From Phycisphaerales bacterium (GTDB lineage Bacteria > Planctomycetota > Phycisphaerae > Phycisphaerales > UBA1924), in the NCBI GenBank assembly GCA_020847535.1, contig JADLBU010000093.1, forward strand, positions 1 to 64,000: a DNA stretch of 64,000 bases, written 5' to 3'. The first letter of the stretch is position 1, and every line of letters begins with the position of its first letter. A program made the translations under genes and the position numbers. This document shows, piece after piece, positions 1-64,000 of this stretch. Below the pieces are notes generated by a model that saw only the letters and a list, made by a program, of their open reading frames with translations, was not told where the DNA came from and made no database searches.

Positions 1-128
1 GACGCGGTCACCGCATACCTCGACGCCGCCAACGATACGCCCACGCCCTTCCAATGGACCAAGTCCGCCGACGACATCATCGCTTCTGTCAAGAGATTCT
101 GTCTGCATACTTCTGACTCAGACCACTA
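1..128 (+). mobile_element. Right end of an IS630-like insertion sequence
   Basis: IS630/Tc1 elements insert at TA and duplicate it. The transposase reading frame ends at CACTAG (124-129), and the sequence right after TA (127-128) can be read in frame into the permease (VRRAWMETRG). The edge is therefore placed at the TA, with the terminal repeat expected just inside it, around 110-126. The left end is outside the window, so the inverted repeat cannot be compared. The boundary is inferred. Confidence 0.5.
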
Positions 129-129
129 G
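1..129 (+). CDS. IS630-family transposase, C-terminal fragment (open at left edge)
   Basis: The 42 residues read from base 1 to a TAG at 127-129 have the look of an IS630-family transposase C-terminus: a short tail rich in Asn, Thr and Pro, then PFQWTKSADDIIASVKRFC, which matches the conserved PF-W-K-A-I-RFC ending of the family. The catalytic DDE part lies left of the window, so activity cannot be judged. The stop codon overlaps a TA dinucleotide that may be the target site. The downstream permease lacks a normal start, so the element probably landed in that gene. Confidence 0.8.
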   Translation, partial: DAVTAYLDAANDTPTPFQWTKSADDIIASVKRFCLHTSDSDH

Positions 130-143
130 TTCGGCGGGCGTGG

Positions 144-968
144 ATGGAGACGCGGGGGGTGACGGCCGTGTTCGGGGTATGCACCGCGCTGATCGCGATG
201 CTGCTGAACTTCGCGATCCCGCGGTTTCAGGGCAACATCGAGCAGATGAAGTGGTCGATGATGCAGCCGCCCGGGGGGGCGAGCTCGCAGATGATGGAGA
301 CGATTAGCACGATCCGCAGCGCGATCCTGGGTACGGATGTCATCGGCGCGGGCGGACGAGAGGCCGCGACAGCGATGGCGTGGTCGCACCCGGTGTTCTT
401 CGCGCTGATCTTCGCGCACGGGATCACGCTGTTCACGCGCGTGCCGGCGGGTGAGGTGGACAAGGGGACGATGGATGTGCTGCTGGGGCTGCCGGTGTCG
501 CGCTGGCAGGTGTTCCTGAGCGAGAGCATCGTGTCGCTCGTGAGCGGGGTGCTGGTGATCGGGATGGGGCTCTTGGGGAGCCGCATCGGGAACTCGTTTG
601 CGCCGGCGGGGATGACGCCGGACCTGTGGCGGATGGGGATGGTGTCGGTGAACCTGCTGTTCCTGTACGCGGTGGTGGCGGCGGTGGGGAGCTTGTGCGC
701 GGGGATCTGTGATCGAAGGATGCGCGCGGTGGGGGCGGTGCTGGTGTTCGTGGTGGGCTCGCTGATGCTCAACGTGTTGGGGCCGTTCTGGGAGCCAGCG
801 CGGGATTTCAAGTTCCTGAGCATGCTGGACTACTACCGGCCGATCCGTGGGCCGCTGGTGAACGGGGTGTGGCTGTGGGGGGATCTGGCGGTGCTGGGGA
901 TCAGCGCGGTGGTGGTGTGGACAGCGGCGGGGGTTTGGTTTTCGCGGCGGGATTTGAGTACTACGTAA
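144..968 (+). CDS. ABC-2 type transporter permease, 5' end probably lost to an IS insertion
   Basis: This 274-residue hydrophobic protein has about six membrane segments (roughly residues 6-25, 78-95, 123-148, 168-192, 197-218 and 245-265). Between segments two and three is a cytosolic loop with GEVDKGTMDVLLGLPVSRW, the pattern of ABC-2 permeases that export drugs or lipids with a separate ATPase. No ATPase gene lies in the window; it would be upstream. ATG at 144 is only the first in-frame ATG. The frame is open back to 117 and the codons just before it look native (LVRRAW), so the true start was probably upstream of the IS element and the gene may now be 5'-truncated. Confidence 0.7.
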   Translation: METRGVTAVFGVCTALIAMLLNFAIPRFQGNIEQMKWSMMQPPGGASSQMMETISTIRSAILGTDVIGAGGREAATAMAWSHPVFFALIFAHGITLFTRVPAGEVDKGTMDVLLGLPVSRWQVFLSESIVSLVSGVLVIGMGLLGSRIGNSFAPAGMTPDLWRMGMVSVNLLFLYAVVAAVGSLCAGICDRRMRAVGAVLVFVVGSLMLNVLGPFWEPARDFKFLSMLDYYRPIRGPLVNGVWLWGDLAVLGISAVVVWTAAGVWFSRRDLSTT

Positions 969-970
969 GA

Positions 971-1013
971 CAAATGGGGCAAATCCGCGAATGGGGCAAA
1001 GGCGGCAAACTTT
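971..1013. repeat. GGGGCAAAT-type intergenic repeat, single arm
   Basis: The segment carries GGGGCAAATCCGC, then GGGGCAAAGGCGGCAAACTTT. It matches one arm of the long hairpin at 11262-11353 with a few differences. Here only one arm is present. It lies just after the permease stop, between that gene and the convergent small gene ending at 1191. The rest of 1014-1190 shows nothing recognisable. Confidence 0.6.
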
Positions 1014-1190
1014 GTGTCGGGTGATCGGGAAGGCGGGGAGCTCGCGTGGGCGAGCGTCTGAAGCCTGAGGTCCGCGGGTGTGTGTCCAGGTTTTTTGCCG
1101 AGATGTACGCCGAGGATGGGATGGGCCGTCAACTGGTGATCGCGGCGGGTGTTGAGCCGGATCGCCCCTTGCGACGGTGGCGGATGCGCA

Positions 1191-1664
1191 TCAGCCTTGG
1201 CCTTCGGCGATGAACCGGCGGACTTCCTCGCGTTCGTAGAGATCATCGAGGTAGTCGGTGACGATGCCTTCGAGTTCCCGGGGGTCATCGCTCCAGCGAG
1301 CACGGATGTCTTCGACGGGGTGGATGCGGATGGCGTGGGGGATGCCCTTGATCCGCTTGTGGCCGGTGAGGCTGTAGGCGGGCGGATCGCCGCCTGGCTC
1401 GCGTTCCCACCAGACTTCGAGAACGTGATAGAGGAAATCTCCGATGGCACAACCGATGGCCCAGGTGAGCTCATCGGTGGAGGGGCGGGCGTTGTCGGGC
1501 TTCCTGGCCCACCAGGCGATGAGGCGGTCGGCGAGCTCGGGGGTGTCCTCGCCATCGCCGGGTGTGATGCGCGCGACATCGCGAACCAGCTCGACGAATC
1601 GGTCGATACCGGCGTGGATGCGGTCTTCGTCGGCGGCTGTGAGCCGGGGCTGGTGCGTGGGCAT
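1191..1664 (-). CDS. Hypothetical DUF3806-like protein
   Basis: A 157-residue soluble, acidic protein with no signal peptide. Its centre (residues about 60-105) has TWAIGCAIGDFLYHVLEVWW, then a KRIKG motif (KRIKGIPHAIRIHPVEDI). This order, a G-rich helix and then a K-R-I segment before FP/HP, is that of the DUF3806 family, whose function is unknown. The ATG at 1664 is chosen because upstream in-frame sequence is a low-complexity Pro/Arg stretch. Overlapping plus-strand reading frames lack any family pattern. The call is from pattern memory only. Confidence 0.6.
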   Translation of the reverse strand: MPTHQPRLTAADEDRIHAGIDRFVELVRDVARITPGDGEDTPELADRLIAWWARKPDNARPSTDELTWAIGCAIGDFLYHVLEVWWEREPGGDPPAYSLTGHKRIKGIPHAIRIHPVEDIRARWSDDPRELEGIVTDYLDDLYEREEVRRFIAEGQG

Positions 1665-1879
1665 GGGGGGGATTGTGGTCAGGCGGCGGCGCAGATCAAT
1701 GTGCTGCGGTGGGTGCATCGTCCAGGGGGCGCGATCGCGCGGGCGATGGACCGGTCCCCGGGGCGCTGCGAAGGGGCCTGGGGGTCTGGCGTCTGGAGGC
1801 GGACTGGCGTGGCCCGGGGTCCTGAGGGGGAGGTCGGGGTTTGTTCCTACGCTTCGGGCCCCCTTCTGGAGAGATGTGC

Positions 1880-3568
1880 ATGAGCGCTGCAACGACTTCC
1901 GGCCTTCGAGAGACGGCCGCCCAGTACGCGAAGATCGAGGACAAGATCCGCGAAGGGGGCGGCGCGAAGGCGATCGAGCGGCAGCATGAGAAGGGGCGGT
2001 TGACCGCGCGTGAGCGGGTGGATCGTTTGATAGATCCCAAGTCGTTCTTTCAGGAGCTTGGGGTGTGGGCGGCGTGGGAGATGTACAAGGATGCGGGCGG
2101 CGCCCCCGCGGCGGGGGTGGTGACGGGGATTGGGGTGGTGGAGGGCCGGCGAGCGATGATCATCGCGAACGATGCCACCGTGAAGGCGGGGGCGTTCTTT
2201 CCGATGACGTGCAAGAAGATTATCCGGGCGCAGACGATCGCGCAGATGGCGCGGCTGCCGTTGATCTACCTGGTGGATTCGGCGGGGGTGTTCCTTCCGA
2301 TGCAGGAGGATGTGTTTCCGGATGTGGATGACTTTGGGAGGATCTTCCGGAACAACGCGGTGATCAGCGCGGAGGGGATTCCTCAGATCGCGGCGATCAT
2401 GGGGTATTGCGTGGCGGGTGGTGGGTATCTGCCTGTGCTGTGCGACACGCTTTTGATGACGGAGGGGAGCGGGTTGTACCTGGCGGGGCCGGCCTTGGTG
2501 AAGGCGGCGATCGGGCAGGAGGTCAGTGATGAGGAGCTGGGTGGGGCGGGGATGCACGCGGCGATCTCGGGGACGATTGATTTCAGGGAGAAGGATGATG
2601 AGGCGTGCATTGCGCGGTTGAGGGGGCTGGTGGGGAAGTACGGCGGACGCAGGGACACGCAGACGCGAGGACGCGGAGTAAGAACCGGGCAGTCGGCTCG
2701 GGCGGCGGAGGATGTGTACTCGGTGTTCACGGACAAGCCGGGTGCGCAGTACGACGTCAAGGAAGTGATCGCTTGCTTCGTGGATGTTCGCGCAGAGAGG
2801 AACGAGCAGGGGCATGAATCGCTGGCGGCGGATTTTGATGAGTACAAGGCAGATTACGGGCAGTCGCTGGTGTGCGGGTATGCGAGCATGGGGGGGCATG
2901 CGTGCGGGATTGTGGCGAACCAGAAGAAGATCACGCACCGGCAGATGCCGGGTGGGAAGGCGGGGCCGGCGAAGTTCACGAACATGCCGGGGGTGATCTA
3001 CGACGATTCGGCGGACAAGGCAGCGCGGTTCATCATGGATTGCAACCAGCGGAAGATCCCGATCGTGTTCCTGCATGACACGACGGGGTTCATGGTGGGT
3101 CGGGACAGCGAGCAGGGCGGGATCATCCGTGCGGGCGCGAAGATGGTGAACGCGATGAGCAACTGCGTGGTTCCCAAGATCGTGGTGATCCTGGGGGGGA
3201 GCTACGGGGCTGGGAATTACGCGATGTGCGGTCGGGCGTTTGATCAGTTCGTGAGCTTTGCGTGGCCGGGGGCCAAGTGCGCGGTGATGGGGGCGAACCA
3301 GGCGACGGGTGTGCTGGCGACCATCGAGGAGGCCTCGCGGAAGCGTCGCGGGGAGGTGATCGATGAGGAGATGCACAAGCAGATCCTGGCGGGGATCCAC
3401 GCGGGGTACACGGAGCAGGCGGATATCCGGCACGGGGCGGCGCGGGGGTGGGTGGATCGGATCATTCAGCCGCACGAGACGCGCGGGGAGTTGATTGCTG
3501 CGCTGGAGGCGGCGGGGCAGGGGTGGGATTACACGAAGCAGTTCAAGACGGGGGTGTTGCAGACGTGA
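1880..3568 (+). CDS. Acyl-CoA carboxylase carboxyltransferase subunit (methylcrotonyl-CoA type)
   Basis: A 562-residue cytosolic enzyme that transfers carboxyl from carboxybiotin to an acyl-CoA. The N-terminal half holds the first crotonase-like fold with GYCVAGGGYLPVLCD (about 174-188). The second half has GGSYGAGNYAMCGRAFDQF (about 438-456) and MGANQATGVLATIEE, typical of the beta subunit of methylcrotonyl- or geranyl-CoA carboxylase. The start at 1880 follows GGAGA with 7 bases spacing, better than the ATG at 1874. No biotin carboxylase or BCCP gene is adjacent. Residues about 255-272 are an Arg/Thr-rich stretch encoded by GACGC-type repeat DNA and look like an in-frame insertion between the two domains. 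Confidence 0.9.
   Translation: MSAATTSGLRETAAQYAKIEDKIREGGGAKAIERQHEKGRLTARERVDRLIDPKSFFQELGVWAAWEMYKDAGGAPAAGVVTGIGVVEGRRAMIIANDATVKAGAFFPMTCKKIIRAQTIAQMARLPLIYLVDSAGVFLPMQEDVFPDVDDFGRIFRNNAVISAEGIPQIAAIMGYCVAGGGYLPVLCDTLLMTEGSGLYLAGPALVKAAIGQEVSDEELGGAGMHAAISGTIDFREKDDEACIARLRGLVGKYGGRRDTQTRGRGVRTGQSARAAEDVYSVFTDKPGAQYDVKEVIACFVDVRAERNEQGHESLAADFDEYKADYGQSLVCGYASMGGHACGIVANQKKITHRQMPGGKAGPAKFTNMPGVIYDDSADKAARFIMDCNQRKIPIVFLHDTTGFMVGRDSEQGGIIRAGAKMVNAMSNCVVPKIVVILGGSYGAGNYAMCGRAFDQFVSFAWPGAKCAVMGANQATGVLATIEEASRKRRGEVIDEEMHKQILAGIHAGYTEQADIRHGAARGWVDRIIQPHETRGELIAALEAAGQGWDYTKQFKTGVLQT
2646..2681. repeat. GACGC-rich repeat inserted in frame in the carboxyltransferase gene
   Basis: Several GACGC and GACACGC units lie in a row within about 36 bases and encode an Arg/Thr/Gly stretch unlike the surrounding enzyme. 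The DNA resembles small interspersed repeats rather than codon usage of the neighbours. The reading frame continues through it. Confidence 0.4.
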
Positions 3569-4038
3569 GGCGGACACCTGTCCTTCCAGATTGGATCAGA
3601 TCGTTTTCCGATCCTGCTTGCACGAATGTCTACGAACTGCCGGGCTTCGAGCGGGAACGAAAGCTGTACGGCACCGAGATACTTGTCGGCCGGGATGGCG
3701 TCGAAGAGTCATCCTGGCGATATGGTGATTGGGATGCCGAATTGCTGCTGCTGGCCCAGGACGCAGCGAGTGACTGGATTGCCTGTGGGTGCGCACGTCC
3801 AGATAACCAACGTGGTGGTGCGATCTCCCCGCAGTTTGCGGGGAGATTGCCCGCTGGCGGCCGATATGCAGGTAGGCGCGAACACGAGGATCGTGGCGTG
3901 CCTATGATTCATCAATCGCCGGTAGCCTCAGTATCACTTTTGCCCGCTACGACTCGTGGCTGGGCCGAACGTCCTGGGAATCTGCTGGCAGCGTCCGAGC
4001 CTTGCCGCAATGGTCAAGGGGTATTCCGGACGCTCTAG
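3565..4038 (+). CDS. Doubtful hypothetical ORF, possibly a decaying gene
   Basis: A GTG at 3565 overlaps the carboxyltransferase stop (GTGA), suggesting translational coupling, and the frame stays open for 157 residues. The first 75 residues look protein-like (KLYGTEILVGRDGVEES, then WRYGDWDAELLLLAQDA) and faintly recall uracil-DNA-glycosylase-like proteins. The second half looks random. A perfect hairpin (TCTCCCCGC, loop AGTTT, GCGGGGAGA at 3824-3846) sits inside, near where sense ends. GC content is visibly lower than in both neighbours. The sequence may be a transferred gene truncated or frameshifted after about residue 80. Bases 4039-4162 hold nothing clear beyond the helicase ribosome site. 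Confidence 0.35.
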   Translation: MRRTPVLPDWIRSFSDPACTNVYELPGFERERKLYGTEILVGRDGVEESSWRYGDWDAELLLLAQDAASDWIACGCARPDNQRGGAISPQFAGRLPAGGRYAGRREHEDRGVPMIHQSPVASVSLLPATTRGWAERPGNLLAASEPCRNGQGVFRTL

Positions 4039-4162
4039 CCCAGTACGGCCTCCTCTGATCCAGCCCGGAGTTTCTCCGACCCAAATTGGACAGGATGCCC
4101 GAACCAACCTCGGCTATGCCCTCGCGCATGTGAAGGCAGAGCCCGAAGGAGTCTTCGTTTTG

Positions 4163-5884
4163 ATGTCGTCTGATCTGAATCCTGTTTCGAACGCGTTTGT
4201 CCCTTCACCTTCAACCAGCAACTCCAACTCATTCGAGGCGCATCTCGAGCCGGTGGCGACCACCACGCCGAAGCTTGCCACCGCCACGAAGCCCACGACT
4301 CCGGTGACACCCACGCTCACCGACACTCCCACGACGCCGCGTGTGCTGATCGGGACGGCCGGCGGTCCGAGCGCTGCGGAACTCAAGTTCTCTGCGCTGA
4401 ACCTTGCCGCGCCGATCCTGCGCGCGCTATCGGATGAGAAGTACGAGACGCCGACGCCGATCCAGGCCAAGGCGATCCCTCCGGCGGCGGAGGGCCGCGA
4501 CCTCTTGGGCTGTGCGCAGACGGGCACGGGCAAGACGGCGGCGTTTGCGCTGCCGATCCTGCACCGGCTGCTGACTCAGGCCGTTGACAAGACGCAGCGC
4601 GGGCACCGTGCGCCGCGGGCGCTGATTCTGTCTCCGACGCGCGAGCTTGCGGGACAGATCGGGGACAGCTTCGCGGCCTACGGCAGGCACACGGGGCTTA
4701 CGCACACGACAATCTACGGTGGTGTGAGCCAGTTCCACCAGGTGCGGGCGCTGGATCGCGGCGTCGATGTGCTGGTGGCGACCCCGGGGCGGCTGATCGA
4801 CCTGATGCAGCAGCGGCTGGTGGACCTGTCGAAGGTTTCCATCTTCGTGCTGGATGAGGCGGACCGGATGCTGGACATGGGCTTCATCGTGCCGATCCGC
4901 CGGATCGCCGCGGCGTTGCCCAAGGCGCGGCAGACGATGCTGTTCTCGGCGACCATGCCGCGTGAGATCGTCGGGCTCGCGGAGTCGCTCCTGAAGGATC
5001 CGGTGCGTGTGTCGGTGACTCCGGTGGCATCGGCAGCGCCGTTGATCGAGCAGTTTGTGCACATGATCGAGCGTTCGCGCAAGCAGGCGCTGATCGAGCA
5101 CCTGATCACGGATGGGAAGATCCACAAGGCGCTGGTGTTCACGCGGACCAAGCGCGGGGCGGATGTCGTGACTCGTCGGCTGAACGAGGCGGGGATCACG
5201 GCGACGGCGATCCACGGGAACAAGGCCCAGAACCAGCGTCAGCGGGCGCTGGATGGGTTCCGTGCCGGGCGATCGAGGATCCTGGTGGCGACCGATGTGG
5301 CCGCTCGCGGGATCGACATCGACAACATCAGCCACGTCTTCAACTACGACCTGCCGGATGAGGCGGAGGCGTATGTGCACCGGATCGGCCGAACGGGCCG
5401 GGCGGGTGCGACGGGAATCGCGATCTCGCTGTGCGATGGCGAGGAGCGCGGGCTCCTGCGTGACATCGAGCGTCTGACGGGCAAGCGCGTGCCGGTCGCC
5501 GAGCCGGTGAAGGATCTTCCGGAGCGGGCGCACACGCCGCGAACCGCGGCGGAGGATGAGGGTCGGCGGCAGTCCAGCCATTCGCATCCTCGCCATCCGC
5601 AGGGGCACGGTCACCCGGCTCGCGGGGGCCATGCGGGCGGGACTGGCGGCGGTCGGGGCGGGCGTCCCGGCGGCGGCGCTCCGCATGCGGGTCATCGCGG
5701 ATCGCGCGGACCTGCGAAGGCTACGCGAGCGCCGGGAGGATCATCCGGCGGTCATCGCAACGGCGGCGGCCATGGGCATCCGCTGGGCGCCGGTGGGGGT
5801 GGGGGCAGGCCGCTGGCTGGTGCGCGAACGGGGATGAATCATTTCCGTGGCAAGCCGCGCAAGGGAACGGGTCGCCCGCGGTAA
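4163..5884 (+). CDS. DEAD-box ATP-dependent RNA helicase (RhlE type)
   Basis: A 573-residue RNA helicase expected to act in ribosome assembly or RNA decay. After a Thr/Ser/Pro-rich N-terminus (1-75) come the Q motif region PTPIQAKAIPP (97-107), motif I AQTGTGKT (118-125), PTREL, TPGRL, the DEAD box (231-234), SAT, ARGIDIDNISHVFNYDLP and HRIGRTGRAG. The last 110 residues are a disordered His/Gly/Arg-rich tail typical of RNA-binding extensions. The ATG at 4163 follows AGGAG at 4147-4151; upstream in-frame codons belong to the doubtful low-GC region. A strong terminator follows at 5923. A cold-shock role is possible but not shown by the sequence. Confidence 0.93.
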   Translation: MSSDLNPVSNAFVPSPSTSNSNSFEAHLEPVATTTPKLATATKPTTPVTPTLTDTPTTPRVLIGTAGGPSAAELKFSALNLAAPILRALSDEKYETPTPIQAKAIPPAAEGRDLLGCAQTGTGKTAAFALPILHRLLTQAVDKTQRGHRAPRALILSPTRELAGQIGDSFAAYGRHTGLTHTTIYGGVSQFHQVRALDRGVDVLVATPGRLIDLMQQRLVDLSKVSIFVLDEADRMLDMGFIVPIRRIAAALPKARQTMLFSATMPREIVGLAESLLKDPVRVSVTPVASAAPLIEQFVHMIERSRKQALIEHLITDGKIHKALVFTRTKRGADVVTRRLNEAGITATAIHGNKAQNQRQRALDGFRAGRSRILVATDVAARGIDIDNISHVFNYDLPDEAEAYVHRIGRTGRAGATGIAISLCDGEERGLLRDIERLTGKRVPVAEPVKDLPERAHTPRTAAEDEGRRQSSHSHPRHPQGHGHPARGGHAGGTGGGRGGRPGGGAPHAGHRGSRGPAKATRAPGGSSGGHRNGGGHGHPLGAGGGGGRPLAGARTGMNHFRGKPRKGTGRPR

Positions 5885-5922
5885 CCAAGCGGTGTTTGCC
5901 AGCGTTCAGTAAGTCTTATGAG

Positions 5923-5953
5923 GTCCCCGGGCACGTGCTCGGGGACTTTTTTT
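5923..5953 (+). terminator. Rho-independent terminator of the helicase gene
   Basis: Stem GTCCCCG...CGGGGAC with a 10-base loop, followed by seven T residues, 38 bases after the helicase stop. Confidence 0.85.
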
Positions 5954-6058
5954 CTTGATGATTGTGGATATGTGTGATTCACTCTCCGGACCCGCGGGCG
6001 GCGTTTCCATCGCTTGTGGTCGCCCGGCGGGGGAGAGGAATAGAGAGGGAGCAATCCG

Positions 6059-6960
6059 ATGTCGATTCGTTTGTATGGCCTCGCGGCCGGCGCGGTGATG
6101 TTGTCGGCGGGTGTGGCTCTGCGCACATCGTGAACGAGTACAACCAGATCGTCCTGGGCAACCTTCAGACGGGGGAGGACACCGAGGGTCGGGCGTTCGT
6201 GGGTGGGAATCTGTCGGGGTCGGCGGCTCAGTTCGGGACGCACCTGACGCCCGATAGCGCGTGGCTGGGCGCCGATGTGCCGCAGGTGGGCGGGAACACG
6301 ACGCTGGGCAACCTGCACATGGAGGCGGGGAACTACCGGCGAACGGGCTCGCGCACCGGAACGGTTGATTTCAACGGTGGTGGGCATGAGATCGTGGATC
6401 CGGCGGTGGCGGGCATGGTGTCGGGGTATCAGAACCAGCTCACATCGCTGTCGAGCTACCTGGGCGGGCTGGCGAGCGACAGCACGATTCAGGGGCCGAC
6501 CAACCAGCCGGCGCCACTGAAGTTCATCGCGACTCCCGACGGGGATGGAATCGCGGTGTTCAACCTCACGGCGAGCCAACTCACGAGCAACCTGGTGCAG
6601 CAGCTTGAATTGACGACCAACGGCGCGACTTCAATCGTCGTGAACGTGACGGACGCATCGGTGAACTTCAACTCGGGCGACTTCGTCGGCAGCCGACAGA
6701 ACGCGGCGGTGCGGGCGAGCACGATCTGGAACTTCATTGGCGCGACGGGCATCACACTGGATCGCCAGTGGAACGGGGCGATCCTGGCTCCGGGTGCTCA
6801 CCTGACGAACTCGACGGCGATCGAGGGATCGGTGTTTGTCGGATCGATGACGCAGAACGGCGAGGTGCATCTGCCGAACTATGACGGGCATGTGCCGACG
6901 CCGGGGAGCATCGTGCTGGCCGGCGCGGCGGTGGTCGTGGCGGCTCGCCGCCGGCGGTGA
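6059..6960 (+). pseudogene. Choice-of-anchor A family secreted protein, frameshifted after the signal peptide
   Basis: The ATG at 6059 has a strong ribosome site (AGGGAG, 6 bases away) and encodes a signal peptide, MSIRLYGLAAGAVMLSAGVA, but this frame stops at 6131-6133. The body continues in another frame from about 6118: AHIVNEYNQIVLGNLQTGED is the start of a choice-of-anchor A domain, which runs to a PTPGS-hydrophobic-RRRR sorting tail like PEP-CTERM. One extra base near 6113-6120 would restore VASAHIVNEYN, with a good signal peptidase site. It is either a real recent mutation or an assembly error. The intact product would be a surface-exported protein of about 300 residues. Family function is unknown. 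Bases 6961-7080 show nothing clear. Confidence 0.75.
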
Positions 6961-7080
6961 GTGGGCGGCGGAAACAAGCAAGGATCATCAAGCACGCTTT
7001 CTGGTGGGTTTTTTGTTTGACTCGCGGTCTTCAGGTTCCTGCGGCTTATCACTTTCATCTTTCGGCACTGCGTGGGGTTG

Positions 7081-7395
7081 TTACGGCTCGAGCAGCCTGT
7101 ACACCTCGACCAGCGGAGGCTCGGCGAGCAATTCGCGCCAGCGGTCTAGGAGTGCTTTCATTTCGGAGTTGTTGGCCACGCGATCCTGGTCGCGAAGGTA
7201 TGTCTCGTTGTCATCGTAGAGCACCAGCTCAATGAACCGATGGTCGTCGGACACATCCTGCAGGAGCCGGATCTGGATGCCGCCCGGGGATTCATAGAAC
7301 GGGATGGCCTCGCGGAGGAACGCCAAGAATTCGGCGCGGCGACCCGGTCGCACACGGCACCTGAGGTGAAGGTCTATGCGGGTTGGGGCAGGCAT
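7081..7395 (-). CDS. Small antibiotic-biosynthesis-monooxygenase-like (dimeric alpha/beta barrel) protein
   Basis: A 104-residue protein with the beta-alpha-beta-beta pattern of the ABM/NIPSNAP ferredoxin-like fold: HLRCRVRPGRRAEFLAFL, then IQIRLLQDVSDDHRFIELVLY and EMKALLDRWRELL. Such proteins are small oxygenases or stress proteins; no specific substrate is visible. The ATG at 7395 is chosen because upstream in-frame codons lie in the region of the divergent gene at 7510. It is divergent from the RNase HII-like gene. Confidence 0.55.
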   Translation of the reverse strand: MPAPTRIDLHLRCRVRPGRRAEFLAFLREAIPFYESPGGIQIRLLQDVSDDHRFIELVLYDDNETYLRDQDRVANNSEMKALLDRWRELLAEPPLVEVYRLLEP

Positions 7396-7495
7396 GAGCG
7401 CAAGGTAACATGCGGGAAGCGGAATGCGCAGTTGGGATGCGGAAACCGGAGGAGGAAATCGCTGTCCGGTGGATGACTGCCGGCCTTGCGAGCGG

Positions 7496-7501
7496 TACAA
7501 C
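7496..7501 (+). promoter_or_regulatory. Candidate -10 box (TACAAC) for a leaderless transcript
   Basis: TACAAC lies 8 bases before the ATG at 7510, and no ribosome site is present. A -10 box here would start transcription at or next to the start codon. No clear -35 element is seen. Confidence 0.35.
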
Positions 7502-7509
7502 TCCAGCCC

Positions 7510-8655
7510 ATGGCCCTGATTCTCGCAGGCATCGATGAAGCCGGGTACGGCCCCACGCTGGGGCCGATGTGCGTTGGGCTGACGGTGTGGCGGATCGAGG
7601 GTTGGGAGCGGGCGGATGCATCGCCGAACCTGTGGAAGCTGCTGCATCCTTACGTGTCCCGCAAGGCGCCGAGTGCAGCGCGGGCCAAGCGGCCATCAGC
7701 GCCGATCGCGATCGCGGATTCGAAGGTGTTGAAGAGGCCCAATGACGGGACGGCAATCCATCCGCTGGCGCACCTGGAGCGGGGCGTCTTGGCAGCGCTG
7801 GGATGCACGCGGCGGTTCGCGGGGGATGGCGGTGGGCCGGCGAGCGGGATGCCTGAGGATGATCTGCGGTTGCTGAGCCAGCTGGCAATGGAGGCGGAAC
7901 AGCCGGGCGGTGCGAAGCCGATTCCCGGCTCGACGACCTCGGACTCGACGATTCCGGGGCCAGCGCCGGCCGCGCCCCAGGTGCGGTGGTGCTCGGCGGC
8001 GGAGCACTGGTATGAGACGGATGCGACCGCGATGCCGCAGGCGTGCCGGGCCGAGACGCTGCGGATCGGGATCAACCTGCTGCACAAGGCGCTGAGCGCG
8101 GCGAGCATCCAGATCCTGGATATGCGGTGCAGGATCATCCCCGAGTCGGAGTTCAACGGGATCGTGGAGCGGACGCGGAACAAGTCGGATGTCACGATGC
8201 TCGCCGTCGGGGAGCACGTGCGGAGCGTGGAGCGGCTGGCGCGGCAGTTTCCGGGGGATCTGGTGCAGATCGTGTGCGATCGGCTGGGGGGGCGGGAGTA
8301 TTACGGGCCCGGGATCGAGCAGATGATGCCGGGATCCCGGGTTTCGCGAGCGGATGAGAATGCCGAGCGGAGCCGGTACTGGGTGGATGCGGGAGGTCGG
8401 GAGTTGGGGATGTGCTTCCAGGTGGAGGCGGAGCGGTCGCACATGCCGGTGGCGCTGGCATCGATGGTTGCCAAGCTGCTGCGGGAATTGGCGATGGCGC
8501 GGTTCAATCGGTACTGGTGCAGGCGAGCGACGGACCTGGCGGGGATCGAGCTCAAGCCGACGGCAGGGTATTCGACCGATGCGCGGCGATGGCTGGTGGA
8601 TGCTGCGCCGTTTGTGAACCAGGCGGAGCGGGTGGGGATGGTGCGGCTGGCGTAG
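7510..8655 (+). CDS. Divergent ribonuclease HII-like protein
   Basis: A 381-residue protein opening with AGIDEAGYGPTLGPM (residues 6-20), which closely matches the RNase HII signature G-x-DEAG-R-GP-x-GP including the Asp-Glu metal ligands. An IADSKVL segment follows, like the DSK motif of the family, and further on NKSDVTMLAVGEHV and VCDRLGGREYYGP may supply the later acidic ligand. It is nearly twice the length of typical RNase HII (about 200 residues), with a long insert around residues 100-160. If active it would cut RNA in RNA-DNA hybrids. A canonical rnhB is not seen in the window. Confidence 0.6.
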   Translation: MALILAGIDEAGYGPTLGPMCVGLTVWRIEGWERADASPNLWKLLHPYVSRKAPSAARAKRPSAPIAIADSKVLKRPNDGTAIHPLAHLERGVLAALGCTRRFAGDGGGPASGMPEDDLRLLSQLAMEAEQPGGAKPIPGSTTSDSTIPGPAPAAPQVRWCSAAEHWYETDATAMPQACRAETLRIGINLLHKALSAASIQILDMRCRIIPESEFNGIVERTRNKSDVTMLAVGEHVRSVERLARQFPGDLVQIVCDRLGGREYYGPGIEQMMPGSRVSRADENAERSRYWVDAGGRELGMCFQVEAERSHMPVALASMVAKLLRELAMARFNRYWCRRATDLAGIELKPTAGYSTDARRWLVDAAPFVNQAERVGMVRLA

Positions 8656-8678
8656 GCCCGGACGTGTGATCGGCATCG

Positions 8679-8684
8679 TACAAT
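8679..8684 (+). promoter_or_regulatory. Candidate -10 box (TACAAT) for leaderless ribD transcription
   Basis: A good -10 hexamer ends 7 bases before the ribD ATG, with no ribosome site between. Transcription would start at about the start codon. No -35 consensus is seen. Confidence 0.4.
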
Positions 8685-8691
8685 TGGATCG

Positions 8692-9855
8692 ATGGCGCTG
8701 GCGGATGCAAAGACTGATGAAGCGATGATGTCGATCGCGGCCCGTGCGGGGCTGCGGGGGTTCGGCTTGGTTGAACCGAATCCGATGGTCGCGTGCGTGA
8801 TCGCACGCGGTGGGGAAGTGCTGGGGATCGGCCATCACCGGGCGTTCGGCGGGCTGCATGCCGAGCGCGAGGCGCTGGCTTCGTGCCGGGCTCGCGGAGC
8901 GGATCCGCGCGGGGCGGTGATGTATGTGACGCTCGAGCCGTGCAACGGGCATGGGAAGCAGCCGCCATGCACACAGGCGATCATGGAAGCGGGGATTGCG
9001 CGGGTGGTGTATGCGGTGCGGGATCCAAATCCCGGGAAGTCGGGCGGGGCGGAGTTGCTGCGAGCGGCGGGGATCGCGGTCGAGCAGCTCAAGGGCCATG
9101 GACTCGCGGAGCGGCTGAGCGCGGGGTTCATCAAGAAGCTGGGGAGCGGACTGCCGTGGGTGATCGCCAAGTGGGCACAGACGATCGATGGGCGGATCGC
9201 GACTCGGACGGGTGAATCGCAGTGGATCTCGTGCGAGGCCTCGCGGCGGCGGGTGCATCGGCTGCGGGCGCGGGTGGATGCGGTATTGACGGGGATCGGG
9301 ACGGTTCTCGCGGATGATCCGCTGCTGACTGCGCGGCGGGAATCGGGGGCTCGTCGCCTCCGGCGGGTGGCGCGGCGGGTGGTGATCGATTCCAAGCTGA
9401 TGACCCCCGCGAGTTGCAGACTGCTGGCGACGGTGGGGGAGGCGCCGGTGACGGTGGTCACGGCATCCCCGCCGGAATCGGTGATCGCGGAGGTGGGAGA
9501 GTCGTGGAGGCGGCGGCGAGCGGGGATCACGGCGGCGGGCGCGGATGTCATCGAGGTGGGCGATCGCGGCGATGGCGAGGTGGATCTTCGGGCAGCGCTG
9601 GGAGCGCTCGCGGAGCGCTATGGGGTTTCCACCGTGCTTGTGGAGGCGGGGCCGCGGCTACTGGGATCGCTGGTTTCGGAGTCGCTGGTGGATGAGGCGA
9701 TCGTGTACGTGGCGCCGATGATGCTTGCGGATGAGCAGGCGCGGGGGGTGGCGGCGGGAAAGGCTGCGCCGCGGCTGGCGGAGGCTTCGCGGTGGAGGTG
9801 GGCACGTTCCCGGCGGAGCGGGGAGGACCTGGAGTTGTGGTGTTCGCGGGGTTGA
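8692..9855 (+). CDS. ribD: Bifunctional riboflavin biosynthesis deaminase/reductase RibD
   Basis: A 387-residue cytosolic enzyme carrying out the deamination and side-chain reduction steps of riboflavin synthesis. The N-terminal deaminase has the zinc ligand and proton donor in HAE (His56, Glu58) and the two cysteines of PCNGHGKQPPC (Cys84 and Cys93). The C-terminal reductase begins near WVIAKWAQTIDGRI and has LVEAGPRLLGSLV before its end. Length matches the family. It stands alone here, without ribE/ribBA/ribH, so the pathway is dispersed in this genome. Confidence 0.93.
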   Translation: MALADAKTDEAMMSIAARAGLRGFGLVEPNPMVACVIARGGEVLGIGHHRAFGGLHAEREALASCRARGADPRGAVMYVTLEPCNGHGKQPPCTQAIMEAGIARVVYAVRDPNPGKSGGAELLRAAGIAVEQLKGHGLAERLSAGFIKKLGSGLPWVIAKWAQTIDGRIATRTGESQWISCEASRRRVHRLRARVDAVLTGIGTVLADDPLLTARRESGARRLRRVARRVVIDSKLMTPASCRLLATVGEAPVTVVTASPPESVIAEVGESWRRRRAGITAAGADVIEVGDRGDGEVDLRAALGALAERYGVSTVLVEAGPRLLGSLVSESLVDEAIVYVAPMMLADEQARGVAAGKAAPRLAEASRWRWARSRRSGEDLELWCSRG

Positions 9856-9953
9856 TGGATGTGCGATCGATATAGTGTGAATGCGTGATATATGGGCCTG
9901 CTGCTGAGCGGCAAGTGACGTGGGGAATGGTTGTGCGTACCGTGGCGAGCCGG

Positions 9954-9973
9954 CCCCCGACTGAAGTCGGGGG
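9954..9973. repeat. Perfect 9-bp inverted repeat (CCCCCGACT)
   Basis: CCCCCGACT and AGTCGGGGG are separated by GA, forming a tight hairpin between ribD and gmhA. There is no T run, so it looks like a REP-like element or structure rather than a terminator. Confidence 0.6.
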
Positions 9974-10023
9974 CGCCGAACGGTGCAACGCAAGGGTTTC
10001 CGTATCATCGACCGCAAACAGAC

Positions 10024-10620
10024 ATGAGCATGCACGAGCCAGAAGCCATCTTTCGGAGCGGGATGACGGGCGCCTCATCGGCGCTGCAGGCGATCGCGGC
10101 GGATGCCGGGAGCCTGCGGGCGTTCGCGGGGATTGCGGTGGCGATCTGCCGGGCGCTGCGGAGCGGGAACAAGGTGCTGGTGTGCGGCAACGGCGGGTCG
10201 ATGTGCGATGCGATGCACTTCGCCGAGGAGCTGACGGGGCGGTTCCGTCAGGACCGTCCGGCGCTGGCGGCGATCGCGATCTCGGATGCCAGCCACATCA
10301 CCTGCGTGGGGAACGACTACGGGTTTGAGCACGTTTTCTCGCGTGCGGTTGAGGCGCTTGGGCAGCCGGGGGATGTGCTGATCGCGCTGTCGACCAGCGG
10401 CAACTCGCCGAACATCCTGCGTGCGGTGGAGACCGCACGTGGGGCGGAGCTGGTGACGGTGGCGCTGCTGGGGAAAGATGGCGGGATGCTCGCGGCCGGC
10501 GGCTCGTGTCATCACATGCTGATCGTGCCGGGGGAGACGAGCGATCGGATCCAGGAGCTGCACATGCTGGTGCTGCACCTGCTGGTCGAGGCGATCGAGG
10601 CGGAGCTGTTCCCACGATAG
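10024..10620 (+). CDS. gmhA: Phosphoheptose isomerase (SIS domain)
   Basis: A 198-residue SIS-fold sugar isomerase of the GmhA type, which converts sedoheptulose 7-phosphate to D-glycero-D-manno-heptose 7-phosphate for ADP- or GDP-heptose. The sugar phosphate site appears as VCGNGGSMCDAMHFAEELTG and as ALSTSGNSPNIL; both are conserved in GmhA, and length fits. The ATG at 10024 begins MSMHEPEAIF; an earlier in-frame start would read through the hairpin at 9954. A gmhB-like phosphatase lies at 21213-22055, but no hldE is in the window. Confidence 0.88.
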   Translation: MSMHEPEAIFRSGMTGASSALQAIAADAGSLRAFAGIAVAICRALRSGNKVLVCGNGGSMCDAMHFAEELTGRFRQDRPALAAIAISDASHITCVGNDYGFEHVFSRAVEALGQPGDVLIALSTSGNSPNILRAVETARGAELVTVALLGKDGGMLAAGGSCHHMLIVPGETSDRIQELHMLVLHLLVEAIEAELFPR

Positions 10621-10637
10621 ATGGGTTGGGCGGGCGA

Positions 10638-11213
10638 TCAGCCCTTGTCGTCATCGCCGCTGATGTCGCGCGCTGTACGGAGGCGTTCGAGGACGGGGTG
10701 GCGTTCTTCCTTCTTGCGGCGCAGAGCCTCGACGACCAGCGGCGGGCACATCGCCGAGAGGGCCTTGAGGTCGTGGCCCATCGCCGTGATCTGACGGATG
10801 AGGCTGGATGAGGTGTAGGCGAAGCTCTGGCCGGCGACCACGAATGCGGTCTCGAGCCCGGCGACCTCGCGGTTGGTGAGGGCCTGCTGTACTTCGTATT
10901 GCAAGTCGGAGAGGTTGCGGACGCCGCGGAGGAGCGCGGTGGCGTTGATCGATCGTGCGAAGTCGACGGTCAGGCCGCTGAAGGGGCGGACGGTGACGGG
11001 TGCATCGTTGGGATCGCTCTTGACCATGTCGGCGACCAGCTGGGTCGCCAGGTCGAGGCGTTCGTCGGCGGAGAAGAGCTGGTCCTTGCCGGGATTGCGG
11101 CCGATGGCGACCACGAGCTCATCGAAGAGCTTGCGGCCGCGGGCGATCACGTCGAGATGACCGAAGGTGATCGGGTCGAAGGAGCCGGGGAAGACGGCGA
11201 GGTGCTTGGGCAT
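10638..11213 (-). CDS. coaD: Phosphopantetheine adenylyltransferase
   Basis: A 191-residue nucleotidyltransferase catalysing the penultimate step of coenzyme A synthesis. The N-terminus has the signature FPGSFDPITFGHLDVI with the TxGH motif, followed by RGVRNLSDLQYEVQQALTNR and the TSSSLIRQI motif near the end. It is a little longer than the usual 160 residues because of a charged C-terminal tail. The ATG at 11213 is immediately before the canonical KHLAVFPGSFDP. It converges with gmhA and lies downstream of fabF across a long hairpin. Confidence 0.93.
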   Translation of the reverse strand: MPKHLAVFPGSFDPITFGHLDVIARGRKLFDELVVAIGRNPGKDQLFSADERLDLATQLVADMVKSDPNDAPVTVRPFSGLTVDFARSINATALLRGVRNLSDLQYEVQQALTNREVAGLETAFVVAGQSFAYTSSSLIRQITAMGHDLKALSAMCPPLVVEALRRKKEERHPVLERLRTARDISGDDDKG

Positions 11214-11261
11214 TTTGGAGATGGTACTAGGGGGTGAGGGGGCTTGTGATGGGAAGAAATG

Positions 11262-11353
11262 GGGCAAATAGAGCAAAGGGGGCAAATACGGCAAACTTCA
11301 GACGCGGGCGTCAGGTGAAGTTTGCCGCATTTGCCCCCTTTGCGGATTTGCCC
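11262..11353. repeat. Long inverted repeat of GGGCAAAT units between fabF and coaD
   Basis: The left arm (11262-11300) and right arm (11316-11353) are about 38 bases each and complementary apart from a few mismatches near the outer end. The inner 23 bases match at 22 positions. The 15-base loop itself contains GACGCGGGCGTC, a small hairpin. A relative of one arm lies at 971-1013. It separates fabF from coaD on the minus strand and may attenuate read-through. Confidence 0.8.
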
Positions 11354-11369
11354 ACTTGGTTGGGCGTCG

Positions 11370-12692
11370 TTATTCGAATTTCCGCACAACCACCGTGTCA
11401 TTCTGACCGCCGAAGCCGAAGGAGTTCGACATGCAGACCTGGATGCCGCCCTGGGCGTTGAGATCGCGGGGGGCGTTGGGGACGTAGTCGAGGTCGCAGT
11501 CGGGATCGGGGTTGCGGAGGTTGATGGTGGGGGGGGCGATCCCGGTCTGGATCGCCTTGACGCAGGTGATGAGCTCGACGGTGCCGGCGGCCTGGATGAG
11601 GTGGCCGAGCATGCTCTTGACGCTGGAGAAGGGGATCTTGGGGGCGAGGGTGCCAAAGACGGTCTTGACGGCGACCGTCTCGATCTTGTCGTTTTCCTTG
11701 GTGCCGGTGCCGTGGGCGGAGATGTAGTGGATGCCGGGTCGGCCATCGGGGCCGGGTTCGCGCGGGTTGATGCCGGCCTGCTTCAGGGCTTCGACCATCG
11801 CCGCGCGGGCACCCTTGCCGTCGGGCTGGATGTCGGTGATGCGGTAGGCATCGGCGGTAGAGCCGTAGCCGGCGATCTCGGCGAGCGGTGTAGCGCCGCG
11901 GGCGAGCGCGTGATCGAGTGATTCGAGGACGAGGATCCCGGATCCCTCACCCATGACGAATCCATCTCGGGTCTGGTCGAAGGGGCGTGCGGCGGTGGTG
12001 GCATTATCGCGGCGCTGGGACATCGCGGTGAGGCGGATGAAGCCGGTCATGCCCAGCGGGTGGATCATGCTGTGGGTGCCGCCGGCGAGCATGAGGTCGG
12101 CATCACCGCGCTTGATGATCTCGAAGGCCTCGCCGACGGACTGGGCGCCGGCTGCGCAGGCGGTCATGCAGTTGAAGGCGGGTCCGCGGCAGTTGAACTC
12201 GGCGGCGACGTGTGAGATGGAGAGGTTGGGTTCCTGCTCGATCTCACGTGCGGCGGTCATGTGCGCGAAGGCGGTGCGTGCCCAGGCGCCGCCATCCCCG
12301 GTCTCCTGGCCCTCGCGGAAGCCGGCGATGTTGGCGGCGGCGAAGTTGTCGAAGTCGAGGGAGCCTTCACCCGCGCCGAGGTAGACTCCGATGCGCCGGG
12401 GGTTGACCTTGGAGCGGTCGAGGCCGGCCTGCTTCCAGGCGCTGCTGGCGGCGGCGAGCGCGAACTGGGAGCTGACGCCGGCGTTCGCGTGGCGCTTGTG
12501 GGTCTCTGGGAGGAACTGGGAGAGCTGGAAGCCCTTGACCTCGGCGGCAAAGTTGGTGACGAAGGTGGAGGCGTCGAAGCGCGTGACTGGGCCGATCGCC
12601 GTCTGACCGGCGAGCAGCCGCTGCCAGACGGCATCGAGATCATGGCCCAGCGGGGTGATCCAGCCCATTCCTGTGATGACGACTCGGCTCAA
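11370..12692 (-). CDS. fabF: Beta-ketoacyl-ACP synthase II
   Basis: A 440-residue condensing enzyme of fatty acid synthesis. It has the N-terminal VVITGMGWITPLG, the active cysteine in NCMTACAAGAQSVG (Cys179), the His of SAHGTGTKENDKIE, the His of KSMLGHLIQAAGT and the C-terminal SNSFGFGGQN. It is slightly longer than E. coli FabF (412) because of inserts around residues 55-75 and 120-150. The start codon is TTG at 12690-12692, preceded by AAGGAA at a suitable distance. No acpP or other fab gene is adjacent. Confidence 0.93.
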   Translation of the reverse strand: MSRVVITGMGWITPLGHDLDAVWQRLLAGQTAIGPVTRFDASTFVTNFAAEVKGFQLSQFLPETHKRHANAGVSSQFALAAASSAWKQAGLDRSKVNPRRIGVYLGAGEGSLDFDNFAAANIAGFREGQETGDGGAWARTAFAHMTAAREIEQEPNLSISHVAAEFNCRGPAFNCMTACAAGAQSVGEAFEIIKRGDADLMLAGGTHSMIHPLGMTGFIRLTAMSQRRDNATTAARPFDQTRDGFVMGEGSGILVLESLDHALARGATPLAEIAGYGSTADAYRITDIQPDGKGARAAMVEALKQAGINPREPGPDGRPGIHYISAHGTGTKENDKIETVAVKTVFGTLAPKIPFSSVKSMLGHLIQAAGTVELITCVKAIQTGIAPPTINLRNPDPDCDLDYVPNAPRDLNAQGGIQVCMSNSFGFGGQNDTVVVRKFE

Positions 12693-12718
12693 ACAGATTC
12701 CTTCCGAAATGCAGAAGA

Positions 12719-12853
12719 CTCACCACAGAGGCACAGAGGGCACAGGGAAGAGGTGACCGAGCCGGGAAGTCAGAACGCACGAAGTCAAAGAGTCACGAAG
12801 TGCAGGGTCCATTCCTCTTGATTTCTCTGTGTTCTCTGTGCCTCTGTGGTGAG
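12719..12853. repeat. 135-bp element with perfect 20-bp inverted ends
   Basis: CTCACCACAGAGGCACAGAG (12719-12738) is the exact reverse complement of 12834-12853. The interior has further CACAGAG/CTCTGTG units. It has no coding capacity and sits upstream of fabF. It resembles interspersed repeats seen in planctomycete intergenic regions. Confidence 0.75.
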
Positions 12854-12864
12854 GTGTGTTCTTA

Positions 12865-12952
12865 GAGACTGTTTCAGAACCCTACCCCATCTCGTGGCAC
12901 AGGCATTCTGCCTGTGTTCTACCGCTCTGCTACGAAGTTCTGAAACAATCTC
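12865..12952. mobile_element. 88-bp MITE-like element with TTA target duplication
   Basis: Terminal repeats GAGACTGTTTCAGAAC and GTTCTGAAACAATCTC differ at one base, and TTA flanks both ends (12862-12864 and 12953-12955). The inside holds a second hairpin, CACAGGCATTCTGCCTGTG (12898-12916). A 3-bp TNA duplication and GAG ends fit a non-autonomous relative of IS5-family (IS1031-like) elements. The right-hand TTA is the stop codon of the GxxExxY gene. Confidence 0.65.
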
Positions 12953-13666
12953 TTAGCCACCAAAGTCGTGCGTGCGACCGCCGCCGGGTTCGCCGGGCTG
13001 GTCCCCGGGTTCATCCTCGTACTCATCGCCATCTTCTGCGGCATCGTCCTTGCCGATGTTGAGCTTGTCGATGTTGAGGACGCGGACGAGGCCATCCTTG
13101 AGTCGGCGCTCGGCGAAGTTGATGATGAGGCCGAGTTCGAGGTCGGCGGCCTTGAGCTGGGCGCGGACGACGGAGCGCTCGAAGGAGCCGATGTCCCCGG
13201 GTCTGGCGAGCAGCTCGACGACGAAGCGGTTCTCGACGAGGAGATCGGTCGCGATCGTGCCGACCTGCTTGTCCTTGAACATCACGGGGACGGCCTTGCC
13301 CTGTGTGAAGCTGATGCCGCCGGCGGAGAGTTCACCCTTGAGCGCCTCGGCGTAGACGGATTCGTCGTAGCCCGGGCCCAGCGTGCGATGGACATCGATG
13401 GCGCAGCCGATGACGCGGCGCGAGATGTCGGTCAGGGCCGGATCGAGATCCGAGAGCGGCACACCGCGGCGCTCGCGACCCCCGCCCCCCCCCCCACCTC
13501 CGCGATCGCCGTAGCCGCCGTGACCACCACCGTGGCCGCCGTGGCCTCCATGACCGCCGTATCGACCTCCACCCCCACCGCCGCCACCGCCATAACCCCT
13601 GCCACCTCCACCGCCACCACCTCCGCGATCCCCATAGCCACCTCTAGATTCGCGATAGTCGCTCAT
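12953..13666 (-). CDS. GxxExxY protein with glycine-rich N-terminus and acidic tail
   Basis: A 237-residue protein in three parts. Residues 1-70 are glycine-rich with Arg, Tyr and His (RGG-like). Residues about 75-200 form a GxxExxY domain: LGPGYDESVYAEALKGEL, then FKDKQVGTIATDLLVENRFVVELLA and LELGLIINF. This family is related to PD-(D/E)XK nucleases but its role is unknown. The last 35 residues are acidic. The ATG at 13666 has GGGAG six bases upstream. The glycine tract includes 11 consecutive G on the coding strand (13485-13495), a slippage-prone run. The stop codon coincides with the TTA of the MITE-like element. Confidence 0.75.
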   Translation of the reverse strand: MSDYRESRGGYGDRGGGGGGGGRGYGGGGGGGGGRYGGHGGHGGHGGGHGGYGDRGGGGGGGGRERRGVPLSDLDPALTDISRRVIGCAIDVHRTLGPGYDESVYAEALKGELSAGGISFTQGKAVPVMFKDKQVGTIATDLLVENRFVVELLARPGDIGSFERSVVRAQLKAADLELGLIINFAERRLKDGLVRVLNIDKLNIGKDDAAEDGDEYEDEPGDQPGEPGGGRTHDFGG

Positions 13667-13694
13667 TGCACGCTCCCGGTTGGGGCCTGTGGCC

Positions 13695-13706
13695 CTTTGT
13701 ACAAAG
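13695..13706. promoter_or_regulatory. 12-bp palindrome CTTTGTACAAAG upstream of the GxxExxY gene
   Basis: A perfect palindrome 28 bases before the start at 13666, flanked by GG/CC. It could be an operator or include a -10-like TACAAA. No binding protein can be named. Confidence 0.3.
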
Positions 13707-13823
13707 CCGGATCCAAAGAAGAACAAAGGTCTCGTAGAACCGTTCCACGGACACGTATTTTTAGGGCGATCGGGAGGCCGGGGCGCGGTTGGGGTTTGTT
13801 GAGGCGAGTGTACGGCTCGCGGG

Positions 13824-14327
13824 TTAGAAGAGCTTCTGCTGGTTCTTGACGTCCTTGACGCGGTTCTGGAGCTGGGCGAGCTCCAGGAGGAGGTCATCGA
13901 CGTTCTTGAACTTGCGGTACTCGCTCGCGAACCGGATGTAGGCGACCTCATCGAGATCCTTGAGCTTCTGCATGACGCGTTCCCCGACGACTCGGGACTC
14001 GACCTCGCGATCGAATTCGCGGTGGAGCTCTTCTTCGATCTGGTCGACGATGTGCTCTTTGACATCCTCGGGGATGGGTCGTTTTCCGAAGGCGGCCATG
14101 ATGCCGCGCATGACGTTGTCCCGGAGGAAGGGGGCTCGGCTGCCATCGCGCTTGATGACGACCAGGCGGGCGGTCTGCTCGACGCGTTCGTAGGTGGTGA
14201 AACGCTTGCTGCAGGCAAGGCATTCACGGCGGCGACGAACCACGCGCGCGGCATCCGATTCGCGGCTGTCGATGACCTTGTCGTTGTTCGCGTTGCAGTA
14301 GGGACAGATCAAATGCACACCGCCCAT
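13824..14327 (-). CDS. nrdR: Transcriptional repressor NrdR
   Basis: A 167-residue zinc-ribbon plus ATP-cone regulator of ribonucleotide reductase genes. The ribbon cysteines are in CPYC (residues 8 and 11) and ECLACSKRF. The ATP cone follows from VVIKRDGSRAPFLRDNVMRG. The length is normal apart from a slightly long C-terminus. The ATG at 14327 gives MGGVHLICPYC; GTG at 14318 would give the shorter N-terminus usual for the family. No nrd genes or NrdR boxes were recognised nearby. Confidence 0.92.
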   Translation of the reverse strand: MGGVHLICPYCNANNDKVIDSRESDAARVVRRRRECLACSKRFTTYERVEQTARLVVIKRDGSRAPFLRDNVMRGIMAAFGKRPIPEDVKEHIVDQIEEELHREFDREVESRVVGERVMQKLKDLDEVAYIRFASEYRKFKNVDDLLLELAQLQNRVKDVKNQQKLF

Positions 14328-14360
14328 CGGGGTGGTTCTGGAGCAACCCCGATGGGCGGT
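14319..14360. promoter_or_regulatory. 15-bp perfect inverted repeat spanning the nrdR start codon
   Basis: ACCGCCCATCGGGGT (14319-14333) and ACCCCGATGGGCGGT (14346-14360) flank a 12-base loop. The annotated nrdR ATG (14325-14327) is inside one arm, so an mRNA starting upstream would hide the start codon in a hairpin. It could instead be a repeat, with translation from GTG at 14318. Confidence 0.5.
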
Positions 14361-14435
14361 ATGGTGACGACTCTGGCGATGCGAGTCAAACCGCCCCTGC
14401 GGCCCTGAAAACGGGTCCAGCGGGGAAACGGGGGG

Positions 14436-16172
14436 CTACCTGCCGGCGTCCGGCGAGATCTCGACCATATCGGCCTCGATCTGCTCCCCGGCAGGGTTGG
14501 TGATCCTGATGCGGCCGCCCTCGGCACGGATCGTCAGGGTGGTCGGCTGGCATTGTGTGTGGAGGGCGCCGATGAGGGGAATGTCGTTCAGGATCGGGAT
14601 GGTGCGGTTGCGGAAGCCGGTCAGGACTGCCGAGGCCTGCTGCTTGGGCTCTGCCCAGTCGCGATCGAGCAGGGTGATGAGCTTGACGAACTCGGGCTCG
14701 AGAGACTTGGGGAGCTCGATAACAAGGCTGTTGGTGCGTGAATCGGTGAGGATGCGGATGGCGCGGGGGCGCAGTGCGGGGCTGGTCTGGACCGCCTGCC
14801 GGACCATCCTGGAGGCCGATTCGGCATCGATGTGTCCGAGGGGAAAGTTGTCCACGCCGACCTCGGAATCGGCGGGGGCCGGGATATCGCTATCGACGAA
14901 GGCGACCAGCTGCTTGACCAGGTCGAGCTGCCGAGGGGTGGCGGTGACGCCGACTGTGCGGCTGGACTGATCGACCTCGTAGGAGCGCGGGAAGTCGCAT
15001 TCCTTGGTTGCGGGCATCTCATTGAGGACCAGGCGCAGGAGCTCGCGGACCTGGTTGGGATCGGCGCGATCGAGGGTGACGGAGAGCTTGGATCCGGCGG
15101 GTGTGAGCCTTCGGTCGGCTTCTTCGTGGCGACCCTGCACGTCGTCGTTGGCGCGGCCTGCCTGGCCGGCTCCCTGGATTTCCTTGAGGACCCACTCGAC
15201 CTGCGCGAGCATGCGCTTGGGGGCCTTGATGAAGAGCTTGGCGCCGTAGGGGGTGGCGGTGGCGAGCCCGCCGTTGTCGGCCCAGTTGTCGGGCTCGACG
15301 AGGCGCATGATGAGCTGTGAGATCTCCAGAGTTGCCGACTGCGTCGAGTCGTGGTTGTTGATGTCATCCCCGACGCGAACGCGGACGAGGTCGGTGAGGT
15401 CGTAGGTGACGAGCTTGGTCTCGCGGCGATCGAAGTAGGAGGTGTCGGCGATCACGAGGCGTCCGCCATCGCCGCGATACTCGACCTTGTTGGTGGGGGT
15501 GAGATTGAGTTCGGAGTTCATCATCTCGAACATCTGCTCGAGGCTCTCGGCTCCCGAGAAATCGATTTCGACGCGCGCATCCTCACCGATGCGGTTGTCT
15601 CCGGCGAGGTTCCGGAGGGTGCTCCAGTGGACGGCGACCGGCTTGCCGGCGGATTTGCCGACGAGTGTGAAGAGGTCGGCCCAGGAGATGTCCGGGTTCC
15701 CTTCAGACTTGATGACGACGTTGGCGAGCGAAGCGGTTTCTTTTTCTCCGGGCTGGAAGACCGAGGAGTTGATGACGGCGCCCGTCGGACGCATGACCAT
15801 GGCGCCGCCGAAGACCGCCGCCGATGTGATCCCGACCATCAGGAAGTTCATGATGCGTCTCCTTCTGGGCGCGGTGTGCGCCGCGTGAAATCTTCTGGCA
15901 AGAACCGCCGCATCTCCGAGTTCGCCGATCGCCCGCGCGGCCGCCCGGCCCTCGCCGACGCCGGTGACCATCAGTTCCCGTACGCGTTCTTCGAGGTGGT
16001 AATGAAGCTCATCCCGGACCTGCTGGCGATCCCGCTCGGGGAGGCGCAGGCCCATGCACAGGGCATCGAGCCATGAGCGGATGAGCCGGGCGGCATCCTC
16101 CTGCTCGACCCGCGAAGAGGCGGGATCAGCGTGGGGGTCATCCCCAGTTCGGAGGCGGAGGGCTGCGCTCAT
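14436..16172 (-). CDS. PadR-partner membrane protein: permease-prefix domain fused to a secretin-N-like extracytoplasmic region
   Basis: The 578-residue frame starts at ATG 16172, overlapping the PadR stop (ATGA). Residues about 25-100 are a helical prefix domain (LDALCMGLRLPERDRQQVRDEL and AIGELGDAAVLARRFHAAH) typical of proteins paired with PadR regulators. One membrane helix follows at about 110-128. The remainder is extracytoplasmic with STN/secretin-N-like repeats (SLEQMFEMMNSELNLTP, VGVTATPRQLDLVKQLVAFV). Three rare Arg codons, AGA AGG AGA, just before Met108 form a strong ribosome site for an internal ATG at 15851, so a 471-residue form may also, or only, be made. No secretin barrel is visible. 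Function unknown. Confidence 0.65.
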   Translation of the reverse strand: MSAALRLRTGDDPHADPASSRVEQEDAARLIRSWLDALCMGLRLPERDRQQVRDELHYHLEERVRELMVTGVGEGRAAARAIGELGDAAVLARRFHAAHTAPRRRRIMNFLMVGITSAAVFGGAMVMRPTGAVINSSVFQPGEKETASLANVVIKSEGNPDISWADLFTLVGKSAGKPVAVHWSTLRNLAGDNRIGEDARVEIDFSGAESLEQMFEMMNSELNLTPTNKVEYRGDGGRLVIADTSYFDRRETKLVTYDLTDLVRVRVGDDINNHDSTQSATLEISQLIMRLVEPDNWADNGGLATATPYGAKLFIKAPKRMLAQVEWVLKEIQGAGQAGRANDDVQGRHEEADRRLTPAGSKLSVTLDRADPNQVRELLRLVLNEMPATKECDFPRSYEVDQSSRTVGVTATPRQLDLVKQLVAFVDSDIPAPADSEVGVDNFPLGHIDAESASRMVRQAVQTSPALRPRAIRILTDSRTNSLVIELPKSLEPEFVKLITLLDRDWAEPKQQASAVLTGFRNRTIPILNDIPLIGALHTQCQPTTLTIRAEGGRIRITNPAGEQIEADMVEISPDAGR

Positions 16173-16567
16173 CGCTGGGCCTCCTGCTCCTGGTCACTCG
16201 GAGCCCTGTTGCCGATGAAGAGGTCGATGACGCGTCGCCAGGTGCGGTGGGCATCGAGGCGGGCGGCGAGCCGGCGGCGACCCTTGGTGGTGAGCTTGTA
16301 CCACTTGCGCTTGCGACCGGCGGCGTCGGCGGCCTGGTCATCCTCGCGGCGATCGCTGCGGACTTCTTCGACGGTGCCGGAGATGAGCCCTTCAGCTTCG
16401 AGTTCGCGCAGGAGTGGGTAGAGGACGCCTGGTGTCATGCGGATCTGGCGATCCGAACGGGCGGCGATCTCCTTGGAGATGCCGTATCCGTACATGCGCC
16501 CGTGGGTGTCGAGGAGGGAGAGGATGACGAGCTCGGCGTTTTCGCGTTGGGAATCGCGGGTCAGCAT
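16169..16567 (-). CDS. PadR-family transcriptional regulator
   Basis: A 132-residue winged-helix repressor. It has the PadR pattern ENAELVILSLL, GYGISKEIAARS, TPGVLYPLLRELEAEGLIS and KWYKLTTKGRRRL. The ATG at 16567 is preferred over an in-frame GTG three codons upstream. A palindrome at 16589-16609 just upstream is a likely autoregulatory operator. The stop overlaps the start of the prefix-domain protein, so both are coexpressed. Confidence 0.88.
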   Translation of the reverse strand: MLTRDSQRENAELVILSLLDTHGRMYGYGISKEIAARSDRQIRMTPGVLYPLLRELEAEGLISGTVEEVRSDRREDDQAADAAGRKRKWYKLTTKGRRRLAARLDAHRTWRRVIDLFIGNRAPSDQEQEAQR

Positions 16568-16588
16568 GGGGAGCACCTCTGGTGACGA

Positions 16589-16609
16589 ATATATCGGTCT
16601 CCGATATAT
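16589..16609. promoter_or_regulatory. Candidate PadR operator (ATATATCGG-TCT-CCGATATAT)
   Basis: A perfect 9-bp inverted repeat with a 3-base centre, AT-rich in an otherwise GC-rich region, located 22 bases upstream of the padR start. Similar TATATCGG palindromes are known for PadR-like regulators. Confidence 0.65.
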
Positions 16610-16693
16610 CTGTCAAGTGCCCTTTCCGGAAGTATGTACTTGGTGTAAACCAGTCCGGAGCCACCGGGGATGGCGCTTGCGGCCCGGCCTCGA

Positions 16694-16699
16694 TAGCAT
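16694..16699 (+). promoter_or_regulatory. Candidate -10 box (TAGCAT) before neuC
   Basis: TAGCAT ends 9 bases before the GTG start, and no ribosome site is visible, in line with the leaderless pattern seen at other genes here. Confidence 0.25.
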
Positions 16700-16708
16700 G
16701 CTCCCCGC

Positions 16709-17866
16709 GTGACCCCTTCCGAACCGACCACTCCCCGCAGGATCGCCATCGTGACCGGCTCGCGCGCGGAGTTCGGGCTGCTCAAGCCCGTGATGCGGGC
16801 GGTGGAGCGGCATCCGGGGCTTGAGTTGATGGTGCTCGCCGCGGGGTCGCACCTGATCTCGCCGGGGGAGACCTTCTACGACGTCAAGCGTTCGTTTCCG
16901 ATCGCCGACAGCATCCCGATGCAGATCGCCGGGCGCATCGGGCGGGCGGAAGATGCCGAATCGATGGGAAGGGGGATCGCGAGGTTTACGCGATCGTTTG
17001 TCGGGCTCAACCCGGACTGGGTGGTGGTGCTGGGGGACCGGATCGAGGCGTTTGCGGCGGCGGCATCGGCATCGATCGGCGGGTGGGCGGTGGCGCACCT
17101 GCATGGCGGGGACCGGGCGGAGGGTGTTGCGGATGAGGCGATGCGGCACGCGATAACGAAGCTGGCGCACCTGCACCTGCCAGCGAGCCGGCAGTCGGCC
17201 GAGCGGCTGATCCGGATGGGAGAGGCGGAGGTGCGGGTGCATGTGATTGGTTCCCCGGCGATCGATGAGCTTGAGGGGATTCCGCCGTTGCCGGATGCGG
17301 AGTATGAGCGGCTGGGATCTCCGCGTGCGGTGGTGCTGTTTCACCCGATCGGCCGGCACGATGAGGCTGAGGAGTGGTCGGCATCGGCGATCATCGAGGC
17401 GCTGCGGCGGATGGAACTGCTGGATGGGACGCTGGGGATGCACCCGAATCACGATCCGGGCCGGCGCGGGATCGTGCGGGCATTGGAGGGGGCGCTTGCG
17501 GGGGAGCGGCTGCTTTCGCACCTGCCGCGTGAGCAGTTCGTGGGGCTCTTGAAGCGGGTTGCGGAGGCGGGGGGAGTGTTGGTGGGGAACAGCTCATCAG
17601 CGCTGATCGAGGCGACAGCACTGCGATTGCCGGCGATCAATGTCGGGGATCGGCAGTCGGGGCGGGAGTGTCCCGGGAACGTGCTGCACGCGGCGGATGG
17701 CGATGTGGATGCGATCGCCGGTGCGATCGTGAAGGCGCGGGTGCTTGATCGCGCGGGGATCACGCATCCTTACGGGGATGGCAAGGCGGGGGAACGGGCA
17801 GCGCATTGGCTGGCGAACACCGATCCGCGTGCGCCGGGGTTCCTGCGGAAGCACAATTCGTATTGA
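16709..17866 (+). CDS. neuC: UDP-N-acetylglucosamine 2-epimerase (hydrolysing)
   Basis: A 385-residue GT-B-fold enzyme of the WecB/NeuC family. Typical segments are TGSRAEFGLLKPVMRA (near 16), VLGDRIEAFAAA (about 107), HLHGGDRAEGVADEAMRHAI (about 130), GNSSSALIEA (about 294) and INVGDRQSGRECPGNV. The RAE/GLL start and the HGGD motif favour the hydrolysing NeuC type that yields ManNAc and UDP. Start is GTG. No sialic or legionaminic acid synthase is adjacent, so the end product is open. Confidence 0.85.
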   Translation: MTPSEPTTPRRIAIVTGSRAEFGLLKPVMRAVERHPGLELMVLAAGSHLISPGETFYDVKRSFPIADSIPMQIAGRIGRAEDAESMGRGIARFTRSFVGLNPDWVVVLGDRIEAFAAAASASIGGWAVAHLHGGDRAEGVADEAMRHAITKLAHLHLPASRQSAERLIRMGEAEVRVHVIGSPAIDELEGIPPLPDAEYERLGSPRAVVLFHPIGRHDEAEEWSASAIIEALRRMELLDGTLGMHPNHDPGRRGIVRALEGALAGERLLSHLPREQFVGLLKRVAEAGGVLVGNSSSALIEATALRLPAINVGDRQSGRECPGNVLHAADGDVDAIAGAIVKARVLDRAGITHPYGDGKAGERAAHWLANTDPRAPGFLRKHNSY

Positions 17867-17868
17867 GA

Positions 17869-18441
17869 TCAGCGGCGGCTGACGGTGATCCGTCCGGGAG
17901 TGGTCTCGTGGATGAGTTGCTCGATGGTCTCCTCGCGGAGGGCCATGGGCTGTGTGATATCCCGGATGATGCCGTTGCCATCGACGACGACGGTGTGGGG
18001 GATGCCGCCGACGCGATAGGCCAGGAACATGGAGCGGTTGGTGTCCAGGCCGATCCAGGAGTCGATGCGTCCGCGGTTGAGGAACTTCTTGACGGGATCC
18101 CGGCCCTCATCGGTGACGGCGATGAAGACGACGGGCCGGCCGGCGAAGCGTTCCTGGAGCTGGTTGATGTGCGGCATCGCGGCGATGCAGGGAGCGCACC
18201 AGGTTGCCCAGAACTCGATAACGACGACCTTGCCGCGGAGGGAGCTCCACATGGTGGAGGCGCCTGGGGGGGCCTGCATCAGGTCGTCGATGCTGAGCAT
18301 GGGGGCCCGATCGCCGACCTGGGGAGTCGGGGGAACGGGGGGCATGCCGCCAAGGGGTCGGCGATAGGAGGTAGAACCACAACCGGCGAGCACTATCGCC
18401 GTCGTTGAAAGCAGTGCCCAGAATGCGATCCGCTGACGCAT
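17869..18441 (-). CDS. TlpA-family thioredoxin-like lipoprotein
   Basis: A 190-residue envelope disulfide reductase. A signal peptide ends in IVLAGC (lipid-modified Cys21). The thioredoxin domain has FWATWCAPC (Cys82 and Cys85) and the cis-proline loop VGGIPHTVVVD. Such proteins reduce cytochrome c or other periplasmic thiols. It is third in an apparent minus-strand operon after a pilin-like protein and a zinc-ribbon protein, and ends next to neuC. Confidence 0.88.
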   Translation of the reverse strand: MRQRIAFWALLSTTAIVLAGCGSTSYRRPLGGMPPVPPTPQVGDRAPMLSIDDLMQAPPGASTMWSSLRGKVVVIEFWATWCAPCIAAMPHINQLQERFAGRPVVFIAVTDEGRDPVKKFLNRGRIDSWIGLDTNRSMFLAYRVGGIPHTVVVDGNGIIRDITQPMALREETIEQLIHETTPGRITVSRR

Positions 18442-18522
18442 GGTGAATTCCGTCCGATTCCAATCCTTGGGGCCACGTGGGGGTCACGTTGGCCGGATAC
18501 TCATCCGGCCGGTTCGCCATCT

Positions 18523-18900
18523 TTATCGGCCAGAGCCGCTCGCGGCGCTTTGAATGGGCTTGCCGCATTTGGGGCACGTGGCCGTCTGGGCCTGGCGATC
18601 GGACCTGGCGAGCTTGGGGATGGTCTTTCCGCAGTGGGGGCAGGCGGTGGCTCGGGCGCCTGGTTTGCCGCATCTCGGGCAGGGGGGCTCGCTCTCGGGG
18701 TTCTTGTTGTAGAAGTCGGAGAGTTCGGCGATGGTCAGGGTGAAGTCCGTGCCGCAGGTGGGCTGGGTGCAGGTCCAGTGGGTGCCGCCGGGGGCATCGA
18801 CATGGGAGTCGGCCTGGGTCTTGCCAAGGGTGCGCCACGCGAGCACGGCGGCGATCGCCGCGAGCAGGATCGCCAGTCCGAGCTTGATGCGGGTGCTCAC
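18523..18900 (-). CDS. Membrane-anchored multi-zinc-ribbon protein
   Basis: A 125-residue protein with one N-terminal membrane helix (7-22) and a cysteine-rich remainder: WTCTQPTCGTDF, then CPRCGKPG, CPHCGK and CPKCGKP, giving two or three zinc ribbons. No enzymatic motif is seen. Its GTG start overlaps the stop of the upstream pilin-like gene (GTGA), so expression is coupled. Function unknown. Confidence 0.65.
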   Translation of the reverse strand: MSTRIKLGLAILLAAIAAVLAWRTLGKTQADSHVDAPGGTHWTCTQPTCGTDFTLTIAELSDFYNKNPESEPPCPRCGKPGARATACPHCGKTIPKLARSDRQAQTATCPKCGKPIQSAASGSGR

Positions 18901-19673
18901 TCCCAGTGCTCCTCATGCGGGAGCCCATCGTTGTTCCACTTGCGTTTGGCCTGGGGGGTGTTCTCGATCAGGTCGCGCTGCTTGTGGACGGAGCCGTGGC
19001 CATCGGCCCAGACGACGTTCGAACCACCGAAGTGCCGGGGGCTGGGCCACTCGGCATCGACATGGTCGGTCGGATCGATCGCGGTGTCCCAGTTGAGATC
19101 GGACTTGCTGTCGACGATCGTGACCATCTCGGAGGGGAACTGGACCTGTGATTCCTTGACCTCGCCGTGGTCCTTGGTGCCGATCCAGCCGCCCAGGCCC
19201 AGGTGGGGCTTGGTGAATTCCTGGACGCCCCAGTCGTTGTAGCCGTAGCTGAAGCCTGACTTGTTGGTGAGCCTTCGCTCGTTCTGGTCGTAGCCGAACT
19301 CGGCCTTCTGGTTGCTCTGGCTCTGGCGAACCCACTTGTAGTGCGGATCGTTCGTGGGGCACCAGAAGACCTGGTGGTTGCCATCCATGTACACGCGCAG
19401 GCGCGGGGGCCAGACGATGATGGGGACGCTGGTGGGAGTGTGGTGACCGGGGTAGTAGGTCTTGTTGTCGTTCTGGTAGTGGACCAGGGCGTTGCCCATC
19501 TGTCGGACGTTGGAGAGGCAGATGGTCGCCTTGGCGACCTTACGTGACTGGCCGAGGGCGGGCAGGAGCATGCTGATGAGCAGGGCGATCACGGCGATCA
19601 CGACCAGCAGCTCGATGATGGTGAAGCCGGCGCGGCCGCGGTCAGAGGGTGGTCGAGTGAGTATGGCGGACAT
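18897..19673 (-). CDS. Prepilin-like protein with H-X9-DG C-terminus
   Basis: A 258-residue pseudopilin-like secreted protein. The cleavage and methylation motif is AGFTIIELLVVIAVIALLIS, preceded by a basic leader. The C-terminal half ends with FGGSNVVWADGHGSVHKQR, the H-X9-DG motif of the large planctomycete DUF1559-type families. These are thought to be surface or secretion pseudopilins. The start at 19673 keeps a short basic leader; in-frame ATGs farther upstream cannot be excluded. Confidence 0.8.
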   Translation of the reverse strand: MSAILTRPPSDRGRAGFTIIELLVVIAVIALLISMLLPALGQSRKVAKATICLSNVRQMGNALVHYQNDNKTYYPGHHTPTSVPIIVWPPRLRVYMDGNHQVFWCPTNDPHYKWVRQSQSNQKAEFGYDQNERRLTNKSGFSYGYNDWGVQEFTKPHLGLGGWIGTKDHGEVKESQVQFPSEMVTIVDSKSDLNWDTAIDPTDHVDAEWPSPRHFGGSNVVWADGHGSVHKQRDLIENTPQAKRKWNNDGLPHEEHWE

Positions 19674-19784
19674 GCGTCGGTGTGAGGGCATCATCGGAGA
19701 TCGCCGGCGGTGAGCTTGGCAATAGTGCATCACGTTCGGGGTGGCGATGCAAGGGGATCGTACTTCATAAAGCCGGTCGAATCG

Positions 19785-21182
19785 CTACTTACCGATGCAG
19801 AAGGTCGAGAAGATGCGGCCCAGGACATCATCGGGAGCGATTCTGCCGGTGAGCTCACCCATCGATTCGGAGGCCCGGCGGAGGGATTCGGCGAGCAGTT
19901 CGGGCTGGGAGAGGCGGGCATCGGGTGCATCCGCGTTCAGGTTGTCGCGGCAGGCGGTGATCGCGGCGAGCGTGTCGAGGACGATGCGGCGATGACGCGG
20001 GATCGCCAGGACATCCCCTGCGGCCGACGGCTCGATGGTCGCGGCGTCGGCGATCGCGCGGCGCAGGGGGCCGATGTGCCAGCCATCCAGTGCGCAGACG
20101 GACAGGGAGCGGGGATCGTCGGGAGTGGGGGTAGGAAGGTCCGCCTTGGTGCGCACGCGGATGAATCGGGCGCGCGGGCTGGGTTGGGTTTCTGGGGGGA
20201 GCACAAACCTGCCGGTGGGATCGCAGTGAAGGATGACATCCGCTTCGCGGATCGCCGCGCGGGCGGCATCCTGGGCGGCCGCTGCGCTGGGGCCTTCTCG
20301 GATGGCATCGGCATCCAGACCTGGGAGGTCGAGGAGATCGACAGCGCCCGCGGCGGGGACATCGCGGGAGAGTTCGAGCTTCTCGCGCAGGACGTCGCGG
20401 GTGGTGCCGCGTATGTCCGAGACGACAGCGCGGGTGCGGCCCAGGAGCGTGTTGAAGAGCGTGCTCTTGCCGGCGTTCGGGGGGCCAACGAGGGCAACGG
20501 TGGGGAGTGCGGAGGATGCCGCGGCGGGTTGCGTGTTGCCTGTGATCTCGTGCATCTGGGCTTGGAGCTGTGCGAGCCGGTGGTCGAGGGTCCGGGCATC
20601 GATCGCGATCACATCTTCCTGGTCGGTGAAATCGATGCCGGCTTCGACGAGTGCGAGCAGTGCGAGCAATTCTTCGGCCCACTGGCGATAGCGGTTGCCC
20701 GTGTTGCCGGAGAGGAGTCGCTGGGCGGCATCGAGTTGTGCAGCCGAGCGGGCGGAAATGAGACTGGCGATCCCTTCGGCCTGCTCGATGGTGAGTCGGC
20801 CGTTGAGATAGGCGCGGGCGCTGAATTCACCGGGGTTGGCGAGCCGGGCGGGGTGGGGGTGGGGGTGGTTGAGCGGGATGGACAGGAGTTGCTGGATGAG
20901 GCGATCGATGAGGAAGGGATTGCCGGGGAGCGAGAGCTCGAAGGCATCTTCAGCGGTGTAGGAATGGGGGGCGATGAAGCGTGTGAGCAGAGCTGGGAGA
21001 GTGAAGCGATCGCCGCTCAAGCGAAGCCTGCATGTGGCTGCGCTGCGCGAGCCGGGGATGGGCAGCTCAAGAGCGGCGGCGAGCAGATCGGGGCAGCCGG
21101 GGCCTGAGGCTCGGATGATGGCGCGCGGGGAGAAGCCGGGGGCGGAGGCCTGGGCGAGGATGGTTTCGGGGAAGAGAGGCAT
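19785..21182 (-). CDS. mnmE: tRNA modification GTPase MnmE
   Basis: A 465-residue GTPase that with MnmG modifies the wobble uridine of certain tRNAs. The N-terminal folate-binding domain precedes a helical domain split by the G domain: GPPNAGKS (233-240), DIRGTTRD and DLPGL. The C-terminus is FCIGK, the conserved catalytic CxGK end. The N-terminal domain is divergent, and SYTAEDAFEL replaces the common SYTGEDVVEI. The ATG at 21182 is chosen over a TTG one codon upstream. mnmG is not adjacent. Confidence 0.93.
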   Translation of the reverse strand: MPLFPETILAQASAPGFSPRAIIRASGPGCPDLLAAALELPIPGSRSAATCRLRLSGDRFTLPALLTRFIAPHSYTAEDAFELSLPGNPFLIDRLIQQLLSIPLNHPHPHPARLANPGEFSARAYLNGRLTIEQAEGIASLISARSAAQLDAAQRLLSGNTGNRYRQWAEELLALLALVEAGIDFTDQEDVIAIDARTLDHRLAQLQAQMHEITGNTQPAAASSALPTVALVGPPNAGKSTLFNTLLGRTRAVVSDIRGTTRDVLREKLELSRDVPAAGAVDLLDLPGLDADAIREGPSAAAAQDAARAAIREADVILHCDPTGRFVLPPETQPSPRARFIRVRTKADLPTPTPDDPRSLSVCALDGWHIGPLRRAIADAATIEPSAAGDVLAIPRHRRIVLDTLAAITACRDNLNADAPDARLSQPELLAESLRRASESMGELTGRIAPDDVLGRIFSTFCIGK

Positions 21183-21212
21183 CAAGGCACCCAGGCATCA
21201 AGGCATCGAGTG

Positions 21213-22055
21213 TCAGAATCGCTGATCGGGAGCGGGTTCGCCCCAGAGAGAATCGCCGTTGTTGCGGGCGCTGTACCAGGTGTTGGTGGCGCGGCGGAGT
21301 TCGGCGAGGAAGCCCAGGCCGGCGAGCCGGTCGGCGGCGAGCGAGATGGTGAGGGATTCGTTGTCGGCCTGGACGGCGATCAGGGGGATTCCGGTGCGTT
21401 CGGCGATCGCTCCGGCGGTTGCGATCACAGTGGCGCGTGTGCGCGGATCGGCGAGCGGCGCGCCTTGGAGAGCGCGCATGCGCATCGTTGCAGCGGTGGC
21501 TGGCTGGTTGGAATTGAGAATGCGATCGGCGGCGGCGTTCATGTCGGGGATGGGTGTCCCGGGTCCGATGAGGAGGCAGCGGTCGGGAGAGAGGCCGGCG
21601 GCGATGGCGGAGTCGATGTCGCGCTGGCGATCTCCGATCGCCCAGGATCGGGAGAGATCGATATCAAGTTCTCTCGCGGCGGAGATGAGCATGCCGGGGC
21701 CGGGCTTCTGCCAGTCGTGCGGGCGGGTCCATTGGGCGACCTTGCCCTTTGGGTGGAAGGGGCACCAGTAGCAGGAATCGAGGATGCCCGGGCCCAGAAG
21801 AGAGCGAAGTCGATCGTTGATGGCTTCGACGGTGCGGAGGCCGATGGCGCCGCGTGCGACACCACCCTGGTTGCTGTAGATGATGAGCTGAAAGCCGGCA
21901 TCCTTGAGGCGTTTGCAGGCGAGCTGGACGCCGGGGAGGAGCTGCACCTGCTCCGGATCGACGACATCACCCGGGTTGGCGGGGGGCGGCGGTGGGGGGA
22001 GCGAATCGGCGCGGATCAGCGTCTCATCCCTGTCAAGGAAGACAGCCTGGTGCAT
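21213..22055 (-). CDS. GmhB-like HAD phosphatase with C-terminal extension
   Basis: A 280-residue HAD-IIIA phosphatase resembling D-glycero-D-manno-heptose bisphosphate phosphatase. Motif I is FLDRDETLI (Asp8, Asp10), motif II is YSNQGG (61-65) and motif IV is GDRQRD (141-146). A CYWCPFHP segment corresponds to the zinc loop of GmhB, but the second Cys pair is missing (KPGPGM instead of CxCRKP). About 90 residues after 190 are of unknown function. gmhA lies 11 kb away. Confidence 0.75.
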   Translation of the reverse strand: MHQAVFLDRDETLIRADSLPPPPPPANPGDVVDPEQVQLLPGVQLACKRLKDAGFQLIIYSNQGGVARGAIGLRTVEAINDRLRSLLGPGILDSCYWCPFHPKGKVAQWTRPHDWQKPGPGMLISAARELDIDLSRSWAIGDRQRDIDSAIAAGLSPDRCLLIGPGTPIPDMNAAADRILNSNQPATAATMRMRALQGAPLADPRTRATVIATAGAIAERTGIPLIAVQADNESLTISLAADRLAGLGFLAELRRATNTWYSARNNGDSLWGEPAPDQRF

Positions 22056-22078
22056 GGGTGAGGGTATGGTGCGGGGAA

Positions 22079-23533
22079 TCAGGGCGCGGCGGGCGCCAGC
22101 CTGCCGAGCACATCGACAAGCAGGTAGATGGCAGCACCCAGGAGGATGATCCCGACGGCAGCGCCTGCGACCACCGCCTTGAGCCATCGAACCTGGCGAT
22201 CGATGGGGAGATGGTTGATGGACCGGCCCGCGAGCGCTGCGAGTTTGCGCTGACGGGTGTAGATGGAGCCGTGCCGCCAGGTGAACATGCGGATGGGCAG
22301 GCCGGAGGCCTGGGCGACCAGGGAGAGAGCGCTCTGCATGGCGATGATCGCCTCGGGTGTGACGACCTTGCTCGCGGTGATGGCGCCGTCGGGAGTGATC
22401 TGTCGGCTGATGGCGCAGACGGCGAACGCATCGGCCTGCCACTCGAAGCGGCGGCTGACGTAGCCGAGGATGAAGAGCGAGATGGCGAGCGAAGCGCAGG
22501 CGAGCAGGGCTTCGGTGAGTGGAGATGAGCCTCCGCCAGCGGCGGCGACCATGAGGGAGGCCTGGATCGCGGTCAGTACCATTCCCGATCCGAAGATCGC
22601 GGTGACCATGGTGATGCCCAGCCAGGGGAGGTGATGGCGACGGATGTGGCCGACCTCGTGGGCGGCGACCGCCTCGACCTGATCCTTGCTGAGGGCGTCG
22701 AGGAGCGCATCAGTCAGGAGGATGTATCGCAGAGGCCAGATGAGGCCGATGACAGCGCCGTTGAGCATGAGGCCGTGGGTTCGCCAGACCAGGAGATTGC
22801 CGATGCGCACCCGTGCGCGACGGCAGAGCGCCAGCAGCGATTCGCGGAGGGGTCCGGGGCCCAGTGGGGTGGTGTCCCAGACCATGCGCAGGGCCAGGGG
22901 CATGAGGATGAAGACGAGGACGACGCCGGCGAGCTGGATGGGGGCCGTGTAGCCGCCGAGGCGCGAGCTGAAGCGCTCGACGGTTTCCGCCCAGACGAGC
23001 AGGAGGCACATGGGGATGAGGATCAGGAGCACGTGGTAGCGCATGTTGCTGATGACGAACTGCCTGCGGCTGATGATGGGGTAGATGGGTTTGCCGGAGT
23101 CCAGATCGCGCATCAAGGCGGCCTCGCGGAGGCGGCGCTCGATGGGTTCGATCGAATACCAGCCCATCGCCCAGGAGATCAGGAGCGGGGCGAGGATGAT
23201 GAGCTCATCGAGGAGGATGAGGTCCGTGGTGACAGCGCGGACGGCCTGGGCCCAGCCCACAAGCCAGATGTTGGAGACATGGAGAATGACCGCGAGAAGA
23301 CGGGAGCGGCGGACGATGAGTTCGGCCGCGCGGATCGCAGGCCACGAGCCGGTGAGATCGATGCGGGCGATCAGCCTGCGGATCGCCAGGTGAGTGATGG
23401 TGATAAGCAGGGCGAACGAGCCGAGGGAGCAGGCTGCGGCGAATGCTGGGGGGAGCGGTGTGATGCCCAGGCTGCCTCCGAACGAATCGTGGAGGTAGAT
23501 CGCCAGAAAACAGAGGATGAGCGAGATGTGCAT
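22079..23533 (-). CDS. Membrane-bound M48-family zinc metallopeptidase
   Basis: A 484-residue integral membrane protease. The catalytic motif HEVGH (His292, Glu293, His296) lies after about seven hydrophobic segments and is followed by FEWQADAFA, which supplies the third zinc ligand. The layout is that of HtpX/Ste24-like peptidases involved in membrane protein quality control. The start overlaps the BtpA stop by one base (TGATG), making a translationally coupled operon. The substrate is unknown. Confidence 0.85.
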   Translation of the reverse strand: MHISLILCFLAIYLHDSFGGSLGITPLPPAFAAACSLGSFALLITITHLAIRRLIARIDLTGSWPAIRAAELIVRRSRLLAVILHVSNIWLVGWAQAVRAVTTDLILLDELIILAPLLISWAMGWYSIEPIERRLREAALMRDLDSGKPIYPIISRRQFVISNMRYHVLLILIPMCLLLVWAETVERFSSRLGGYTAPIQLAGVVLVFILMPLALRMVWDTTPLGPGPLRESLLALCRRARVRIGNLLVWRTHGLMLNGAVIGLIWPLRYILLTDALLDALSKDQVEAVAAHEVGHIRRHHLPWLGITMVTAIFGSGMVLTAIQASLMVAAAGGGSSPLTEALLACASLAISLFILGYVSRRFEWQADAFAVCAISRQITPDGAITASKVVTPEAIIAMQSALSLVAQASGLPIRMFTWRHGSIYTRQRKLAALAGRSINHLPIDRQVRWLKAVVAGAAVGIILLGAAIYLLVDVLGRLAPAAP

Positions 23534-24369
23534 CAAGCGCGGCTGGAAGTATTGCCGCGAGCGGAATCGGCGGCCTGGATGAGCGTGCGGCAACGGGCGG
23601 GGTCGATCGGGTTGGACCAGATGCCATCGTGCTTGATGGATGAACCGACGATGAGGGCATCGGCGTGGCGGAAAAGCCCGGGGACCTGATCGGAGGTGAC
23701 ACCGGAACCGACCAGGACGGGGAGTGTCGTCGCCTGGCGAACCTGCTGGAGGTCGGCCGGATCGGTGGGTGAGCCGGTGAAGGCGCCGGTGACGATCAGG
23801 CCATCGGCCCCGAAGAACTCGGCGGTGTGGGCGGCATCGGTGAGCGTGATGTCGGTGGTGATCGCGTGCGAGGCGTGCTTCTTCTTGATGTCGCAGAAGA
23901 CCTTGATGTGCTCAGCGACGATCTCGCGGCGATAGCGGAGGAGCGGGCCGGCGGCGGCATCGGGGAGGAAACCCTCATCGGCGATGTGGGCGTAGACGAA
24001 GTTCTCGCATCGGATGAACTGGGCATCGCAGGCAAGGGCGACCCCGAGGGCTTCGCGCTCTCCGCGGGAGAGGATCTGGATGCCCATGACCAGATCCATG
24101 GCATCCCGGATTCGGCAGGCGATCGCGGTCATCGCGGCGGTGGTCTGCGGTCCGTGCGGCGCGTTGATATAGGGCCTGTCGTGCATGTTCTCGAGTATGA
24201 GGCCATCGAAACCGGCTTCGTGGAGGAGGCGAGCCTCGGCGAGCGCGCGGGCGGCGATCTCGCGGACAGCGCGGGCGGAGGCCGGAGCGCCGGGGAGTGC
24301 ATCGACGTGGACCATTCCGATGATTGCGTGCGAGCGGTGGAAGATCGAGTTGCGGGTGGGCGTGGTCAT
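23533..24369 (-). CDS. BtpA/SgcQ-family TIM-barrel protein
   Basis: A 278-residue cytosolic barrel protein. It has IGMVHVDALPGAP at the first strand, GFDGLILENMHDRPY, and near the end ADGLIVTGAFTG and LPVLVGSGVTSDQV, as in BtpA/SgcQ. BtpA is needed for photosystem I stability in cyanobacteria, but most bacterial members have unknown function and are probably sugar or nucleotide enzymes. It is coupled on both sides: start within the stop of the dehydrogenase gene (ATGA) and stop within the M48 start. Confidence 0.85.
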   Translation of the reverse strand: MTTPTRNSIFHRSHAIIGMVHVDALPGAPASARAVREIAARALAEARLLHEAGFDGLILENMHDRPYINAPHGPQTTAAMTAIACRIRDAMDLVMGIQILSRGEREALGVALACDAQFIRCENFVYAHIADEGFLPDAAAGPLLRYRREIVAEHIKVFCDIKKKHASHAITTDITLTDAAHTAEFFGADGLIVTGAFTGSPTDPADLQQVRQATTLPVLVGSGVTSDQVPGLFRHADALIVGSSIKHDGIWSNPIDPARCRTLIQAADSARGNTSSRA

Positions 24370-25718
24370 GCCTTGACGATCCGGGCTCGGGGTGGCGTGG
24401 CGTTGGGGATACGCGACATCGCGTCCCGTGTATCGATGATGAGGGGGGCGTGATCGGCGAGCAGCTTGTAGTCGATCGTGCTGTGGTTGGTGACGATGAT
24501 GACGGCGTCGGTCGCGGCGAGCATCTGGGGCGAGAGCGGCTGGGAGACAAGCGTAATCGAGTACTTGCGCATCCGCGGGAAGGTGGGGACCAGCGGGTCG
24601 TGGTAGGTGACTTCCGCGCCGGCATCCATGAGCTGCTCGATGATCTCAGCGGCTGGTGTTTCGCGGATGTCATCGATGTCGGGCTTGTAGGCGATCCCGA
24701 TAAGGAGGATGCGCGAGCCCTTGAGGGGCTTTCCATCGGCGTTGATCGCCTCGGCGGTCCGTGCGACTACGTACGCGGGCATCGCGTGGTTGATCTCGCC
24801 GGCGAGCTCGATGAAGCGCGTGGGACGGCCGATCTCCCGGGCTTTCCACGCAAGGTAATAGGGATCGATCGGGATGCAGTGGCCGCCAAGGCCCGGCCCG
24901 GGGTAGAAGGGTTGGAAGCCGAAGGGCTTGGTGGAGGCGGCCTTGATGACCTGCCAGATGTCGATGCCCATGGGTGTCAGGATCGTCTTGAGCTCGTTGA
25001 CCAGCGCGATGTTGACTGCCCGGTAGATGTTCTCGAGCAGCTTGGCGGACTCGGCGATCTCGGCGGACTCGACGGGCATGACGTGATCGATCGCCGCGGC
25101 GTACATCGCCCGGCCGACTGCCGTGCATGCCTGGGTGATGCCGCCGATGAGTCGAGGGATCTGGCGTGTCTCGATGCCCTGGCGACCGGGATCCTCGCGC
25201 TCGGGGCTGAAGACCAGGAAGAACTCCTCGCCGCTGCGGCAAGGGGAGGTGAGCGCTGCGGCGGCCTTTTCGAGGATGGGAAGGCAGACCTGGCGCGTGG
25301 TGCCGGGGTAGCTGGTGGATTCCAGTGAGATGAGCATGCCGGGCTTGAGGACACCGGCGACCAGCTCGGTGGATTTGATGACGTAGGAGAGATCGGGATC
25401 CCGGTGCGGGCCCAACGGAGTGGGGACGCACAGGACGATGGCATCGCAGGAGGCGAGTTGCTGGGGATCGGAGGTGGGTTCAAAGCGGGGAGAGGCGGCC
25501 AGATCGGCAAACAGGCGATCCCCCAGGTGCTTGAGGTAGCCCTGGCCTCGGCGGAGCATGTCGATCTTTGCCTGGTCGATGTCAAAGCCTGTGACGGCAA
25601 AGCCGGCATCGTGCATCGCCCGGACCAGGGGCAGACCGACATATCCCAGGCCCACGACCCCGATACGGGCCTGGCGGGACTGGAACCTGGAAATCAGCAG
25701 ATCGCGGTGGGATGACAT
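24366..25718 (-). CDS. Nucleotide-sugar dehydrogenase (UDP-GlcNAc/ManNAc or UDP-Glc type)
   Basis: A 450-residue NAD-dependent dehydrogenase that oxidises a UDP-sugar to the uronate. It has the Rossmann motif VVGLGYVGLPLV, ESTSYPGTT, the active cysteine segment PGPGLGGHCIPIDPYYL and GIAYKPDIDDIRETPA. The KPFGFQPFYPGPG context fits WbpA/WecC-type 6-dehydrogenases more than Ugd. With neuC and the gmh genes it suggests surface polysaccharide synthesis. Bases 25719-25953 are a divergent intergenic region to the tricorn gene with nothing further recognised. Confidence 0.88.
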   Translation of the reverse strand: MSSHRDLLISRFQSRQARIGVVGLGYVGLPLVRAMHDAGFAVTGFDIDQAKIDMLRRGQGYLKHLGDRLFADLAASPRFEPTSDPQQLASCDAIVLCVPTPLGPHRDPDLSYVIKSTELVAGVLKPGMLISLESTSYPGTTRQVCLPILEKAAAALTSPCRSGEEFFLVFSPEREDPGRQGIETRQIPRLIGGITQACTAVGRAMYAAAIDHVMPVESAEIAESAKLLENIYRAVNIALVNELKTILTPMGIDIWQVIKAASTKPFGFQPFYPGPGLGGHCIPIDPYYLAWKAREIGRPTRFIELAGEINHAMPAYVVARTAEAINADGKPLKGSRILLIGIAYKPDIDDIRETPAAEIIEQLMDAGAEVTYHDPLVPTFPRMRKYSITLVSQPLSPQMLAATDAVIIVTNHSTIDYKLLADHAPLIIDTRDAMSRIPNATPPRARIVKA

Positions 25719-25953
25719 GGAGAGGGCGATGGGGCTGCAAGCGGGTGAATCGGGCCTGCGGAGGTGGGATTCGGGGTGGCGGATTCTAAGTGATCGCGGG
25801 GCGGCGGAAAGAGCGGGGCCGGGGATCCCAGAAAGGTGGACTACGGGCGGCCGGGCCACGGAATGTGTACGCTGTTGGCCCTTGATTCGACCAGGAGCCC
25901 CGGGGCGCGTGGGGATACGCGGGACCGGGAATGAGCATCATTTGGAGCTTTTC

Positions 25954-28900
25954 ATGTTGAGCAACGCGCATCGGGCAGCGGTGATCGCCGGGATCGCCGG
26001 GGGTTTGGTGTCGGTGATTCAGGCCACCGCCCTCGGGCAGGGGGCTGATGGGAACCAGGCGTCGGCGGCGATGATGCGGTTCCCTGACATCAGCGCCACC
26101 CAGATCGTGTTCGTGTACGCGAACAACCTCTGGATCGCCCCGCGCGATGGCGGAATGGCGGTTCCGGTAGCAACGGCTCCCGGGGCCGAGGGGTTCCCCC
26201 GTTTCAGCCCCGATGGCAAGACGATCGCCTTCATGGGCAACTACGACAGCAACCGGGATCTGTACACGATCCCGACCTGGGGAGGCACGCCCAGCCGCGT
26301 GACCCACCACCCCGCCGGTGAGACGCTGTGCGATTGGACGGCCGATGGCAAGCTGGTGTTCATCGGCAACGGGATGGCCGGCCTGGCCCGCCAGACGCAG
26401 ATCTTCACGGTTCCGTCCGAGGGCGGCCTGCCGAACAAGCTCCCGGTCCCGTACGCGGGGTTCGGGACGATCAGCCCCGATGGGCAGTGGCTCTGCTACG
26501 CGCCGCACTCGACCGACAACCGGACGTGGAAGCGATATCGCGGCGGCATGGCGACCGACCTGTGGGTGTTCAACCTTCGCAACCAGTCGGCCAAGAAGAT
26601 CACCGACTGGGAGGGGACCGACACGCTGCCGATGTGGGTGCCCGGGGGCAAGAGCGATGTGGTGTACTACCTGGCTGACCAGGGGCCGGAGCACAGGCTG
26701 AACATCTGGAGCTACAACGTCGCCGACGGCACCCGTGAGCAGTTGACCAAGTACACCAGCGATGACATCCGCTGGCCCTCGATCGGCCCGGGCGCTGATG
26801 GCAAGGGCGAGGTGATCTTTCAGCTCGGCTCGGAGCTGCATGTCTTTGACCTTGGCGCGCGGCAGGACCGGGTTGTGAAGATCACGATCCCCGGCGACAA
26901 GCCCCAGGTGCGGACGCGGACGGCCGATGCCGCGCGGAACATCTCCAGTGCGGCGATCTCCTCGAGCGGCAAGCGCGTGGTGATCGAGGCTCGCGGGGAT
27001 CTGTGGTCGGCGCCCGCGAAAGAAGGGATCACCCGCAACCTGACCAACACCAACGGCGTGTTTGAGCGCGATCCTTCGTGGTCACCCGACAACAAGTGGA
27101 TCGCGTACTTCTCCGACGAATCAGGTGACTACGAGTTGTGGATCCGCGGCACCGATGCCAAGCTCCCGGAAGAAAAGAAGGACGAGAAGAAGGACGCCAA
27201 GAAGGACGATGCCAAGGCCGAGGATGCCAAGAAGGAGGAGGCGGCCAAGGAAGAGGCAAAGGCCGAGGAAGCAAAGCCCGTCGAGAAGCGCGAGCCGCGC
27301 AAGCTCACCAACCTCGGACCCGGCTTCCGCTACAACCCGGTCTGGTCACCGGACTCCAAGCACATCCTCTTCTCCGACAACTCCGGCACGCTGCACCTGA
27401 TCGCGGTCGAGTCCGGGGAGCTCAAGAAGGTCGATACGGACCCGTGGGGCAACATCCCGGATGTCTCGTGGTCGCAGGACAACAACTGGATCGCCTACAC
27501 CCGCAGCAGCGCAGAGAACCCCAACAGCGCGATCTGGGTCTACAACGTCAAGACCGGGGAGAAGTCCCAGATCGTCAGCGGCATGTTCAACAACTCGGCC
27601 CCGGCGTTCGATCGGGCCGGCGACTTCATGTACTTCGCCTCACAGCGCACCATCAACAACCCGATCTACGCCGATTCGGATACGACGTTCGTGTACACCG
27701 GCACCGGGAACATTTACATGGCGCCGCTGCGCGGGGATGTGAAGTATCCGTGGCTCCCCAAGAGCGATGAGGAAGAGCTCAAGAAGGAAGAGAAGAAGGA
27801 CGACGCCAAGAAGGATGGCGAAAAGAAGGACGGGGAGAAGAAGGACGAGGCCGCGAAGGATGAGGCAAAGAAGGACGATGCCAAGAAGGAAGAGAAAAAG
27901 GATGCCGCGGCAGACGACGGTGTGAGCGGCACGTGGGAGGGCCGGGCTTCCGGCGGTCAGATCCCGCCCGATGGCATCCCGTTCAAGCTGAATCTCACTC
28001 TGCACGACGATGGCAAGGTCACGGGCTCTGTCGCCTCGGCGATGGGTTCGGGGGCGGTGACGGGCACGTACAACAAGGATTCGGGGGTGATCACGCTGTC
28101 GATGGCCGTCGGAGACGACGGCGTGGTGACGCTCACGGGGAGCCTCAAGAACGGCGAGATCACGGGATCCTGGAACGCGGGGGATCAGCAGGGCTCGTGG
28201 TCGGCCCGCCGCAGTGCATCGGCGAGCGGTGGGGGAGGCGGTGGTGGTGGCGACTCCAAGTCCGATGACAAGAAGGATGAGAAGAAGGATGAGAAGAAGG
28301 AAGTCAAGATCGATGCCGAGGGCTTCGAGTCCCGCGCGTGGCAGTTGCCGATCTCTCCCGGCGCGTTCGGGCAGCTTGTCGTGACCGATGACAACAAGCT
28401 GATCTACTCGCGTTTCGGCGCTCGCGGGCAGCAGGAGCCGCCCTCGATCAAGATCTTCGACCCCAAGGACGATGCCCGCGAAGAGAAGACCGTGACGGCC
28501 GGCGCCGGCGGGTTCCAGCTTTCGGCGGATGGCAAGAAGCTCCTGGTGATGCGTGGCTCGCAGCTGACGGTGATGAGCGCGGCGGCGGGGGGCGGCACCT
28601 CGACGACCGTTCCCACCGGCGACATGCAGGTGAGCCTCAAGCCGCGCGAGGAGTGGAAGCAGATCGTCAACGATGCCTGGCGCCTGCAGCGCGATTTCTT
28701 CTACGAGCCCACCATGCACGGCGTCGACTGGAACGCCGCCCGGGACCACTATCTCAAGATGGTTGACGATGCATCGACCCGCGAGGATGTCAACTACATC
28801 ATCTCGGAGATGATCAGCGAGCTGAACATCGGGCACGCGTACCTGGGCGCGCCGGGCGATGTCGAAAGCCAGCCATCGGCGGGCACGGGCGTCCTGGGTT

Positions 28901-29883
28901 GCGACTTCGAACTCGTGAAGGGGCCCGAGGGGAACGCCTACAAGATCGCCAAGATCTACGAGGGCGGACCGTGGGATGCCGATGCACGCAACCCGCTGCG
29001 GCAGACGGGTGTCGATGTCAAGGAGGGCGAGTTCCTGCTCGCCGTCAACGGCGTCCCGCTCGACACCGCCGTCGATCCCTGGAAGATCTTCCAGTACCGC
29101 GCCGATGAGACGGTGACGCTGACGATCGGCAAGACGCCCTCGATGGCCAAGGACACGCGCGATGTCATGGTCAAGACGCTCGGCGGGGATGGCGCCCTCC
29201 GCTACCGCGCCTGGATCGAGCGCAACCGCAAGTATGTCGAGGAGAAGTCCGGCGGCAAGGTCGGGTACATCTACGTCCCCAACACGGGCGTCGATGGGCA
29301 GAGCGACCTGTTCCGCCAATTCTTCGGCCAGCGGCACCTGCCGGCCCTCATCATCGATGAGCGCTGGAACGGCGGCGGGCAGATCCCCACGCGGTTCATC
29401 GAGCTTCTCAACCGCCCGGTCGTCAGCTACTGGGCCCGGCGCCACGGTCAGGACTGGACCTGGCCGCCCGATGCCCACAACGGCCCCAAGTGCATGCTCA
29501 TCAACGGGCTCGCCGGCTCGGGCGGCGACATGTTCCCCTGGCTCTTCAAGCTCAACAAGATCGGCAAGACCATCGGCACCCGCACTTGGGGCGGCTTGGT
29601 TGGCATCTCCGGCAACCCCGGCCTGATCGACGGCGGGTCGATCACGGTGCCGACGTTCGGCATCTACGAGACCGATGGCACGTGGGCGGTCGAGGGCCAC
29701 GGTGTCGATCCCGACATCGAGGTGCTGGATGATCCGTCGAAGATGGTCGATGGCGGTGATCCGCAGCTGGATACGGCGATCACGCACATGCTCGATGAGA
29801 TCAAGAATCGCCCGTACACCCCCGCCAAGCGCCCCGTCAGCCCGGATCGCAAGGGGATGGGGATCAAGGATTCCGATAAGTAG
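25954..29883 (+). CDS. Tricorn-type S41 protease with an inserted beta-barrel and Lys-rich linkers
   Basis: A 1309-residue secreted or periplasmic protease. Signal peptide 1-30; WD40-like propeller repeats (FPRFSPDGKTIAFMG and others) to about 600; Lys/Glu/Ala-rich linkers at about 404-448, 604-652 and 760-786; PDZ about 985-1080; S41 catalytic core with GLAGSGGDMFPW (about 1187-1198) and TIGTRTWGG. The Asp after the nucleophile in archaeal tricorn is Gly here. NIGHAYLG supplies the upstream catalytic His. Residues 657-754 are an extra domain (GTWEGRASGG, then GSWNAGDQQGSWSARR) like a small lipocalin or avidin-like barrel, bounded by two linkers. GGAG lies 7 bases before the ATG. Confidence 0.88.
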   Translation: MLSNAHRAAVIAGIAGGLVSVIQATALGQGADGNQASAAMMRFPDISATQIVFVYANNLWIAPRDGGMAVPVATAPGAEGFPRFSPDGKTIAFMGNYDSNRDLYTIPTWGGTPSRVTHHPAGETLCDWTADGKLVFIGNGMAGLARQTQIFTVPSEGGLPNKLPVPYAGFGTISPDGQWLCYAPHSTDNRTWKRYRGGMATDLWVFNLRNQSAKKITDWEGTDTLPMWVPGGKSDVVYYLADQGPEHRLNIWSYNVADGTREQLTKYTSDDIRWPSIGPGADGKGEVIFQLGSELHVFDLGARQDRVVKITIPGDKPQVRTRTADAARNISSAAISSSGKRVVIEARGDLWSAPAKEGITRNLTNTNGVFERDPSWSPDNKWIAYFSDESGDYELWIRGTDAKLPEEKKDEKKDAKKDDAKAEDAKKEEAAKEEAKAEEAKPVEKREPRKLTNLGPGFRYNPVWSPDSKHILFSDNSGTLHLIAVESGELKKVDTDPWGNIPDVSWSQDNNWIAYTRSSAENPNSAIWVYNVKTGEKSQIVSGMFNNSAPAFDRAGDFMYFASQRTINNPIYADSDTTFVYTGTGNIYMAPLRGDVKYPWLPKSDEEELKKEEKKDDAKKDGEKKDGEKKDEAAKDEAKKDDAKKEEKKDAAADDGVSGTWEGRASGGQIPPDGIPFKLNLTLHDDGKVTGSVASAMGSGAVTGTYNKDSGVITLSMAVGDDGVVTLTGSLKNGEITGSWNAGDQQGSWSARRSASASGGGGGGGGDSKSDDKKDEKKDEKKEVKIDAEGFESRAWQLPISPGAFGQLVVTDDNKLIYSRFGARGQQEPPSIKIFDPKDDAREEKTVTAGAGGFQLSADGKKLLVMRGSQLTVMSAAAGGGTSTTVPTGDMQVSLKPREEWKQIVNDAWRLQRDFFYEPTMHGVDWNAARDHYLKMVDDASTREDVNYIISEMISELNIGHAYLGAPGDVESQPSAGTGVLGCDFELVKGPEGNAYKIAKIYEGGPWDADARNPLRQTGVDVKEGEFLLAVNGVPLDTAVDPWKIFQYRADETVTLTIGKTPSMAKDTRDVMVKTLGGDGALRYRAWIERNRKYVEEKSGGKVGYIYVPNTGVDGQSDLFRQFFGQRHLPALIIDERWNGGGQIPTRFIELLNRPVVSYWARRHGQDWTWPPDAHNGPKCMLINGLAGSGGDMFPWLFKLNKIGKTIGTRTWGGLVGISGNPGLIDGGSITVPTFGIYETDGTWAVEGHGVDPDIEVLDDPSKMVDGGDPQLDTAITHMLDEIKNRPYTPAKRPVSPDRKGMGIKDSDK

Positions 29884-29929
29884 AAGGCACTGGGCATCGG
29901 GCGTCAGGCACTGGTGAGAACCAACCCCA

Positions 29930-29960
29930 AAGACCCCGGCGGAGGCGCCGGGGTCTTTTC
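29930..29960 (+). terminator. Rho-independent terminator of the tricorn gene
   Basis: GACCCCGGCG...CGCCGGGGTC hairpin followed by TTTTC, about 50 bases after the stop. Confidence 0.85.
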
Positions 29961-29995
29961 ATTTGGAATCACCGCTGAGTGTTGGGGGCCGCTTG

Positions 29996-31159
29996 TCAGC
30001 AGCCGAGTTCGAAGGCGGCGATGAAGTCGTCGAAGTCGGTGACATCGACGAAACCCGAGCCGTTGTAGTCGGCGGCATCGTTGCCGTGCTCGAAGGCGTG
30101 GATGAAGGCGATGTGGTCGTCGAGATCGACGAAGCCGGACTTGTCGAAGTCGGCCAGGCACGAGTAGTTGGTAACCAGGTCCGACCAGGGGCCGAGTTGG
30201 CCGGGGAGCTGGTCTACTCCGAGATACGGCACACCCGCGTGCGCGAGGATTTCTTCCTCGGTGAAGAGCGGGATGTCGGCGTGCCACGCGATGTTCATCG
30301 CCGTGATGAAGTAGTTGGCGAACACACCCTGGAGGGTTGTGTGGGGGTGAATGCCATCGTGGCAGAGGCCGGCGAGCTTGTTGGTGTTGGCGAGCGTGTC
30401 GGAGATGTTGAGAGAGATGGTCTGTCCGCCCATGGAGAGGAAGTCGTGGATGCTGTCGTTGGTCCCGAAGACCGCGCTGAAGACGCCGTAGAAATCGACC
30501 AGCGGCAGCTTGCGATCCCGGCAGAGATCGTGGATGCCCGCGTTGACGCGGCGGATGACCGCCGAGACACGCTCGCGCTTGATGGGGTCGGTGTACTGCT
30601 TGCGGGCCGAAAGGGCGATCGAGTAGTCGAGGAAGGTGCAGACCGTGAGCTTCAGGCCCGGGGCGGTCGCGGTGTCGACGATATTGGTCATGTTGGTGAT
30701 GCGGCTGGCGATGTAGTTGTCGATCTGGCTCTGGGTCCAGGTGTGGTTGTAGATATTGATGAAGGCGGCGGAGTTGGGGGCGAAGTCGTTGGAGCCGACC
30801 AGGAGGATGCCGTGCGTGACGCCGGAGCTTGTGTACTGGCCCGCGAGGCCGGAGGCCTGGCCGCCGGCGAGCACGGCGATCGTGCTGGCGCCGATCTTGG
30901 CCCAGTCGTACTTGTAGAACTTCCGGCGCGGCTCTCCCCACGTGCCGCCGGACTGGCCGGCCTCGGCTGCGGTGAGGCCGACATCTACGCCGCGATGGTG
31001 CTTGAGTTGTTCGAGCCAGTTGCTCGCGTAGCTGTAGGGCTCCTCGGCGTACTCATCGGTGAGGCTGTCGCCCATGACTCCGAGCCTTGCGACCTGGGCG
31101 TGCGCCGGCGCGATGGCAAGCGCAAGGGAGAGCGTGGCGAGTGCAGCGCGGGGACTCAT
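29996..31159 (-). CDS. Secreted SGNH/GDSL hydrolase with C-terminal dockerin-like repeats (copy 1)
   Basis: A 387-residue exported esterase or lipase. Signal peptide MSPRAALATLSLALAIAPAH; block I VMGDSLTDEY with the nucleophile Ser32; LLVGSNDF (block III); HDGIHPHT (block V, Asp and His). The last 55 residues have two EF-hand-like repeats, ADFDKSGFVDLDDHIAF and ADYNGSGFVDVTDFDDF, ending in ELGC. Such Gly-Cys-ending dockerin tails are characteristic of Phycisphaerae exported proteins. The substrate is unknown. The next gene is a paralogue in tandem. Confidence 0.88.
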   Translation of the reverse strand: MSPRAALATLSLALAIAPAHAQVARLGVMGDSLTDEYAEEPYSYASNWLEQLKHHRGVDVGLTAAEAGQSGGTWGEPRRKFYKYDWAKIGASTIAVLAGGQASGLAGQYTSSGVTHGILLVGSNDFAPNSAAFINIYNHTWTQSQIDNYIASRITNMTNIVDTATAPGLKLTVCTFLDYSIALSARKQYTDPIKRERVSAVIRRVNAGIHDLCRDRKLPLVDFYGVFSAVFGTNDSIHDFLSMGGQTISLNISDTLANTNKLAGLCHDGIHPHTTLQGVFANYFITAMNIAWHADIPLFTEEEILAHAGVPYLGVDQLPGQLGPWSDLVTNYSCLADFDKSGFVDLDDHIAFIHAFEHGNDAADYNGSGFVDVTDFDDFIAAFELGC

Positions 31160-31276
31160 CAGCATGTTGTATCGGGAGTCGCCGGGGATTGGAAGCGTGA
31201 ATTCAGGGGCCGCGGGCAATGAAACACGCCCCGGGATCATGTAACACCCAGGGGCCGCGGTTCCGGTGCGATCCTC

Positions 31277-32461
31277 TCAGCACCCCAGCTCGAAGTCCTG
31301 CACGAAGTCGTTGAAATCCTCGAAATCCACGAAGCCCGAGCCGTCGTAATCCGCGGCATCGTCCCCGGCCTCGAAGGCGAGGATGAACTGGCTGTAGTCC
31401 TCGATGTCGACGAAGCCGGACTTGTCGTAATCCGCCAGGCACGCGTAGTTGGTGATGTACTGGGCGTAGTCCCCGAGCTGTGAGGGGAGCTGATCGGGGC
31501 CGAGGTAGGTGAGGCCGGCGTGGCTCAGGATCTCCGCCTCGGAGAAGGTGGCGTACCCGGCGTTCCAGGCGATGTTGGCGCCGGTCATTATGACGTTGGC
31601 GAACACACCCTGCAGCGTGGTGTGGGGGTGGACGCCGTCATCGACGAAGCCGGCGAGCTTGTTGGTGTTGTTCGCGGTGTCGCTGGCGTTGAGGTCGATG
31701 CTGCGGCCGCCCATGTGCAGGAACGGCCTGAGCGACAGGTTGGTGCCGAAGATCGCCACTCCCAGGCCGTTGACATCGACCAGGGGAAGTTTCTTCTGAC
31801 GGCAGATGTCGGCGATTCCCTCGTTGACGGTGCGGATGACGGCGGAGACGCGCTCGCGCTTGTTGGCATCGGTGTAGATCGATCGCGTGATGGGGGCGAC
31901 CGTGTAATCCACGAAGTTGGCGACCGCGAGCTTCATGCCCGAGGCGTTGATGGTGTTGACGATGGTGTTCATGTTGGCGAGCCGGCCGTTGATGTAGTTG
32001 TTGATGGTGTTCTGTGACCAGAAGCCGTTGTAGATGTTGAAGAAGGCGCTGGAGGTGGGGGAGAAGTCGTTGGCGCCGATGAGCAGGACCGCGTGGGTGA
32101 CGCCGGAGGTGGTGAACTGGGAAGCCAGCCCGGTGTGCTGTCCGCCGGAGATCAGCGAATTGGTAGTCGCGCCCGAACGGGACCAGTTGTACTTGAAGTA
32201 CTCCCGGCGCGGCTCTCCCCAGGTGCCGCCGGGCTGGCCGGCCTCGCTCGCCGTGGGGCCGGCATCGACCCCGCGATACTGCTCGACCTGCTCGAACCAG
32301 TTCTTGGCGTAGCTGTACGTCTCCTCGGCGTACTCATCGGTGAGGCTGTCGCCCATGCCGCCCAGGCGGACGACTTGTGCGGTTGATTGAGAAGCGCAGG
32401 CAATGAGGAGTGCAACCCCCGGTGCAAGTCCAGCCCCGAACGAGGATGTGTGTCGTCGCAT
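31277..32461 (-). CDS. Secreted SGNH/GDSL hydrolase with C-terminal dockerin-like repeats (copy 2)
   Basis: A 394-residue tandem paralogue of the 29996-31159 product with the same layout: signal peptide ending near TAQ, GMGDSLTDEY (Ser39), LLIGANDF, DDGVHPHT, and two EF-hand-like repeats (ADYDKSGFVDIEDYSQF and ADYDGSGFVDFEDFNDF) ending in ELGC. Shared blocks such as KRERVSAVIR and GGTWGEPRR show recent common origin. The start at 32461 gives a normal signal peptide. The pair probably arose by duplication and may differ in substrate. Confidence 0.88.
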   Translation of the reverse strand: MRRHTSSFGAGLAPGVALLIACASQSTAQVVRLGGMGDSLTDEYAEETYSYAKNWFEQVEQYRGVDAGPTASEAGQPGGTWGEPRREYFKYNWSRSGATTNSLISGGQHTGLASQFTTSGVTHAVLLIGANDFSPTSSAFFNIYNGFWSQNTINNYINGRLANMNTIVNTINASGMKLAVANFVDYTVAPITRSIYTDANKRERVSAVIRTVNEGIADICRQKKLPLVDVNGLGVAIFGTNLSLRPFLHMGGRSIDLNASDTANNTNKLAGFVDDGVHPHTTLQGVFANVIMTGANIAWNAGYATFSEAEILSHAGLTYLGPDQLPSQLGDYAQYITNYACLADYDKSGFVDIEDYSQFILAFEAGDDAADYDGSGFVDFEDFNDFVQDFELGC

Positions 32462-32594
32462 CGCCCGTTTATACACCAATTCGCCCGGGGGTCCAAGCCC
32501 ATTACTTCCATTCCCCCCACGACTCCTCCTCGTCTTGCCCACGGCCGGCGATTCCAGGGTCGAACTGGTGCCTGTGCGGGTGCCGCGGGGGTGT

Positions 32595-32600
32595 TACACT
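32595..32600 (+). promoter_or_regulatory. Candidate -10 box (TACACT) for the PEGA lipoprotein gene
   Basis: TACACT ends 6 bases before ATG 32607, and no good ribosome site lies between, consistent with a leaderless transcript. Confidence 0.35.
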
Positions 32601-32606
32601 GGCGGC

Positions 32607-33131
32607 ATGAGGAGCTTCACGGTTCTTTCAGCGAGGATTTCCAGGCCCGCCGGGGTGCTCGTGTGCCTGTTGATGCCGCTTGGGCTCGCGGGGTGTCTGG
32701 AGCGCAAGCTGTCGATCACGAGCGAGCCGCCGGGGGCGCTGGTGTACGCGAACGACATCGAGCTGGGGCGCACTCCGCTGGAGGCCGATTTCACGTACTA
32801 CGGCAAGTACGATGTTCGCGTGGAACTGGAAGGTCACGAGCCGCTGCGGACGATGGCCAGCGCTGATGCGCCGTTGTATGAGATCCCGCCGTTCGACCTG
32901 GTGGCGATGGCGCTGCCGTTCACGTTCGAGAAGACGGTGCGTTGGCACTTTGATCTCAAGCCGATGCTGGAGAGCACGTTGGATTCGCGGCAGCTCGAGG
33001 ATGAGCTGGTGGCGCGGGCGCGGGAGTTGCGCGGGATGACGCTGCCTGCGGAGTCCGTGACCACGCCCGTGCAACCCGAGACCGCGCCGGATGCGGCGAT
33101 CGAGCCGAGTTCTGAACGACCCAACCAGTGA
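32607..33131 (+). CDS. PEGA-domain lipoprotein
   Basis: A 174-residue lipoprotein. The signal peptide ends in LGLAGC (Cys30). A PEGA-like beta domain follows: LSITSEPPGALVYANDIELG, then RTPLEADFTYYGKYDVRVEL. The C-terminal 50 residues are charged and probably disordered. PEGA domains occur in surface-layer and cell-wall-associated proteins; no enzymatic site is seen. It is divergent from the SGNH pair and converges with the S9 peptidase over a shared terminator. Confidence 0.75.
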   Translation: MRSFTVLSARISRPAGVLVCLLMPLGLAGCLERKLSITSEPPGALVYANDIELGRTPLEADFTYYGKYDVRVELEGHEPLRTMASADAPLYEIPPFDLVAMALPFTFEKTVRWHFDLKPMLESTLDSRQLEDELVARARELRGMTLPAESVTTPVQPETAPDAAIEPSSERPNQ

Positions 33132-33163
33132 GGCTGCAAGCTCGCGGGGACGCCAAGAAAGAA

Positions 33164-33195
33164 AGAACCCCCGGTCCGACCGGGGGTTCTTGTTC
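33164..33195. terminator. Bidirectional terminator between the PEGA and S9 genes
   Basis: GAACCCCCGGT-CCG-ACCGGGGGTTC has an 11-bp stem. On the minus strand it is followed by a T-rich TTTCTTTC stretch and on the plus strand by TTGTTC. Confidence 0.75.
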
Positions 33196-33220
33196 ATGGG
33201 CGCTGGGCGTTGCCGCGGTG

Positions 33221-35230
33221 TCAATCCTTGATGGTCTTGTCCAGGAACTTGACCATCCTGTCCACGAACAGCAGGCGGTTCTCGAGCTTGGCGAACCCGT
33301 GGCCCTCATCGGGGCAGAAGACCAGCTCGGGATCATCACCGCGCTTCTGGAGGGCGACCGCGAGCTGCATCGCCTCCCCGACAGGTACGCGCGGGTCGTT
33401 GAGGCCGTGGGCGATCAGCATGGGGACGCGGATGTGGTCGAATTTGTTGAGCGGTGAGATGCTCGCCAGGAACTCGGGATCTGTGAGCGGCCCGTACTCG
33501 ACCTCGCGCAGCTTGCGGCGATAGCCGCTGGTCTGCTCGAGGAAGGTCTTCATGTTGACGATGCCGACGACGTTGACGCCGGCGCCGAAGATGGGGTTGC
33601 CGGACTGGTGATCCTCGACGAGGCAGGCGACGGACATGAAGCCGCCGTAGGAGCCGCCGTAGGTGGCGATCTTCCCGGATTTGGCGTAGTTCTCCTTGAC
33701 GAGCCAGCGGGCGGCCTCGACGCCGTCCTTGACCGAGTCCCAGCGCCTCTTGTAGTCATCCATCATCAGGAACGAGCGGCCGTAGCCCGAGGAGCCGCGG
33801 ACGTTGGGCTGCATGACGCCGTAGCCGCGGGCGACCAGGTACTGCGTGGTGGTGCTGAACTGCGGCCGCGACTGGCTCTCGGGGCCGCCGTGGTAGTTCA
33901 CGATGAACGGGATGGGGGTGCCCGCCTTGGCGCCCGCGGGGAGGAAGACGAACGCGGGGATCTCGACGCCGTCGAAGCTCTTGTACTTGACCAGCTGCGG
34001 CAGGGGGAAGGTCTTGAGATCGATCCCCTGGGTGTCGGTGAAGGTGATCTGCTTGGAGGCGACCCTCGCCGAACCGCTGACTTCCGTGGGGACGGTGTAG
34101 CTGTAGGCGACGCCGGCGGTGCGTGAGTTGCTGAGCGACCAGGTGATGGTGCGGTTGCGGATGTCGGCGACCGAGACGACGCCCTTCTCGATCGGGGGCA
34201 GGGCGATCCCGTTGAACTCGGGTAGCTTGAAGAGGTAGAGGACCCCGTAGCCATCCTCGTTGGTGACGACCGACATCATGCCGCGGTCGTGGCTGATGCC
34301 GGCGCTGTCGATCTCGAACTTGGCGAGCCGCGTGATGGGCTGGGTGACAGCGCCGGAGGCCAGATCCTTGACGAAGAGCTGTTTGCGGCCGTCGGCGATG
34401 TCCGAGAGCATGACGAGCTTGGTCTCATCGGGGAGCAGGCCGACGATCTCATCGGCGCTGGTGCCTCCGGCGGGCGAGCCGGGGACGCTGATGGCCTGTT
34501 CCTTGAGCTCACCGCTGGCGACATCAAAGGTGTAGACGCTGGTGTCCGATGAGCTGATGTACTGCTGGACGATGAGCGTCTTGCCGTCCTTGGAGGCATC
34601 TCCGACGGCCCAGGTGCCCTCCTTGCCGAAGAGCTTGGTGGCCTTGCCCTTGGCGTTCTGTCCGCCGCCCTGGGCCTGCGAGTCCGACGCGAAGTCATAG
34701 CGGTAGATGTAGAAGTCGTTGGGGCTGGCGTCGTTGGCGGTGAAGTAGAAGCCCGATGAGTCGTCCAGCCAGTGGTTGAGGGCGTGCTGGACGCGGGGGT
34801 TCTCCGTGAGCGGGATCGCCGCGCCATCGTGGCCGAGGAGATAGAGCTGGTTGTTCTCGTTGCCTCCGACGGCGGCGGACATCAGCACGCGCTTGCCATC
34901 GGGCGAGACCGAGTAGTTCGAGATGCCATCCTTGAAGGAGCTGAGCTTCTCCATCCCGCCGGCGGCGGCATCGGCCCTGCCGGTCTTGGAGCGATAGAGC
35001 TGGTTGATGCCGTCGGGCCAGTCGATGGTGTAGAGCGTGCCGTCGGGGAGGATCGTGGGCCGCGAGGGCGTCCGGATCTTCATGAACTTGTCGATGCCGG
35101 GCGCGGCGGCCGATCCGGTCGCGGGCTGTGCCGGCGATTCGGGCCGCGTCATGCCCGCGGCGGCCCCGGACAGGCCTGCGGCGGCCAGGACGATCAGGAC
35201 GGAACGGACGATCGGACTCGACACATTCAT
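33221..35230 (-). CDS. S9-family prolyl oligopeptidase-like secreted peptidase
   Basis: A 669-residue exported serine peptidase. An N-terminal signal peptide (MNVSSPIVRSVLIVLAAAG) precedes a beta-propeller region with SPDGKRVLM-type repeats (about 60-400). The alpha/beta-hydrolase domain carries YGGSYGGFMS (nucleophile Ser527), HGLNDPRVP (Asp) and CPDEGHGF (His). It fits dipeptidyl-peptidase or acylaminoacyl-peptidase types. The ATG at 35230 follows GGAGCTTGTC and is preferred over an ATG four codons upstream, which overlaps that site. Confidence 0.9.
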   Translation of the reverse strand: MNVSSPIVRSVLIVLAAAGLSGAAAGMTRPESPAQPATGSAAAPGIDKFMKIRTPSRPTILPDGTLYTIDWPDGINQLYRSKTGRADAAAGGMEKLSSFKDGISNYSVSPDGKRVLMSAAVGGNENNQLYLLGHDGAAIPLTENPRVQHALNHWLDDSSGFYFTANDASPNDFYIYRYDFASDSQAQGGGQNAKGKATKLFGKEGTWAVGDASKDGKTLIVQQYISSSDTSVYTFDVASGELKEQAISVPGSPAGGTSADEIVGLLPDETKLVMLSDIADGRKQLFVKDLASGAVTQPITRLAKFEIDSAGISHDRGMMSVVTNEDGYGVLYLFKLPEFNGIALPPIEKGVVSVADIRNRTITWSLSNSRTAGVAYSYTVPTEVSGSARVASKQITFTDTQGIDLKTFPLPQLVKYKSFDGVEIPAFVFLPAGAKAGTPIPFIVNYHGGPESQSRPQFSTTTQYLVARGYGVMQPNVRGSSGYGRSFLMMDDYKRRWDSVKDGVEAARWLVKENYAKSGKIATYGGSYGGFMSVACLVEDHQSGNPIFGAGVNVVGIVNMKTFLEQTSGYRRKLREVEYGPLTDPEFLASISPLNKFDHIRVPMLIAHGLNDPRVPVGEAMQLAVALQKRGDDPELVFCPDEGHGFAKLENRLLFVDRMVKFLDKTIKD

Positions 35231-35336
35231 GACAAGCTCCATCAGTCGTTCGGACAGGGCCTTTCCCACCGGCCCCGCCCGCGAGACGCTCCCCAACCGT
35301 GCGGACAGGTGTTGGACAGGTTACCTGGAATCAGGT

Positions 35337-35576
35337 TCAGCGGAAGAGCAGGAAGAAGAGGAAACCGGTGATCAGCACCGATGCGGTGACGAAGATCCAG
35401 CCCGGGGTCTTCTGGTCGGCCTGCGAGAGGACGTGGCCGCACTTGTGGCACCACTCGGCCTCGTCGTAGATGTCGGCGTTGCACTTGGGGCAGGGGCGTG
35501 TTTCCCCGCCGAATCGCTCGACGTCCGACTCTTGCGGATTGTCGGCATCGCCGCGATCCTCGCGTTGGCTGGGCAT
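35337..35576 (-). CDS. Small zinc-ribbon membrane protein
   Basis: A 79-residue protein with a zinc ribbon (RPCPKCNADIYDEAEWCHKCG) and one C-terminal membrane helix, WIFVTASVLITGFLFFLLF. The start at 35576 has GGAGGT six bases upstream, a near-perfect ribosome site, so longer in-frame starts are unlikely. Function unknown; such ribbon-plus-helix proteins are common in planctomycetes. Confidence 0.75.
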   Translation of the reverse strand: MPSQREDRGDADNPQESDVERFGGETRPCPKCNADIYDEAEWCHKCGHVLSQADQKTPGWIFVTASVLITGFLFFLLFR

Positions 35577-36022
35577 GACTGGACCTCCGCAGCATGACAC
35601 TTTGCAGGACATGGCGGAATGGTAGCGAGGGGTCGGCCGGGCCGGGTTTTACAGCCCCGCTTGCAAGTGGCCTGCTGCTGCGGTGGGGTGTCCGATGTGT
35701 TGCAGGGTTGAAACCCCCGCCCAACTTGTGGTCGGGACGGGGGTGGAGGGAAATGAGGTGGGCCGACCGGCACCGGAAGCCGGCAGCCCCCTGCTAGCCG
35801 CGGCTTTTACACGCGGAAGTGAAAGAACCGGCCGGGATTGGCCTTTTTTCTTTGCAGGGAAGTGAGGTGGCGTCGACCCGCGCAATGCCTACGCGGCGGA
35901 GCGCATGAAAGAGTCACCTTTGGGCAAGAGATGCGCCGATGAATGCAGTGCCGGAGGCGCCGTCACGCGCCGGGTCGTTGTGGCCCGGTGAAGGCGGAGA
36001 TGTCCTGGAAGGGAGATGCGGC
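35577..36022. other. Gene-poor intergenic stretch
   Basis: This stretch of 446 bases lies between divergent genes. It holds GC-rich imperfect inverted repeats (around 35712-35745, CCCCCG...CGGGGG; and 35765-35790, ACCGGCACCGGAAGCCGG) and a TTTTTTC run at 35845-35851. No convincing ORF is seen; the 60-70 codon frames have no family-like pattern. The promoters of both flanking genes must be here, but none stands out. Confidence 0.5.
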
Positions 36023-37276
36023 ATGGAAGCCGAATGCGCACGCCGCGCCAAGGTCGAACAGTTGCTCGGGCTCGCCGGAACGTACAAGGGCCTCAACCGC
36101 CGACAACTTGCCGAAGCGCTTGGACGGGACCAGACCAAACTGTCACCGCCCTCGGGCAACCCCAAGCTCGACTATCTCATCAGGCTCGCCGAGATCCTCG
36201 ACTGGCATGTCGGGGATGTTGCCGAGGCGATCTGGGATGAGCTGGGCGCCGATGACGATCCGAACAGCGCTGCGCGTGCCGCTGGATACGCGGAGCTTAA
36301 CGAGCGGGCGCGAGCGGCGCACCGCGAAGGCGATTTTTCCGGCATGATCGCCGCCGCCCGCCAGATGTGGGGAATCGCCGACACGCCGCAGCAGCGAGCC
36401 CAGGCCATGCTGCGGGAATCGGGCGGCTGGGATGGCCTGGGCCGCTACGCCAAGGAACTCGAGGTTCTGCGCCGCGGGCTGATCGAGTCTCCGATCGAGA
36501 CCGACACGCGGCTGCTCCTGACCGCCAACCTCGCCAACACGTACTTCACGCTGGGGCACCTGCTCGAAGGCCGTGCGATCGCCAGGGATCTTGTGGACCG
36601 GCTGTCGGCGGATCGGCCGACGGCGCGAGTCCCCAGGGCCGCGATGGCCTTCTCTCTCTACGTCCTGGGCAATGCCTCCCGAAGCCTCTCGGCCCAGGAG
36701 CCGGGGAGCGCTGAAGCGCACGCCTCGGATGCGATCCGGGCGTATAACGCATCTTCGGACATGTACCTGGCGCTGGCCGATGAGTTCGGCAACGCGGCCT
36801 GGCGCGGGATCGCCAACACATGCGCCGGCGGCATCATCGTCTGCGAGACGGAGCTGGGGATGCGAACCCCGGCCGACGCGATCGGAGAACTCACCGACGG
36901 GCTCGGCGCTGTCATCGATGCCTCCGATGGTCTGATCGGGGACCGCCTGGAGAGTTACGGCTGGTGGTGCGTGTTCGGATGCGAGACCGCACAGCGGCAC
37001 TTGTGCGGGCGCGATTTGGCAAGGTCGGTGGCGATCTTCACGAACAAGGGCTACGAGATCGCCGATCGTCTGAGCAACTGGGCGATGCGCGAGCGGCTCT
37101 TCACGCTCGAATACATGCAGCGGCAGAGATCGGCGGAAGAGGGCGAATCGCCGGATGAATGGGCGATCGACCAGGAGGAAGTGAAAGTGATCGTGGGGAC
37201 CATGGGGCGTTTCCCGATGTTCCGTTCGACGGGCTGGAGGATTCTCCAGTCGGCAACCGTGGTGGATGGGCGGTAA
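36023..37276 (+). CDS. HTH regulator with TPR-like helical repeats
   Basis: A 417-residue protein. Residues about 24-70 form a helix-turn-helix (LNRRQLAEALGRDQTKLSPP, then LDYLIRLAEILDW). The rest is all-helical and TPR-like (YAKELEVLRRGLIESPIETD, LLLTANLANTYFTLGHLLEG), the architecture of peptide- or signal-sensing regulators. The ATG at 36023 has GGGAG upstream; an in-frame ATG at 35939 lacks one. The next gene follows 13 bases later and encodes a PEP-CTERM protein, so this may control or sense its partner. Function inferred. Confidence 0.65.
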   Translation: MEAECARRAKVEQLLGLAGTYKGLNRRQLAEALGRDQTKLSPPSGNPKLDYLIRLAEILDWHVGDVAEAIWDELGADDDPNSAARAAGYAELNERARAAHREGDFSGMIAAARQMWGIADTPQQRAQAMLRESGGWDGLGRYAKELEVLRRGLIESPIETDTRLLLTANLANTYFTLGHLLEGRAIARDLVDRLSADRPTARVPRAAMAFSLYVLGNASRSLSAQEPGSAEAHASDAIRAYNASSDMYLALADEFGNAAWRGIANTCAGGIIVCETELGMRTPADAIGELTDGLGAVIDASDGLIGDRLESYGWWCVFGCETAQRHLCGRDLARSVAIFTNKGYEIADRLSNWAMRERLFTLEYMQRQRSAEEGESPDEWAIDQEEVKVIVGTMGRFPMFRSTGWRILQSATVVDGR

Positions 37277-37289
37277 CGGAGGGACACCC

Positions 37290-37877
37290 ATGAAGACGAC
37301 AGCACACACCACAAGTGGAACTGGGCCGGTGCACAGCCGGCTGCTCGCCGCCGGGATCGCCGTGTTGATCGCGACCGCCGGGACAGCCCTGGGGCAGCAC
37401 GGCAGCTTCGGTTCGGCGGGGAATTCCGGTTCGAACGGCGGGCCCAAGAAGGGTCACAACGAACAGGGTCGGCTCACCGGGCCGGGTGGCGCTACCGCGG
37501 ACGTCGGGAGCAACGGCAACCAGGGCAGTACCGTCGGCGGCGGCGTCTGGAATGGTGGCGGTGATGACGATGGCAAGATGACCTCCGGCGGCGGCGGCGG
37601 GTTCTTCGATGCCGTGGATGACCTGATCGACGGCCCCGATGAGGCGGCCGACCGGATGCAATCGGAGTTCGACCACCAGGGCGAGAGCGGACGCATGGAG
37701 ACGACCACCGGTCATGGAACGCGCCTGACCCCGACGGTGACGTTCGAGTCCGGTTCGAAGCTGGGTCTGCCCACCGATCACCCCCGTTCGGGGCAGGTTC
37801 CCGAGCCGGGCGTCCCGTTGGTGCTCGCCGCGGCTTTCTGGTCGGCCGGGCGTCGTCGCAGGCCCGAATCGCGCTGA
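37290..37877 (+). CDS. PEP-CTERM surface protein, Gly/Asn/Ser-rich
   Basis: A 195-residue secreted protein with signal peptide (LLAAGIAVLIATAGTALG), a low-complexity Gly/Ser/Asn central region, and a C-terminal VPEPG-hydrophobic-RRRR sorting signal of exosortase substrates. GGAGGG five bases before the ATG is a strong ribosome site. It is downstream of, and likely cotranscribed with, the HTH-TPR gene. No catalytic motif; a matrix or surface role is inferred. The exosortase is not in this window. Confidence 0.75.
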   Translation: MKTTAHTTSGTGPVHSRLLAAGIAVLIATAGTALGQHGSFGSAGNSGSNGGPKKGHNEQGRLTGPGGATADVGSNGNQGSTVGGGVWNGGGDDDGKMTSGGGGGFFDAVDDLIDGPDEAADRMQSEFDHQGESGRMETTTGHGTRLTPTVTFESGSKLGLPTDHPRSGQVPEPGVPLVLAAAFWSAGRRRRPESR

Positions 37878-38048
37878 TTTCGTGCGTTTGTCGGGCTATG
37901 GCAGATCATCACATAACCTCATCCGGATCTTCTCCCGGACGGGGGGCGTACAGTCTTGCGTGGGTATAGCCGCGCTGGATTTGGAATCGATGTGTAACCA
38001 GGCGCGGACGGCCTGCCGATACAACACCCCGGAGACCGGGTCGTTGCC

Positions 38049-41000
38049 ATGCCCAACGGATCGCCGCTGAGTTCCACGCCGGTGACGACTTCCGCCGCGC
38101 CTACCAAAGGCGGCGCGGGTGATGTCGGTGTCATTATCCGGACACTTGAGGGGATTCGCCGTCGGGCCTGGCTCCTGCTGCTGGTGGCAGGGGTCGCGGT
38201 CATCGTCGGGATCGCCGGGGCGATCCTCTGGTCGGCCGCTCTGATCGATTTCTATCTTCGCGGACCGGCCATGCTGCGGCTGGCGCTCCTCATCCTGAGC
38301 CTGATAGGGCTGTGGGTGTTGATCCGCCGGCAGTTGTCGCCGGTGTTTGCGTTCAAGCCATCGTTGACGGAGCTGGCTCTGCGGCTGGAGCGGACGCCCG
38401 AGGGCAAGAAGGCAGGGCTCGAGGGGATACTTGCCTCGGGGCTTGAACTGGCGAGCCGGCTCGCGGATCGGCGAACCGATGCAGCGCGAGCGGGGCGAGC
38501 GGTTGAAGAGGCGCTGACGAAGTTCAGGTCATCCAATGCCGCAACGCACGTTCTGCGGGGACGGGCGGCGTGGCGAGCCGTCGGAATTGCGGCGATCCTC
38601 GTGCTGCCGGGGCTGGTGCTTGCGATGTGGCGTCCTGACCTGGCGCGCATCGGCATCGAGCGGATCTTGACTCCATGGACCGGCGCGGCGTGGCCTCGGC
38701 GCACGCACCTCGCGGATGTGACGGGGATTGCAGCGCACTCATCGCGATCTTCGCTTCCGGTGCGCGCGGTGGTGAGACACACGTATGGCGGCGGTTACAC
38801 TCCCGATGTGTGGGTGAAGTTCCGGACGATCGTCGACGGCCGCGCGGGAGAGTGGAGACGGGAACTCTTGACGCCCCAGGGCCGGCAGGGCAATTCGATC
38901 GACGGATCGATCAGCGGCGACCTGGTCGAGCGGCTCATCGAGCCGGCGCCCGAAGCGCGCGAGGGGGTTGATCTCGCCACGGCGATCGTCGAGGTCGAGT
39001 ACGGGTTCATCAGCACCGACGATGAGACGGGGATGGGCAGGATCCGGCTGGTGGAGCCCCCGGTGATCGTGCGAACGGAGCTGGATGTCGAGCTTCCGGC
39101 GTATGCGGCATCGTTGCGCACGGGGTCGGCGGTCGGCGCGTTTGTCTCGGGGCGGCAGGAGATCTCGGAAGGCTCGGCGATCACCTCGGTGGGTTCGGTG
39201 CTCGCGGGCTCTCGCGTCACGGTGCATGCGATCCTGAATAAGACGGTGGCAACGCCCGCCGCCGGGCCAGGACCGATGTTCTCGGGGGAAGCCCCCGCGG
39301 ATGCATCGCTGGTGGCGTCGGGTTCGCGGTGGACGCTCTCGTTCACGGCGGAGGAATCGGCACGCATCTCGTTGCTCCTGGAAGATGAGTTCGGGATCCC
39401 CAGCCCGTCGGAGGTGGTGCTGGCGCTCTCGGTGCTGGCCGATCAGCCGCCCAGCGCGGCGGTGTTGACACCGGCGCAGGATGAGGGTGTGCTTCCGACG
39501 GCGACCGTGGGGATTATCGGTGAGGGCCGGGACGATGTCGGCCTGTCGTGGACGGGGATCGAGCACCGGCTGGTTCGCGGGTTGTCGGGTTCGCTGGGCG
39601 CGGCAGCGCCGGCTGGGAGCGTGGTCGAGTTGTCGAGGTGGAGCGCTTCGGATGCAGGCGCGACAGGCGGCCTGGAGGCGCGCGTCGAGGCGAGTCTCAA
39701 GCTCGAAACCCTCTCGGTCAAGCCCGGGGATGAGGTGGTTCTTGCGGCGGTTGCCAAGGATGGATTCCTGCACGATGGCGCTGAGCACGAGGTCGTGAGT
39801 TCCGCGCCGCGGCGGCTGCTCGTGATCTCCGAGGCCCAGCTCACCGAGCAGGTCCGCAGCGAGCTCGCGGCGGTGCGCGACTCGGCGATCCGGCTCGATC
39901 GGGACCAGGATGAACTGACGCGCCGTGCGGCACAGCTGACCGCGGGCCAGCAGGAATCGGCGCAGCGCTCGATCACGCAGCGGCTGTCCCCGCCGGCCGA
40001 GCTTCTGGAGCGTTTGGCGCAACGGGTCGAGCGCAACGGTGTTTCGGACCAGGCCCTGGGCGGGATGCTCAAGGATGCGGGCGAGACGCTGGAGGCCGCC
40101 GCGAAGGCCTCCGAGGAAGCGGCCGAGGCGCTGGAGAGATCCGACCGCAAGACCGCCGCCGGCGAGGATCCGGCCGAGGAGGACCGGCAGGCCAAGACCG
40201 CCCAGGATGACGTGCGTGAGGAACTGACCCGCGTCGTCGGGATGCTCGATCGCGGGCAGGATGCCTGGACGGTGCGGCGCGAGGTTCAGCGGCTCGCCAG
40301 CCAGCAGCGAGAGTTGCTCGAGCAGACACAGGATGCAGGCCAATCGACCGCGGGCAAGCCCGCCGATGCGCTCACCCAGCAGGAGCGCGAGCGGCTGGCG
40401 CAGCTCGCCCAGCGCCAGCAGGAGCTCTCGGCGCGCACCGAGGCGGCGATCGAGTCATTGGAAGAACGGGCCAAGGCGCTCGAGCAAAGCGATCCCGGCC
40501 AGGCGGCGGCGATGAAGCAGGCCGCGCAGCAGGCCCGCCAGCAGAAGACGACCGCCGGCCAGCGTCGCGCTGCGCAGGACATCAAGGACAACCGCACGCA
40601 GTCGGCCAACGAGCTGCAGGAGAAGGCCGCCGAGGCGCTCGAGCAGATGCTTCAGCAGTTCGACCAGTCCGAGCGGCAACGCGATGAAGCGCTGCGGCGC
40701 GTGCTTGCGGAGCTGGCCCAGCAGATCGAAGCATTGATCGCTCAGCAGAACAGCGAGATCGAGGCGCTCGCCGGCGCCGGCTCCGAGCCCGCGGCCAAGG
40801 GCCTGGATGCCGGGATGATCTCGCTTCACTCGGCGACCCTCGGGCTTGCCGATTCGGTTCGCGATGGGGCGCGCGAGACGCGTCCGATTGCCTCACCGCT
40901 CTCGGTGGCGAGCGATGCCCAGCGGCAGGCGATCTCGGAGCTGCGCCGGCCGACGGCATCGGCGGACAAGACGCGCGAGCACGAACAGGCGAGCCTGACG

Positions 41001-41807
41001 CGGCTCAGGGAAGCTCAGGAACTGGCCAGCAAGCTGGATGAGCAGGCCCAGCAGCGCGACCAGACCCGCCAGCGCGGCCAGATCCTGGAGGCGTATCGCG
41101 CTGCGCTCGAGGAGCAATCGGTGATCGCCGCCGAGACCGCGCCGATCGTCGGTAAGGCCTTGGATCGCCGTCAGCGCGCCACCGCTCGCGCCCTGGGAGA
41201 GCGCGAGGAGGCCCTGCGAGCCACGCTCGAGGAGCTTCGCAAAAAGAACACCGACATCGAGGACACGATCATCTTCAGCTATGCCCACGACCAGCTCGAT
41301 GGTCTGCTCATGCGAGCCGCCGATGCGCTGCGTGGAGGTGGCGCGAGCAAGGGAACGCAGCGCGACCAGGCCTCCGCCGTGACGCTGCTCAAGTCGCTCG
41401 TGCAGGCGCTGGCCGCAAGCTCCCAGTCTTCGGATCCGTTCCGAGAGGGCGCCGATGAGGGTCAGCCGCAGGAAGATGGCGGCGGTGGAGGGGCGGGCGG
41501 CGCGGGAGGCAACAAGCCCAAGCTGATCCCTGAAATCGCGGAGCTCCAGGGCCTCCGCGGTTTGCAGGAGATCGCCCGGGATCGCACGCGAGCGGCGTCG
41601 GAAGCCGGTGCCGAGGCGGCCGACGATGAGCTTGCCGACTTGCAGAAGTTCCAGCGTGAGATCGCCGACAAGGCCAAGAAGCTGATCGAGAAGTTCAACA
41701 ATCCCGAGAATGGACCGCCGCCACCCGAGGGCGATGCCAAGCCCGAGAACGGGGATCAGGATCAGCCGCAGAACCCGCCGAACGAGCAAGGAGCGCAGGA
41801 GCCATGA
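38049..41807 (+). CDS. Large membrane protein with long coiled coil (DUF4175-like)
   Basis: A 1252-residue protein. Two membrane helices at about 40-92 and a third at about 178-198 frame a cytosolic segment. Residues 200-590 are beta-rich and extracytoplasmic. Residues 590-1170 are Gln/Glu/Ala-rich coiled coil (many AQQ, ELAQ and REEL heptads). The layout recalls DUF4175/TIGR02302 proteins, often located near MoxR ATPase and von Willebrand-domain genes, but none of those is present here. It is first of four genes linked by ATGA overlaps. Role unknown; an envelope scaffold is inferred. Confidence 0.7.
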   Translation: MPNGSPLSSTPVTTSAAPTKGGAGDVGVIIRTLEGIRRRAWLLLLVAGVAVIVGIAGAILWSAALIDFYLRGPAMLRLALLILSLIGLWVLIRRQLSPVFAFKPSLTELALRLERTPEGKKAGLEGILASGLELASRLADRRTDAARAGRAVEEALTKFRSSNAATHVLRGRAAWRAVGIAAILVLPGLVLAMWRPDLARIGIERILTPWTGAAWPRRTHLADVTGIAAHSSRSSLPVRAVVRHTYGGGYTPDVWVKFRTIVDGRAGEWRRELLTPQGRQGNSIDGSISGDLVERLIEPAPEAREGVDLATAIVEVEYGFISTDDETGMGRIRLVEPPVIVRTELDVELPAYAASLRTGSAVGAFVSGRQEISEGSAITSVGSVLAGSRVTVHAILNKTVATPAAGPGPMFSGEAPADASLVASGSRWTLSFTAEESARISLLLEDEFGIPSPSEVVLALSVLADQPPSAAVLTPAQDEGVLPTATVGIIGEGRDDVGLSWTGIEHRLVRGLSGSLGAAAPAGSVVELSRWSASDAGATGGLEARVEASLKLETLSVKPGDEVVLAAVAKDGFLHDGAEHEVVSSAPRRLLVISEAQLTEQVRSELAAVRDSAIRLDRDQDELTRRAAQLTAGQQESAQRSITQRLSPPAELLERLAQRVERNGVSDQALGGMLKDAGETLEAAAKASEEAAEALERSDRKTAAGEDPAEEDRQAKTAQDDVREELTRVVGMLDRGQDAWTVRREVQRLASQQRELLEQTQDAGQSTAGKPADALTQQERERLAQLAQRQQELSARTEAAIESLEERAKALEQSDPGQAAAMKQAAQQARQQKTTAGQRRAAQDIKDNRTQSANELQEKAAEALEQMLQQFDQSERQRDEALRRVLAELAQQIEALIAQQNSEIEALAGAGSEPAAKGLDAGMISLHSATLGLADSVRDGARETRPIASPLSVASDAQRQAISELRRPTASADKTREHEQASLTRLREAQELASKLDEQAQQRDQTRQRGQILEAYRAALEEQSVIAAETAPIVGKALDRRQRATARALGEREEALRATLEELRKKNTDIEDTIIFSYAHDQLDGLLMRAADALRGGGASKGTQRDQASAVTLLKSLVQALAASSQSSDPFREGADEGQPQEDGGGGGAGGAGGNKPKLIPEIAELQGLRGLQEIARDRTRAASEAGAEAADDELADLQKFQREIADKAKKLIEKFNNPENGPPPPEGDAKPENGDQDQPQNPPNEQGAQEP

Positions 41808-42562
41808 AAATGATGCCGCTCCAGGCGATGTTCGCAGCCGCGGTGCTGTGGCAGCCCGCCGCGGCGGGGATCTGCCAACCGGCGAGCGAACCGGCCAAGC
41901 CATCGCAACCGGCGCAGGATGAGAAGAAGGAACCTCCGGCGGACGATGGCGGGCTTGGCTCGCTTGATGAATCGCTGGGACTGGAGAAGAAGCCCAAGAA
42001 ACTCACCGACGGTGAACCCGCGGTGGAATCCTCCGATCTCGACAAGCAACTGCGCGATGAGAACCCCGGGGATGACCTGACTCAGGCGGCCGCGCTGATG
42101 GACCGGGTCGCCGGACGACTGGAGAAGAGCAAGGACACGAGCCTGGCGACCCAGCGGATGCAGGAAGAGGCGATGCGCCGGCTCGACAAGCTCATCAGCG
42201 ATGCCAAGAAGCAGCGTCAGCAGCAGCAACAGAAGAAGCGTCCGCAGAACCAGCAGCAGCAACAGAACCAGGAACAGCAGCAGAGCGAGCAGCAGAAGCA
42301 GGCCTCCGAATCATCGCAGCAGAACCAGGACAACCAGGGCCAGGTGATCGACCCCGCCGCGCGGCGTGATGGGGCGCTGCGGAACGTCTCTCCGGGGGGC
42401 ACCGCGGCGTGGGGCAACTTGCCCGAGCACGTGCGATCTTCACTCATGCAGGGTTTCAGCGATCAGTTCAGCGCGATGTACCAGGCAATGACCGAGGCGT
42501 ATTACCGCAGGCTTGCCGAGGACCGGGCCAAGGCGGATCGACCCGCCGGAGGCAACCCATGA
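41804..42562 (+). CDS. Exported Gln-rich coiled-coil protein
   Basis: A 252-residue protein with a signal peptide (MFAAAVLWQPAAAG) and long low-complexity Gln tracts (about 145-180). A conserved-looking end, NLPEHVRSSLMQGFSDQF, then AMYQAMTEAYYRRLAED, is shared with short planctomycete proteins of unknown function. The ATG overlaps the stop of the upstream gene (ATGA) and the stop overlaps the next start. It probably interacts with the coiled coil encoded upstream (inference). Confidence 0.65.
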   Translation: MKMMPLQAMFAAAVLWQPAAAGICQPASEPAKPSQPAQDEKKEPPADDGGLGSLDESLGLEKKPKKLTDGEPAVESSDLDKQLRDENPGDDLTQAAALMDRVAGRLEKSKDTSLATQRMQEEAMRRLDKLISDAKKQRQQQQQKKRPQNQQQQQNQEQQQSEQQKQASESSQQNQDNQGQVIDPAARRDGALRNVSPGGTAAWGNLPEHVRSSLMQGFSDQFSAMYQAMTEAYYRRLAEDRAKADRPAGGNP

Positions 42563-43764
42563 ACCCTGTCCGCCGTCGGAATGTGAGCGGCGGTGTCGCC
42601 CTGCTGCTGACGTTGGCCGCTGCGTGTTCGCTGGGCGCGGGCCAGCCCGAGGGTCCGGCCGTGCCACCTCCCGCCGAAGCGCCAAAGCCCCAGGACACCG
42701 CGACGCCAAAGCTCTCAACACAGCCGGTGCCAACGCCGGATCAACCGAAGCAGCCCGCGGTCGAGAACGAATCGCGACTTCCCGGATCGGCACAGAACAA
42801 CGCGATCGAAGGTGAGATCACACCCGAGCTGGAACAGGCGATCGCCAAGGGCCTCGCGAAGCTCGCCGAGAAGCAGACGCCCGATGGCTCGTTCGGTGGG
42901 GATCGCTTCGGCCGCAGCGTGGCGATCACCGCGCTCTCGTGCCTGGCGTACATGGCCGATGGCAACCTGCCCGGGCGCGGTCCGTATGGGGAGCACGTCT
43001 CCAAGGGGCTGGATCACATCCTCGCCAACTGCGCTGAGAGCGGTCTGGTGGCGACCGATGCCACGACCGGACCCATGTACGGGCACGGGTTCGCAACGCT
43101 TTTCCTGGGCGAGGTCTATGGCATGACCGCCGGCGGCGGTGACACCGCGCAGAATGCTCGCGTTCACAGCGCGCTGGTGAAGGCGGTGCGGCTGATCCAG
43201 GCGACCCAGAACGGACAGGGCGGCTGGCGATACAACCCGATCCCGTATGACGCCGATGTCTCGGTGACGATCTGCCAGGTGATGGCGCTGCGATCGGCGC
43301 GCAACGCCGGGCTCGATGTCCCCAAGGAGACGATCGACAAGGCGGTCGAGTACATCCGCAGGTGTCAGAACAACGATGGCGGCTTCCGCTACCAGATCGA
43401 TGCGGGCGATAGCCTGTGGCCGCGGTCGGCGGCGGGGGTTGCGAGCCTGTTCTACGCCGGGATTTACGATGACCCTGCGATCGACGGCGGGCTGCGGTAC
43501 GTGAGCGATTCGGCGTTTCCCGGCAAGAACGAGAGCAGCCGGGCGCACTATTTCTACGGGCACTACTACGCGGTGCAGGCGATGTACCTGGCGGGCGGGG
43601 ACAAGTGGGCGACCTGGTGGCCCGCGATCCGCAAGGAGCTGATCGAAGCCCAGCTCGACGATGGGACGTGGAACGATCCCAGCATCGGGGACACGTACGG
43701 CACGGCGATGTCTTTGATCATCCTTCAGATGCCCAAGCGTTACCTGCCGATCTTCCAGAAATGA
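42559..43764 (+). CDS. Exported prenyltransferase/squalene-cyclase-like alpha-toroid protein
   Basis: A 401-residue secreted protein. Signal peptide 1-28, a Pro/Gln-rich linker to about 80, and then repeated helices carrying QTPDGSFGG, QNGQGGWRYNP, QNNDGGFRYQ and DDGTWNDP, the QxxDGGW signature of the alpha/alpha-toroid fold (terpene cyclases, complement C3d-like). No DxDD catalytic motif is seen, so it is likely a binding or scaffold protein. GGAGG lies 7 bases before the ATG, in addition to the ATGA overlap. Confidence 0.8.
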   Translation: MNPVRRRNVSGGVALLLTLAAACSLGAGQPEGPAVPPPAEAPKPQDTATPKLSTQPVPTPDQPKQPAVENESRLPGSAQNNAIEGEITPELEQAIAKGLAKLAEKQTPDGSFGGDRFGRSVAITALSCLAYMADGNLPGRGPYGEHVSKGLDHILANCAESGLVATDATTGPMYGHGFATLFLGEVYGMTAGGGDTAQNARVHSALVKAVRLIQATQNGQGGWRYNPIPYDADVSVTICQVMALRSARNAGLDVPKETIDKAVEYIRRCQNNDGGFRYQIDAGDSLWPRSAAGVASLFYAGIYDDPAIDGGLRYVSDSAFPGKNESSRAHYFYGHYYAVQAMYLAGGDKWATWWPAIRKELIEAQLDDGTWNDPSIGDTYGTAMSLIILQMPKRYLPIFQK

Positions 43765-45224
43765 ACACGCCCGCCCATTCATACCGGCCTGTTCCGTGGA
43801 TGCTGGCAGTGCTGATGCTGGCCTGCTCACCGATGCTCGCCCAGCCCACCAGCCGCATCTCGTCGGCCGTGGAGCGAGCGGTGGCGCCGACGCGCGTGCT
43901 CGTGACGCGAGCCTTTGAGCGCACGCCGGTTCGGGTCGTCGGCTGGTCGTCGGCTGGGCTGCTCGCAGCGCCGGCGAATCTCCCCGAGGAGCTGGCGGTC
44001 GAATCCGCGGGGCCGGCGATCCCGGCCCGGAACGTGCTTGCGCTGATGGCGATTCCTTCCGAGCCGCGCATCGCGGGCGCTGCCGGCGCCGGACGGGCTG
44101 AGAGCCGGGAGCGGTTCGCCCGTGGCGGGGATGCAGCCCGGGTGCGAGTCACACTCGTGGATGGGCAGAGTTACATCGGTTCGATCACATCCGCGGTGGA
44201 GCCGCCGCCCAACGCCGGGACTTCCGAGGCCGGGGATGCGGCCGGGGAGGGCGAGGATGCCCCGCTGGTGATCCAAAGCTCGATATTCGGGGAGATGCGG
44301 TTTGAGCTCGACGACCTGCTGAGGATCCAAGTGCTCGATGGCGCGACCAATGCCGGGGTCCAGCCCGCGCCCGCGGAAGTCGCCGCCACAACCGAGGATC
44401 GCGTCATCCTGGCCAACGGGGATGTCATCGAGGGCTTTGTCGAATCGATCGGCGCTGAGGTCGTGATCAGCAAGCCCGCCGGCGCCAAGGCGTCATCCGC
44501 GGCGACCCGACTGCCGATGGCGCGGTGTCGGCGGATCGAGATCGCCAACAGCGCCGAGCCCCTTGCCGGGTGCGTGCTGTGGATTGCCGAGGCCGATGGG
44601 GATTTGCAGGTTGTCCGGGCGCGGGATCTTGTGATCGGCTCGACCGGCGAGGCCAACTTTCATCCACAGATTCCCGGTGCGAGTACAAGTGCGGCTACGG
44701 GTAGCCCGGCGGCGAACGTTCCCGTGGGAATCCTGGTCGGCCTTGCACCGGATGCGGGAGCGTTCGTTCCTCTGGGCAGGCTTGATGCGCTGCGGTTCGA
44801 GGCGGTCGAGGGCCGGCGATGGACCAGGCCGCCGGAAGTCGGATCGGCCGATCGGGCTCCGCTTGGGCTTGCGGATGTGGTCATACCGGGGGCGATGGTC
44901 GTGGAGTGGCGGATCCCCCGGGATGTCGCCGGATTGACCGGGGCGGTCGTGCTCCCACCGGAGGCCAGGGTGTGGGGAGACTGCATGGTGGGGATCGACC
45001 TGGTGGGAGCAGATGGAACGACGCAGAAGCTGTGGTCGGGGCGGCTGGACAGTGCGCATGCTCGCCACGATGTGGTGGCCCGGATTGAGCCCGCATCGGG
45101 ACCGGCGAGCGGCGATGCGGTTCTGCGAGTGTCCGTCGAGCCGGGAGAACGCGGCGCGATCCAGGACCGGATCGTCCTTCAGGGGTTCATGCTGATCCGG
45201 GGGCCGGGAGCGGAGAACCGCTGA
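43761..45224 (+). CDS. Exported protein with NPCBM-like C-terminal domain
   Basis: A 487-residue secreted protein. Signal peptide (MLAVLMLACSPMLAQP), a beta-rich middle with VTLVDGQSYIGSITSA and VILANGDVIEGFVESI repeats, and a C-terminal beta-sandwich (VVEWRIPRDVAGLTGAVVLP, VGIDLVGADGTTQKLWSG, VLQGFMLI) like NPCBM carbohydrate-binding modules. It is the last gene of the coupled operon. Catalysis is not apparent; binding to polysaccharide or peptidoglycan is inferred. Confidence 0.65.
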   Translation: MNTPAHSYRPVPWMLAVLMLACSPMLAQPTSRISSAVERAVAPTRVLVTRAFERTPVRVVGWSSAGLLAAPANLPEELAVESAGPAIPARNVLALMAIPSEPRIAGAAGAGRAESRERFARGGDAARVRVTLVDGQSYIGSITSAVEPPPNAGTSEAGDAAGEGEDAPLVIQSSIFGEMRFELDDLLRIQVLDGATNAGVQPAPAEVAATTEDRVILANGDVIEGFVESIGAEVVISKPAGAKASSAATRLPMARCRRIEIANSAEPLAGCVLWIAEADGDLQVVRARDLVIGSTGEANFHPQIPGASTSAATGSPAANVPVGILVGLAPDAGAFVPLGRLDALRFEAVEGRRWTRPPEVGSADRAPLGLADVVIPGAMVVEWRIPRDVAGLTGAVVLPPEARVWGDCMVGIDLVGADGTTQKLWSGRLDSAHARHDVVARIEPASGPASGDAVLRVSVEPGERGAIQDRIVLQGFMLIRGPGAENR

Positions 45225-45272
45225 ACCGCGAATCCTCCGCGATCCGGAGAACCACGAGGCTCCGGGAATCGG

Positions 45273-45278
45273 TACAAT
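45273..45278 (+). promoter_or_regulatory. Candidate -10 box (TACAAT) before the receiver-like gene
   Basis: TACAAT ends 6 bases before ATG 45285, with no ribosome site. This is the same spacing as at other candidate leaderless starts. Confidence 0.4.
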
Positions 45279-45284
45279 TGATGC

Positions 45285-46007
45285 ATGGAGGGATTCGCGC
45301 CACATCATGGGGCGCCCATTTACGCGCGTGGGCATGAGGCTCGCGATGGCGATTGGGGCGCGTCCGGCGGGGGGCATGGTGCGCTGTGCATCCTCTGGCA
45401 TCCGCGCGGCTCGACTCCGGATGCTGAGCTGACCCAGACTTTGCAGAAGCGGGGTTTCCGGACCATCCTTTGCGACAACGCGATCGAGGCGACCGCGTGG
45501 CTCTGCCGGGCGGCGGCCGGGCGGCCCAACTCGAAGGTTGCGACCTCGGCATCGCCGCTGGTCTTGTTGATGGATCGCCCTGGCCTGCTGCTGGGGAGCG
45601 ATGACTGCCACCAGGTCATCGAGATGTATGTTCCTTCCGCGGCGTGCTGGATCCACGACCCCACGGCGTCCCCGCGGCTGCGGGCTGGGATCCGGGTGGA
45701 ATCGCCGAGCCGCGCCACGCGCTCTGGCCGAAGCGGGTCATTCCCCGGCCAGGGGGCGGCCGGACGCGGCAAGCCGGCACTGCGACTGACGTCTGATGTT
45801 CCGATGAGAGAGGTCAAACCCGCACGGGCGATGGAGGACGAAGCCAGAGGGGTGGATGCGGACGATGCCGGGAACGAGTTCATCTCGGGCACGGGGCGCG
45901 GATCTCCACGCGACCTGCTCAGCGATGAGGAACTCCAGATGCTGCTGGGCGATGCCGGGTCATCGCCAGAACAGCCACCGCACCCGCCAGGCCATCATCG
46001 CCCCTGA
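45285..46007 (+). CDS. Receiver-like protein of unknown function
   Basis: A 240-residue protein. Residues 30-125 resemble a degenerate response-regulator receiver (GALCILWHPRGSTPDAELTQ, then RPGLLLGSDDCHQVIEMYVP) without a clear phospho-Asp. The middle is disordered. The tail carries LSDEELQMLLGD, like the LSQEEIDALL peptide at FliM N-termini, so protein docking is possible. The gene is followed after 100 bases by a GGDEF cyclase whose N-terminal half is also receiver-like, suggesting a shared signalling path. The start is supported only by the promoter-like box. Confidence 0.5.
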   Translation: MEGFAPHHGAPIYARGHEARDGDWGASGGGHGALCILWHPRGSTPDAELTQTLQKRGFRTILCDNAIEATAWLCRAAAGRPNSKVATSASPLVLLMDRPGLLLGSDDCHQVIEMYVPSAACWIHDPTASPRLRAGIRVESPSRATRSGRSGSFPGQGAAGRGKPALRLTSDVPMREVKPARAMEDEARGVDADDAGNEFISGTGRGSPRDLLSDEELQMLLGDAGSSPEQPPHPPGHHRP

Positions 46008-46111
46008 AGGACCGATATCCCAAACCCCGAGCGGTTTTGCTTGCATCGGAGGGTTCCACCGAGAAGAGTGTTGGTACGTTCGCGACCCGAACCTCCCCCA
46101 GGAGGGATTGG

Positions 46112-47362
46112 ATGGCCCGGGCCGAGGCGGTGGTGAGAGTGATCTTGGTCGGCCAGACCGGCCTGGATGTACAATTGCGCCGACAGGCCGGGGTCGAGCT
46201 CATCCGCGCCAAGGGGCCGCTTGAGGCGATCGGTGAGCTCGCCGGCGTCAACGGATCCGTGGAATCTCTACCGACGGTGGTGATCGTGGCGACTGAGTCA
46301 GACCGGGCCGCGAGCGAGGGGCTGGGCACATCGGCCGATGAGCTGGTGGATGGTCTGCGCCTGGTGGATCCGCATGTGCGGGTGCTGCTGATGCTCGCCG
46401 ATGACAAAACGCTCCCCACACCCGCCGAAGTGGCGGCATACGACGGCTTTGTGACGCCCTCGGCATCGGTCGAGGAGCTGATGCGGGCGATCCGGGGCAC
46501 GGGTGTCGGCGCTGCCGCGCCTCCCGTTGAAGGGACTGCCGCCGGCGACACCCTCGGCGATGCCCCGGTGGTGACCGCGCTGCTGCGCGGGGAGGATCTG
46601 CTCCCCACCGCCCTGCATGTCATCGAGCAGCGGCTGGGGGTGACGGGTGTGCGGCTGGTTCCGCTCCCCGGTGATCCGCCGGGGCAGGGGATACCGGTGC
46701 CGATCACGACAACCGAGTTCGCGGGGGCGCTGATCGCACCGGGGGTCGAGCTGTCCGTGCTGGAACCGCACGCGAGTTGGCTGGCCGGATGGCTTCGAGT
46801 GCAGCAGCAGCAGATCCAGCTCCGCCGCGCAGCCTTCACCGATCCTCTGACCGGCGCGTGGAATCGCCGGTACTTCGACAGGTTCCTGGGGTCGGCGATT
46901 GACCAGGCCCGCGCCAACCGCTCATCCCTGACGCTCCTGGTCTTCGACATCGACGACTTCAAGCGGTTCAACGAGCGCTACGGCCACAGCGCTGCCGATG
47001 AGATCCTCATCGAGACCGTCCGGCTGCTCAAGAGCGTCATCCGACCCTCCGATCGCGTCTGCCGCATCGGCGGGGATGAGTTCGCCGTCATCTTCTACGA
47101 GCCTACCGGACCGCGCACCCCCGGCAGCACTCCGCCCACATCGGTCGCGCAGCTCGCCGACCGATTCCAGAAGCAGATCTGCGACCAGCGATTCCCCAAG
47201 CTCGGGATCGATGCGCCGGGCGTCCTGACCATCTCCGGCGGGCTGGCGAGCTTCCCGTGGGACGGAACGACCGCCGATGAATTGGTCCGCCGGGCCGATG
47301 AGCTTGCCTGTGAGAGCAAGCGCGAGGGCAAGAACGCGATCCGCGTCGGTCCCGGCAAGTAA
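46112..47362 (+). CDS. Diguanylate cyclase (GGDEF) with receiver-like N-terminus
   Basis: A 416-residue cyclic-di-GMP synthase. Residues 1-115 are receiver-like (AVVRVILVGQTGLDVQLRR, PTVVIVATESD), with a linker to about 250. The cyclase domain has DPLTGAWNRRYF, the intact active site GGDEF (320-324) and the inhibitory site RPSD (311-314) exactly five residues upstream, so product inhibition is likely. GGAGGG lies just before the ATG at 46112. The upstream gene encodes another receiver-like protein. No EAL domain is present. Confidence 0.9.
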   Translation: MARAEAVVRVILVGQTGLDVQLRRQAGVELIRAKGPLEAIGELAGVNGSVESLPTVVIVATESDRAASEGLGTSADELVDGLRLVDPHVRVLLMLADDKTLPTPAEVAAYDGFVTPSASVEELMRAIRGTGVGAAAPPVEGTAAGDTLGDAPVVTALLRGEDLLPTALHVIEQRLGVTGVRLVPLPGDPPGQGIPVPITTTEFAGALIAPGVELSVLEPHASWLAGWLRVQQQQIQLRRAAFTDPLTGAWNRRYFDRFLGSAIDQARANRSSLTLLVFDIDDFKRFNERYGHSAADEILIETVRLLKSVIRPSDRVCRIGGDEFAVIFYEPTGPRTPGSTPPTSVAQLADRFQKQICDQRFPKLGIDAPGVLTISGGLASFPWDGTTADELVRRADELACESKREGKNAIRVGPGK

Positions 47363-47395
47363 CCCGATCGGGCGCTGCTCCGTCTACCCTTGTGC

Positions 47396-48292
47396 ATGCC
47401 TCCGCGCCGTTACGACCTGATCGCCATTGACCTCGATGGCACGCTGCTCAACTCGTCATCGCAGGTGACTCAGGCCAACGCCCTGGCGATCCGGACGGCG
47501 CGCGAGGCCGGGGCCAAGGTCATCGTCTGCACCGGCCGCGGGCTGGTGGAGTGCCGGCAATACCTGGATGCGATCGGCCAGACCGACCCGGTGGTGGTCG
47601 CCGGCGGATCGATCATCGCATGCCCCGTCACATCCCGGGTGCTGCACCGTTTCAAGCTCGACCAGCGGCTGGTCACACACGCCGTACAGCGGATCCACTC
47701 GTACGGGTACCCGGCGCTGGTGCTCAAGGATCCGGTCGAGGCGGGGTACGACTACCTGGTCGTCACCGGAGAGGCCGATCATCCGCTGGATCCGGTCACG
47801 AGGTGGTGGTTCCAGAGCATGAATGTGCAGGTTCGGTTTGCCAGAGAGCTCTCCGATGATGCCCATCCCGAGCACACGGTGCGGCTGGGGGCGTGCGGCA
47901 TGTCGGGGCAGATGGCGCAGGTCGAGCGGGACCTGATCGAGGCCTTCAAGGATGAGCTGCATCTCTACCACTTCCCCGCCGTTGTGGCGCCCGAGCATGC
48001 GAGCAAGGCTGGCGATGGGCAGGTGCTGCACGTGCTGGAGGTCTTTGATCGCAACGCCAACAAGTGGGCGGCGATCGAGGTGCTCGCGAGGCAGCTGGGC
48101 ATTGACCGCACCCGGATCGCGGCGATCGGGGACCAGATCAACGATGTGGCGATGCTCAGGGGCGCAGCCCTTGGGATCGCGATGGGCAACGCCGTTCCGG
48201 CGGCGATCTCCGCATCCACGCGCCAGACAAAGACCAACGATGACGATGGGGTTGCCCATGCGATCGGCATGATGCTCAACGGGGAATGGTGA
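47396..48292 (+). CDS. Cof-type HAD-superfamily hydrolase
   Basis: A 298-residue HAD-IIB phosphatase. Motif I is AIDLDGTLLN, motif II is KVIVCTGRG and motif IV is AAIGDQINDVAMLRGA with the preceding conserved Lys (ANKWAA). The Cof/YidA-type cap lies between. Substrates of this family are sugar phosphates or cofactor precursors; none can be singled out. The ATG at 47396 is used; the region before it has TACCCT at a leaderless-like distance. The R-M-like module follows. Confidence 0.85.
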   Translation: MPPRRYDLIAIDLDGTLLNSSSQVTQANALAIRTAREAGAKVIVCTGRGLVECRQYLDAIGQTDPVVVAGGSIIACPVTSRVLHRFKLDQRLVTHAVQRIHSYGYPALVLKDPVEAGYDYLVVTGEADHPLDPVTRWWFQSMNVQVRFARELSDDAHPEHTVRLGACGMSGQMAQVERDLIEAFKDELHLYHFPAVVAPEHASKAGDGQVLHVLEVFDRNANKWAAIEVLARQLGIDRTRIAAIGDQINDVAMLRGAALGIAMGNAVPAAISASTRQTKTNDDDGVAHAIGMMLNGEW

Positions 48293-48352
48293 GGGCCGAG
48301 CCGATCGTCGAATGTTGTGTACCAGGTGCGGGCGGTTGTGATGTGAATCCGC

Positions 48353-48358
48353 TACAAT
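48353..48358 (+). promoter_or_regulatory. Candidate -10 box (TACAAT) and ribosome site for the R-M module
   Basis: TACAAT at 48353-48358 is followed by GGAGGTG at 48371-48377 and TTG at 48385. It would give a 20-base leader with a strong ribosome site. Confidence 0.45.
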
Positions 48359-48384
48359 GGCGTCCGATCCGGAGGTGTTCGCCG

Positions 48385-49521
48385 TTGTCTTATCCGTCCG
48401 TCGACAAGCTCCAGAATATGCTCGTCACCGAGGTCTTTGGCTACGCCAAGGACAAGAAGAAGGCATCCGGACGGGCTTTGGGCACTCTTGTCGAAATCGT
48501 GACCTTCTACACGCTCTGCGCCTGGGGATTGCGGGATGCGACGGCCATCGAGCGGCCTGCGCCAGAGTTTGCCAATCCGGAAATCACTCACAACGTCGAG
48601 TTCTCCGTGCATCCGATCGTGGGCTCGAAGTCTGTGACGGTGAAGCCTTTGCAGTTGCCATTGACTTCCAGAAAGCTCTTGAAGCTCTCAGACGACCTGC
48701 CCACCGGCATCAGAGTCCGCGATGAGCAGGTTCTGACTCGTGGCAATGTCATGCGGAACTCCGCGGTCGTGGCCGAACACGCGGGTGGATTCACGAGCGC
48801 GCACGTTCACGGAATGGCAGCGGACAGTTGCGTGGTCGCGCTCACCGATTTGCTAACGGCACCGTTCGCCATCTTCGAGTGCAAACGCGTCGGTGTTGAG
48901 GAAGGGATGCGCAAAGGGCCACAGACCATCGAGAAGGCCAAGCAGGGTGCGTACGTTGCCCGGTCCGTCTCATCGCTACAGAAGTTTCGGCTCCAGAGCG
49001 GCAAGGTGCAGGGCGTGCTGGACACGGGGGGTGGCAAACTCCGCACCGGCGACTACGACAAGCTCCTTCGTCAGGTCATCGACGGCAATGATGCCGATGC
49101 ACTCCGGCACTTCATCCTGACCGTGGGTGTCGTGAGTAACCACGGCAACTGGTTTACTGCGGCGAACCAAAACAAGGAACTGAAAGTCCTCGCCCACTCG
49201 TACGACTGGCTCCTGTTCCTTACCGACTACGGGCTGAGTCAGTTCATCGAAAAGCTGCTGCGGAATCCGGTCGAGGAGCTCAAGCCCGCCAAGGATGCGT
49301 TCCTCGCGAGTTACCGAGCCGAGAAGACCGGAAACACGTTTACCAAGGTCAAGATTGGTGTCAAAGCCGACCAAGCCTTGAAGCGGTACTTTCAACTGCA
49401 CGAGTCCGAGGTCGAGAACTGGTTCAACGTGATTGCACCCGCCGGCGGCACGCTGAAGCAACTCAGGGAGGATATGGTCAAACTTGCAGGCAAAGATTGG
49501 AGGAGGATTCGTCAGCCATGA
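48385..49521 (+). CDS. Putative restriction endonuclease with PD-(D/E)XK motif
   Basis: A 378-residue soluble protein. The core TDLLTAPFAIFECKR gives Asp155-X9-Glu165-Cys-Lys167, the PD-(D/E)XK nuclease signature, in a fold-like setting (strand, then helix GPQTIEKAKQGAYVARSV). The TTG at 48385 has a near-perfect ribosome site seven bases upstream; no ATG is as well placed. The stop overlaps the start of a DNA adenine methyltransferase gene (ATGA), as in restriction-modification pairs. The sequence matches no restriction enzyme I recognise. GC content is visibly lower than in the flanking housekeeping genes, suggesting transfer. Specificity unknown. Confidence 0.7.
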   Translation: MSYPSVDKLQNMLVTEVFGYAKDKKKASGRALGTLVEIVTFYTLCAWGLRDATAIERPAPEFANPEITHNVEFSVHPIVGSKSVTVKPLQLPLTSRKLLKLSDDLPTGIRVRDEQVLTRGNVMRNSAVVAEHAGGFTSAHVHGMAADSCVVALTDLLTAPFAIFECKRVGVEEGMRKGPQTIEKAKQGAYVARSVSSLQKFRLQSGKVQGVLDTGGGKLRTGDYDKLLRQVIDGNDADALRHFILTVGVVSNHGNWFTAANQNKELKVLAHSYDWLLFLTDYGLSQFIEKLLRNPVEELKPAKDAFLASYRAEKTGNTFTKVKIGVKADQALKRYFQLHESEVENWFNVIAPAGGTLKQLREDMVKLAGKDWRRIRQP

Positions 49522-50159
49522 CCGCCGGCCGCAGCATCGTGTCGATCAGCCAGACGTGGTGTACACCGCCCAAGTACATCCGCGCTGTGCGAGAGGTTCT
49601 GGGCGGGGTGATCGCCCTCGATCCCTGCTCCAACAAGCACTCGGTGGTTCGAGCGCAGGTCGAGTATCGTCTCCCGGAGCAGGATGGGCTTCATGGAAGT
49701 TGGGATTACCCCACGATCTACGTCAATCCACCGTACGGGGCCGACCGGGAGCGCGGCACGACCATCAAACACTGGCTCCGCCGGTGCGCCCGCGCCCATG
49801 ACGAGCACGGCTCGGACGTGCTTGCCCTCGTACCGGTCGCCACAAACACCAAGCACTGGAAAGACTATGTCTTCGGCGTTGCCGATGCCATCGCGTTCCT
49901 GTACGACACCCGCCTGAAGTTTCTCGTGGATGGCAAGGATGGCGGCAAGGGCGCTCCGATGTCCTGCTGCATGATCTACTGGGGCGCGCACGTCGCCCGC
50001 TTCGAGCAGGTGTTCCTTCCCTTCGGCGCGGTGATCGATCTGCGCAGCCTCAAAGGCAAGCCGCTCGGGCTTGAGCGCCACCCGGAACATACGATGCTCT
50101 TCGCCGCCCGCGGGGAGCTCAACGGCCACACACCGGCCTCGCGGCGCACGGCGAGATAG
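49518..50159 (+). CDS. Phage-type DNA N6-adenine methyltransferase
   Basis: A 213-residue methyltransferase of the Dam_phage family. An N-terminal SQTWCTPPKYI matches the W-x-TPP opening, LDPC (34-37) the cofactor-side motif and NPPYG (70-74) the catalytic adenine-binding motif IV. DGLHGSWDYPTIYV precedes it, as in phage enzymes. The ATG at 49518 overlaps the nuclease stop, and AGGAGG lies about 12 bases upstream. Members act in phages or R-M systems; pairing with a PD-(D/E)XK protein favours the latter. The target is unknown. No tail, portal or integrase gene is near, so this is not an intact prophage. Confidence 0.88.
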   Translation: MTAGRSIVSISQTWCTPPKYIRAVREVLGGVIALDPCSNKHSVVRAQVEYRLPEQDGLHGSWDYPTIYVNPPYGADRERGTTIKHWLRRCARAHDEHGSDVLALVPVATNTKHWKDYVFGVADAIAFLYDTRLKFLVDGKDGGKGAPMSCCMIYWGAHVARFEQVFLPFGAVIDLRSLKGKPLGLERHPEHTMLFAARGELNGHTPASRRTAR

Positions 50160-50218
50160 CGTGCCCTCGATGTCCGGCGTCGGGCGCCGATCACGATGAC
50201 CGTTGGTGCCACCTTCAC

Positions 50219-51061
50219 ATGCAGACACTCGCCCAGATCCGGACGATGCTCGAAGAGCGCGGGCTCGCCCCGCAGCATCGCTTTGGACAGAACTTCCTCA
50301 TCGATCACAACCTGATCCGCAAGCTCGTCGATGCGGCGGGCGCTTCCCCGGGATCACTGGTGCTGGAGATCGGCCCCGGCACGGGCACCATGACCGAGGA
50401 ACTGCTCGATCGCGGGTGCGAGGTGATCGCCTGCGAACTGGATCGCGGCCTGGCCCGGTTGCTGCGCGACACCATCGGCAACGGCCCCCACGCCTCACGA
50501 TTCACGCTCACCGACGATGATTGCCTGGAATCCAAGCGGGCTCTCTCGCCCTTGATCCGGGAGAAGCTCGCCGGGCGGCCGTTCACGCTTGTCTCCAATC
50601 TGCCGTACGGCGCGGCGACCCCCGTGATCACCACGATCCTGGCGAGCCATCCGGAATGTGTCCGGATGTGCGTGACAATCCAACGCGAAGTCGCCGACCG
50701 GCTGATCGCCAAGCCCCGGACCAAGGAGTACGGCCCGCTGTCGGTGATCGCCCAGGCGGCGGCGGACATCCGGACCGTGGCGATCGCTCCGCCGGAGTGC
50801 TTCTGGCCGCGGCCGGATGTCACGAGCGCGATGGTGAGGATCGATCGGAGATCCCAACCGCTGACGCCCGATCTTCCCGCGCTGATCTCGATCTGTCACG
50901 ACCTGTTCGCGCAGCGGCGCAAGCAGATCGGTTCGGCCCTTGGGCGCATCTTCCCGTGGCCGGCGGGTGTTGAGGCCGGGATGCGGGCCGAGGAGCTATC
51001 CCCCGAGCAGTTCATCGCGATCGCGGCGAAACGAAGTTCACTGCCCGCCCCTGAGCAGTAG
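50219..51061 (+). CDS. rsmA: 16S rRNA dimethyladenosine transferase
   Basis: A 280-residue SAM-dependent enzyme that dimethylates the two adjacent adenosines of the 16S rRNA 3' hairpin (KsgA). It has HRFGQNFLIDHNLI at the N-terminus, the SAM motif LEIGPGTGTMTEELL and the catalytic NLPYG, then RPDVTSAMVRI. Length is normal. It follows the R-M-like module by 59 bases. Confidence 0.93.
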   Translation: MQTLAQIRTMLEERGLAPQHRFGQNFLIDHNLIRKLVDAAGASPGSLVLEIGPGTGTMTEELLDRGCEVIACELDRGLARLLRDTIGNGPHASRFTLTDDDCLESKRALSPLIREKLAGRPFTLVSNLPYGAATPVITTILASHPECVRMCVTIQREVADRLIAKPRTKEYGPLSVIAQAAADIRTVAIAPPECFWPRPDVTSAMVRIDRRSQPLTPDLPALISICHDLFAQRRKQIGSALGRIFPWPAGVEAGMRAEELSPEQFIAIAAKRSSLPAPEQ

Positions 51062-51067
51062 CGCTGC

Positions 51068-51208
51068 TCAGGGTGCCGTCGCGCCGGCTGGCGTGGCTGC
51101 CGCGGCCTTCGGGTTGACGAGCGAGCGCTCAATGGTCTGGTCGATCTCGACCAGCTCGGCCTTGATGCGGCGAACATCCTGCTGAATCAATGAAAAGACC
51201 CCCGCCAT
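51068..51208 (-). CDS. Possible 46-residue ORF overlapping a terminator
   Basis: The frame ends with a helical, charged stretch (QQDVRRIKAELVEIDQTIER) followed by an Ala/Pro tail, which looks codon-like. Its ATG lies in the hairpin at 51193-51217, and no ribosome site is visible. A TTG inside (51190) could also start it. It may be chance. Confidence 0.25.
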   Translation of the reverse strand: MAGVFSLIQQDVRRIKAELVEIDQTIERSLVNPKAAAATPAGATAP

Positions 51209-51217
51209 GGGCGGGGG
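51193..51217 (-). terminator. Terminator of the PEP-CTERM gene at 51249
   Basis: Stem CCCCCGCC-ATG-GGCGGGGG, 8 bp, followed on the minus strand by TTTT and lying 32 bases after that gene stop. Confidence 0.75.
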
Positions 51218-51248
51218 CTTGAGATCTTGCATCTGGAGAACCGGAGAC

Positions 51249-51947
51249 TCAGCGCCGGCGACGCAGGGCGACCAGCCCGGTGAGGCCGATGAGCGAGGTG
51301 GCGGCCGGAGACGGAGTCTGAACGATGCCGGTGCCATCGGTGCCGAAGAGCAGCGTGACGTTGCTGATCTGCGATTCGCTGATGCCGCTGACACCCGTGA
51401 AGGTGAACGTCATCGAGTCCTGGATGAAGGGGAACTGCGAGCCGCCGAAGACGACGTTCGTTCCGTCGAACGTGCCAGGGGCGACGATGCCGTAGTTGGG
51501 GGAGGCGTTGCCCAGGCTGATCGAGCCGCCGTTGAAGCGGCCGTTGAAGCCGGTGGTCGCCACGCCGTACTCGCCAAGGGGAGATCCACCCAGGACGTTG
51601 GTCCACGAGCCGGCCAGAGCCGCGACCGCCGTCGAGTTCAGTTCGCTCGTCCACAGCAGGCTTCCGGCGGTCATCGCCGTGCTGGACAAGCCCAGCACGG
51701 GTGAGGCTGAGTCGAGGTCGAAAGTGACCCCGGTCATCGCGTTGCCCTGGGCAGCCGTACGCGGCAGCGTCGTGTTTGCCAGCACCACCGTCAGGATGTT
51801 GCCCGAGATGCTGAACGTTGCGCTGCCCGAAGCGGTTGCATTGGCCTCAGGGTTGTTGCCGCTGCCGGTGAATGTAACGGCAGCCGAAGCCGTAACGGAA
51901 ACGCAAGCAACCGCCGCGGAAGCGGCGAGCAAATAATGAATTCTCAT
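51249..51947 (-). CDS. PEP-CTERM-like secreted protein
   Basis: A 232-residue protein with signal peptide (LLAASAAVACVSVTASAAV), an all-beta Thr/Ser/Gly-rich body and a C-terminal TPSPAA-hydrophobic-RRRR sorting tail. The Pro-Glu-Pro is replaced by Pro-Ser-Pro. A good ribosome site, GGAGGGAC, is upstream of the ATG. No catalytic motif; a surface or matrix role is inferred. Confidence 0.75.
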   Translation of the reverse strand: MRIHYLLAASAAVACVSVTASAAVTFTGSGNNPEANATASGSATFSISGNILTVVLANTTLPRTAAQGNAMTGVTFDLDSASPVLGLSSTAMTAGSLLWTSELNSTAVAALAGSWTNVLGGSPLGEYGVATTGFNGRFNGGSISLGNASPNYGIVAPGTFDGTNVVFGGSQFPFIQDSMTFTFTGVSGISESQISNVTLLFGTDGTGIVQTPSPAATSLIGLTGLVALRRRR

Positions 51948-52147
51948 GATTGTCCGTCCCTCCTGTTGCGAACGCGGTACGCCGCGTCCTCCTGTCTATG
52001 AGGAGAGACTAGCACAACGCCCCAGTGGAGTCACTAGGTCTTGATGCATTTCTCATCGCTTTTGTCGCCCACCCGCAGGAGTCGAAGTTGCAGATCCGAT
52101 CCTGTTGTGAAGATGGGAAATCTATGCTGGATAAGGCTTTGCACACG

Positions 52148-52177
52148 AAAAAGCCGCCGGTGTAAACACCGGCGGCT
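52148..52177 (-). terminator. Terminator of the PEP-CTERM gene at 52208
   Basis: A perfect 12-bp stem, AGCCGCCGGTGT and ACACCGGCGGCT with an AA loop, followed on the minus strand by a TTTTT run. Confidence 0.85.
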
Positions 52178-52207
52178 GTCGTTGGATCATGCAGTCAGCG
52201 GGGCGAG

Positions 52208-52750
52208 TTAGCGGCGGCGACGAAGGCACGCAATGCCCGCCAGGCCGGTGAGGGCCAGCGAGGCCGGAGCGGGCACGGAGCGGGTGAAGGAACCGGTGTT
52301 GCCGCCGCCCGGGAGGGCGCCATCGACCCGGAAGTGGAAGCCCCACTGGTCGTTATGGGCCTGGTCCAGGCCATTGAAGGTGAAGGTGTGCGAGCCGCCG
52401 GGTGTAATGCCCTTGTTCGGGTTGGACTTCCAGCCCTGGATGCCGCCGGGGCCGGAGTTGCTGGAGTCATCCTTGAAGTCGCCGATCTGGCTGAGGGTCG
52501 CGAATGGGGTGAAGTCGGAGGTGTTGGAGAGGGCGTAGAAGCCGATCAGGTCGGTGATCGCGTACGTGCTGGTGCCGAGCGTGAGCGTCGGGGCAGTGTC
52601 CATCGACACGAGGTAGGTCAGGCCCATCTGGTGCGTGACGGTGATGCCTGTGTAGTTGGCATCGTTGAACGAACTGCGGGTGGTCGCGGAAGCCGCGGTG
52701 GCGGAAACGCCGATGGCGGCGGCGATCGCGATGCAATGGCTGGTCTTCAT
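52208..52750 (-). CDS. PEP-CTERM-like secreted protein
   Basis: A 180-residue exported protein with signal peptide (CIAIAAAIGVSATAASA), a beta-rich body containing HTFTFNGLDQAHNDQWGFHF and a VPAPAS-hydrophobic-RRRR tail. The body pattern recalls PEP-CTERM choice-of-anchor proteins. GGAGAC lies upstream of the start. Function unknown. Bases 52751-52995, toward the nuoG-like gene, show nothing else recognisable apart from the TACACT box. Confidence 0.75.
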   Translation of the reverse strand: MKTSHCIAIAAAIGVSATAASATTRSSFNDANYTGITVTHQMGLTYLVSMDTAPTLTLGTSTYAITDLIGFYALSNTSDFTPFATLSQIGDFKDDSSNSGPGGIQGWKSNPNKGITPGGSHTFTFNGLDQAHNDQWGFHFRVDGALPGGGNTGSFTRSVPAPASLALTGLAGIACLRRRR

Positions 52751-52980
52751 GGGTGTCTCCTCAAATGGCGCGATCCGTGCCGCGCGGTCCTATTGGTGAA
52801 AAGCTACAGCACCCATAGCGGCCGGCCATTTGCTCGCGTCCCGGGATTGCCATGGAACGGTTATGCGACCGGAACAGGTGATCCACACGGACAATCCGAC
52901 CGACAGGCAAGGTCCGGGTATGCGAGCCGCCGGTTACCGGAGGGCGGCCGCGGATCCCCGGTGAAAGAACGTGCTGGGCC

Positions 52981-52986
52981 TACACT
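52981..52986 (+). promoter_or_regulatory. Candidate -10 box (TACACT) for the NuoG-like gene
   Basis: TACACT ends 9 bases before ATG 52996 and no ribosome site intervenes, so the transcript may be leaderless. Confidence 0.35.
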
Positions 52987-52995
52987 TGGCCCGCC

Positions 52996-54729
52996 ATGGC
53001 CTCCACAACTCCGACCGCCCCTTCCATCACCATCAACGGCATCAAGTGCCCTTTCACGGCCGGCCAGACGATCCTCCAGGTCGCCAACGCCGCGGGCATC
53101 GAGATTCCCCAGTACTGCTACCACGATGGCCTCTCCATCGTCGCCTCCTGCCGCATCTGCCTCTGCGAGGTCTGGACCCCCAACCCCAAGAACGGCCAGC
53201 TCGAGCCCTTCATGGGCGGCAAGCTGGTGCCCAGCTGCCAGCAGACCGTCAGCGCTGGGATGGTGGTGTACTCCGACAGCCCCAAGGCGATCGCCAACCA
53301 GAAGGCGGTCATGGAGTACCTGCTGATCAACCACCCGCTGGACTGTCCGGTGTGCGATCAGTCGGGCGAGTGCTTCCTGCAGGACTACAGCTACCAGTAC
53401 GGGCGTGGTGTGTCGCGCTTCCAGGAGCAGAAGGTCAAGCAGCCCAAGAAGGACCTGGGGGAGCACGTGCTGCTGTACAGCGACCGGTGCATCATGTGCA
53501 CCCGCTGCGTGCGCTTCACGCGCGAGGTGACGGGGACCAGCGAGCTGATGGTGATGGGCCGCGGCAACAAGGAAGAGATCGATATCTTCCCGGGCGTGCC
53601 GATCAACAACGAGCTGTCGGGGAACGTGATCGACCTGTGCCCGGTGGGCGCCCTCCTGGACAAGGATTTCCTGTTCCAGCAGCGCGTGTGGTTCCTCAAG
53701 GAAACGGCGTCGATCGACGGCCTGACCGCCAGCGGGGACAACATCCGCATCGACCACAACGAGGGTCGCATCTACCGCATCAAGCCGCGGATCAACATGC
53801 AGGTCAACAAGTGGTGGATCACCGATGAGGTCCGCTACGGGTGGAAGTTCGTGCATTCCGACCAGCGTCTCCGCACCCCGATGCGCAAGCAGTACGGTGT
53901 CCCCACCGAGTGCGATTTCTCTCGCGCGTACGAGCTGGTCGTGGAGGGTGTGAAGAAGGCGATCGGCGGGGGCAAGCGGTTGGGGATCATGGTCAGCCCC
54001 ATGCTCTCGTGTGAGGATGCGTACCTGCTCGCCAGCGCAGCGCGGGCGATCGATCCGAAGGCGATTCTCGCGGTCGGGCCGGTGCCGATGCGCGGCGCTG
54101 ACAAGGTGGTGCCCGCCGGAGCCGATGAGAAATCTCCGCGAGCTTTCAAGATCCATGCTGAAAAGGCGCCTAACGCTCGCGGCGTCCGCCGCGTGCTCAA
54201 GGGAATTGGCGGGCAGGCGCCGCTGGAGTACTCCGATTTCCTCAAGGCATTGGGCCAGGGCACGGGCGCCAGCGATATCGCCGCCGTGATCGTGACCGGC
54301 AACCACCCCAGCGCCTGGACGACCAGCGACCTGACGATCGCGCTGGGCGGCAAGTTCCTGGTGCTCATCGACACGCTTGCCGGTGAGTTGGTCGATCGCG
54401 CCGACATCGTGCTGCCCGGGGCGACGTGGATGGAAAAGTCGGGGACGTTCGAGAACGCGGGCAACAGGCTCCAGGCGTTCGACCGGGCGATCCCGGTGGT
54501 TGAGTTTGCTCGCGGCGAGGGTCAGATCGGCCTGGATCTGCTGCACTTGCTGGGGATCGGCGGGGAATACGAGAAGGCCGGTGCGACGCGGGCATCCGTT
54601 TACGATGCCTTGGCGATCCGCCGGCAGATGGCGGCGATGCATCCGGAGCTGGGTGTTTTTGGCACCGAGGTGTCGACGCCGCCATCGGCGATCGAGCGGC
54701 CGGCGGACATGCAGGTCGTCGAGCTGTAG
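52996..54729 (+). CDS. NADH-quinone oxidoreductase subunit G-like protein
   Basis: A 577-residue iron-sulfur protein of complex I type. A ferredoxin-like [2Fe-2S] domain has Cys41, Cys52, Cys55 and Cys81. The NuoG-type [4Fe-4S] site is HPLDCPVCDQSGEC (His113, Cys117, Cys120, Cys126). A second [4Fe-4S] site is in CIMCTRCVRF with CPVGAL. The C-terminal molybdopterin-like part is short compared with E. coli NuoG (908 residues). No other nuo gene is adjacent; a small membrane protein follows 14 bases later. It could be complex I or a related hydrogenase or dehydrogenase subunit. Confidence 0.88.
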   Translation: MASTTPTAPSITINGIKCPFTAGQTILQVANAAGIEIPQYCYHDGLSIVASCRICLCEVWTPNPKNGQLEPFMGGKLVPSCQQTVSAGMVVYSDSPKAIANQKAVMEYLLINHPLDCPVCDQSGECFLQDYSYQYGRGVSRFQEQKVKQPKKDLGEHVLLYSDRCIMCTRCVRFTREVTGTSELMVMGRGNKEEIDIFPGVPINNELSGNVIDLCPVGALLDKDFLFQQRVWFLKETASIDGLTASGDNIRIDHNEGRIYRIKPRINMQVNKWWITDEVRYGWKFVHSDQRLRTPMRKQYGVPTECDFSRAYELVVEGVKKAIGGGKRLGIMVSPMLSCEDAYLLASAARAIDPKAILAVGPVPMRGADKVVPAGADEKSPRAFKIHAEKAPNARGVRRVLKGIGGQAPLEYSDFLKALGQGTGASDIAAVIVTGNHPSAWTTSDLTIALGGKFLVLIDTLAGELVDRADIVLPGATWMEKSGTFENAGNRLQAFDRAIPVVEFARGEGQIGLDLLHLLGIGGEYEKAGATRASVYDALAIRRQMAAMHPELGVFGTEVSTPPSAIERPADMQVVEL

Positions 54730-54743
54730 CGGAGGAGTTGGCG

Positions 54744-54983
54744 ATGAACTTTCAGGATCGCGGCATCATGATCGCGGTGATCGTGATCCTGGTGGGCGGC
54801 GGCGCGGTGTTCACGCTGTGGTGGTGGAAGCTGGCCGACAAATGGGCCAATGCAGAAAACCGCCGTTTCAAGAAGCAGGGGCTGCGTCCAAGCGAAGAGC
54901 CCAAGCGGATCGTCGTGAAGGGGTACGACAAGCGGGGCCCAGAACCGGGCGGCGGGCAGGCTCCATCGCCGCCAAAGGCGTGA
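54744..54983 (+). CDS. Small single-helix membrane protein
   Basis: A 79-residue protein with one N-terminal membrane segment, IMIAVIVILVGGGAVFTLWW, followed by a basic cytosolic tail rich in Lys, Arg, Pro and Gly. The ATG at 54744 follows GGAGG; an in-frame TTG at 54738 is less likely. It lies 14 bases after the NuoG-like gene and is likely cotranscribed. No family is recognised. Confidence 0.6.
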   Translation: MNFQDRGIMIAVIVILVGGGAVFTLWWWKLADKWANAENRRFKKQGLRPSEEPKRIVVKGYDKRGPEPGGGQAPSPPKA

Positions 54984-55028
54984 GCCCGGCGCGGCACGCG
55001 TGGCTGGTCCAGCAGGAGTGACAGGCCG

Positions 55029-56336
55029 ATGGCAGAGTCCGGTCGAGCCGGTGTCCCCCGATCCGCGCATCGCCAGCTTCCGTGGCGCGAGCGTCTCCAG
55101 GAGATGACCGCCCTGATGCGGCACATCAGCACGCTCACCGATCCGCAGGATGTCGTCAACGTCTACGGAGAAAAGATCCAGGAGATCAACGGCCTGGAGA
55201 CATCGATCTCGATCTCCCGGCGAAACCTCCAGGCGCCCTGGTACAAGATCACGCGGGCCGATGAGCTGGGGGATATCGACCCTTGGAAGAACCCCGAGAA
55301 GCTTCCGGTCTTTGATCGCGGGATCCTCGGCAGGCTGATCTACGGCGAGGAGCCGGTGATCATCAACGACTTCCAGGCCGAGCGCGACGATCCGGCGTAT
55401 GAGTACATGCGCAGGTTCCGCTCGCTGGCGGCGCTCCCGCACTTTGACAACGGCATCTCGATGAACATGGTCGTGATCGCCTCCGCCCGGCCCGAGTCCT
55501 TTGATCCCGAGTTGCTGCCGGATTGGATGATGTCGGGCAACCTGTTCGGGAGGGCGACCAACAACCTGGTGCTCTCCCGGCGGCTCCAGGCGGCGTACGA
55601 GACGATCGATGCCGAGCTCAAGGTCGTCAGCGACATCCAGCGATCCCTGTTGCCCCAGGAATTCCCGTTCATCCCCACGCTCAAGCTCTCATCGCACTAC
55701 GAGTCGTCGTCGCGAGCGGGTGGGGATTCCTATGACTTCTTCCCGCTGGGGGCCGGCAAGTACGGGATCATGATCGCCGATGTCTCCGGTCACGGAACGC
55801 CCGCGGCTGTGCTGATGGCGATCACGCACGCGATCTCGCACCTGATCCCCGGCGGCCCGCACCCGCCGGAGCACGTGATGGGGTTCATCAACCGGCAGCT
55901 CTCCTCGCGATACACGACCGACGGGGGCTCGTTCGTGACGGCGTTCTACGGTGTGTTCGACGAGCACGCGCGCACGCTGACGTACGCGAACGCGGGCCAT
56001 CCATCGCCGTTGTGGAAGTGCGTCTGCGAGTGCGATGCCGGTGAGCTGCCCTCGGACCAAGCGGGATTGCCGCTGGGGATCATGGCGGATGCCCAGTACA
56101 CACCGCAGATGGTCGAGCTCTCTGCGGGGGATGCGGTGCTCCTGTACACCGACGGCATCAGCGAGGCGCGCAACCCGACGGGCGAGATGTACGGCGTGAC
56201 CCGGCTGCACCGGGCGATGGCGCTCGCGACGGCCCAGAAGCAGCCGATGCCGGTGCTGGTAGAGGACCTGAGGACGTTCTGTGCCGGAGCCCCGGCGGGG
56301 GATGACCGGACGATGCTGCTGGCGCAGGTGCGGTGA
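55029..56336 (+). CDS. SpoIIE-family PP2C phosphatase with GAF-like domain
   Basis: A 435-residue regulatory phosphatase. Residues 20-195 are GAF-like. A helix, AELKVVSDIQRSLLPQEFP, is the linker typical of RsbU-like phosphatases. The catalytic SpoIIE domain has the metal ligands in GGDSYDFF, IADVSGHGTPAAVLMA, DGISEARN and DDRTMLL. It probably dephosphorylates an anti-sigma antagonist. No partner anti-sigma or STAS gene is in the window. AGGAG lies about 11 bases upstream of the start. Confidence 0.88.
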   Translation: MAESGRAGVPRSAHRQLPWRERLQEMTALMRHISTLTDPQDVVNVYGEKIQEINGLETSISISRRNLQAPWYKITRADELGDIDPWKNPEKLPVFDRGILGRLIYGEEPVIINDFQAERDDPAYEYMRRFRSLAALPHFDNGISMNMVVIASARPESFDPELLPDWMMSGNLFGRATNNLVLSRRLQAAYETIDAELKVVSDIQRSLLPQEFPFIPTLKLSSHYESSSRAGGDSYDFFPLGAGKYGIMIADVSGHGTPAAVLMAITHAISHLIPGGPHPPEHVMGFINRQLSSRYTTDGGSFVTAFYGVFDEHARTLTYANAGHPSPLWKCVCECDAGELPSDQAGLPLGIMADAQYTPQMVELSAGDAVLLYTDGISEARNPTGEMYGVTRLHRAMALATAQKQPMPVLVEDLRTFCAGAPAGDDRTMLLAQVR

Positions 56337-56374
56337 GGTTCGCGATCGGGCATGGGCGGCGTTGATCCCGGCCA

Positions 56375-56380
56375 TACGCT
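56375..56380 (+). promoter_or_regulatory. Candidate -10 box (TACGCT) before the Kef-type gene
   Basis: TACGCT ends 6 bases before the GTG start at 56387, consistent with the leaderless pattern. Confidence 0.3.
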
Positions 56381-56386
56381 TAGGCC

Positions 56387-58234
56387 GTGCCAGCCGTGAT
56401 TCCTTCTGTGCTCGCCTCCAACCCCGCCGCCGAGGGGCGGTTCTTCATTGACCTTGTCGTGATCCTCGCCACCGCGGCAGTGATCGCCACGATCTTCAAG
56501 CGCATGCGCCTGGAGACGATCCCCGGATACCTGGTCGCCGGGGCGATCGTGGGGCCGCACGCCCTGCGGCTGGTCTCCAATGTCGAGACCGTCGAGCAGA
56601 TCTCGCACCTGGCGATCATCCTGCTGATGTTCACGATCGGGCTCATGCTCGAGACCGCGAGCCTCAAGCGCGGGATGATGTCGATCCTGGCGGTGGGGCT
56701 GATCTCGACGCTCCTGGTCGTGCTTTTTTCATGGCCGTTGGTGGTCCTGCTGGGTCCATCGGCGCCGCAGGGGCTTGTGATCGCCATGGCCTTCTCGATG
56801 TCATCGACCGCCGTGCTGCTGCGGATCCTCCAGCAGCGCCGGGAGCTTCGCCAACCTCACGGCCAGCTCTGCCTGGGAATCTCGATCGTCCAGGACATCC
56901 TGTCGGTCGTGCTCATGGCGGCCCTGCCCCTGATCGTCGCGTGGGACACGGGCGCCTGGATCCCGACGACGGGGCCGGGCCAGTCTCTGCACCCGGTGGT
57001 GCTGTGGGGCCTCCGCCTGACCGCGATGGCGTGCATCATCATCCTGGGGCGCATCGGCATCCCCAAGCTGCTGCACTTTGTCGCCAATTCCGATGACCGG
57101 TCGCGAGGGACCGGCAGCGCGGAACTGGTGCTGGTCACGTCTTCGGCCCTTGCGGTGGGGGCGGCGCTGGTGCTCGGCTCCCTGCGGTTCAGCCCCGAGA
57201 TGGGGGCCTTTCTCGCCGGGTTCATGCTGTCGTTCACGCCCTTCCGTCATCAGCTCGCCGGTCAGCTTGCGCCGATGAAGGACCTGCTGATGGCGATCTT
57301 CTTCACGTCCGTGGGGCTGCGCCTGGATCCGGCGATCCTCGCGGGCAACTGGCCCACGATTCTGTTCGGGGTATCCCTGCTGGTCATCGGCAAGACGGCG
57401 ATCACCGCAGGCACGGCCTGGGCTCTGGGCGCCAGCGGCTCGGTCGCCGTGCTTGGGGCGGCGTACCTGGCCAACGCCGGCGAGTTCAGCCTCGTGATCG
57501 TGTCGTCGGCAGCGGATGCGGGCCTCTTCGAGCCCACCAGCGTGGCTACGGCGATCGCGATCGTCGTGGTGTCGCTGGTGGTCTCTCCGCTGCTGATCGG
57601 ACCCGCCCATGCACTGGCGATGAAGGCGTCGAGTGTGCGGCTGGCGCCGTGGGTGCGGGCGAGCGTCATGCGCGCGTTTCCCGCGACCGTCAAGCCGGCG
57701 CCGACCGAAGCCGAGACCGGCGCGGAGGATCCGGGCGCTTCAAGCACCGGTCAGGCGGTGGATCCGGTGGCGATCGATCGGCACAAGGATCACCATGTCA
57801 TCATCGCCGGGTATGGGCCCGTGGGCCGCAGCCTGGCCGATCGGCTCTCGAGGCGGGGCGTGCCGATCACCGTGATCGAGCTTAATCCGAGAACCGTCCA
57901 GAAGCAGGCGACCCTGGGCCGTTCGATCGTCTACGGGGATGTCACCAATGCCGAGGTGCTGGAGTCGGCGGGAATCAGGGAGGCCGATGCCCTGGTGATC
58001 GCGATTCCCGACGAGATGGCGGTCCTGCGGGCGTGCCAGATGGCTCGGGCCCTGGTCCCGGGCCTGTTCATCGCCGCCCGGGCGAGCTTCCTGAGCCAGG
58101 CGATCAAGGCCCGGCAGATGGGCGCTGACAGCGTAATCGTGGAAGAGATCGTGACCGCCGAGGCGATGGCGGCCCTGGTGACCGAACTGCTGGAGGCCCG
58201 GCGAGCCGAGCCGTCGTCCGCTGGTGGTGCCTGA
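56387..58234 (+). CDS. Kef-type cation:proton antiporter with RCK/TrkA-N domain
   Basis: A 615-residue transporter. About 12 membrane segments form the antiporter core (GYLVAGAIVGPHALRLV, FSMSSTAVLLRILQQR, GAFLAGFMLSFTPF). The C-terminal cytosolic TrkA-N domain has HVIIAGYGPVGRSLADRL, the NAD-binding glycine-rich motif, and GDVTNAEVLESAGI. It is the KefB/KefC type, probably K+/H+ or Na+/H+ exchange. The start is GTG. It is a separate unit from the phosphatase, with a 50-base gap. Confidence 0.9.
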   Translation: MPAVIPSVLASNPAAEGRFFIDLVVILATAAVIATIFKRMRLETIPGYLVAGAIVGPHALRLVSNVETVEQISHLAIILLMFTIGLMLETASLKRGMMSILAVGLISTLLVVLFSWPLVVLLGPSAPQGLVIAMAFSMSSTAVLLRILQQRRELRQPHGQLCLGISIVQDILSVVLMAALPLIVAWDTGAWIPTTGPGQSLHPVVLWGLRLTAMACIIILGRIGIPKLLHFVANSDDRSRGTGSAELVLVTSSALAVGAALVLGSLRFSPEMGAFLAGFMLSFTPFRHQLAGQLAPMKDLLMAIFFTSVGLRLDPAILAGNWPTILFGVSLLVIGKTAITAGTAWALGASGSVAVLGAAYLANAGEFSLVIVSSAADAGLFEPTSVATAIAIVVVSLVVSPLLIGPAHALAMKASSVRLAPWVRASVMRAFPATVKPAPTEAETGAEDPGASSTGQAVDPVAIDRHKDHHVIIAGYGPVGRSLADRLSRRGVPITVIELNPRTVQKQATLGRSIVYGDVTNAEVLESAGIREADALVIAIPDEMAVLRACQMARALVPGLFIAARASFLSQAIKARQMGADSVIVEEIVTAEAMAALVTELLEARRAEPSSAGGA

Positions 58235-58401
58235 GAAACCGATTCGGTGGCTGCAACGTCGTGAAAAGGATGGCCTGTGTGGCCTGTACCAGCCTTCACC
58301 TGGAGTTTTGGGAGTCCCGGGCCGGTTCGGATTGCCGGGCGCGGGGCCTGCGCGTACATTTCCCTCCCGCCTGACCCCTGCGAAGGGGTGTGGGTTGCCC
58401 T

Positions 58402-58484
58402 GGGAGCGTGCCGGAGTGGACAAACGGGGCAGACTGTAAATCTGTTGGCTTACGCCTACGGGGGTTCGAATCCCTCCGCTCCCA
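58402..58484 (+). tRNA. tRNA-Tyr (anticodon GTA)
   Basis: The acceptor stem pairs GGGAGCG (58402-58408) with CGCTCCC (58477-58483) and the discriminator is A. The anticodon loop reads CTGTAAA, giving GTA for tyrosine. A long variable arm follows, as required for bacterial tRNA-Tyr, and the T loop is GGTTCGAATCC. CCA is not encoded. A terminator follows directly. Confidence 0.95.
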
Positions 58485-58492
58485 CTTGAAAG

Positions 58493-58526
58493 CGCCCCGC
58501 CATCCGGCGGGGCGTCTTCGCTTTTT
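58493..58526 (+). terminator. Terminator after tRNA-Tyr
   Basis: CGCCCCGCC and GGCGGGGCG form a 9-bp stem with a short loop. TCTTCGCTTTTT follows. Confidence 0.7.
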
Positions 58527-58548
58527 GGGGTGCTGTGGCGATCAAGCG

Positions 58549-58587
58549 CCCCAAAAACAAACCGGGGCCGGCAGGTGCCGGCCCCGG
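58549..58587 (-). terminator. Terminator of the dockerin metalloprotease gene
   Basis: CCGGGGCCGGCA and TGCCGGCCCCGG form a perfect 12-bp stem. On the minus strand it is followed by TTTGTTTTT, about 30 bases beyond the stop. Confidence 0.85.
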
Positions 58588-58617
58588 AGGGTGTATCAGA
58601 GGGTCAGGCCGTGATGA

Positions 58618-61404
58618 TCAGCACCCGGCCTCGAAGGCTTCGACGAAGGCGTCGAAGTCGTCGGTATCGACAAAGCCGGAGTCATCGAAGTCCGCGGACT
58701 CATCTCCGAGCTCGAAGGCCTCGACGAAGGCATCGTAATCGTCGGTATCGACGAAGCCCGAGCCGTCGAAGTCCGCGGGGCATGAGCCGCAGTCGGTGAC
58801 GATATCGAGCTTGACGGCATCGACGCCGGCCTCAACCACGGACGGGGTCGTGGTGGTGTCGGACGTTGTGAAGCGGACCTTCATGGTGCTGGTCAGGGCA
58901 AGCTTGGACGACAGCTTGAAGGTCTTGTAGAACCAGCCGCCGTTGGCCTCGTTGACCGGACCAACGGTCTCGAGGTTGACCCAGGACGAACCGTTGTTGT
59001 TGGAGACCTCGACGACCATCGTGTCGGTGTTGGGGTTGTCGCCGAAGCTGTTGTGGAGCCAGCGGGCGTAGGACAGGTATGCCTCGCCGCCGGATGCGTC
59101 CATGGTCGGGCTGGTCAGAATCACAGCGCCGCCGTCGACGTCGGTGTCGCCAGCGCCGTTCTGGGTCACGTAGCACATGCCCGAGCCGTCGTAGTCGGTC
59201 GCCGGATCACCGCGGGCGCCGCCGCCGTTGGGAACCGCGCGCTGCCACTGGCCGGCCGTGGCGCCGTTGACGGTCGCGACCCAGCCCTTGTTGGTCTGGA
59301 AGTTGTCGGTGAACGCGGTGGTGAGCCCCGCCGCGCTGATCGCCGAGTAGTACGAACCCGGAGCGCCCGTCGGGTTGGCCACCGTGACGTTGGTCGTCGT
59401 CTTGGCGGTCACGTAGTAGCGGATGGTGTTGCCGCAGATGGTCGCCGGGAAGTTGGCCTGGTAGACGTTGGCCGAGGCCTGGCTCATCGGGTAAGCGACG
59501 TAGGTGCCGTCGTTCTCGGCATCAACCATGAGCACGCCGGTGTTCTGCTGGGGTGTGGCGCTCAGGCCGCTGACCTGCACGTTGAAGGCGATCCCGCCGG
59601 AGGGATGGATGTTCGCCGGGCGGCCGGTGGGGTAGGTGAAATTGAGAAGCTGAAGGGGCGGGGCGTCGAGGTTGTGTTCACCGAAGCCCTGGGCGATCTC
59701 GGCGTAGTGGGGGGTGCCATCCCCGATGTTGGCGTTGTTGTCATCGAGCGTCAGGACGTCGATGGTGATCTGCGGGTCGATCGAGGTGTCTCCGCCGCCG
59801 TGCATGACCACGCTGTTGCAGGCCAGAGAGGCGATGATGTCCCGGTAGGTGCCCGGGTTGGTGATCAACAGTTCGTTGCGCGTCTCCCAGAAGGCCCCGC
59901 TCAGGAGCTGACCGCAGGTGTGAATCTCGGCGTTGCAGGGGTACTGGAGGGAGTTGGAGGCGGTGCGGATGCCGGCGTTGCAGTTGTTCTGGAAGCCGTA
60001 GCCCAGCACCGGCTCGTCGGAGACCATGACGCCGATCAGGTCGCCGTAGCCCTCGCCGTACGCGCCCTGGCCGGAGCCGGCGGTCTGGACGAGGTGATGG
60101 CCGTACTCGTGCCACACGACATCTCCGAAGGCCGTGTTGGCGCAGCCGCCGCCGGCGTTGTAGAAGTTGATGGATCCGCCGTCGTAGAACGCGTTGCAGG
60201 TGCCTGAGACGGCGGTATTGATGCGGAACTCGGTCTGCGTGCCGATGGTCGGGTGGGTGGGGGCGTAGAAGAGCATGAAGTCGCGGACCTCGTTGGAGTG
60301 GAAGTACGCGTTGGCTTCGGCGCGACGCAGGGCGTCGGTGTTCGCGGCGTTGAACACGAAGTTCGCGGGTCCGGGCGGAGTCACGTTCGCCGAGAGGCCG
60401 GGGGCATCGGTCGAGGGGTTGTACACCCGGAACCAGCGGCCGCGCATCCCGGCGTTGACTGTCACCGCGCCCGAACCGGCGTTGGGGACAGTGAAGTTGC
60501 CGTTGACATCGGCGTAGACGAACGTGGCGCCGATCGCCACGCGCATGTAGGGCATCGGCCGGTTGACCTCGGTCTCGCAGATGTCGGCCTTCTTGCCGGC
60601 GGTGACGACCGCCGAGGTGTTGCCCGAGACATCCACATCCATGACCTGGTTCTCGGCATGCACGATCTGGCCGGTCTTGGCGTCGGCCAGGAAGAGCCAC
60701 TTGGCATAGCCGGCATCCCAGGGCTCACCCGCGGTCACGGTGAACTTGAGGGCGAGCACGGGGGCCACCTTGGCCTCGCCGATCCCGGCCCAGATGACCA
60801 GTTCGGGAGTCCCGTAGTCGGTGATTCCATCGATGCGGTTGTTGGCGGCGGCGAAGGCGCCGATCATGTTGGGGTTGTCGGCGACCGTCTGGTCGATGCG
60901 GAAGTTGCCCAGCTCGCGCAGGCTGGAGCGGGCGAGCACGAGGGGGAACTGGGCCTCGTTGCGGACCACGAGCCGGACCTCGCCGCGATGCACGGGGATG
61001 CCGCTGAGCTGCTGGAGGTAGCTGTGGACGATGAACTTCATGTGGCCGGTCTGAAGGTCGGGCATGATGGGCCGGACGGCGGCGTTGTCGGTCGCCAGCG
61101 AGCCCGGGACGAGCTGGTTGCGCGGAACGCCCAGCACGCCCGCGGCGCCGTCGAGGAATGCATCGGCGCTCTGTTGAGAGCTTGCACCCTGGGAGAAGGC
61201 AGCGCCGTAGACCGTGGTCACCTGGCCGCCGGACCAGTAGAGCCGGCTCTGCGGATTGGCTCGAAGGAACGCATCGGCGGATGTGCGCACGGTGCGGGTG
61301 ACAGCCGCGGTCGGCATTGCGCCGGGCGTGTCATCCCATGCAGCCATCGCCGCCCCGGCTGATAGCACCAATGCCGCGAGCGCGGCGGTTGCACAAAGCT
61401 TCAT
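58618..61404 (-). CDS. Secreted M36-like metalloprotease with dockerin-like tail
   Basis: A 928-residue exported protein. Signal peptide 1-22 (TAALAALVLSAGAAMA), an FTP/PepSY-like prodomain (about 40-330), and a zinc metalloprotease domain with VVWHEYGHH (His432, Glu433, His436) followed by YGEGYGDLIG as the likely third ligand region. A beta-sandwich follows, then two EF-hand-like dockerin repeats (ADFDGSGFVDTDDYDAF and ADFDDSGFVDTDDFDAF) ending in EAGC. It is probably a fungalysin/thermolysin relative. AGGAG lies 7 bases before the ATG. The tail is the same kind as in the SGNH pair, suggesting a shared surface anchor. Confidence 0.85.
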   Translation of the reverse strand: MKLCATAALAALVLSAGAAMAAWDDTPGAMPTAAVTRTVRTSADAFLRANPQSRLYWSGGQVTTVYGAAFSQGASSQQSADAFLDGAAGVLGVPRNQLVPGSLATDNAAVRPIMPDLQTGHMKFIVHSYLQQLSGIPVHRGEVRLVVRNEAQFPLVLARSSLRELGNFRIDQTVADNPNMIGAFAAANNRIDGITDYGTPELVIWAGIGEAKVAPVLALKFTVTAGEPWDAGYAKWLFLADAKTGQIVHAENQVMDVDVSGNTSAVVTAGKKADICETEVNRPMPYMRVAIGATFVYADVNGNFTVPNAGSGAVTVNAGMRGRWFRVYNPSTDAPGLSANVTPPGPANFVFNAANTDALRRAEANAYFHSNEVRDFMLFYAPTHPTIGTQTEFRINTAVSGTCNAFYDGGSINFYNAGGGCANTAFGDVVWHEYGHHLVQTAGSGQGAYGEGYGDLIGVMVSDEPVLGYGFQNNCNAGIRTASNSLQYPCNAEIHTCGQLLSGAFWETRNELLITNPGTYRDIIASLACNSVVMHGGGDTSIDPQITIDVLTLDDNNANIGDGTPHYAEIAQGFGEHNLDAPPLQLLNFTYPTGRPANIHPSGGIAFNVQVSGLSATPQQNTGVLMVDAENDGTYVAYPMSQASANVYQANFPATICGNTIRYYVTAKTTTNVTVANPTGAPGSYYSAISAAGLTTAFTDNFQTNKGWVATVNGATAGQWQRAVPNGGGARGDPATDYDGSGMCYVTQNGAGDTDVDGGAVILTSPTMDASGGEAYLSYARWLHNSFGDNPNTDTMVVEVSNNNGSSWVNLETVGPVNEANGGWFYKTFKLSSKLALTSTMKVRFTTSDTTTTPSVVEAGVDAVKLDIVTDCGSCPADFDGSGFVDTDDYDAFVEAFELGDESADFDDSGFVDTDDFDAFVEAFEAGC

Positions 61405-61639
61405 CACGCAACTCCTCTCAAGGTCGCCCCGCGAGCTGCGAAAATGGGAAGGACGGGTCGAGACGACCCGATGATTCACGCAGGCTAACAGGTCCGGCGA
61501 CCCCCAGTCAAGGCTAACCGCAGGCGCCCCGGCACTCGACCGGACGCGTGTGTGCCGGTGCCAAGATGGGAAAAATGTGCATTTCCACCAGCCTTGGCCA
61601 CGCCATCCATCGCACGGAGGGGTGTCCCGGACCGGTTGT

Positions 61640-61645
61640 TACGAT
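61640..61645 (+). promoter_or_regulatory. Candidate -10 box (TACGAT) before the kinase gene
   Basis: TACGAT ends 10 bases before ATG 61656 and no ribosome site is visible. Confidence 0.3.
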
Positions 61646-61655
61646 ATCGGCGATC

Positions 61656-64000
61656 ATGACCACCTCCTCCCGCCACAGCCGGATCGAGGAGCTGTTCCTT
61701 GCAGCTTCGGAGCTGGACATCGCCGCGCGCGAGCCGTTCCTGACCCACCAATGCCAGGGAGATGCCGGCCTTCGCAAGGAAGTCGAATCCCTGCTTTCCA
61801 ACGCGGTTCAGGATGGGTTCCTGGACTCCAAAGACTCACCGGGCAAGCAGTTACTGACGCGGATCGGCGTGGACATGGCCGCGGTCGATGAGCCTGTCCT
61901 GCCCGCCGGCACCCGGGTCAACAGCTACACCGTTCGAGCGGTTATCGGGTCCGGCGGCATGGGGGTCGTCTACGTTGCCGAGCAGGAGATGCCACGGCGA
62001 ACCGTCGCCCTCAAGCTCGTTCGCGGCGGCGCGCGATCCGAACGGATCCTCCGCAGGTTCGAGTACGAGGCGGAGGTTTTGGGGCGTCTGGCGCACCCAG
62101 GCATAGCGCAGATCTATGAGGCGGGTCGCTGGCAGAGCGAGCAGGGTTCCCGACCATTCATCGCGATGGAGTTCGTGCGCGGCCTGATGCTCAACCAGCA
62201 CAGCGATCGCCAGAGGCTTTCACCCCGGGACCGGCTCGAACTGATCGCCAAGGTCTGCGATGCGATGCAGCACGCCCATCGCTGCGGGGTCATTCACCGC
62301 GACCTCAAACCGGCGAACATTTTGGTCGCCGAGGATGGCCAGCCCAAGATCCTGGACTTCGGCGTTGCGCGGGCACTGGATTCGGACCAGCAGTTCACGA
62401 CGATGCACAGCGGTGTGGGGCAGATCGTCGGCACGCTGCCGTACATGAGCCCCGAGCAGGTGGTGGGAGATCCGGCGGGGATAGATACGCGGACGGATGT
62501 GTACGCCGTGGGCGTGGTCATGTACGAGCTGCTGACGGGCCGGCTTCCCTACGACCTCAAGAGCCGGCCGCTGCCCGAGGCCGCACGCATCATCCGGGAT
62601 GAACCGCCGGCTCGCCTCAGCACGCTGGATCGCACGCTGCGCGGTGATGTCGAAACGATCGTCGCCAAGGCCCTCGAGAAGGATCGCACGCGCCGGTACC
62701 AGTCGGCGGCCGAGCTCGCCGAGGAGATCCGCCGCTTCCTGCGCGGAGAGCCCATCCTCGCCAAGCAGGACTCGGCGTTCTACGTCCTCCGCAGGCACCT
62801 CAAGCGCTATCGCCACGCGGCCGGCGTCGGCATCGCGTTCATCCTGGCACTGATCGTCTTCTCGACCTACGCGCTCATTCAGCGTCAGAAAGCCCTCAAC
62901 GCACTGGCGCTCGAAGAGATCGCACGCAAGGGCGCCGTCGAGCAGACAGGGATCGCGGTCCGGGAGCGCGATCGAGCCGACCAGGAGGCCGAGAAGCTGC
63001 GCCGAAATCTCTACGTCAGCGCGATCGCCTTCGCGCAAGCGTCCTACTCGGCCAATGACGTCGAGCGGATGAAGCGGCTGCTGGATACCTGCCCCCCCGA
63101 CCTTCGCGGCTGGGAGTGGCACTACCTCCACCGGCTCTCGGACACCAGCGCCGGCAAGGGAACGAGCCGCCACGCCTCGTACATGTGGGTCTTCTCGGCC
63201 GACGGCTCGCGCGCTGCGGCATGGAACGACCCCAACGTCGCCTCCGTCTTCGACACCTCCACCGGAGAGGAGATCTTCTGCATCGAGGGTCCGGGGCAGG
63301 TCGGCTATGTCAACTTCACCCCCGACGGTTCGATGATGGTTGCGGGCCGGCTCGATCCACCACGGCTGGACTGGTACGACGCCACCGGCGGGGAACTGCT
63401 GTATTCGATACCGACCGCCATTGCATGCTGGCCGGTTGCGATGTCGGCCGACGGCACCCGAATCGGCTGCCGGACGGTCGACCAGGGCAAAGAGGTGGGT
63501 TGGGCGATCATGGACTCCACGACCGGCGCGATCCTGGCCGAGGCGGCGGTCCGCGGCGTGTACGCGATGTCGTTCGTGCCCGATGGATCCGGCCTGGTCA
63601 CCGGCCACTCCGACGGCATGGTGCGTGTGTGGGATGCACGCTCGGGGGCGGAGGTCAAGACCTGGCTGGCGCACGACATGGCGGTCTTCGCCGCGACGGT
63701 TACGCCCGACGGCGCCAACCTTGTCACGTGCAGCAGCGACAAGACCGCCAAGCTGTGGGATCTGCGCTCCGGTCAGGCGTGGAACACCATCCGCGCGCAC
63801 AGCAACAAAGTCTGGCGGACAGCGCTCAGCGCTGATGGCCGTCGGATTGCCACGGGCGGCACGGACATGACGGTGCAGATCAGCGATGCCTTCACCGGGG
63901 AGCTGCTCCGCTCCTATGCCGGCCACGAGAGCACCGTCATCAGCCTGGCGTTCACCCCCGATGGCCGCGTGCTGAGCGGATCCCGTGACCAGACGTTCCG
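61656..64000 (+). CDS. Ser/Thr protein kinase with WD40 repeats (open at right edge)
   Basis: At least 781 residues are present; the gene leaves the window. The PknB-like kinase has GSGGMGVVYVAEQ, Lys120 in VALKLV, HRDLKPAN (Asp216) and DFG (Asp234), then MSPEQ. A membrane helix at about 390-407 (VGIAFILALIVFSTYAL) is followed by a coiled segment and, from about residue 505, WD40 repeats such as DGMVRVWDARSG and DKTAKLWDLRSG. All catalytic residues are present, so it is probably active. This architecture is expanded in planctomycetes. The ATG at 61656 is leaderless-like. Targets are unknown. Confidence 0.9.
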   Translation, partial: MTTSSRHSRIEELFLAASELDIAAREPFLTHQCQGDAGLRKEVESLLSNAVQDGFLDSKDSPGKQLLTRIGVDMAAVDEPVLPAGTRVNSYTVRAVIGSGGMGVVYVAEQEMPRRTVALKLVRGGARSERILRRFEYEAEVLGRLAHPGIAQIYEAGRWQSEQGSRPFIAMEFVRGLMLNQHSDRQRLSPRDRLELIAKVCDAMQHAHRCGVIHRDLKPANILVAEDGQPKILDFGVARALDSDQQFTTMHSGVGQIVGTLPYMSPEQVVGDPAGIDTRTDVYAVGVVMYELLTGRLPYDLKSRPLPEAARIIRDEPPARLSTLDRTLRGDVETIVAKALEKDRTRRYQSAAELAEEIRRFLRGEPILAKQDSAFYVLRRHLKRYRHAAGVGIAFILALIVFSTYALIQRQKALNALALEEIARKGAVEQTGIAVRERDRADQEAEKLRRNLYVSAIAFAQASYSANDVERMKRLLDTCPPDLRGWEWHYLHRLSDTSAGKGTSRHASYMWVFSADGSRAAAWNDPNVASVFDTSTGEEIFCIEGPGQVGYVNFTPDGSMMVAGRLDPPRLDWYDATGGELLYSIPTAIACWPVAMSADGTRIGCRTVDQGKEVGWAIMDSTTGAILAEAAVRGVYAMSFVPDGSGLVTGHSDGMVRVWDARSGAEVKTWLAHDMAVFAATVTPDGANLVTCSSDKTAKLWDLRSGQAWNTIRAHSNKVWRTALSADGRRIATGGTDMTVQISDAFTGELLRSYAGHESTVISLAFTPDGRVLSGSRDQTF

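Follow-up and report, generated by a model that had tools for sequence, protein, structure and literature searches.

A calycin-like barrel carried on charged linkers in a planctomycete tricorn-type protease is a member of an unnamed domain family of exported proteins

The 64,000-nt stretch of Phycisphaerales DNA analysed here (the window; contig JADLBU010000093.1, forward strand) encodes a tricorn-type protease whose second, 7-bladed propeller contains a linker-barrel-linker unit (27784-28302). We conclude that this insert is one representative of a calycin-like domain family, mobile and still without a name, that is found in exported planctomycete proteins. The preliminary description of this DNA had pointed to a small barrel between charged linkers; to this the analysis adds the calycin/streptavidin-type fold, the wide spread of the domain, and a recent copying event that involves two genes of a related genome (G026).

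Results

The host protease

The gene (25948..29883, + strand) was assigned by Pfam, phmmer, profile alignment and its N terminus to an exported tricorn-type S41 protease of 1311 AA, read from a TTG codon. Residues are numbered from this TTG (residue 1, window 25948); translation probably starts at the first Met, residue 3 (25954). Pfam recognised PD40 repeats followed in tricorn order by Tricorn_C1 (residues 899-956), PDZ_Tricorn (981-1075) and Peptidase_S41 (1104-1259), the last three (28642..29724, +) each scoring over the Pfam cut-off. The Thermoplasma tricorn 1k32 was matched by phmmer with an E of 1.4e-78 and by profile with an E of 6e-132. We take the catalytic set of tricorn protease to be Ser745, His746, Ser965 and Glu1023; the places of residues 745 and 746 were read from the alignment to 1k32, and motifs served to place the catalytic Ser and Glu. 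His963, Ser1191 and Glu1249 were invariant in all 31 aligned orthologues, suggesting that the protease is probably active, and residue 962 (28831-28833), at the place of archaeal Ser745, was Gly in the same 31 of 31. Since the N terminus MLSNAHRAAVIAGIAGGLVSVIQATALGQG has a hydrophobic stretch that, judged by eye, resembles a Sec signal peptide, a periplasmic or secreted location is probable.

Several other genes of the window were noted. Two adjoining, related GDSL-type hydrolases (29996-31240 and 31277-32542, both on the - strand) have Asp-rich C-terminal repeats that look dockerin-like by eye, with weak Pfam EF-hand matches in the second of them. An ORF of 1252 AA (38049-41807, +) gave no Pfam match.

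The barrel and the charged tracts

The insert consists of a charged upstream linker (residues 613-656, 27784..27915, +), the barrel (657-759, 27916..28224, +; core 659-757, 27922-28218, +) and a Gly/Lys/Asp/Glu downstream linker (760-785, 28225..28302, +), and a further Lys/Glu/Asp/Ala-rich tract lies upstream, between two propeller-blade strands (404-448, 27157..27291, +). AlphaFold2 prediction of residues 335-890, for which a 36-sequence alignment was used, gave a confident propeller and eight confident strands at 661-758, whereas pLDDT fell below 50 at exactly three segments (409-444, 616-652 and 761-781), so that both linkers and the first tract are predicted disordered. When the barrel was predicted alone (103 residues), an eight-stranded meander with no helix was obtained at pLDDT 93.4. 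That run used the alignment A1, which holds 51 of 52 barrels; the partial L023 was left out and a second weak match in L021 (E 0.017) was dropped. The preliminary description had placed a small beta-barrel at 657-754, as a modular insertion on flexible tethers within the propeller region, and the models agree with it on both counts.

The combined Lys, Asp, Glu and Ala content is 89% for the tract at 404-448 and 93% for 613-658 vs. 30% for the whole protein, and the three 40-residue stretches richest in these residues all fall in the three charged tracts. Such a composition had been proposed for both flanks of the barrel and for the tract at 404-448. It was found for the latter and for the upstream flank; the downstream flank (758-789) is less pure, with 56% of these residues and a Gly run that precedes its Lys/Asp/Glu part.

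The predicted propeller superimposed on 1k32_A 329-673 with Z 33.6 (321 residues, rmsd 2.7). In the profile alignment, the linker-barrel-linker unit is faced in the archaeal chain by positions 520-538 alone, i.e. the insert falls between 519 and 539, and nothing in 1k32 corresponds to it, as had been suggested from the sequence. In the model, strands three and four of a blade flank the charged tract (404-448), and this also holds for the barrel insert; from this strand order, both would be expected to emerge from the same propeller face. The linker-barrel-linker segment is kept in genomes of the same genus (74% identity in G001 and 61% in G002). A frame error or an assembly artefact was considered and rejected, since many genomes retain the segment and its dN/dS is low.

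Fold of the barrel

Foldseek and VIA-align comparisons both grouped the barrel with eight-stranded calycin-like barrels; VIA-align placed it close to 1jmx_A 178-283 (Z 14.8, rmsd 2.0 over 98 residues), streptavidin 1mk5_A (Z 14.1, rmsd 1.6 over 91 residues, 22% identity) and designed small barrels (Z 13.7-14.3), where matches within 1 Z were counted as tied. Calycins are described, in the available part of PMC3367933, as eight-stranded up-and-down barrels with a Gly-X-Trp signature on strand A and an Arg on strand H. In the aligned members we found Gly5 in 50/51, Trp7 in 49/51 (Tyr in the other 2), and at position 99 Arg in 43/50 and Lys in 7/50. An eight-stranded calycin-like fold is thus well supported by the predicted structure.

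Single-sequence searches with the barrel found no match in Pfam, NCBIfam or PDB sequences; the top PDB row was a viral envelope protein with an E of 0.21, judged to be a chance hit. The 51-member profile returned only weak matches among PDB sequences, the best of which (E 0.064) was not an avidin. Pfam GH43_C (PF16369) did not match the window barrel and matched five of the 51 members weakly (best E 0.0016). Pfam reaches the edge of the barrel family, since a distant four-barrel member (L137) passes the GH43_C gathering score (38.2 vs. 23.4 bits, E 2.2e-9).

Spread of the barrel in other proteins and genomes

The preliminary description had proposed a search for the barrel in separate proteins, and the domain was recovered from more than 10 unrelated families. 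An iterated HMM found it in more than 50 ORFs of relatives. Profile searches detected it in 43 of the 61 genomes examined from the window's order (1-5 copies, E 0.001) and in 88 of 294 genomes sampled across the phylum (E 1e-5). Eight of 15 genomes with another or no phylum label matched at E 0.001 or better; three of these (G356, G357, G358) hold loci already known for a barrel-bearing tricorn, and MAG labels may be wrong. In the window's own genome, one barrel was found on the contig of the window. A second strong barrel belongs to an M28 peptidase (contig C83, E 2.1e-23), and weaker ones to an amidohydrolase (C6, E 6.8e-7) and a PQQ-propeller protein (C3, E 0.0045).

Pfam scans identified the hosts as peptidases of families M28 (L072, L073, L100), S9/DPPIV (L065, L069, L079) and M14 (L247), Met-zincins with DUF4953/DUF5117 (L063, L076), amidohydrolases (L064, L066, L067, L078), Sortilin-Vps10 proteins with PDZ (L068, L070, L071) and a second group of tricorns (L074, L075, L077, L082). 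Single hosts were a kinase with an FGE-sulfatase domain (L080), an alpha/beta hydrolase (L147), a beta-lactamase-fold protein (L150), an HlyD protein (L144), a methyltransferase (L152) and a deiodinase-like protein (L272). Five ORFs are made up of hardly more than a signal-like N terminus followed by 3-4 tandem barrels (L135, 1797-2936; L136, 1742-2881; L137, 2170-3573; L141, 2273-3991; L151, 2205-3593). An S9 prolyl oligopeptidase encoded near the tricorn gene of the window (33221-35296, -) has no barrel, unlike the S9 proteins of some relatives.

In total, 182 distinct barrels were collected from 170 host proteins, 80 of which are tricorn orthologues; this count leaves out barrels shorter than 76 residues or with a domain E above 1e-4, including the weak own-genome copy L143. 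Hosts were named by similarity to a small labelled library, mostly scanned with Pfam, and some are cut by the ends of their loci. With these names, the nearest-neighbour barrel came from the same host family in 132/182 cases vs. a mean of 41 in shuffled data, suggesting that host families keep their barrels and that jumps are uncommon.

Presence and inheritance within tricorn proteases

Among close orthologues, 30 of 35 have the barrel, and in the other five (L077, L082, L083, L084, L085) a charged loop of 25-80 residues remains. The wider comparison covered 114 tricorns, made up of the close orthologues and those of named genomes after removal of two named duplicates. Of these, 65 have the barrel and 49 do not, a count that draws on 80 named loci which are the best matches listed and not a fair sample. 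The segment, then, is not common to all tricorn homologues, and the modular reading held against the observation that could have overturned it; a domain intrinsic to tricorn was rejected on account of the barrel-free relatives. Within the 80 best matches listed, 36 loci carry the barrel, mostly labelled Phycisphaerae/Phycisphaerales or Planctomycetota, with three labelled Chthonomonas or Verrucomicrobia. All 49 barrel-free tricorns still have the loop, at 27-137 residues.

On a host tree built without the barrel columns, presence of the barrel requires 13 changes vs. 37 in shuffles; the tree (FastTree, 31 of 111 inner branches weakly supported) cannot separate gains from losses, so that the barrel may have been gained once and lost many times, or gained several times. 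Over 64 sequences, barrel identity tracks host identity, with a Mantel r of 0.62 where 500 permutations reached no more than 0.13, and the barrel diverges faster, with a mean identity of 31% vs. 57% for the host. Taken together, the sequences suggest insertion of the barrel into a pre-existing hypervariable loop, with mostly vertical inheritance, repeated loss and possibly repeated gain.

At five loci, two tricorn genes (A and B) are adjacent. Exactly one of them bears the barrel in four of the five, namely A in L183 and L201 and B in L077 and L082, and both do in L235 (G045), with which L075 overlaps with its tricorn A cut and was counted as one pair. These small numbers are suggestive of one barrel per pair being sufficient. 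At another locus (L185), a Sortilin-type gene with a barrel (3480-7781) is directly followed by a barrel-free tricorn gene (7833-11423).

A shared linker and barrel in genome G026

In G026, the tricorn gene (L020) and the kinase-FGE gene (L080) share a gapless stretch of 421 nt that is 91% identical (382/421). It begins at the acidic linker, stops shortly after the barrel and comprises linker and barrel only; the two barrels are 92.7% identical. Three FGE paralogues of the same genome align with the L080 protein in the FGE part only (61-68% identity), and the profile search found three barrels in G026, in the tricorn, the kinase-FGE protein and an alpha/beta-hydrolase-like ORF. The shared stretch is a recent copy between unrelated genes. 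Copying was probably from the tricorn to the kinase gene, because the next best matches are barrels of related tricorns. The sole strong membrane-spanning-like stretch of the L080 protein (390-408) separates the kinase domain from the barrel (744-843), indicating that the latter should lie outside the cytoplasm.

Selection, interior and surface

In six close pairs dN/dS of the barrel was 0.08-0.21 (0.21 for the window-G001 pair; two of the six have a high dS of about 1.1-1.2) vs. 0.05-0.20 for the rest of the protein, which argues that the barrel is under purifying selection. Inward and outward positions were assigned by strand alternation and hydrophobicity rather than coordinates, which is partly circular. 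Inward positions so defined are 72% hydrophobic and 17% Gly, with position 99 (the structural Arg) as the only conserved polar residue. At outward positions, Ser/Thr account for 51% and hydrophobic residues for 12%; the surface is variable, with no conserved patch. Strands 1 and 2 are joined by a loop with a motif of approximately L-P-P-D/E-G-x-P-F, which is seen again in different hosts and might point to a specific function that they share. The disordered linkers flanking the barrels have median lengths of 37 and 26 residues.

Discussion

The barrel family is mostly inherited with its host genes, is occasionally copied into another gene along with its linker, and is under purifying selection. 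We consider it somewhat better than an even chance that the barrel is a linker-tethered, non-catalytic accessory binding module of exported planctomycete enzymes. Tethers of about 40 and 25 residues would hold it off the propeller body, and its variable Thr/Ser-rich surface and loops would bind something outside the cytoplasm, be it a glycan, part of the envelope or a protein partner. The barrel could in this way localise the enzyme or gather it with partners without a part in catalysis. We infer the binding role from the architecture, and favour tethered surface binding or docking over a carrier, a gate or a filler because of the hydrophobic interior without a polar site, the Ser/Thr-rich surface and the signs of selection. 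Against it, a variable surface would equally be expected of a pure spacer or solubility domain, and the 49 barrel-free tricorns, counted over the 114 that draw on the 80 best matches listed, manage without it. A bolder version, to which we give little credence, is that linker-barrel-linker is a planctomycete docking cassette copied among genes for exported enzymes through recombination in its repetitive charged linkers and recruiting all its carriers to one receptor or matrix in a dockerin-like manner; the stand-alone proteins of 3-4 barrels and the adjacent tricorn A/B pairs would then be parts of that system.

Calycin barrels open at one end and often contain a site for a ligand. The fold itself might suggest a ligand-carrying calycin that holds a small hydrophobic molecule inside, with the tether letting it sample the surroundings. 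The Gly-X-Trp/Arg signature, the hydrophobic interior and Foldseek similarity to FABP and to designed ligand-binding barrels all fit such a carrier, which we nevertheless regard as unlikely, as the domain has only about 100 residues with short strands and its inward positions are filled by Leu, Val, Phe and Trp and by Gly and Ala, the sole conserved polar one being structural Arg99. A domain that builds the protease oligomer or gates substrate entry, by analogy with Pab87 (CubicO), would be a somewhat less distant prospect, if still an outside one. The accessible text of PMC2651629 calls tricorn a giant self-compartmentalising protease and describes the lipocalin domain of Pab87 as crucial for octamerisation and active-site compartmentalisation, which makes it the best precedent, and the single barrel in 4/5 adjacent tricorn pairs looks as if one per complex were enough. 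Yet the same barrel is found in enzymes whose folds are unrelated, some close tricorn relatives do without it, the disordered linkers are unlike a rigid interface, and the scarcity of outward hydrophobic residues comes with no conserved patch.

Alternatively, the disordered loop may simply tolerate the barrel as a passenger, with no more than a spacer's use for solubility or stability. The persistence of the loop in barrel-free tricorns, the faster divergence of the barrel and the 13 changes on the host tree are what a passenger would predict. However, a dN/dS near that of the enzyme, signature residues kept in distant hosts and tandem stand-alone barrels with no host to ride in make this improbable in our judgement, and the binding module is the reading we retain.

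The domain is widespread, yet the window copy is recognised by no Pfam model, and a part of many exported planctomycete peptidases and amidohydrolases therefore goes unannotated. The accessible portions of the open-access literature, including PMC6411480, PMC2651629, PMC3367933 and PMC8567305, describe neither this domain nor a barrel in bacterial tricorns, which is not proof of absence. The G026 pair provides a clean recent example of a domain copied with its linker between unrelated genes, making domain mobility through low-complexity linkers directly testable.

Comparison with known systems

The best structural counterparts among the matches listed are barrels of the quinohemoprotein amine dehydrogenase alpha chain (1jmx_A 178-283, as above, and 1jju_A 171-273, Z 13.8). 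We take these to be calycin-like and one domain of a larger exported enzyme, as here; the host is another one, and the PDB profile search gave no sequence match between them and the window barrel. Avidin and streptavidin are alike in the eight-stranded meander, but the window barrel is shorter and inserted. GH43_C, a C-terminal lipocalin-like domain, has a model that is matched by the distant relative L137 and not by the window barrel. The lipocalin domain of Pab87 is also a calycin-type barrel joined to a peptidase; unlike the window barrel it is C-terminal, packed directly and oligomer-forming, as far as the available part of PMC2651629 describes it. Its absence among the 50 structural matches listed excludes nothing.

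Closest as a whole protein is the tricorn of Thermoplasma acidophilum (1k32, 1n6d), with which the window protein has in common the propellers, the C1, PDZ and S41 domains, and a His, a Ser and a Glu at what are probably the catalytic places. It differs from the archaeal enzyme in the barrel and charged linkers, the signal-peptide-like N terminus and the Gly at the place of Ser745, and the archaeal tricorn structures thus miss a domain found in many bacterial tricorns.

Follow-up and report, generated by a model that had tools for sequence, protein, structure and literature searches.

A candidate two-gene Type II-like restriction-modification family joining a PD-(D/E)XK-type nuclease to a Dam-family methyltransferase

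In a 64,000-nucleotide stretch of DNA from a Phycisphaerales bacterium (the window), a nuclease gene is directly followed by the gene of an adenine methyltransferase. We analysed this pair in the window and in its relatives, and very probably it is a stand-alone, two-gene restriction-modification system of Type II-like design. With moderate confidence, we further propose that it represents an undescribed Type II family spread across phyla, whose nuclease has a variant Glu-Glu-(Glu-x-Lys) site and whose methyltransferase was captured several separate times by phages, once leaving a scar of the nuclease gene.

What we infer is function: that one enzyme cleaves DNA and the other methylates it, that both recognise the same site, and that the pair serves defence. 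In the proposed mechanism, the Dam-type enzyme would recognise a short specific sequence in the host DNA and methylate its adenine at N6. The PD-(D/E)XK nuclease would cut this sequence wherever it lacks the methyl group, by which incoming phage or plasmid DNA would be destroyed. Ribosomes ending the nuclease would restart on the methyltransferase at an ATGA overlap, so that the nuclease would not be translated without its protector. The pair would move as one unit, which in the window entered the junction of a HAD hydrolase gene and rsmA, and phages would respond by acquiring the methyltransferase alone.

Layout, linkage and insertion of the pair

The PD-(D/E)XK-type nuclease gene (R) occupies positions 48385–49521 (all window features given here and below are on the forward strand), begins with TTG and encodes 378 aa. 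The adenine-N6 DNA methyltransferase gene (M), of the Pfam Dam family (PF05869), lies in the same direction at 49518–50159 and encodes 213 aa. The nuclease stop and the methyltransferase start overlap in ATGA at 49518–49521, read directly from the sequence, an arrangement expected to give translational coupling. A ribosome-binding site of the nuclease gene, GGAGGTG, can likewise be read directly at 48371–48377, 7 nt before the TTG. An in-frame ATG further upstream, at 48286, was rejected as the nuclease start. The TTG at 48385 is preferred because the homologues begin at its position (Met1 is nearly invariant, with the consensus M-x-Y-x-S-V-D) and because the ribosome site precedes it.

The first-pass annotation had already described this ribosome site, the ATGA coupling, the lower GC content and the flanking genes, and all of these were confirmed; the GC content is about 57–61% across the nuclease gene versus 65–69% in the surroundings, and the flanks are a HAD hydrolase gene upstream and rsmA downstream. 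It had also given the pair its own TACAAT box. This AT-rich hexamer is present at 48353–48358, but no -35/-10 pair upstream of the nuclease gene passes a sigma-70 scan, and a promoter box there is therefore unsupported.

Relatives of the nuclease were confirmed by a genome scan at 217 places in the GTDB genome set. According to the record titles, the best 80 of the 217 span about 20 phylum-level groups, among them Planctomycetota, Verrucomicrobiota, Chloroflexota, Cyanobacteriota, Gemmatimonadota, Latescibacterota, Pseudomonadota and Bacteroidota; one Methanophagales archaeon is also included. Single host labels may be wrong, because most of these 80 are metagenome bins. The nuclease was present in 5 of 100 genomes of its own family, and four viral contigs (IMG/VR) carry the complete pair. 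The 88 nuclease loci that were fetched include the best 80 of the 217 GTDB relatives and the four viral contigs. With the window's own copy added, the 89 copies reduced to 83 distinct nucleases.

In all 88 fetched loci the same methyltransferase is the next gene downstream of the nuclease. This is the arrangement of separate, adjacent nuclease and methyltransferase genes by which Type II systems are defined, and it is the opposite of what the first-pass annotation had named as refuting its idea, namely homologues that never adjoin a methyltransferase. Of the 85 homologous loci that were read on the plus strand, 65 have the exact 4-base overlap. Among the nearest neighbours of the fetched loci no conserved third gene was found; the genes there are diverse and unrelated, metabolic and transport genes among them. 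A translocase, helicase or specificity subunit as a recurrent neighbour was absent too, which excludes Types I and III, BREX and DISARM. A larger system similar to BREX or DISARM was ruled out as well, since there is no third gene.

The pairwise distances of the two proteins correlate (Mantel r 0.72, while the best of 1000 permutations gave 0.12). Between the R and M gene trees 11 well-supported splits conflict, and therefore some partner exchange or tree error exists. Compared with six near homologues, some of which are the same locus in two collections, dN/dS was 0.07–0.09 for the nuclease and 0.09–0.13 for the methyltransferase. Both genes are under purifying selection.

The segment between the HAD hydrolase stop and the rsmA start (48293–50218; 1926 bp, or 1.93 kb) coincides with the GC dip and contains the pair alone. 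In G367, a genome of the same genus, the relatives of the HAD gene (488585–489472) and of rsmA (489498–490322) both lie on contig C2 and are separated by 22 bp from stop to start. Because these two genes adjoin in a genome of the same genus, the pair is an insertion in the window. Long repeats flanking the insert were not found. The window's HAD, rsmA or GGDEF genes were near none of 12 close homologous loci examined, several of which have short flanks. The best explanation is a module that is transferred horizontally, as a unit, between distantly related bacteria.

Fold, conserved residues and remote relatives of the nuclease

Searches of Pfam, PHROG, NCBIfam and PDB sequences gave no credible match for the window nuclease or for the 82-member set. 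No relative was detected by tblastn in plasmids and annotated phages, and Foldseek against the PDB and a viral library returned no significant match. The nuclease family is unnamed in these libraries and only weakly reached by PADLOC (see below), in line with the unknown family of the first reading.

The AlphaFold2 model of the nuclease has a pLDDT of 90 and a pTM of 0.91. Its five best structural alignments were to NucC (Z 5.7), three entries of BbvCI (Z 5.3–5.5) and Cdn1 (Z 5.2), all of which are PD-(D/E)XK proteins. BsmI, Mus81-Eme1, NucS-type and Hjc nucleases appeared among the lower matches, and entries of FtsZ, which is unrelated, appeared from Z 4.6 downward. The modest Z values (<6) and the FtsZ entries therefore support the fold class and no closer tie. 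On this predicted structure, the nuclease is probably of the PD-(D/E)XK type, its core being recognised at modest Z. BbvCI, a Type IIT restriction enzyme, and NucC, a CBASS effector nuclease, appear to have this core in common with the nuclease (Z 5.3–5.7) and have no detectable sequence similarity to it. Relative to them, the insertion that separates the HNVE strand from the ECK strand is larger in the nuclease, which also continues for about 200 more residues at its C-terminus.

Glu37, His69-Asn70-Val71-Glu72 and Glu165-Cys166-Lys167 are invariant in all 83 distinct nucleases, and so is much of residues 178–192. The codon of Glu37, probably the core glutamate, is at 48493–48495, and the residue lies in the long first helix (24–46) of the model. 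The H69-N70-V71-E72 codons occupy 48589–48600, and the E165-C166-K167 codons (48877–48885), in strand 162–169 of the model, would encode the (D/E)XK part of the catalytic centre. After the ECK strand follows a helix motif, G178-PQTIEKAKQ-G188 (codons at 48916–48948), which is invariant or nearly so.

The first-pass annotation had placed the active site at Asp155, Glu165 and Lys167. The latter two hold throughout the family, but Asp155 was rejected as a catalytic residue, as residue 155 is Asp in merely 7 of the 83 homologues; residue 147 is Asp in 23 of 83. Between the first helix and the E-x-K there is no invariant Asp, and the E-x-K itself is present (E165, K167). The invariant Glu72 is likely the substitute for the usual Asp of PD-(D/E)XK enzymes, and probably a metal ligand. 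Conservation and the order of the elements suggest that E37, E72, E165 and K167 form the catalytic set.

A link to a catalogued nuclease was provided by the PADLOC REase_II model PDLC03437, which weakly matches 65 of 82 family members (best E 8.9e-7); the window's own nuclease does not match it by itself. One true member of PDLC03437 was located, in the genome G675 (L140:1447–2523, E 2.9e-100). This member matched the nuclease family with an hmmsearch E of 9.8e-10 and an hhalign probability of 94% (E 9.8e-8, 61 columns). Both are of the same length class and have the same order of motifs, namely a Gly-Arg/Glu helix, H-x-V-E-F, F-x-E-C-K-(K/R)-V-G-V-E and G-P-Q-T-x-E-K-A-K-Q, of which the last two read F-x-E-C-K-K-V-G-V-E and GPQTPEKAKQ in the G675 member. 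There, over 100 residues separate the ECK motif from GPQT, and the similarity to our family is remote. These sequence comparisons indicate that the nuclease is a remote homologue of a catalogued Type II nuclease. A search of 392 Planctomycetota genomes with PDLC03437 gave no match even in the controls and was uninformative.

The nuclease of G675 does not adjoin a Dam-type enzyme. Its neighbours are a methyltransferase-like protein with an HPPY motif, which has no Pfam match, and an XRE regulator. A PDLC03437-type nuclease beside an unrelated methyltransferase indicates that the same nuclease lineage occurs with different methyltransferases, as is the case for restriction nucleases. At this locus (L140/L141, G675:C1:966000–973500) the nuclease gene is convergent with the HPPY-motif gene, with the regulator adjoining, and the locus is probably another little-known Type II system.

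The methyltransferase and its solitary relatives in phages

The methyltransferase of the pair, METHYLTRANSFERASE, belongs to Pfam Dam (PF05869; E 5e-12, 46.2 bits, above the cut-off of 28.1) and has the DPC(S/A) and NPPY motifs. The D35-P-C-S38 codons (49620–49631) are conserved and probably encode the AdoMet-side motif, and the N70-P-P-Y73 codons (49725–49736), invariant in 83 of 83, encode catalytic motif IV of amino-methyltransferases. In its model, the protein is similar to adenine methyltransferases, among them E. coli Dam and the human cap adenosine enzyme.

The name Dam_phage-type, given to this enzyme at first reading, was right about the Pfam family but not about close kinship with the annotated phage enzymes. 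Against the NCBIfam model TIGR01712 (phage_N6A_met) the protein scored 27.4 bits, far below the cut-off of 97.05. It is 52–87% identical to its nuclease-linked homologues, and about 27–37% identical to the annotated phage and plasmid Dam proteins among the matches listed. The phage Dam methyltransferases (PF05869; PHROG 111; TIGR01712) belong to the same profile family and have the same two motifs, whereas M belongs to a distinct clade that is nuclease-linked in cellular genomes. By sequence, it thus falls in its own nuclease-linked clade, apart from the usual phage Dam enzymes.

Avoidance of a recognition site was sought in host genomes. Palindrome depletion, pooled over 77 hosts and compared between G000 and its genus mate, gave no candidate site, and the counts showed CTAG and general effects only. 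GATC was rejected as the recognition site, with no specific depletion and no evidence for it. A separate observation concerns AGCT in 400 kb of G367 (L119–L138), which was seen 42 times versus 1258 expected from trimers (O/E 0.03), compared with an O/E of 1.03 in G000. This result suggested that G367 extremely avoids the AluI-type site.

With the methyltransferase set as query, 18 loci were found in viral contigs, four with the pair and 14 with the methyltransferase alone. In the whole records of these 14 contigs, which may be fragments, a search that had no positive control of its own detected no nuclease. A maximum-likelihood tree was built from 83 nuclease-linked methyltransferases and 12 solitary phage enzymes. 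The solitary enzymes nest at several points among the nuclease-linked ones; the phage label needs 9 changes on the tree, and well-supported branches force at least 5.

One of the phage copies has kept a DNA scar of the lost nuclease. In L147, the methyltransferase ATG is directly preceded by 62 bp (2940–3001) that match the nuclease gene of another locus, L003, at its 3' end with 91% identity; their local score was 92–99, compared with at most 27 in 200 shuffles. The rest of the nuclease is gone, and the remnant is fused to another ORF. The remnant indicates that at least this phage took its methyltransferase from such an operon. Phages probably captured the protective half of the pair for anti-restriction, presumably with its specificity shared.

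Solitary anti-restriction methyltransferases are known in phages, for example in lactococcal 936-type phages (PMC4190342). The 14 contigs with the methyltransferase alone fit the same role, shielding phage DNA from a host nuclease. Unlike in the 936-type example, the source system can be identified here, and L147 still bears a piece of its nuclease. Further methyltransferases were seen in some of these contigs. In L147 a second one, N6_N4, follows at 3844–5034, and in L146 (5693–6208) and L149 (712–1248) a second, distant Dam-family methyltransferase lies within a few kb of the solitary one.

Alternative readings and significance

Type II systems are known for selfish behaviour, and the pair could be a selfish addiction module which is maintained by post-segregational killing, with antiviral defence secondary. 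The stand-alone two-gene layout, the horizontal spread and the differing insertion places fit this reading. Sequence cannot separate addiction from defence; however, that phages captured the methyltransferase alone argues for real pressure on them, and we consider the addiction reading rather unlikely. Still more doubtful is that the pair is an accessory module of phages, spreading mainly as cargo of temperate ones and excluding competitors, with the window copy as a prophage remnant. The four IMG/VR contigs with the pair, the phage-type integrase about 600 bp from the pair in L003, with repressor-like ORFs beyond, and the lower GC content of the window segment would agree with it. In contrast, no phage gene flanks the window pair, whose insert consists of the two genes alone (1.93 kb), and no nuclease relative is present in the annotated phages. 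The 119 nearest neighbours examined for 70-odd loci included only single integrase-like and helicase-like matches, and no structural phage gene among the families listed. Such a module would not contradict a restriction-modification mechanism. The term phage-derived, used in the first-pass annotation, is not borne out: most copies have unrelated chromosomal genes around them and no phage neighbours, and the most clearly marked link has the opposite direction, from the pair to phages, which took its methyltransferase.

It is highly improbable that the nuclease is modification-dependent (Type IV-like) or a DNA-repair enzyme, with the methyltransferase marking sites for it. Such a role might be suggested by the closest solved folds, which include NucC, Cdn1 and repair enzymes besides restriction enzymes. 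But a nuclease that cut the DNA modified by its operon partner would be lethal to the host, and the sequence link goes to the Type II model PDLC03437. Phages that keep M and lose the nuclease also fit protection, not marking for destruction. The restriction-modification reading is preferred. There is good support for the original idea that an unnamed nuclease of PD-(D/E)XK type forms a restriction-modification-like pair with the methyltransferase; its details on Asp155, phage-Dam kinship and phage derivation are the exceptions.

No description of the pair was found in the open-access literature, and REBASE may list predicted members. The pair is a new family within the known logic of Type II, not a new kind of system. 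It brings no new principle, and it offers a testable nuclease whose specificity is yet to be assigned. The module is small, mobile and probably antiviral. The family has at least 217 members in about 20 phyla, no name in Pfam or NCBIfam and only weak coverage by PADLOC, so that defence surveys likely under-count a restriction system that appears to be common. It also provides a host–phage pair, the restriction-modification operon versus the captured methyltransferase; here the DNA shows which way the genes flowed, and the capture by a phage is datable.
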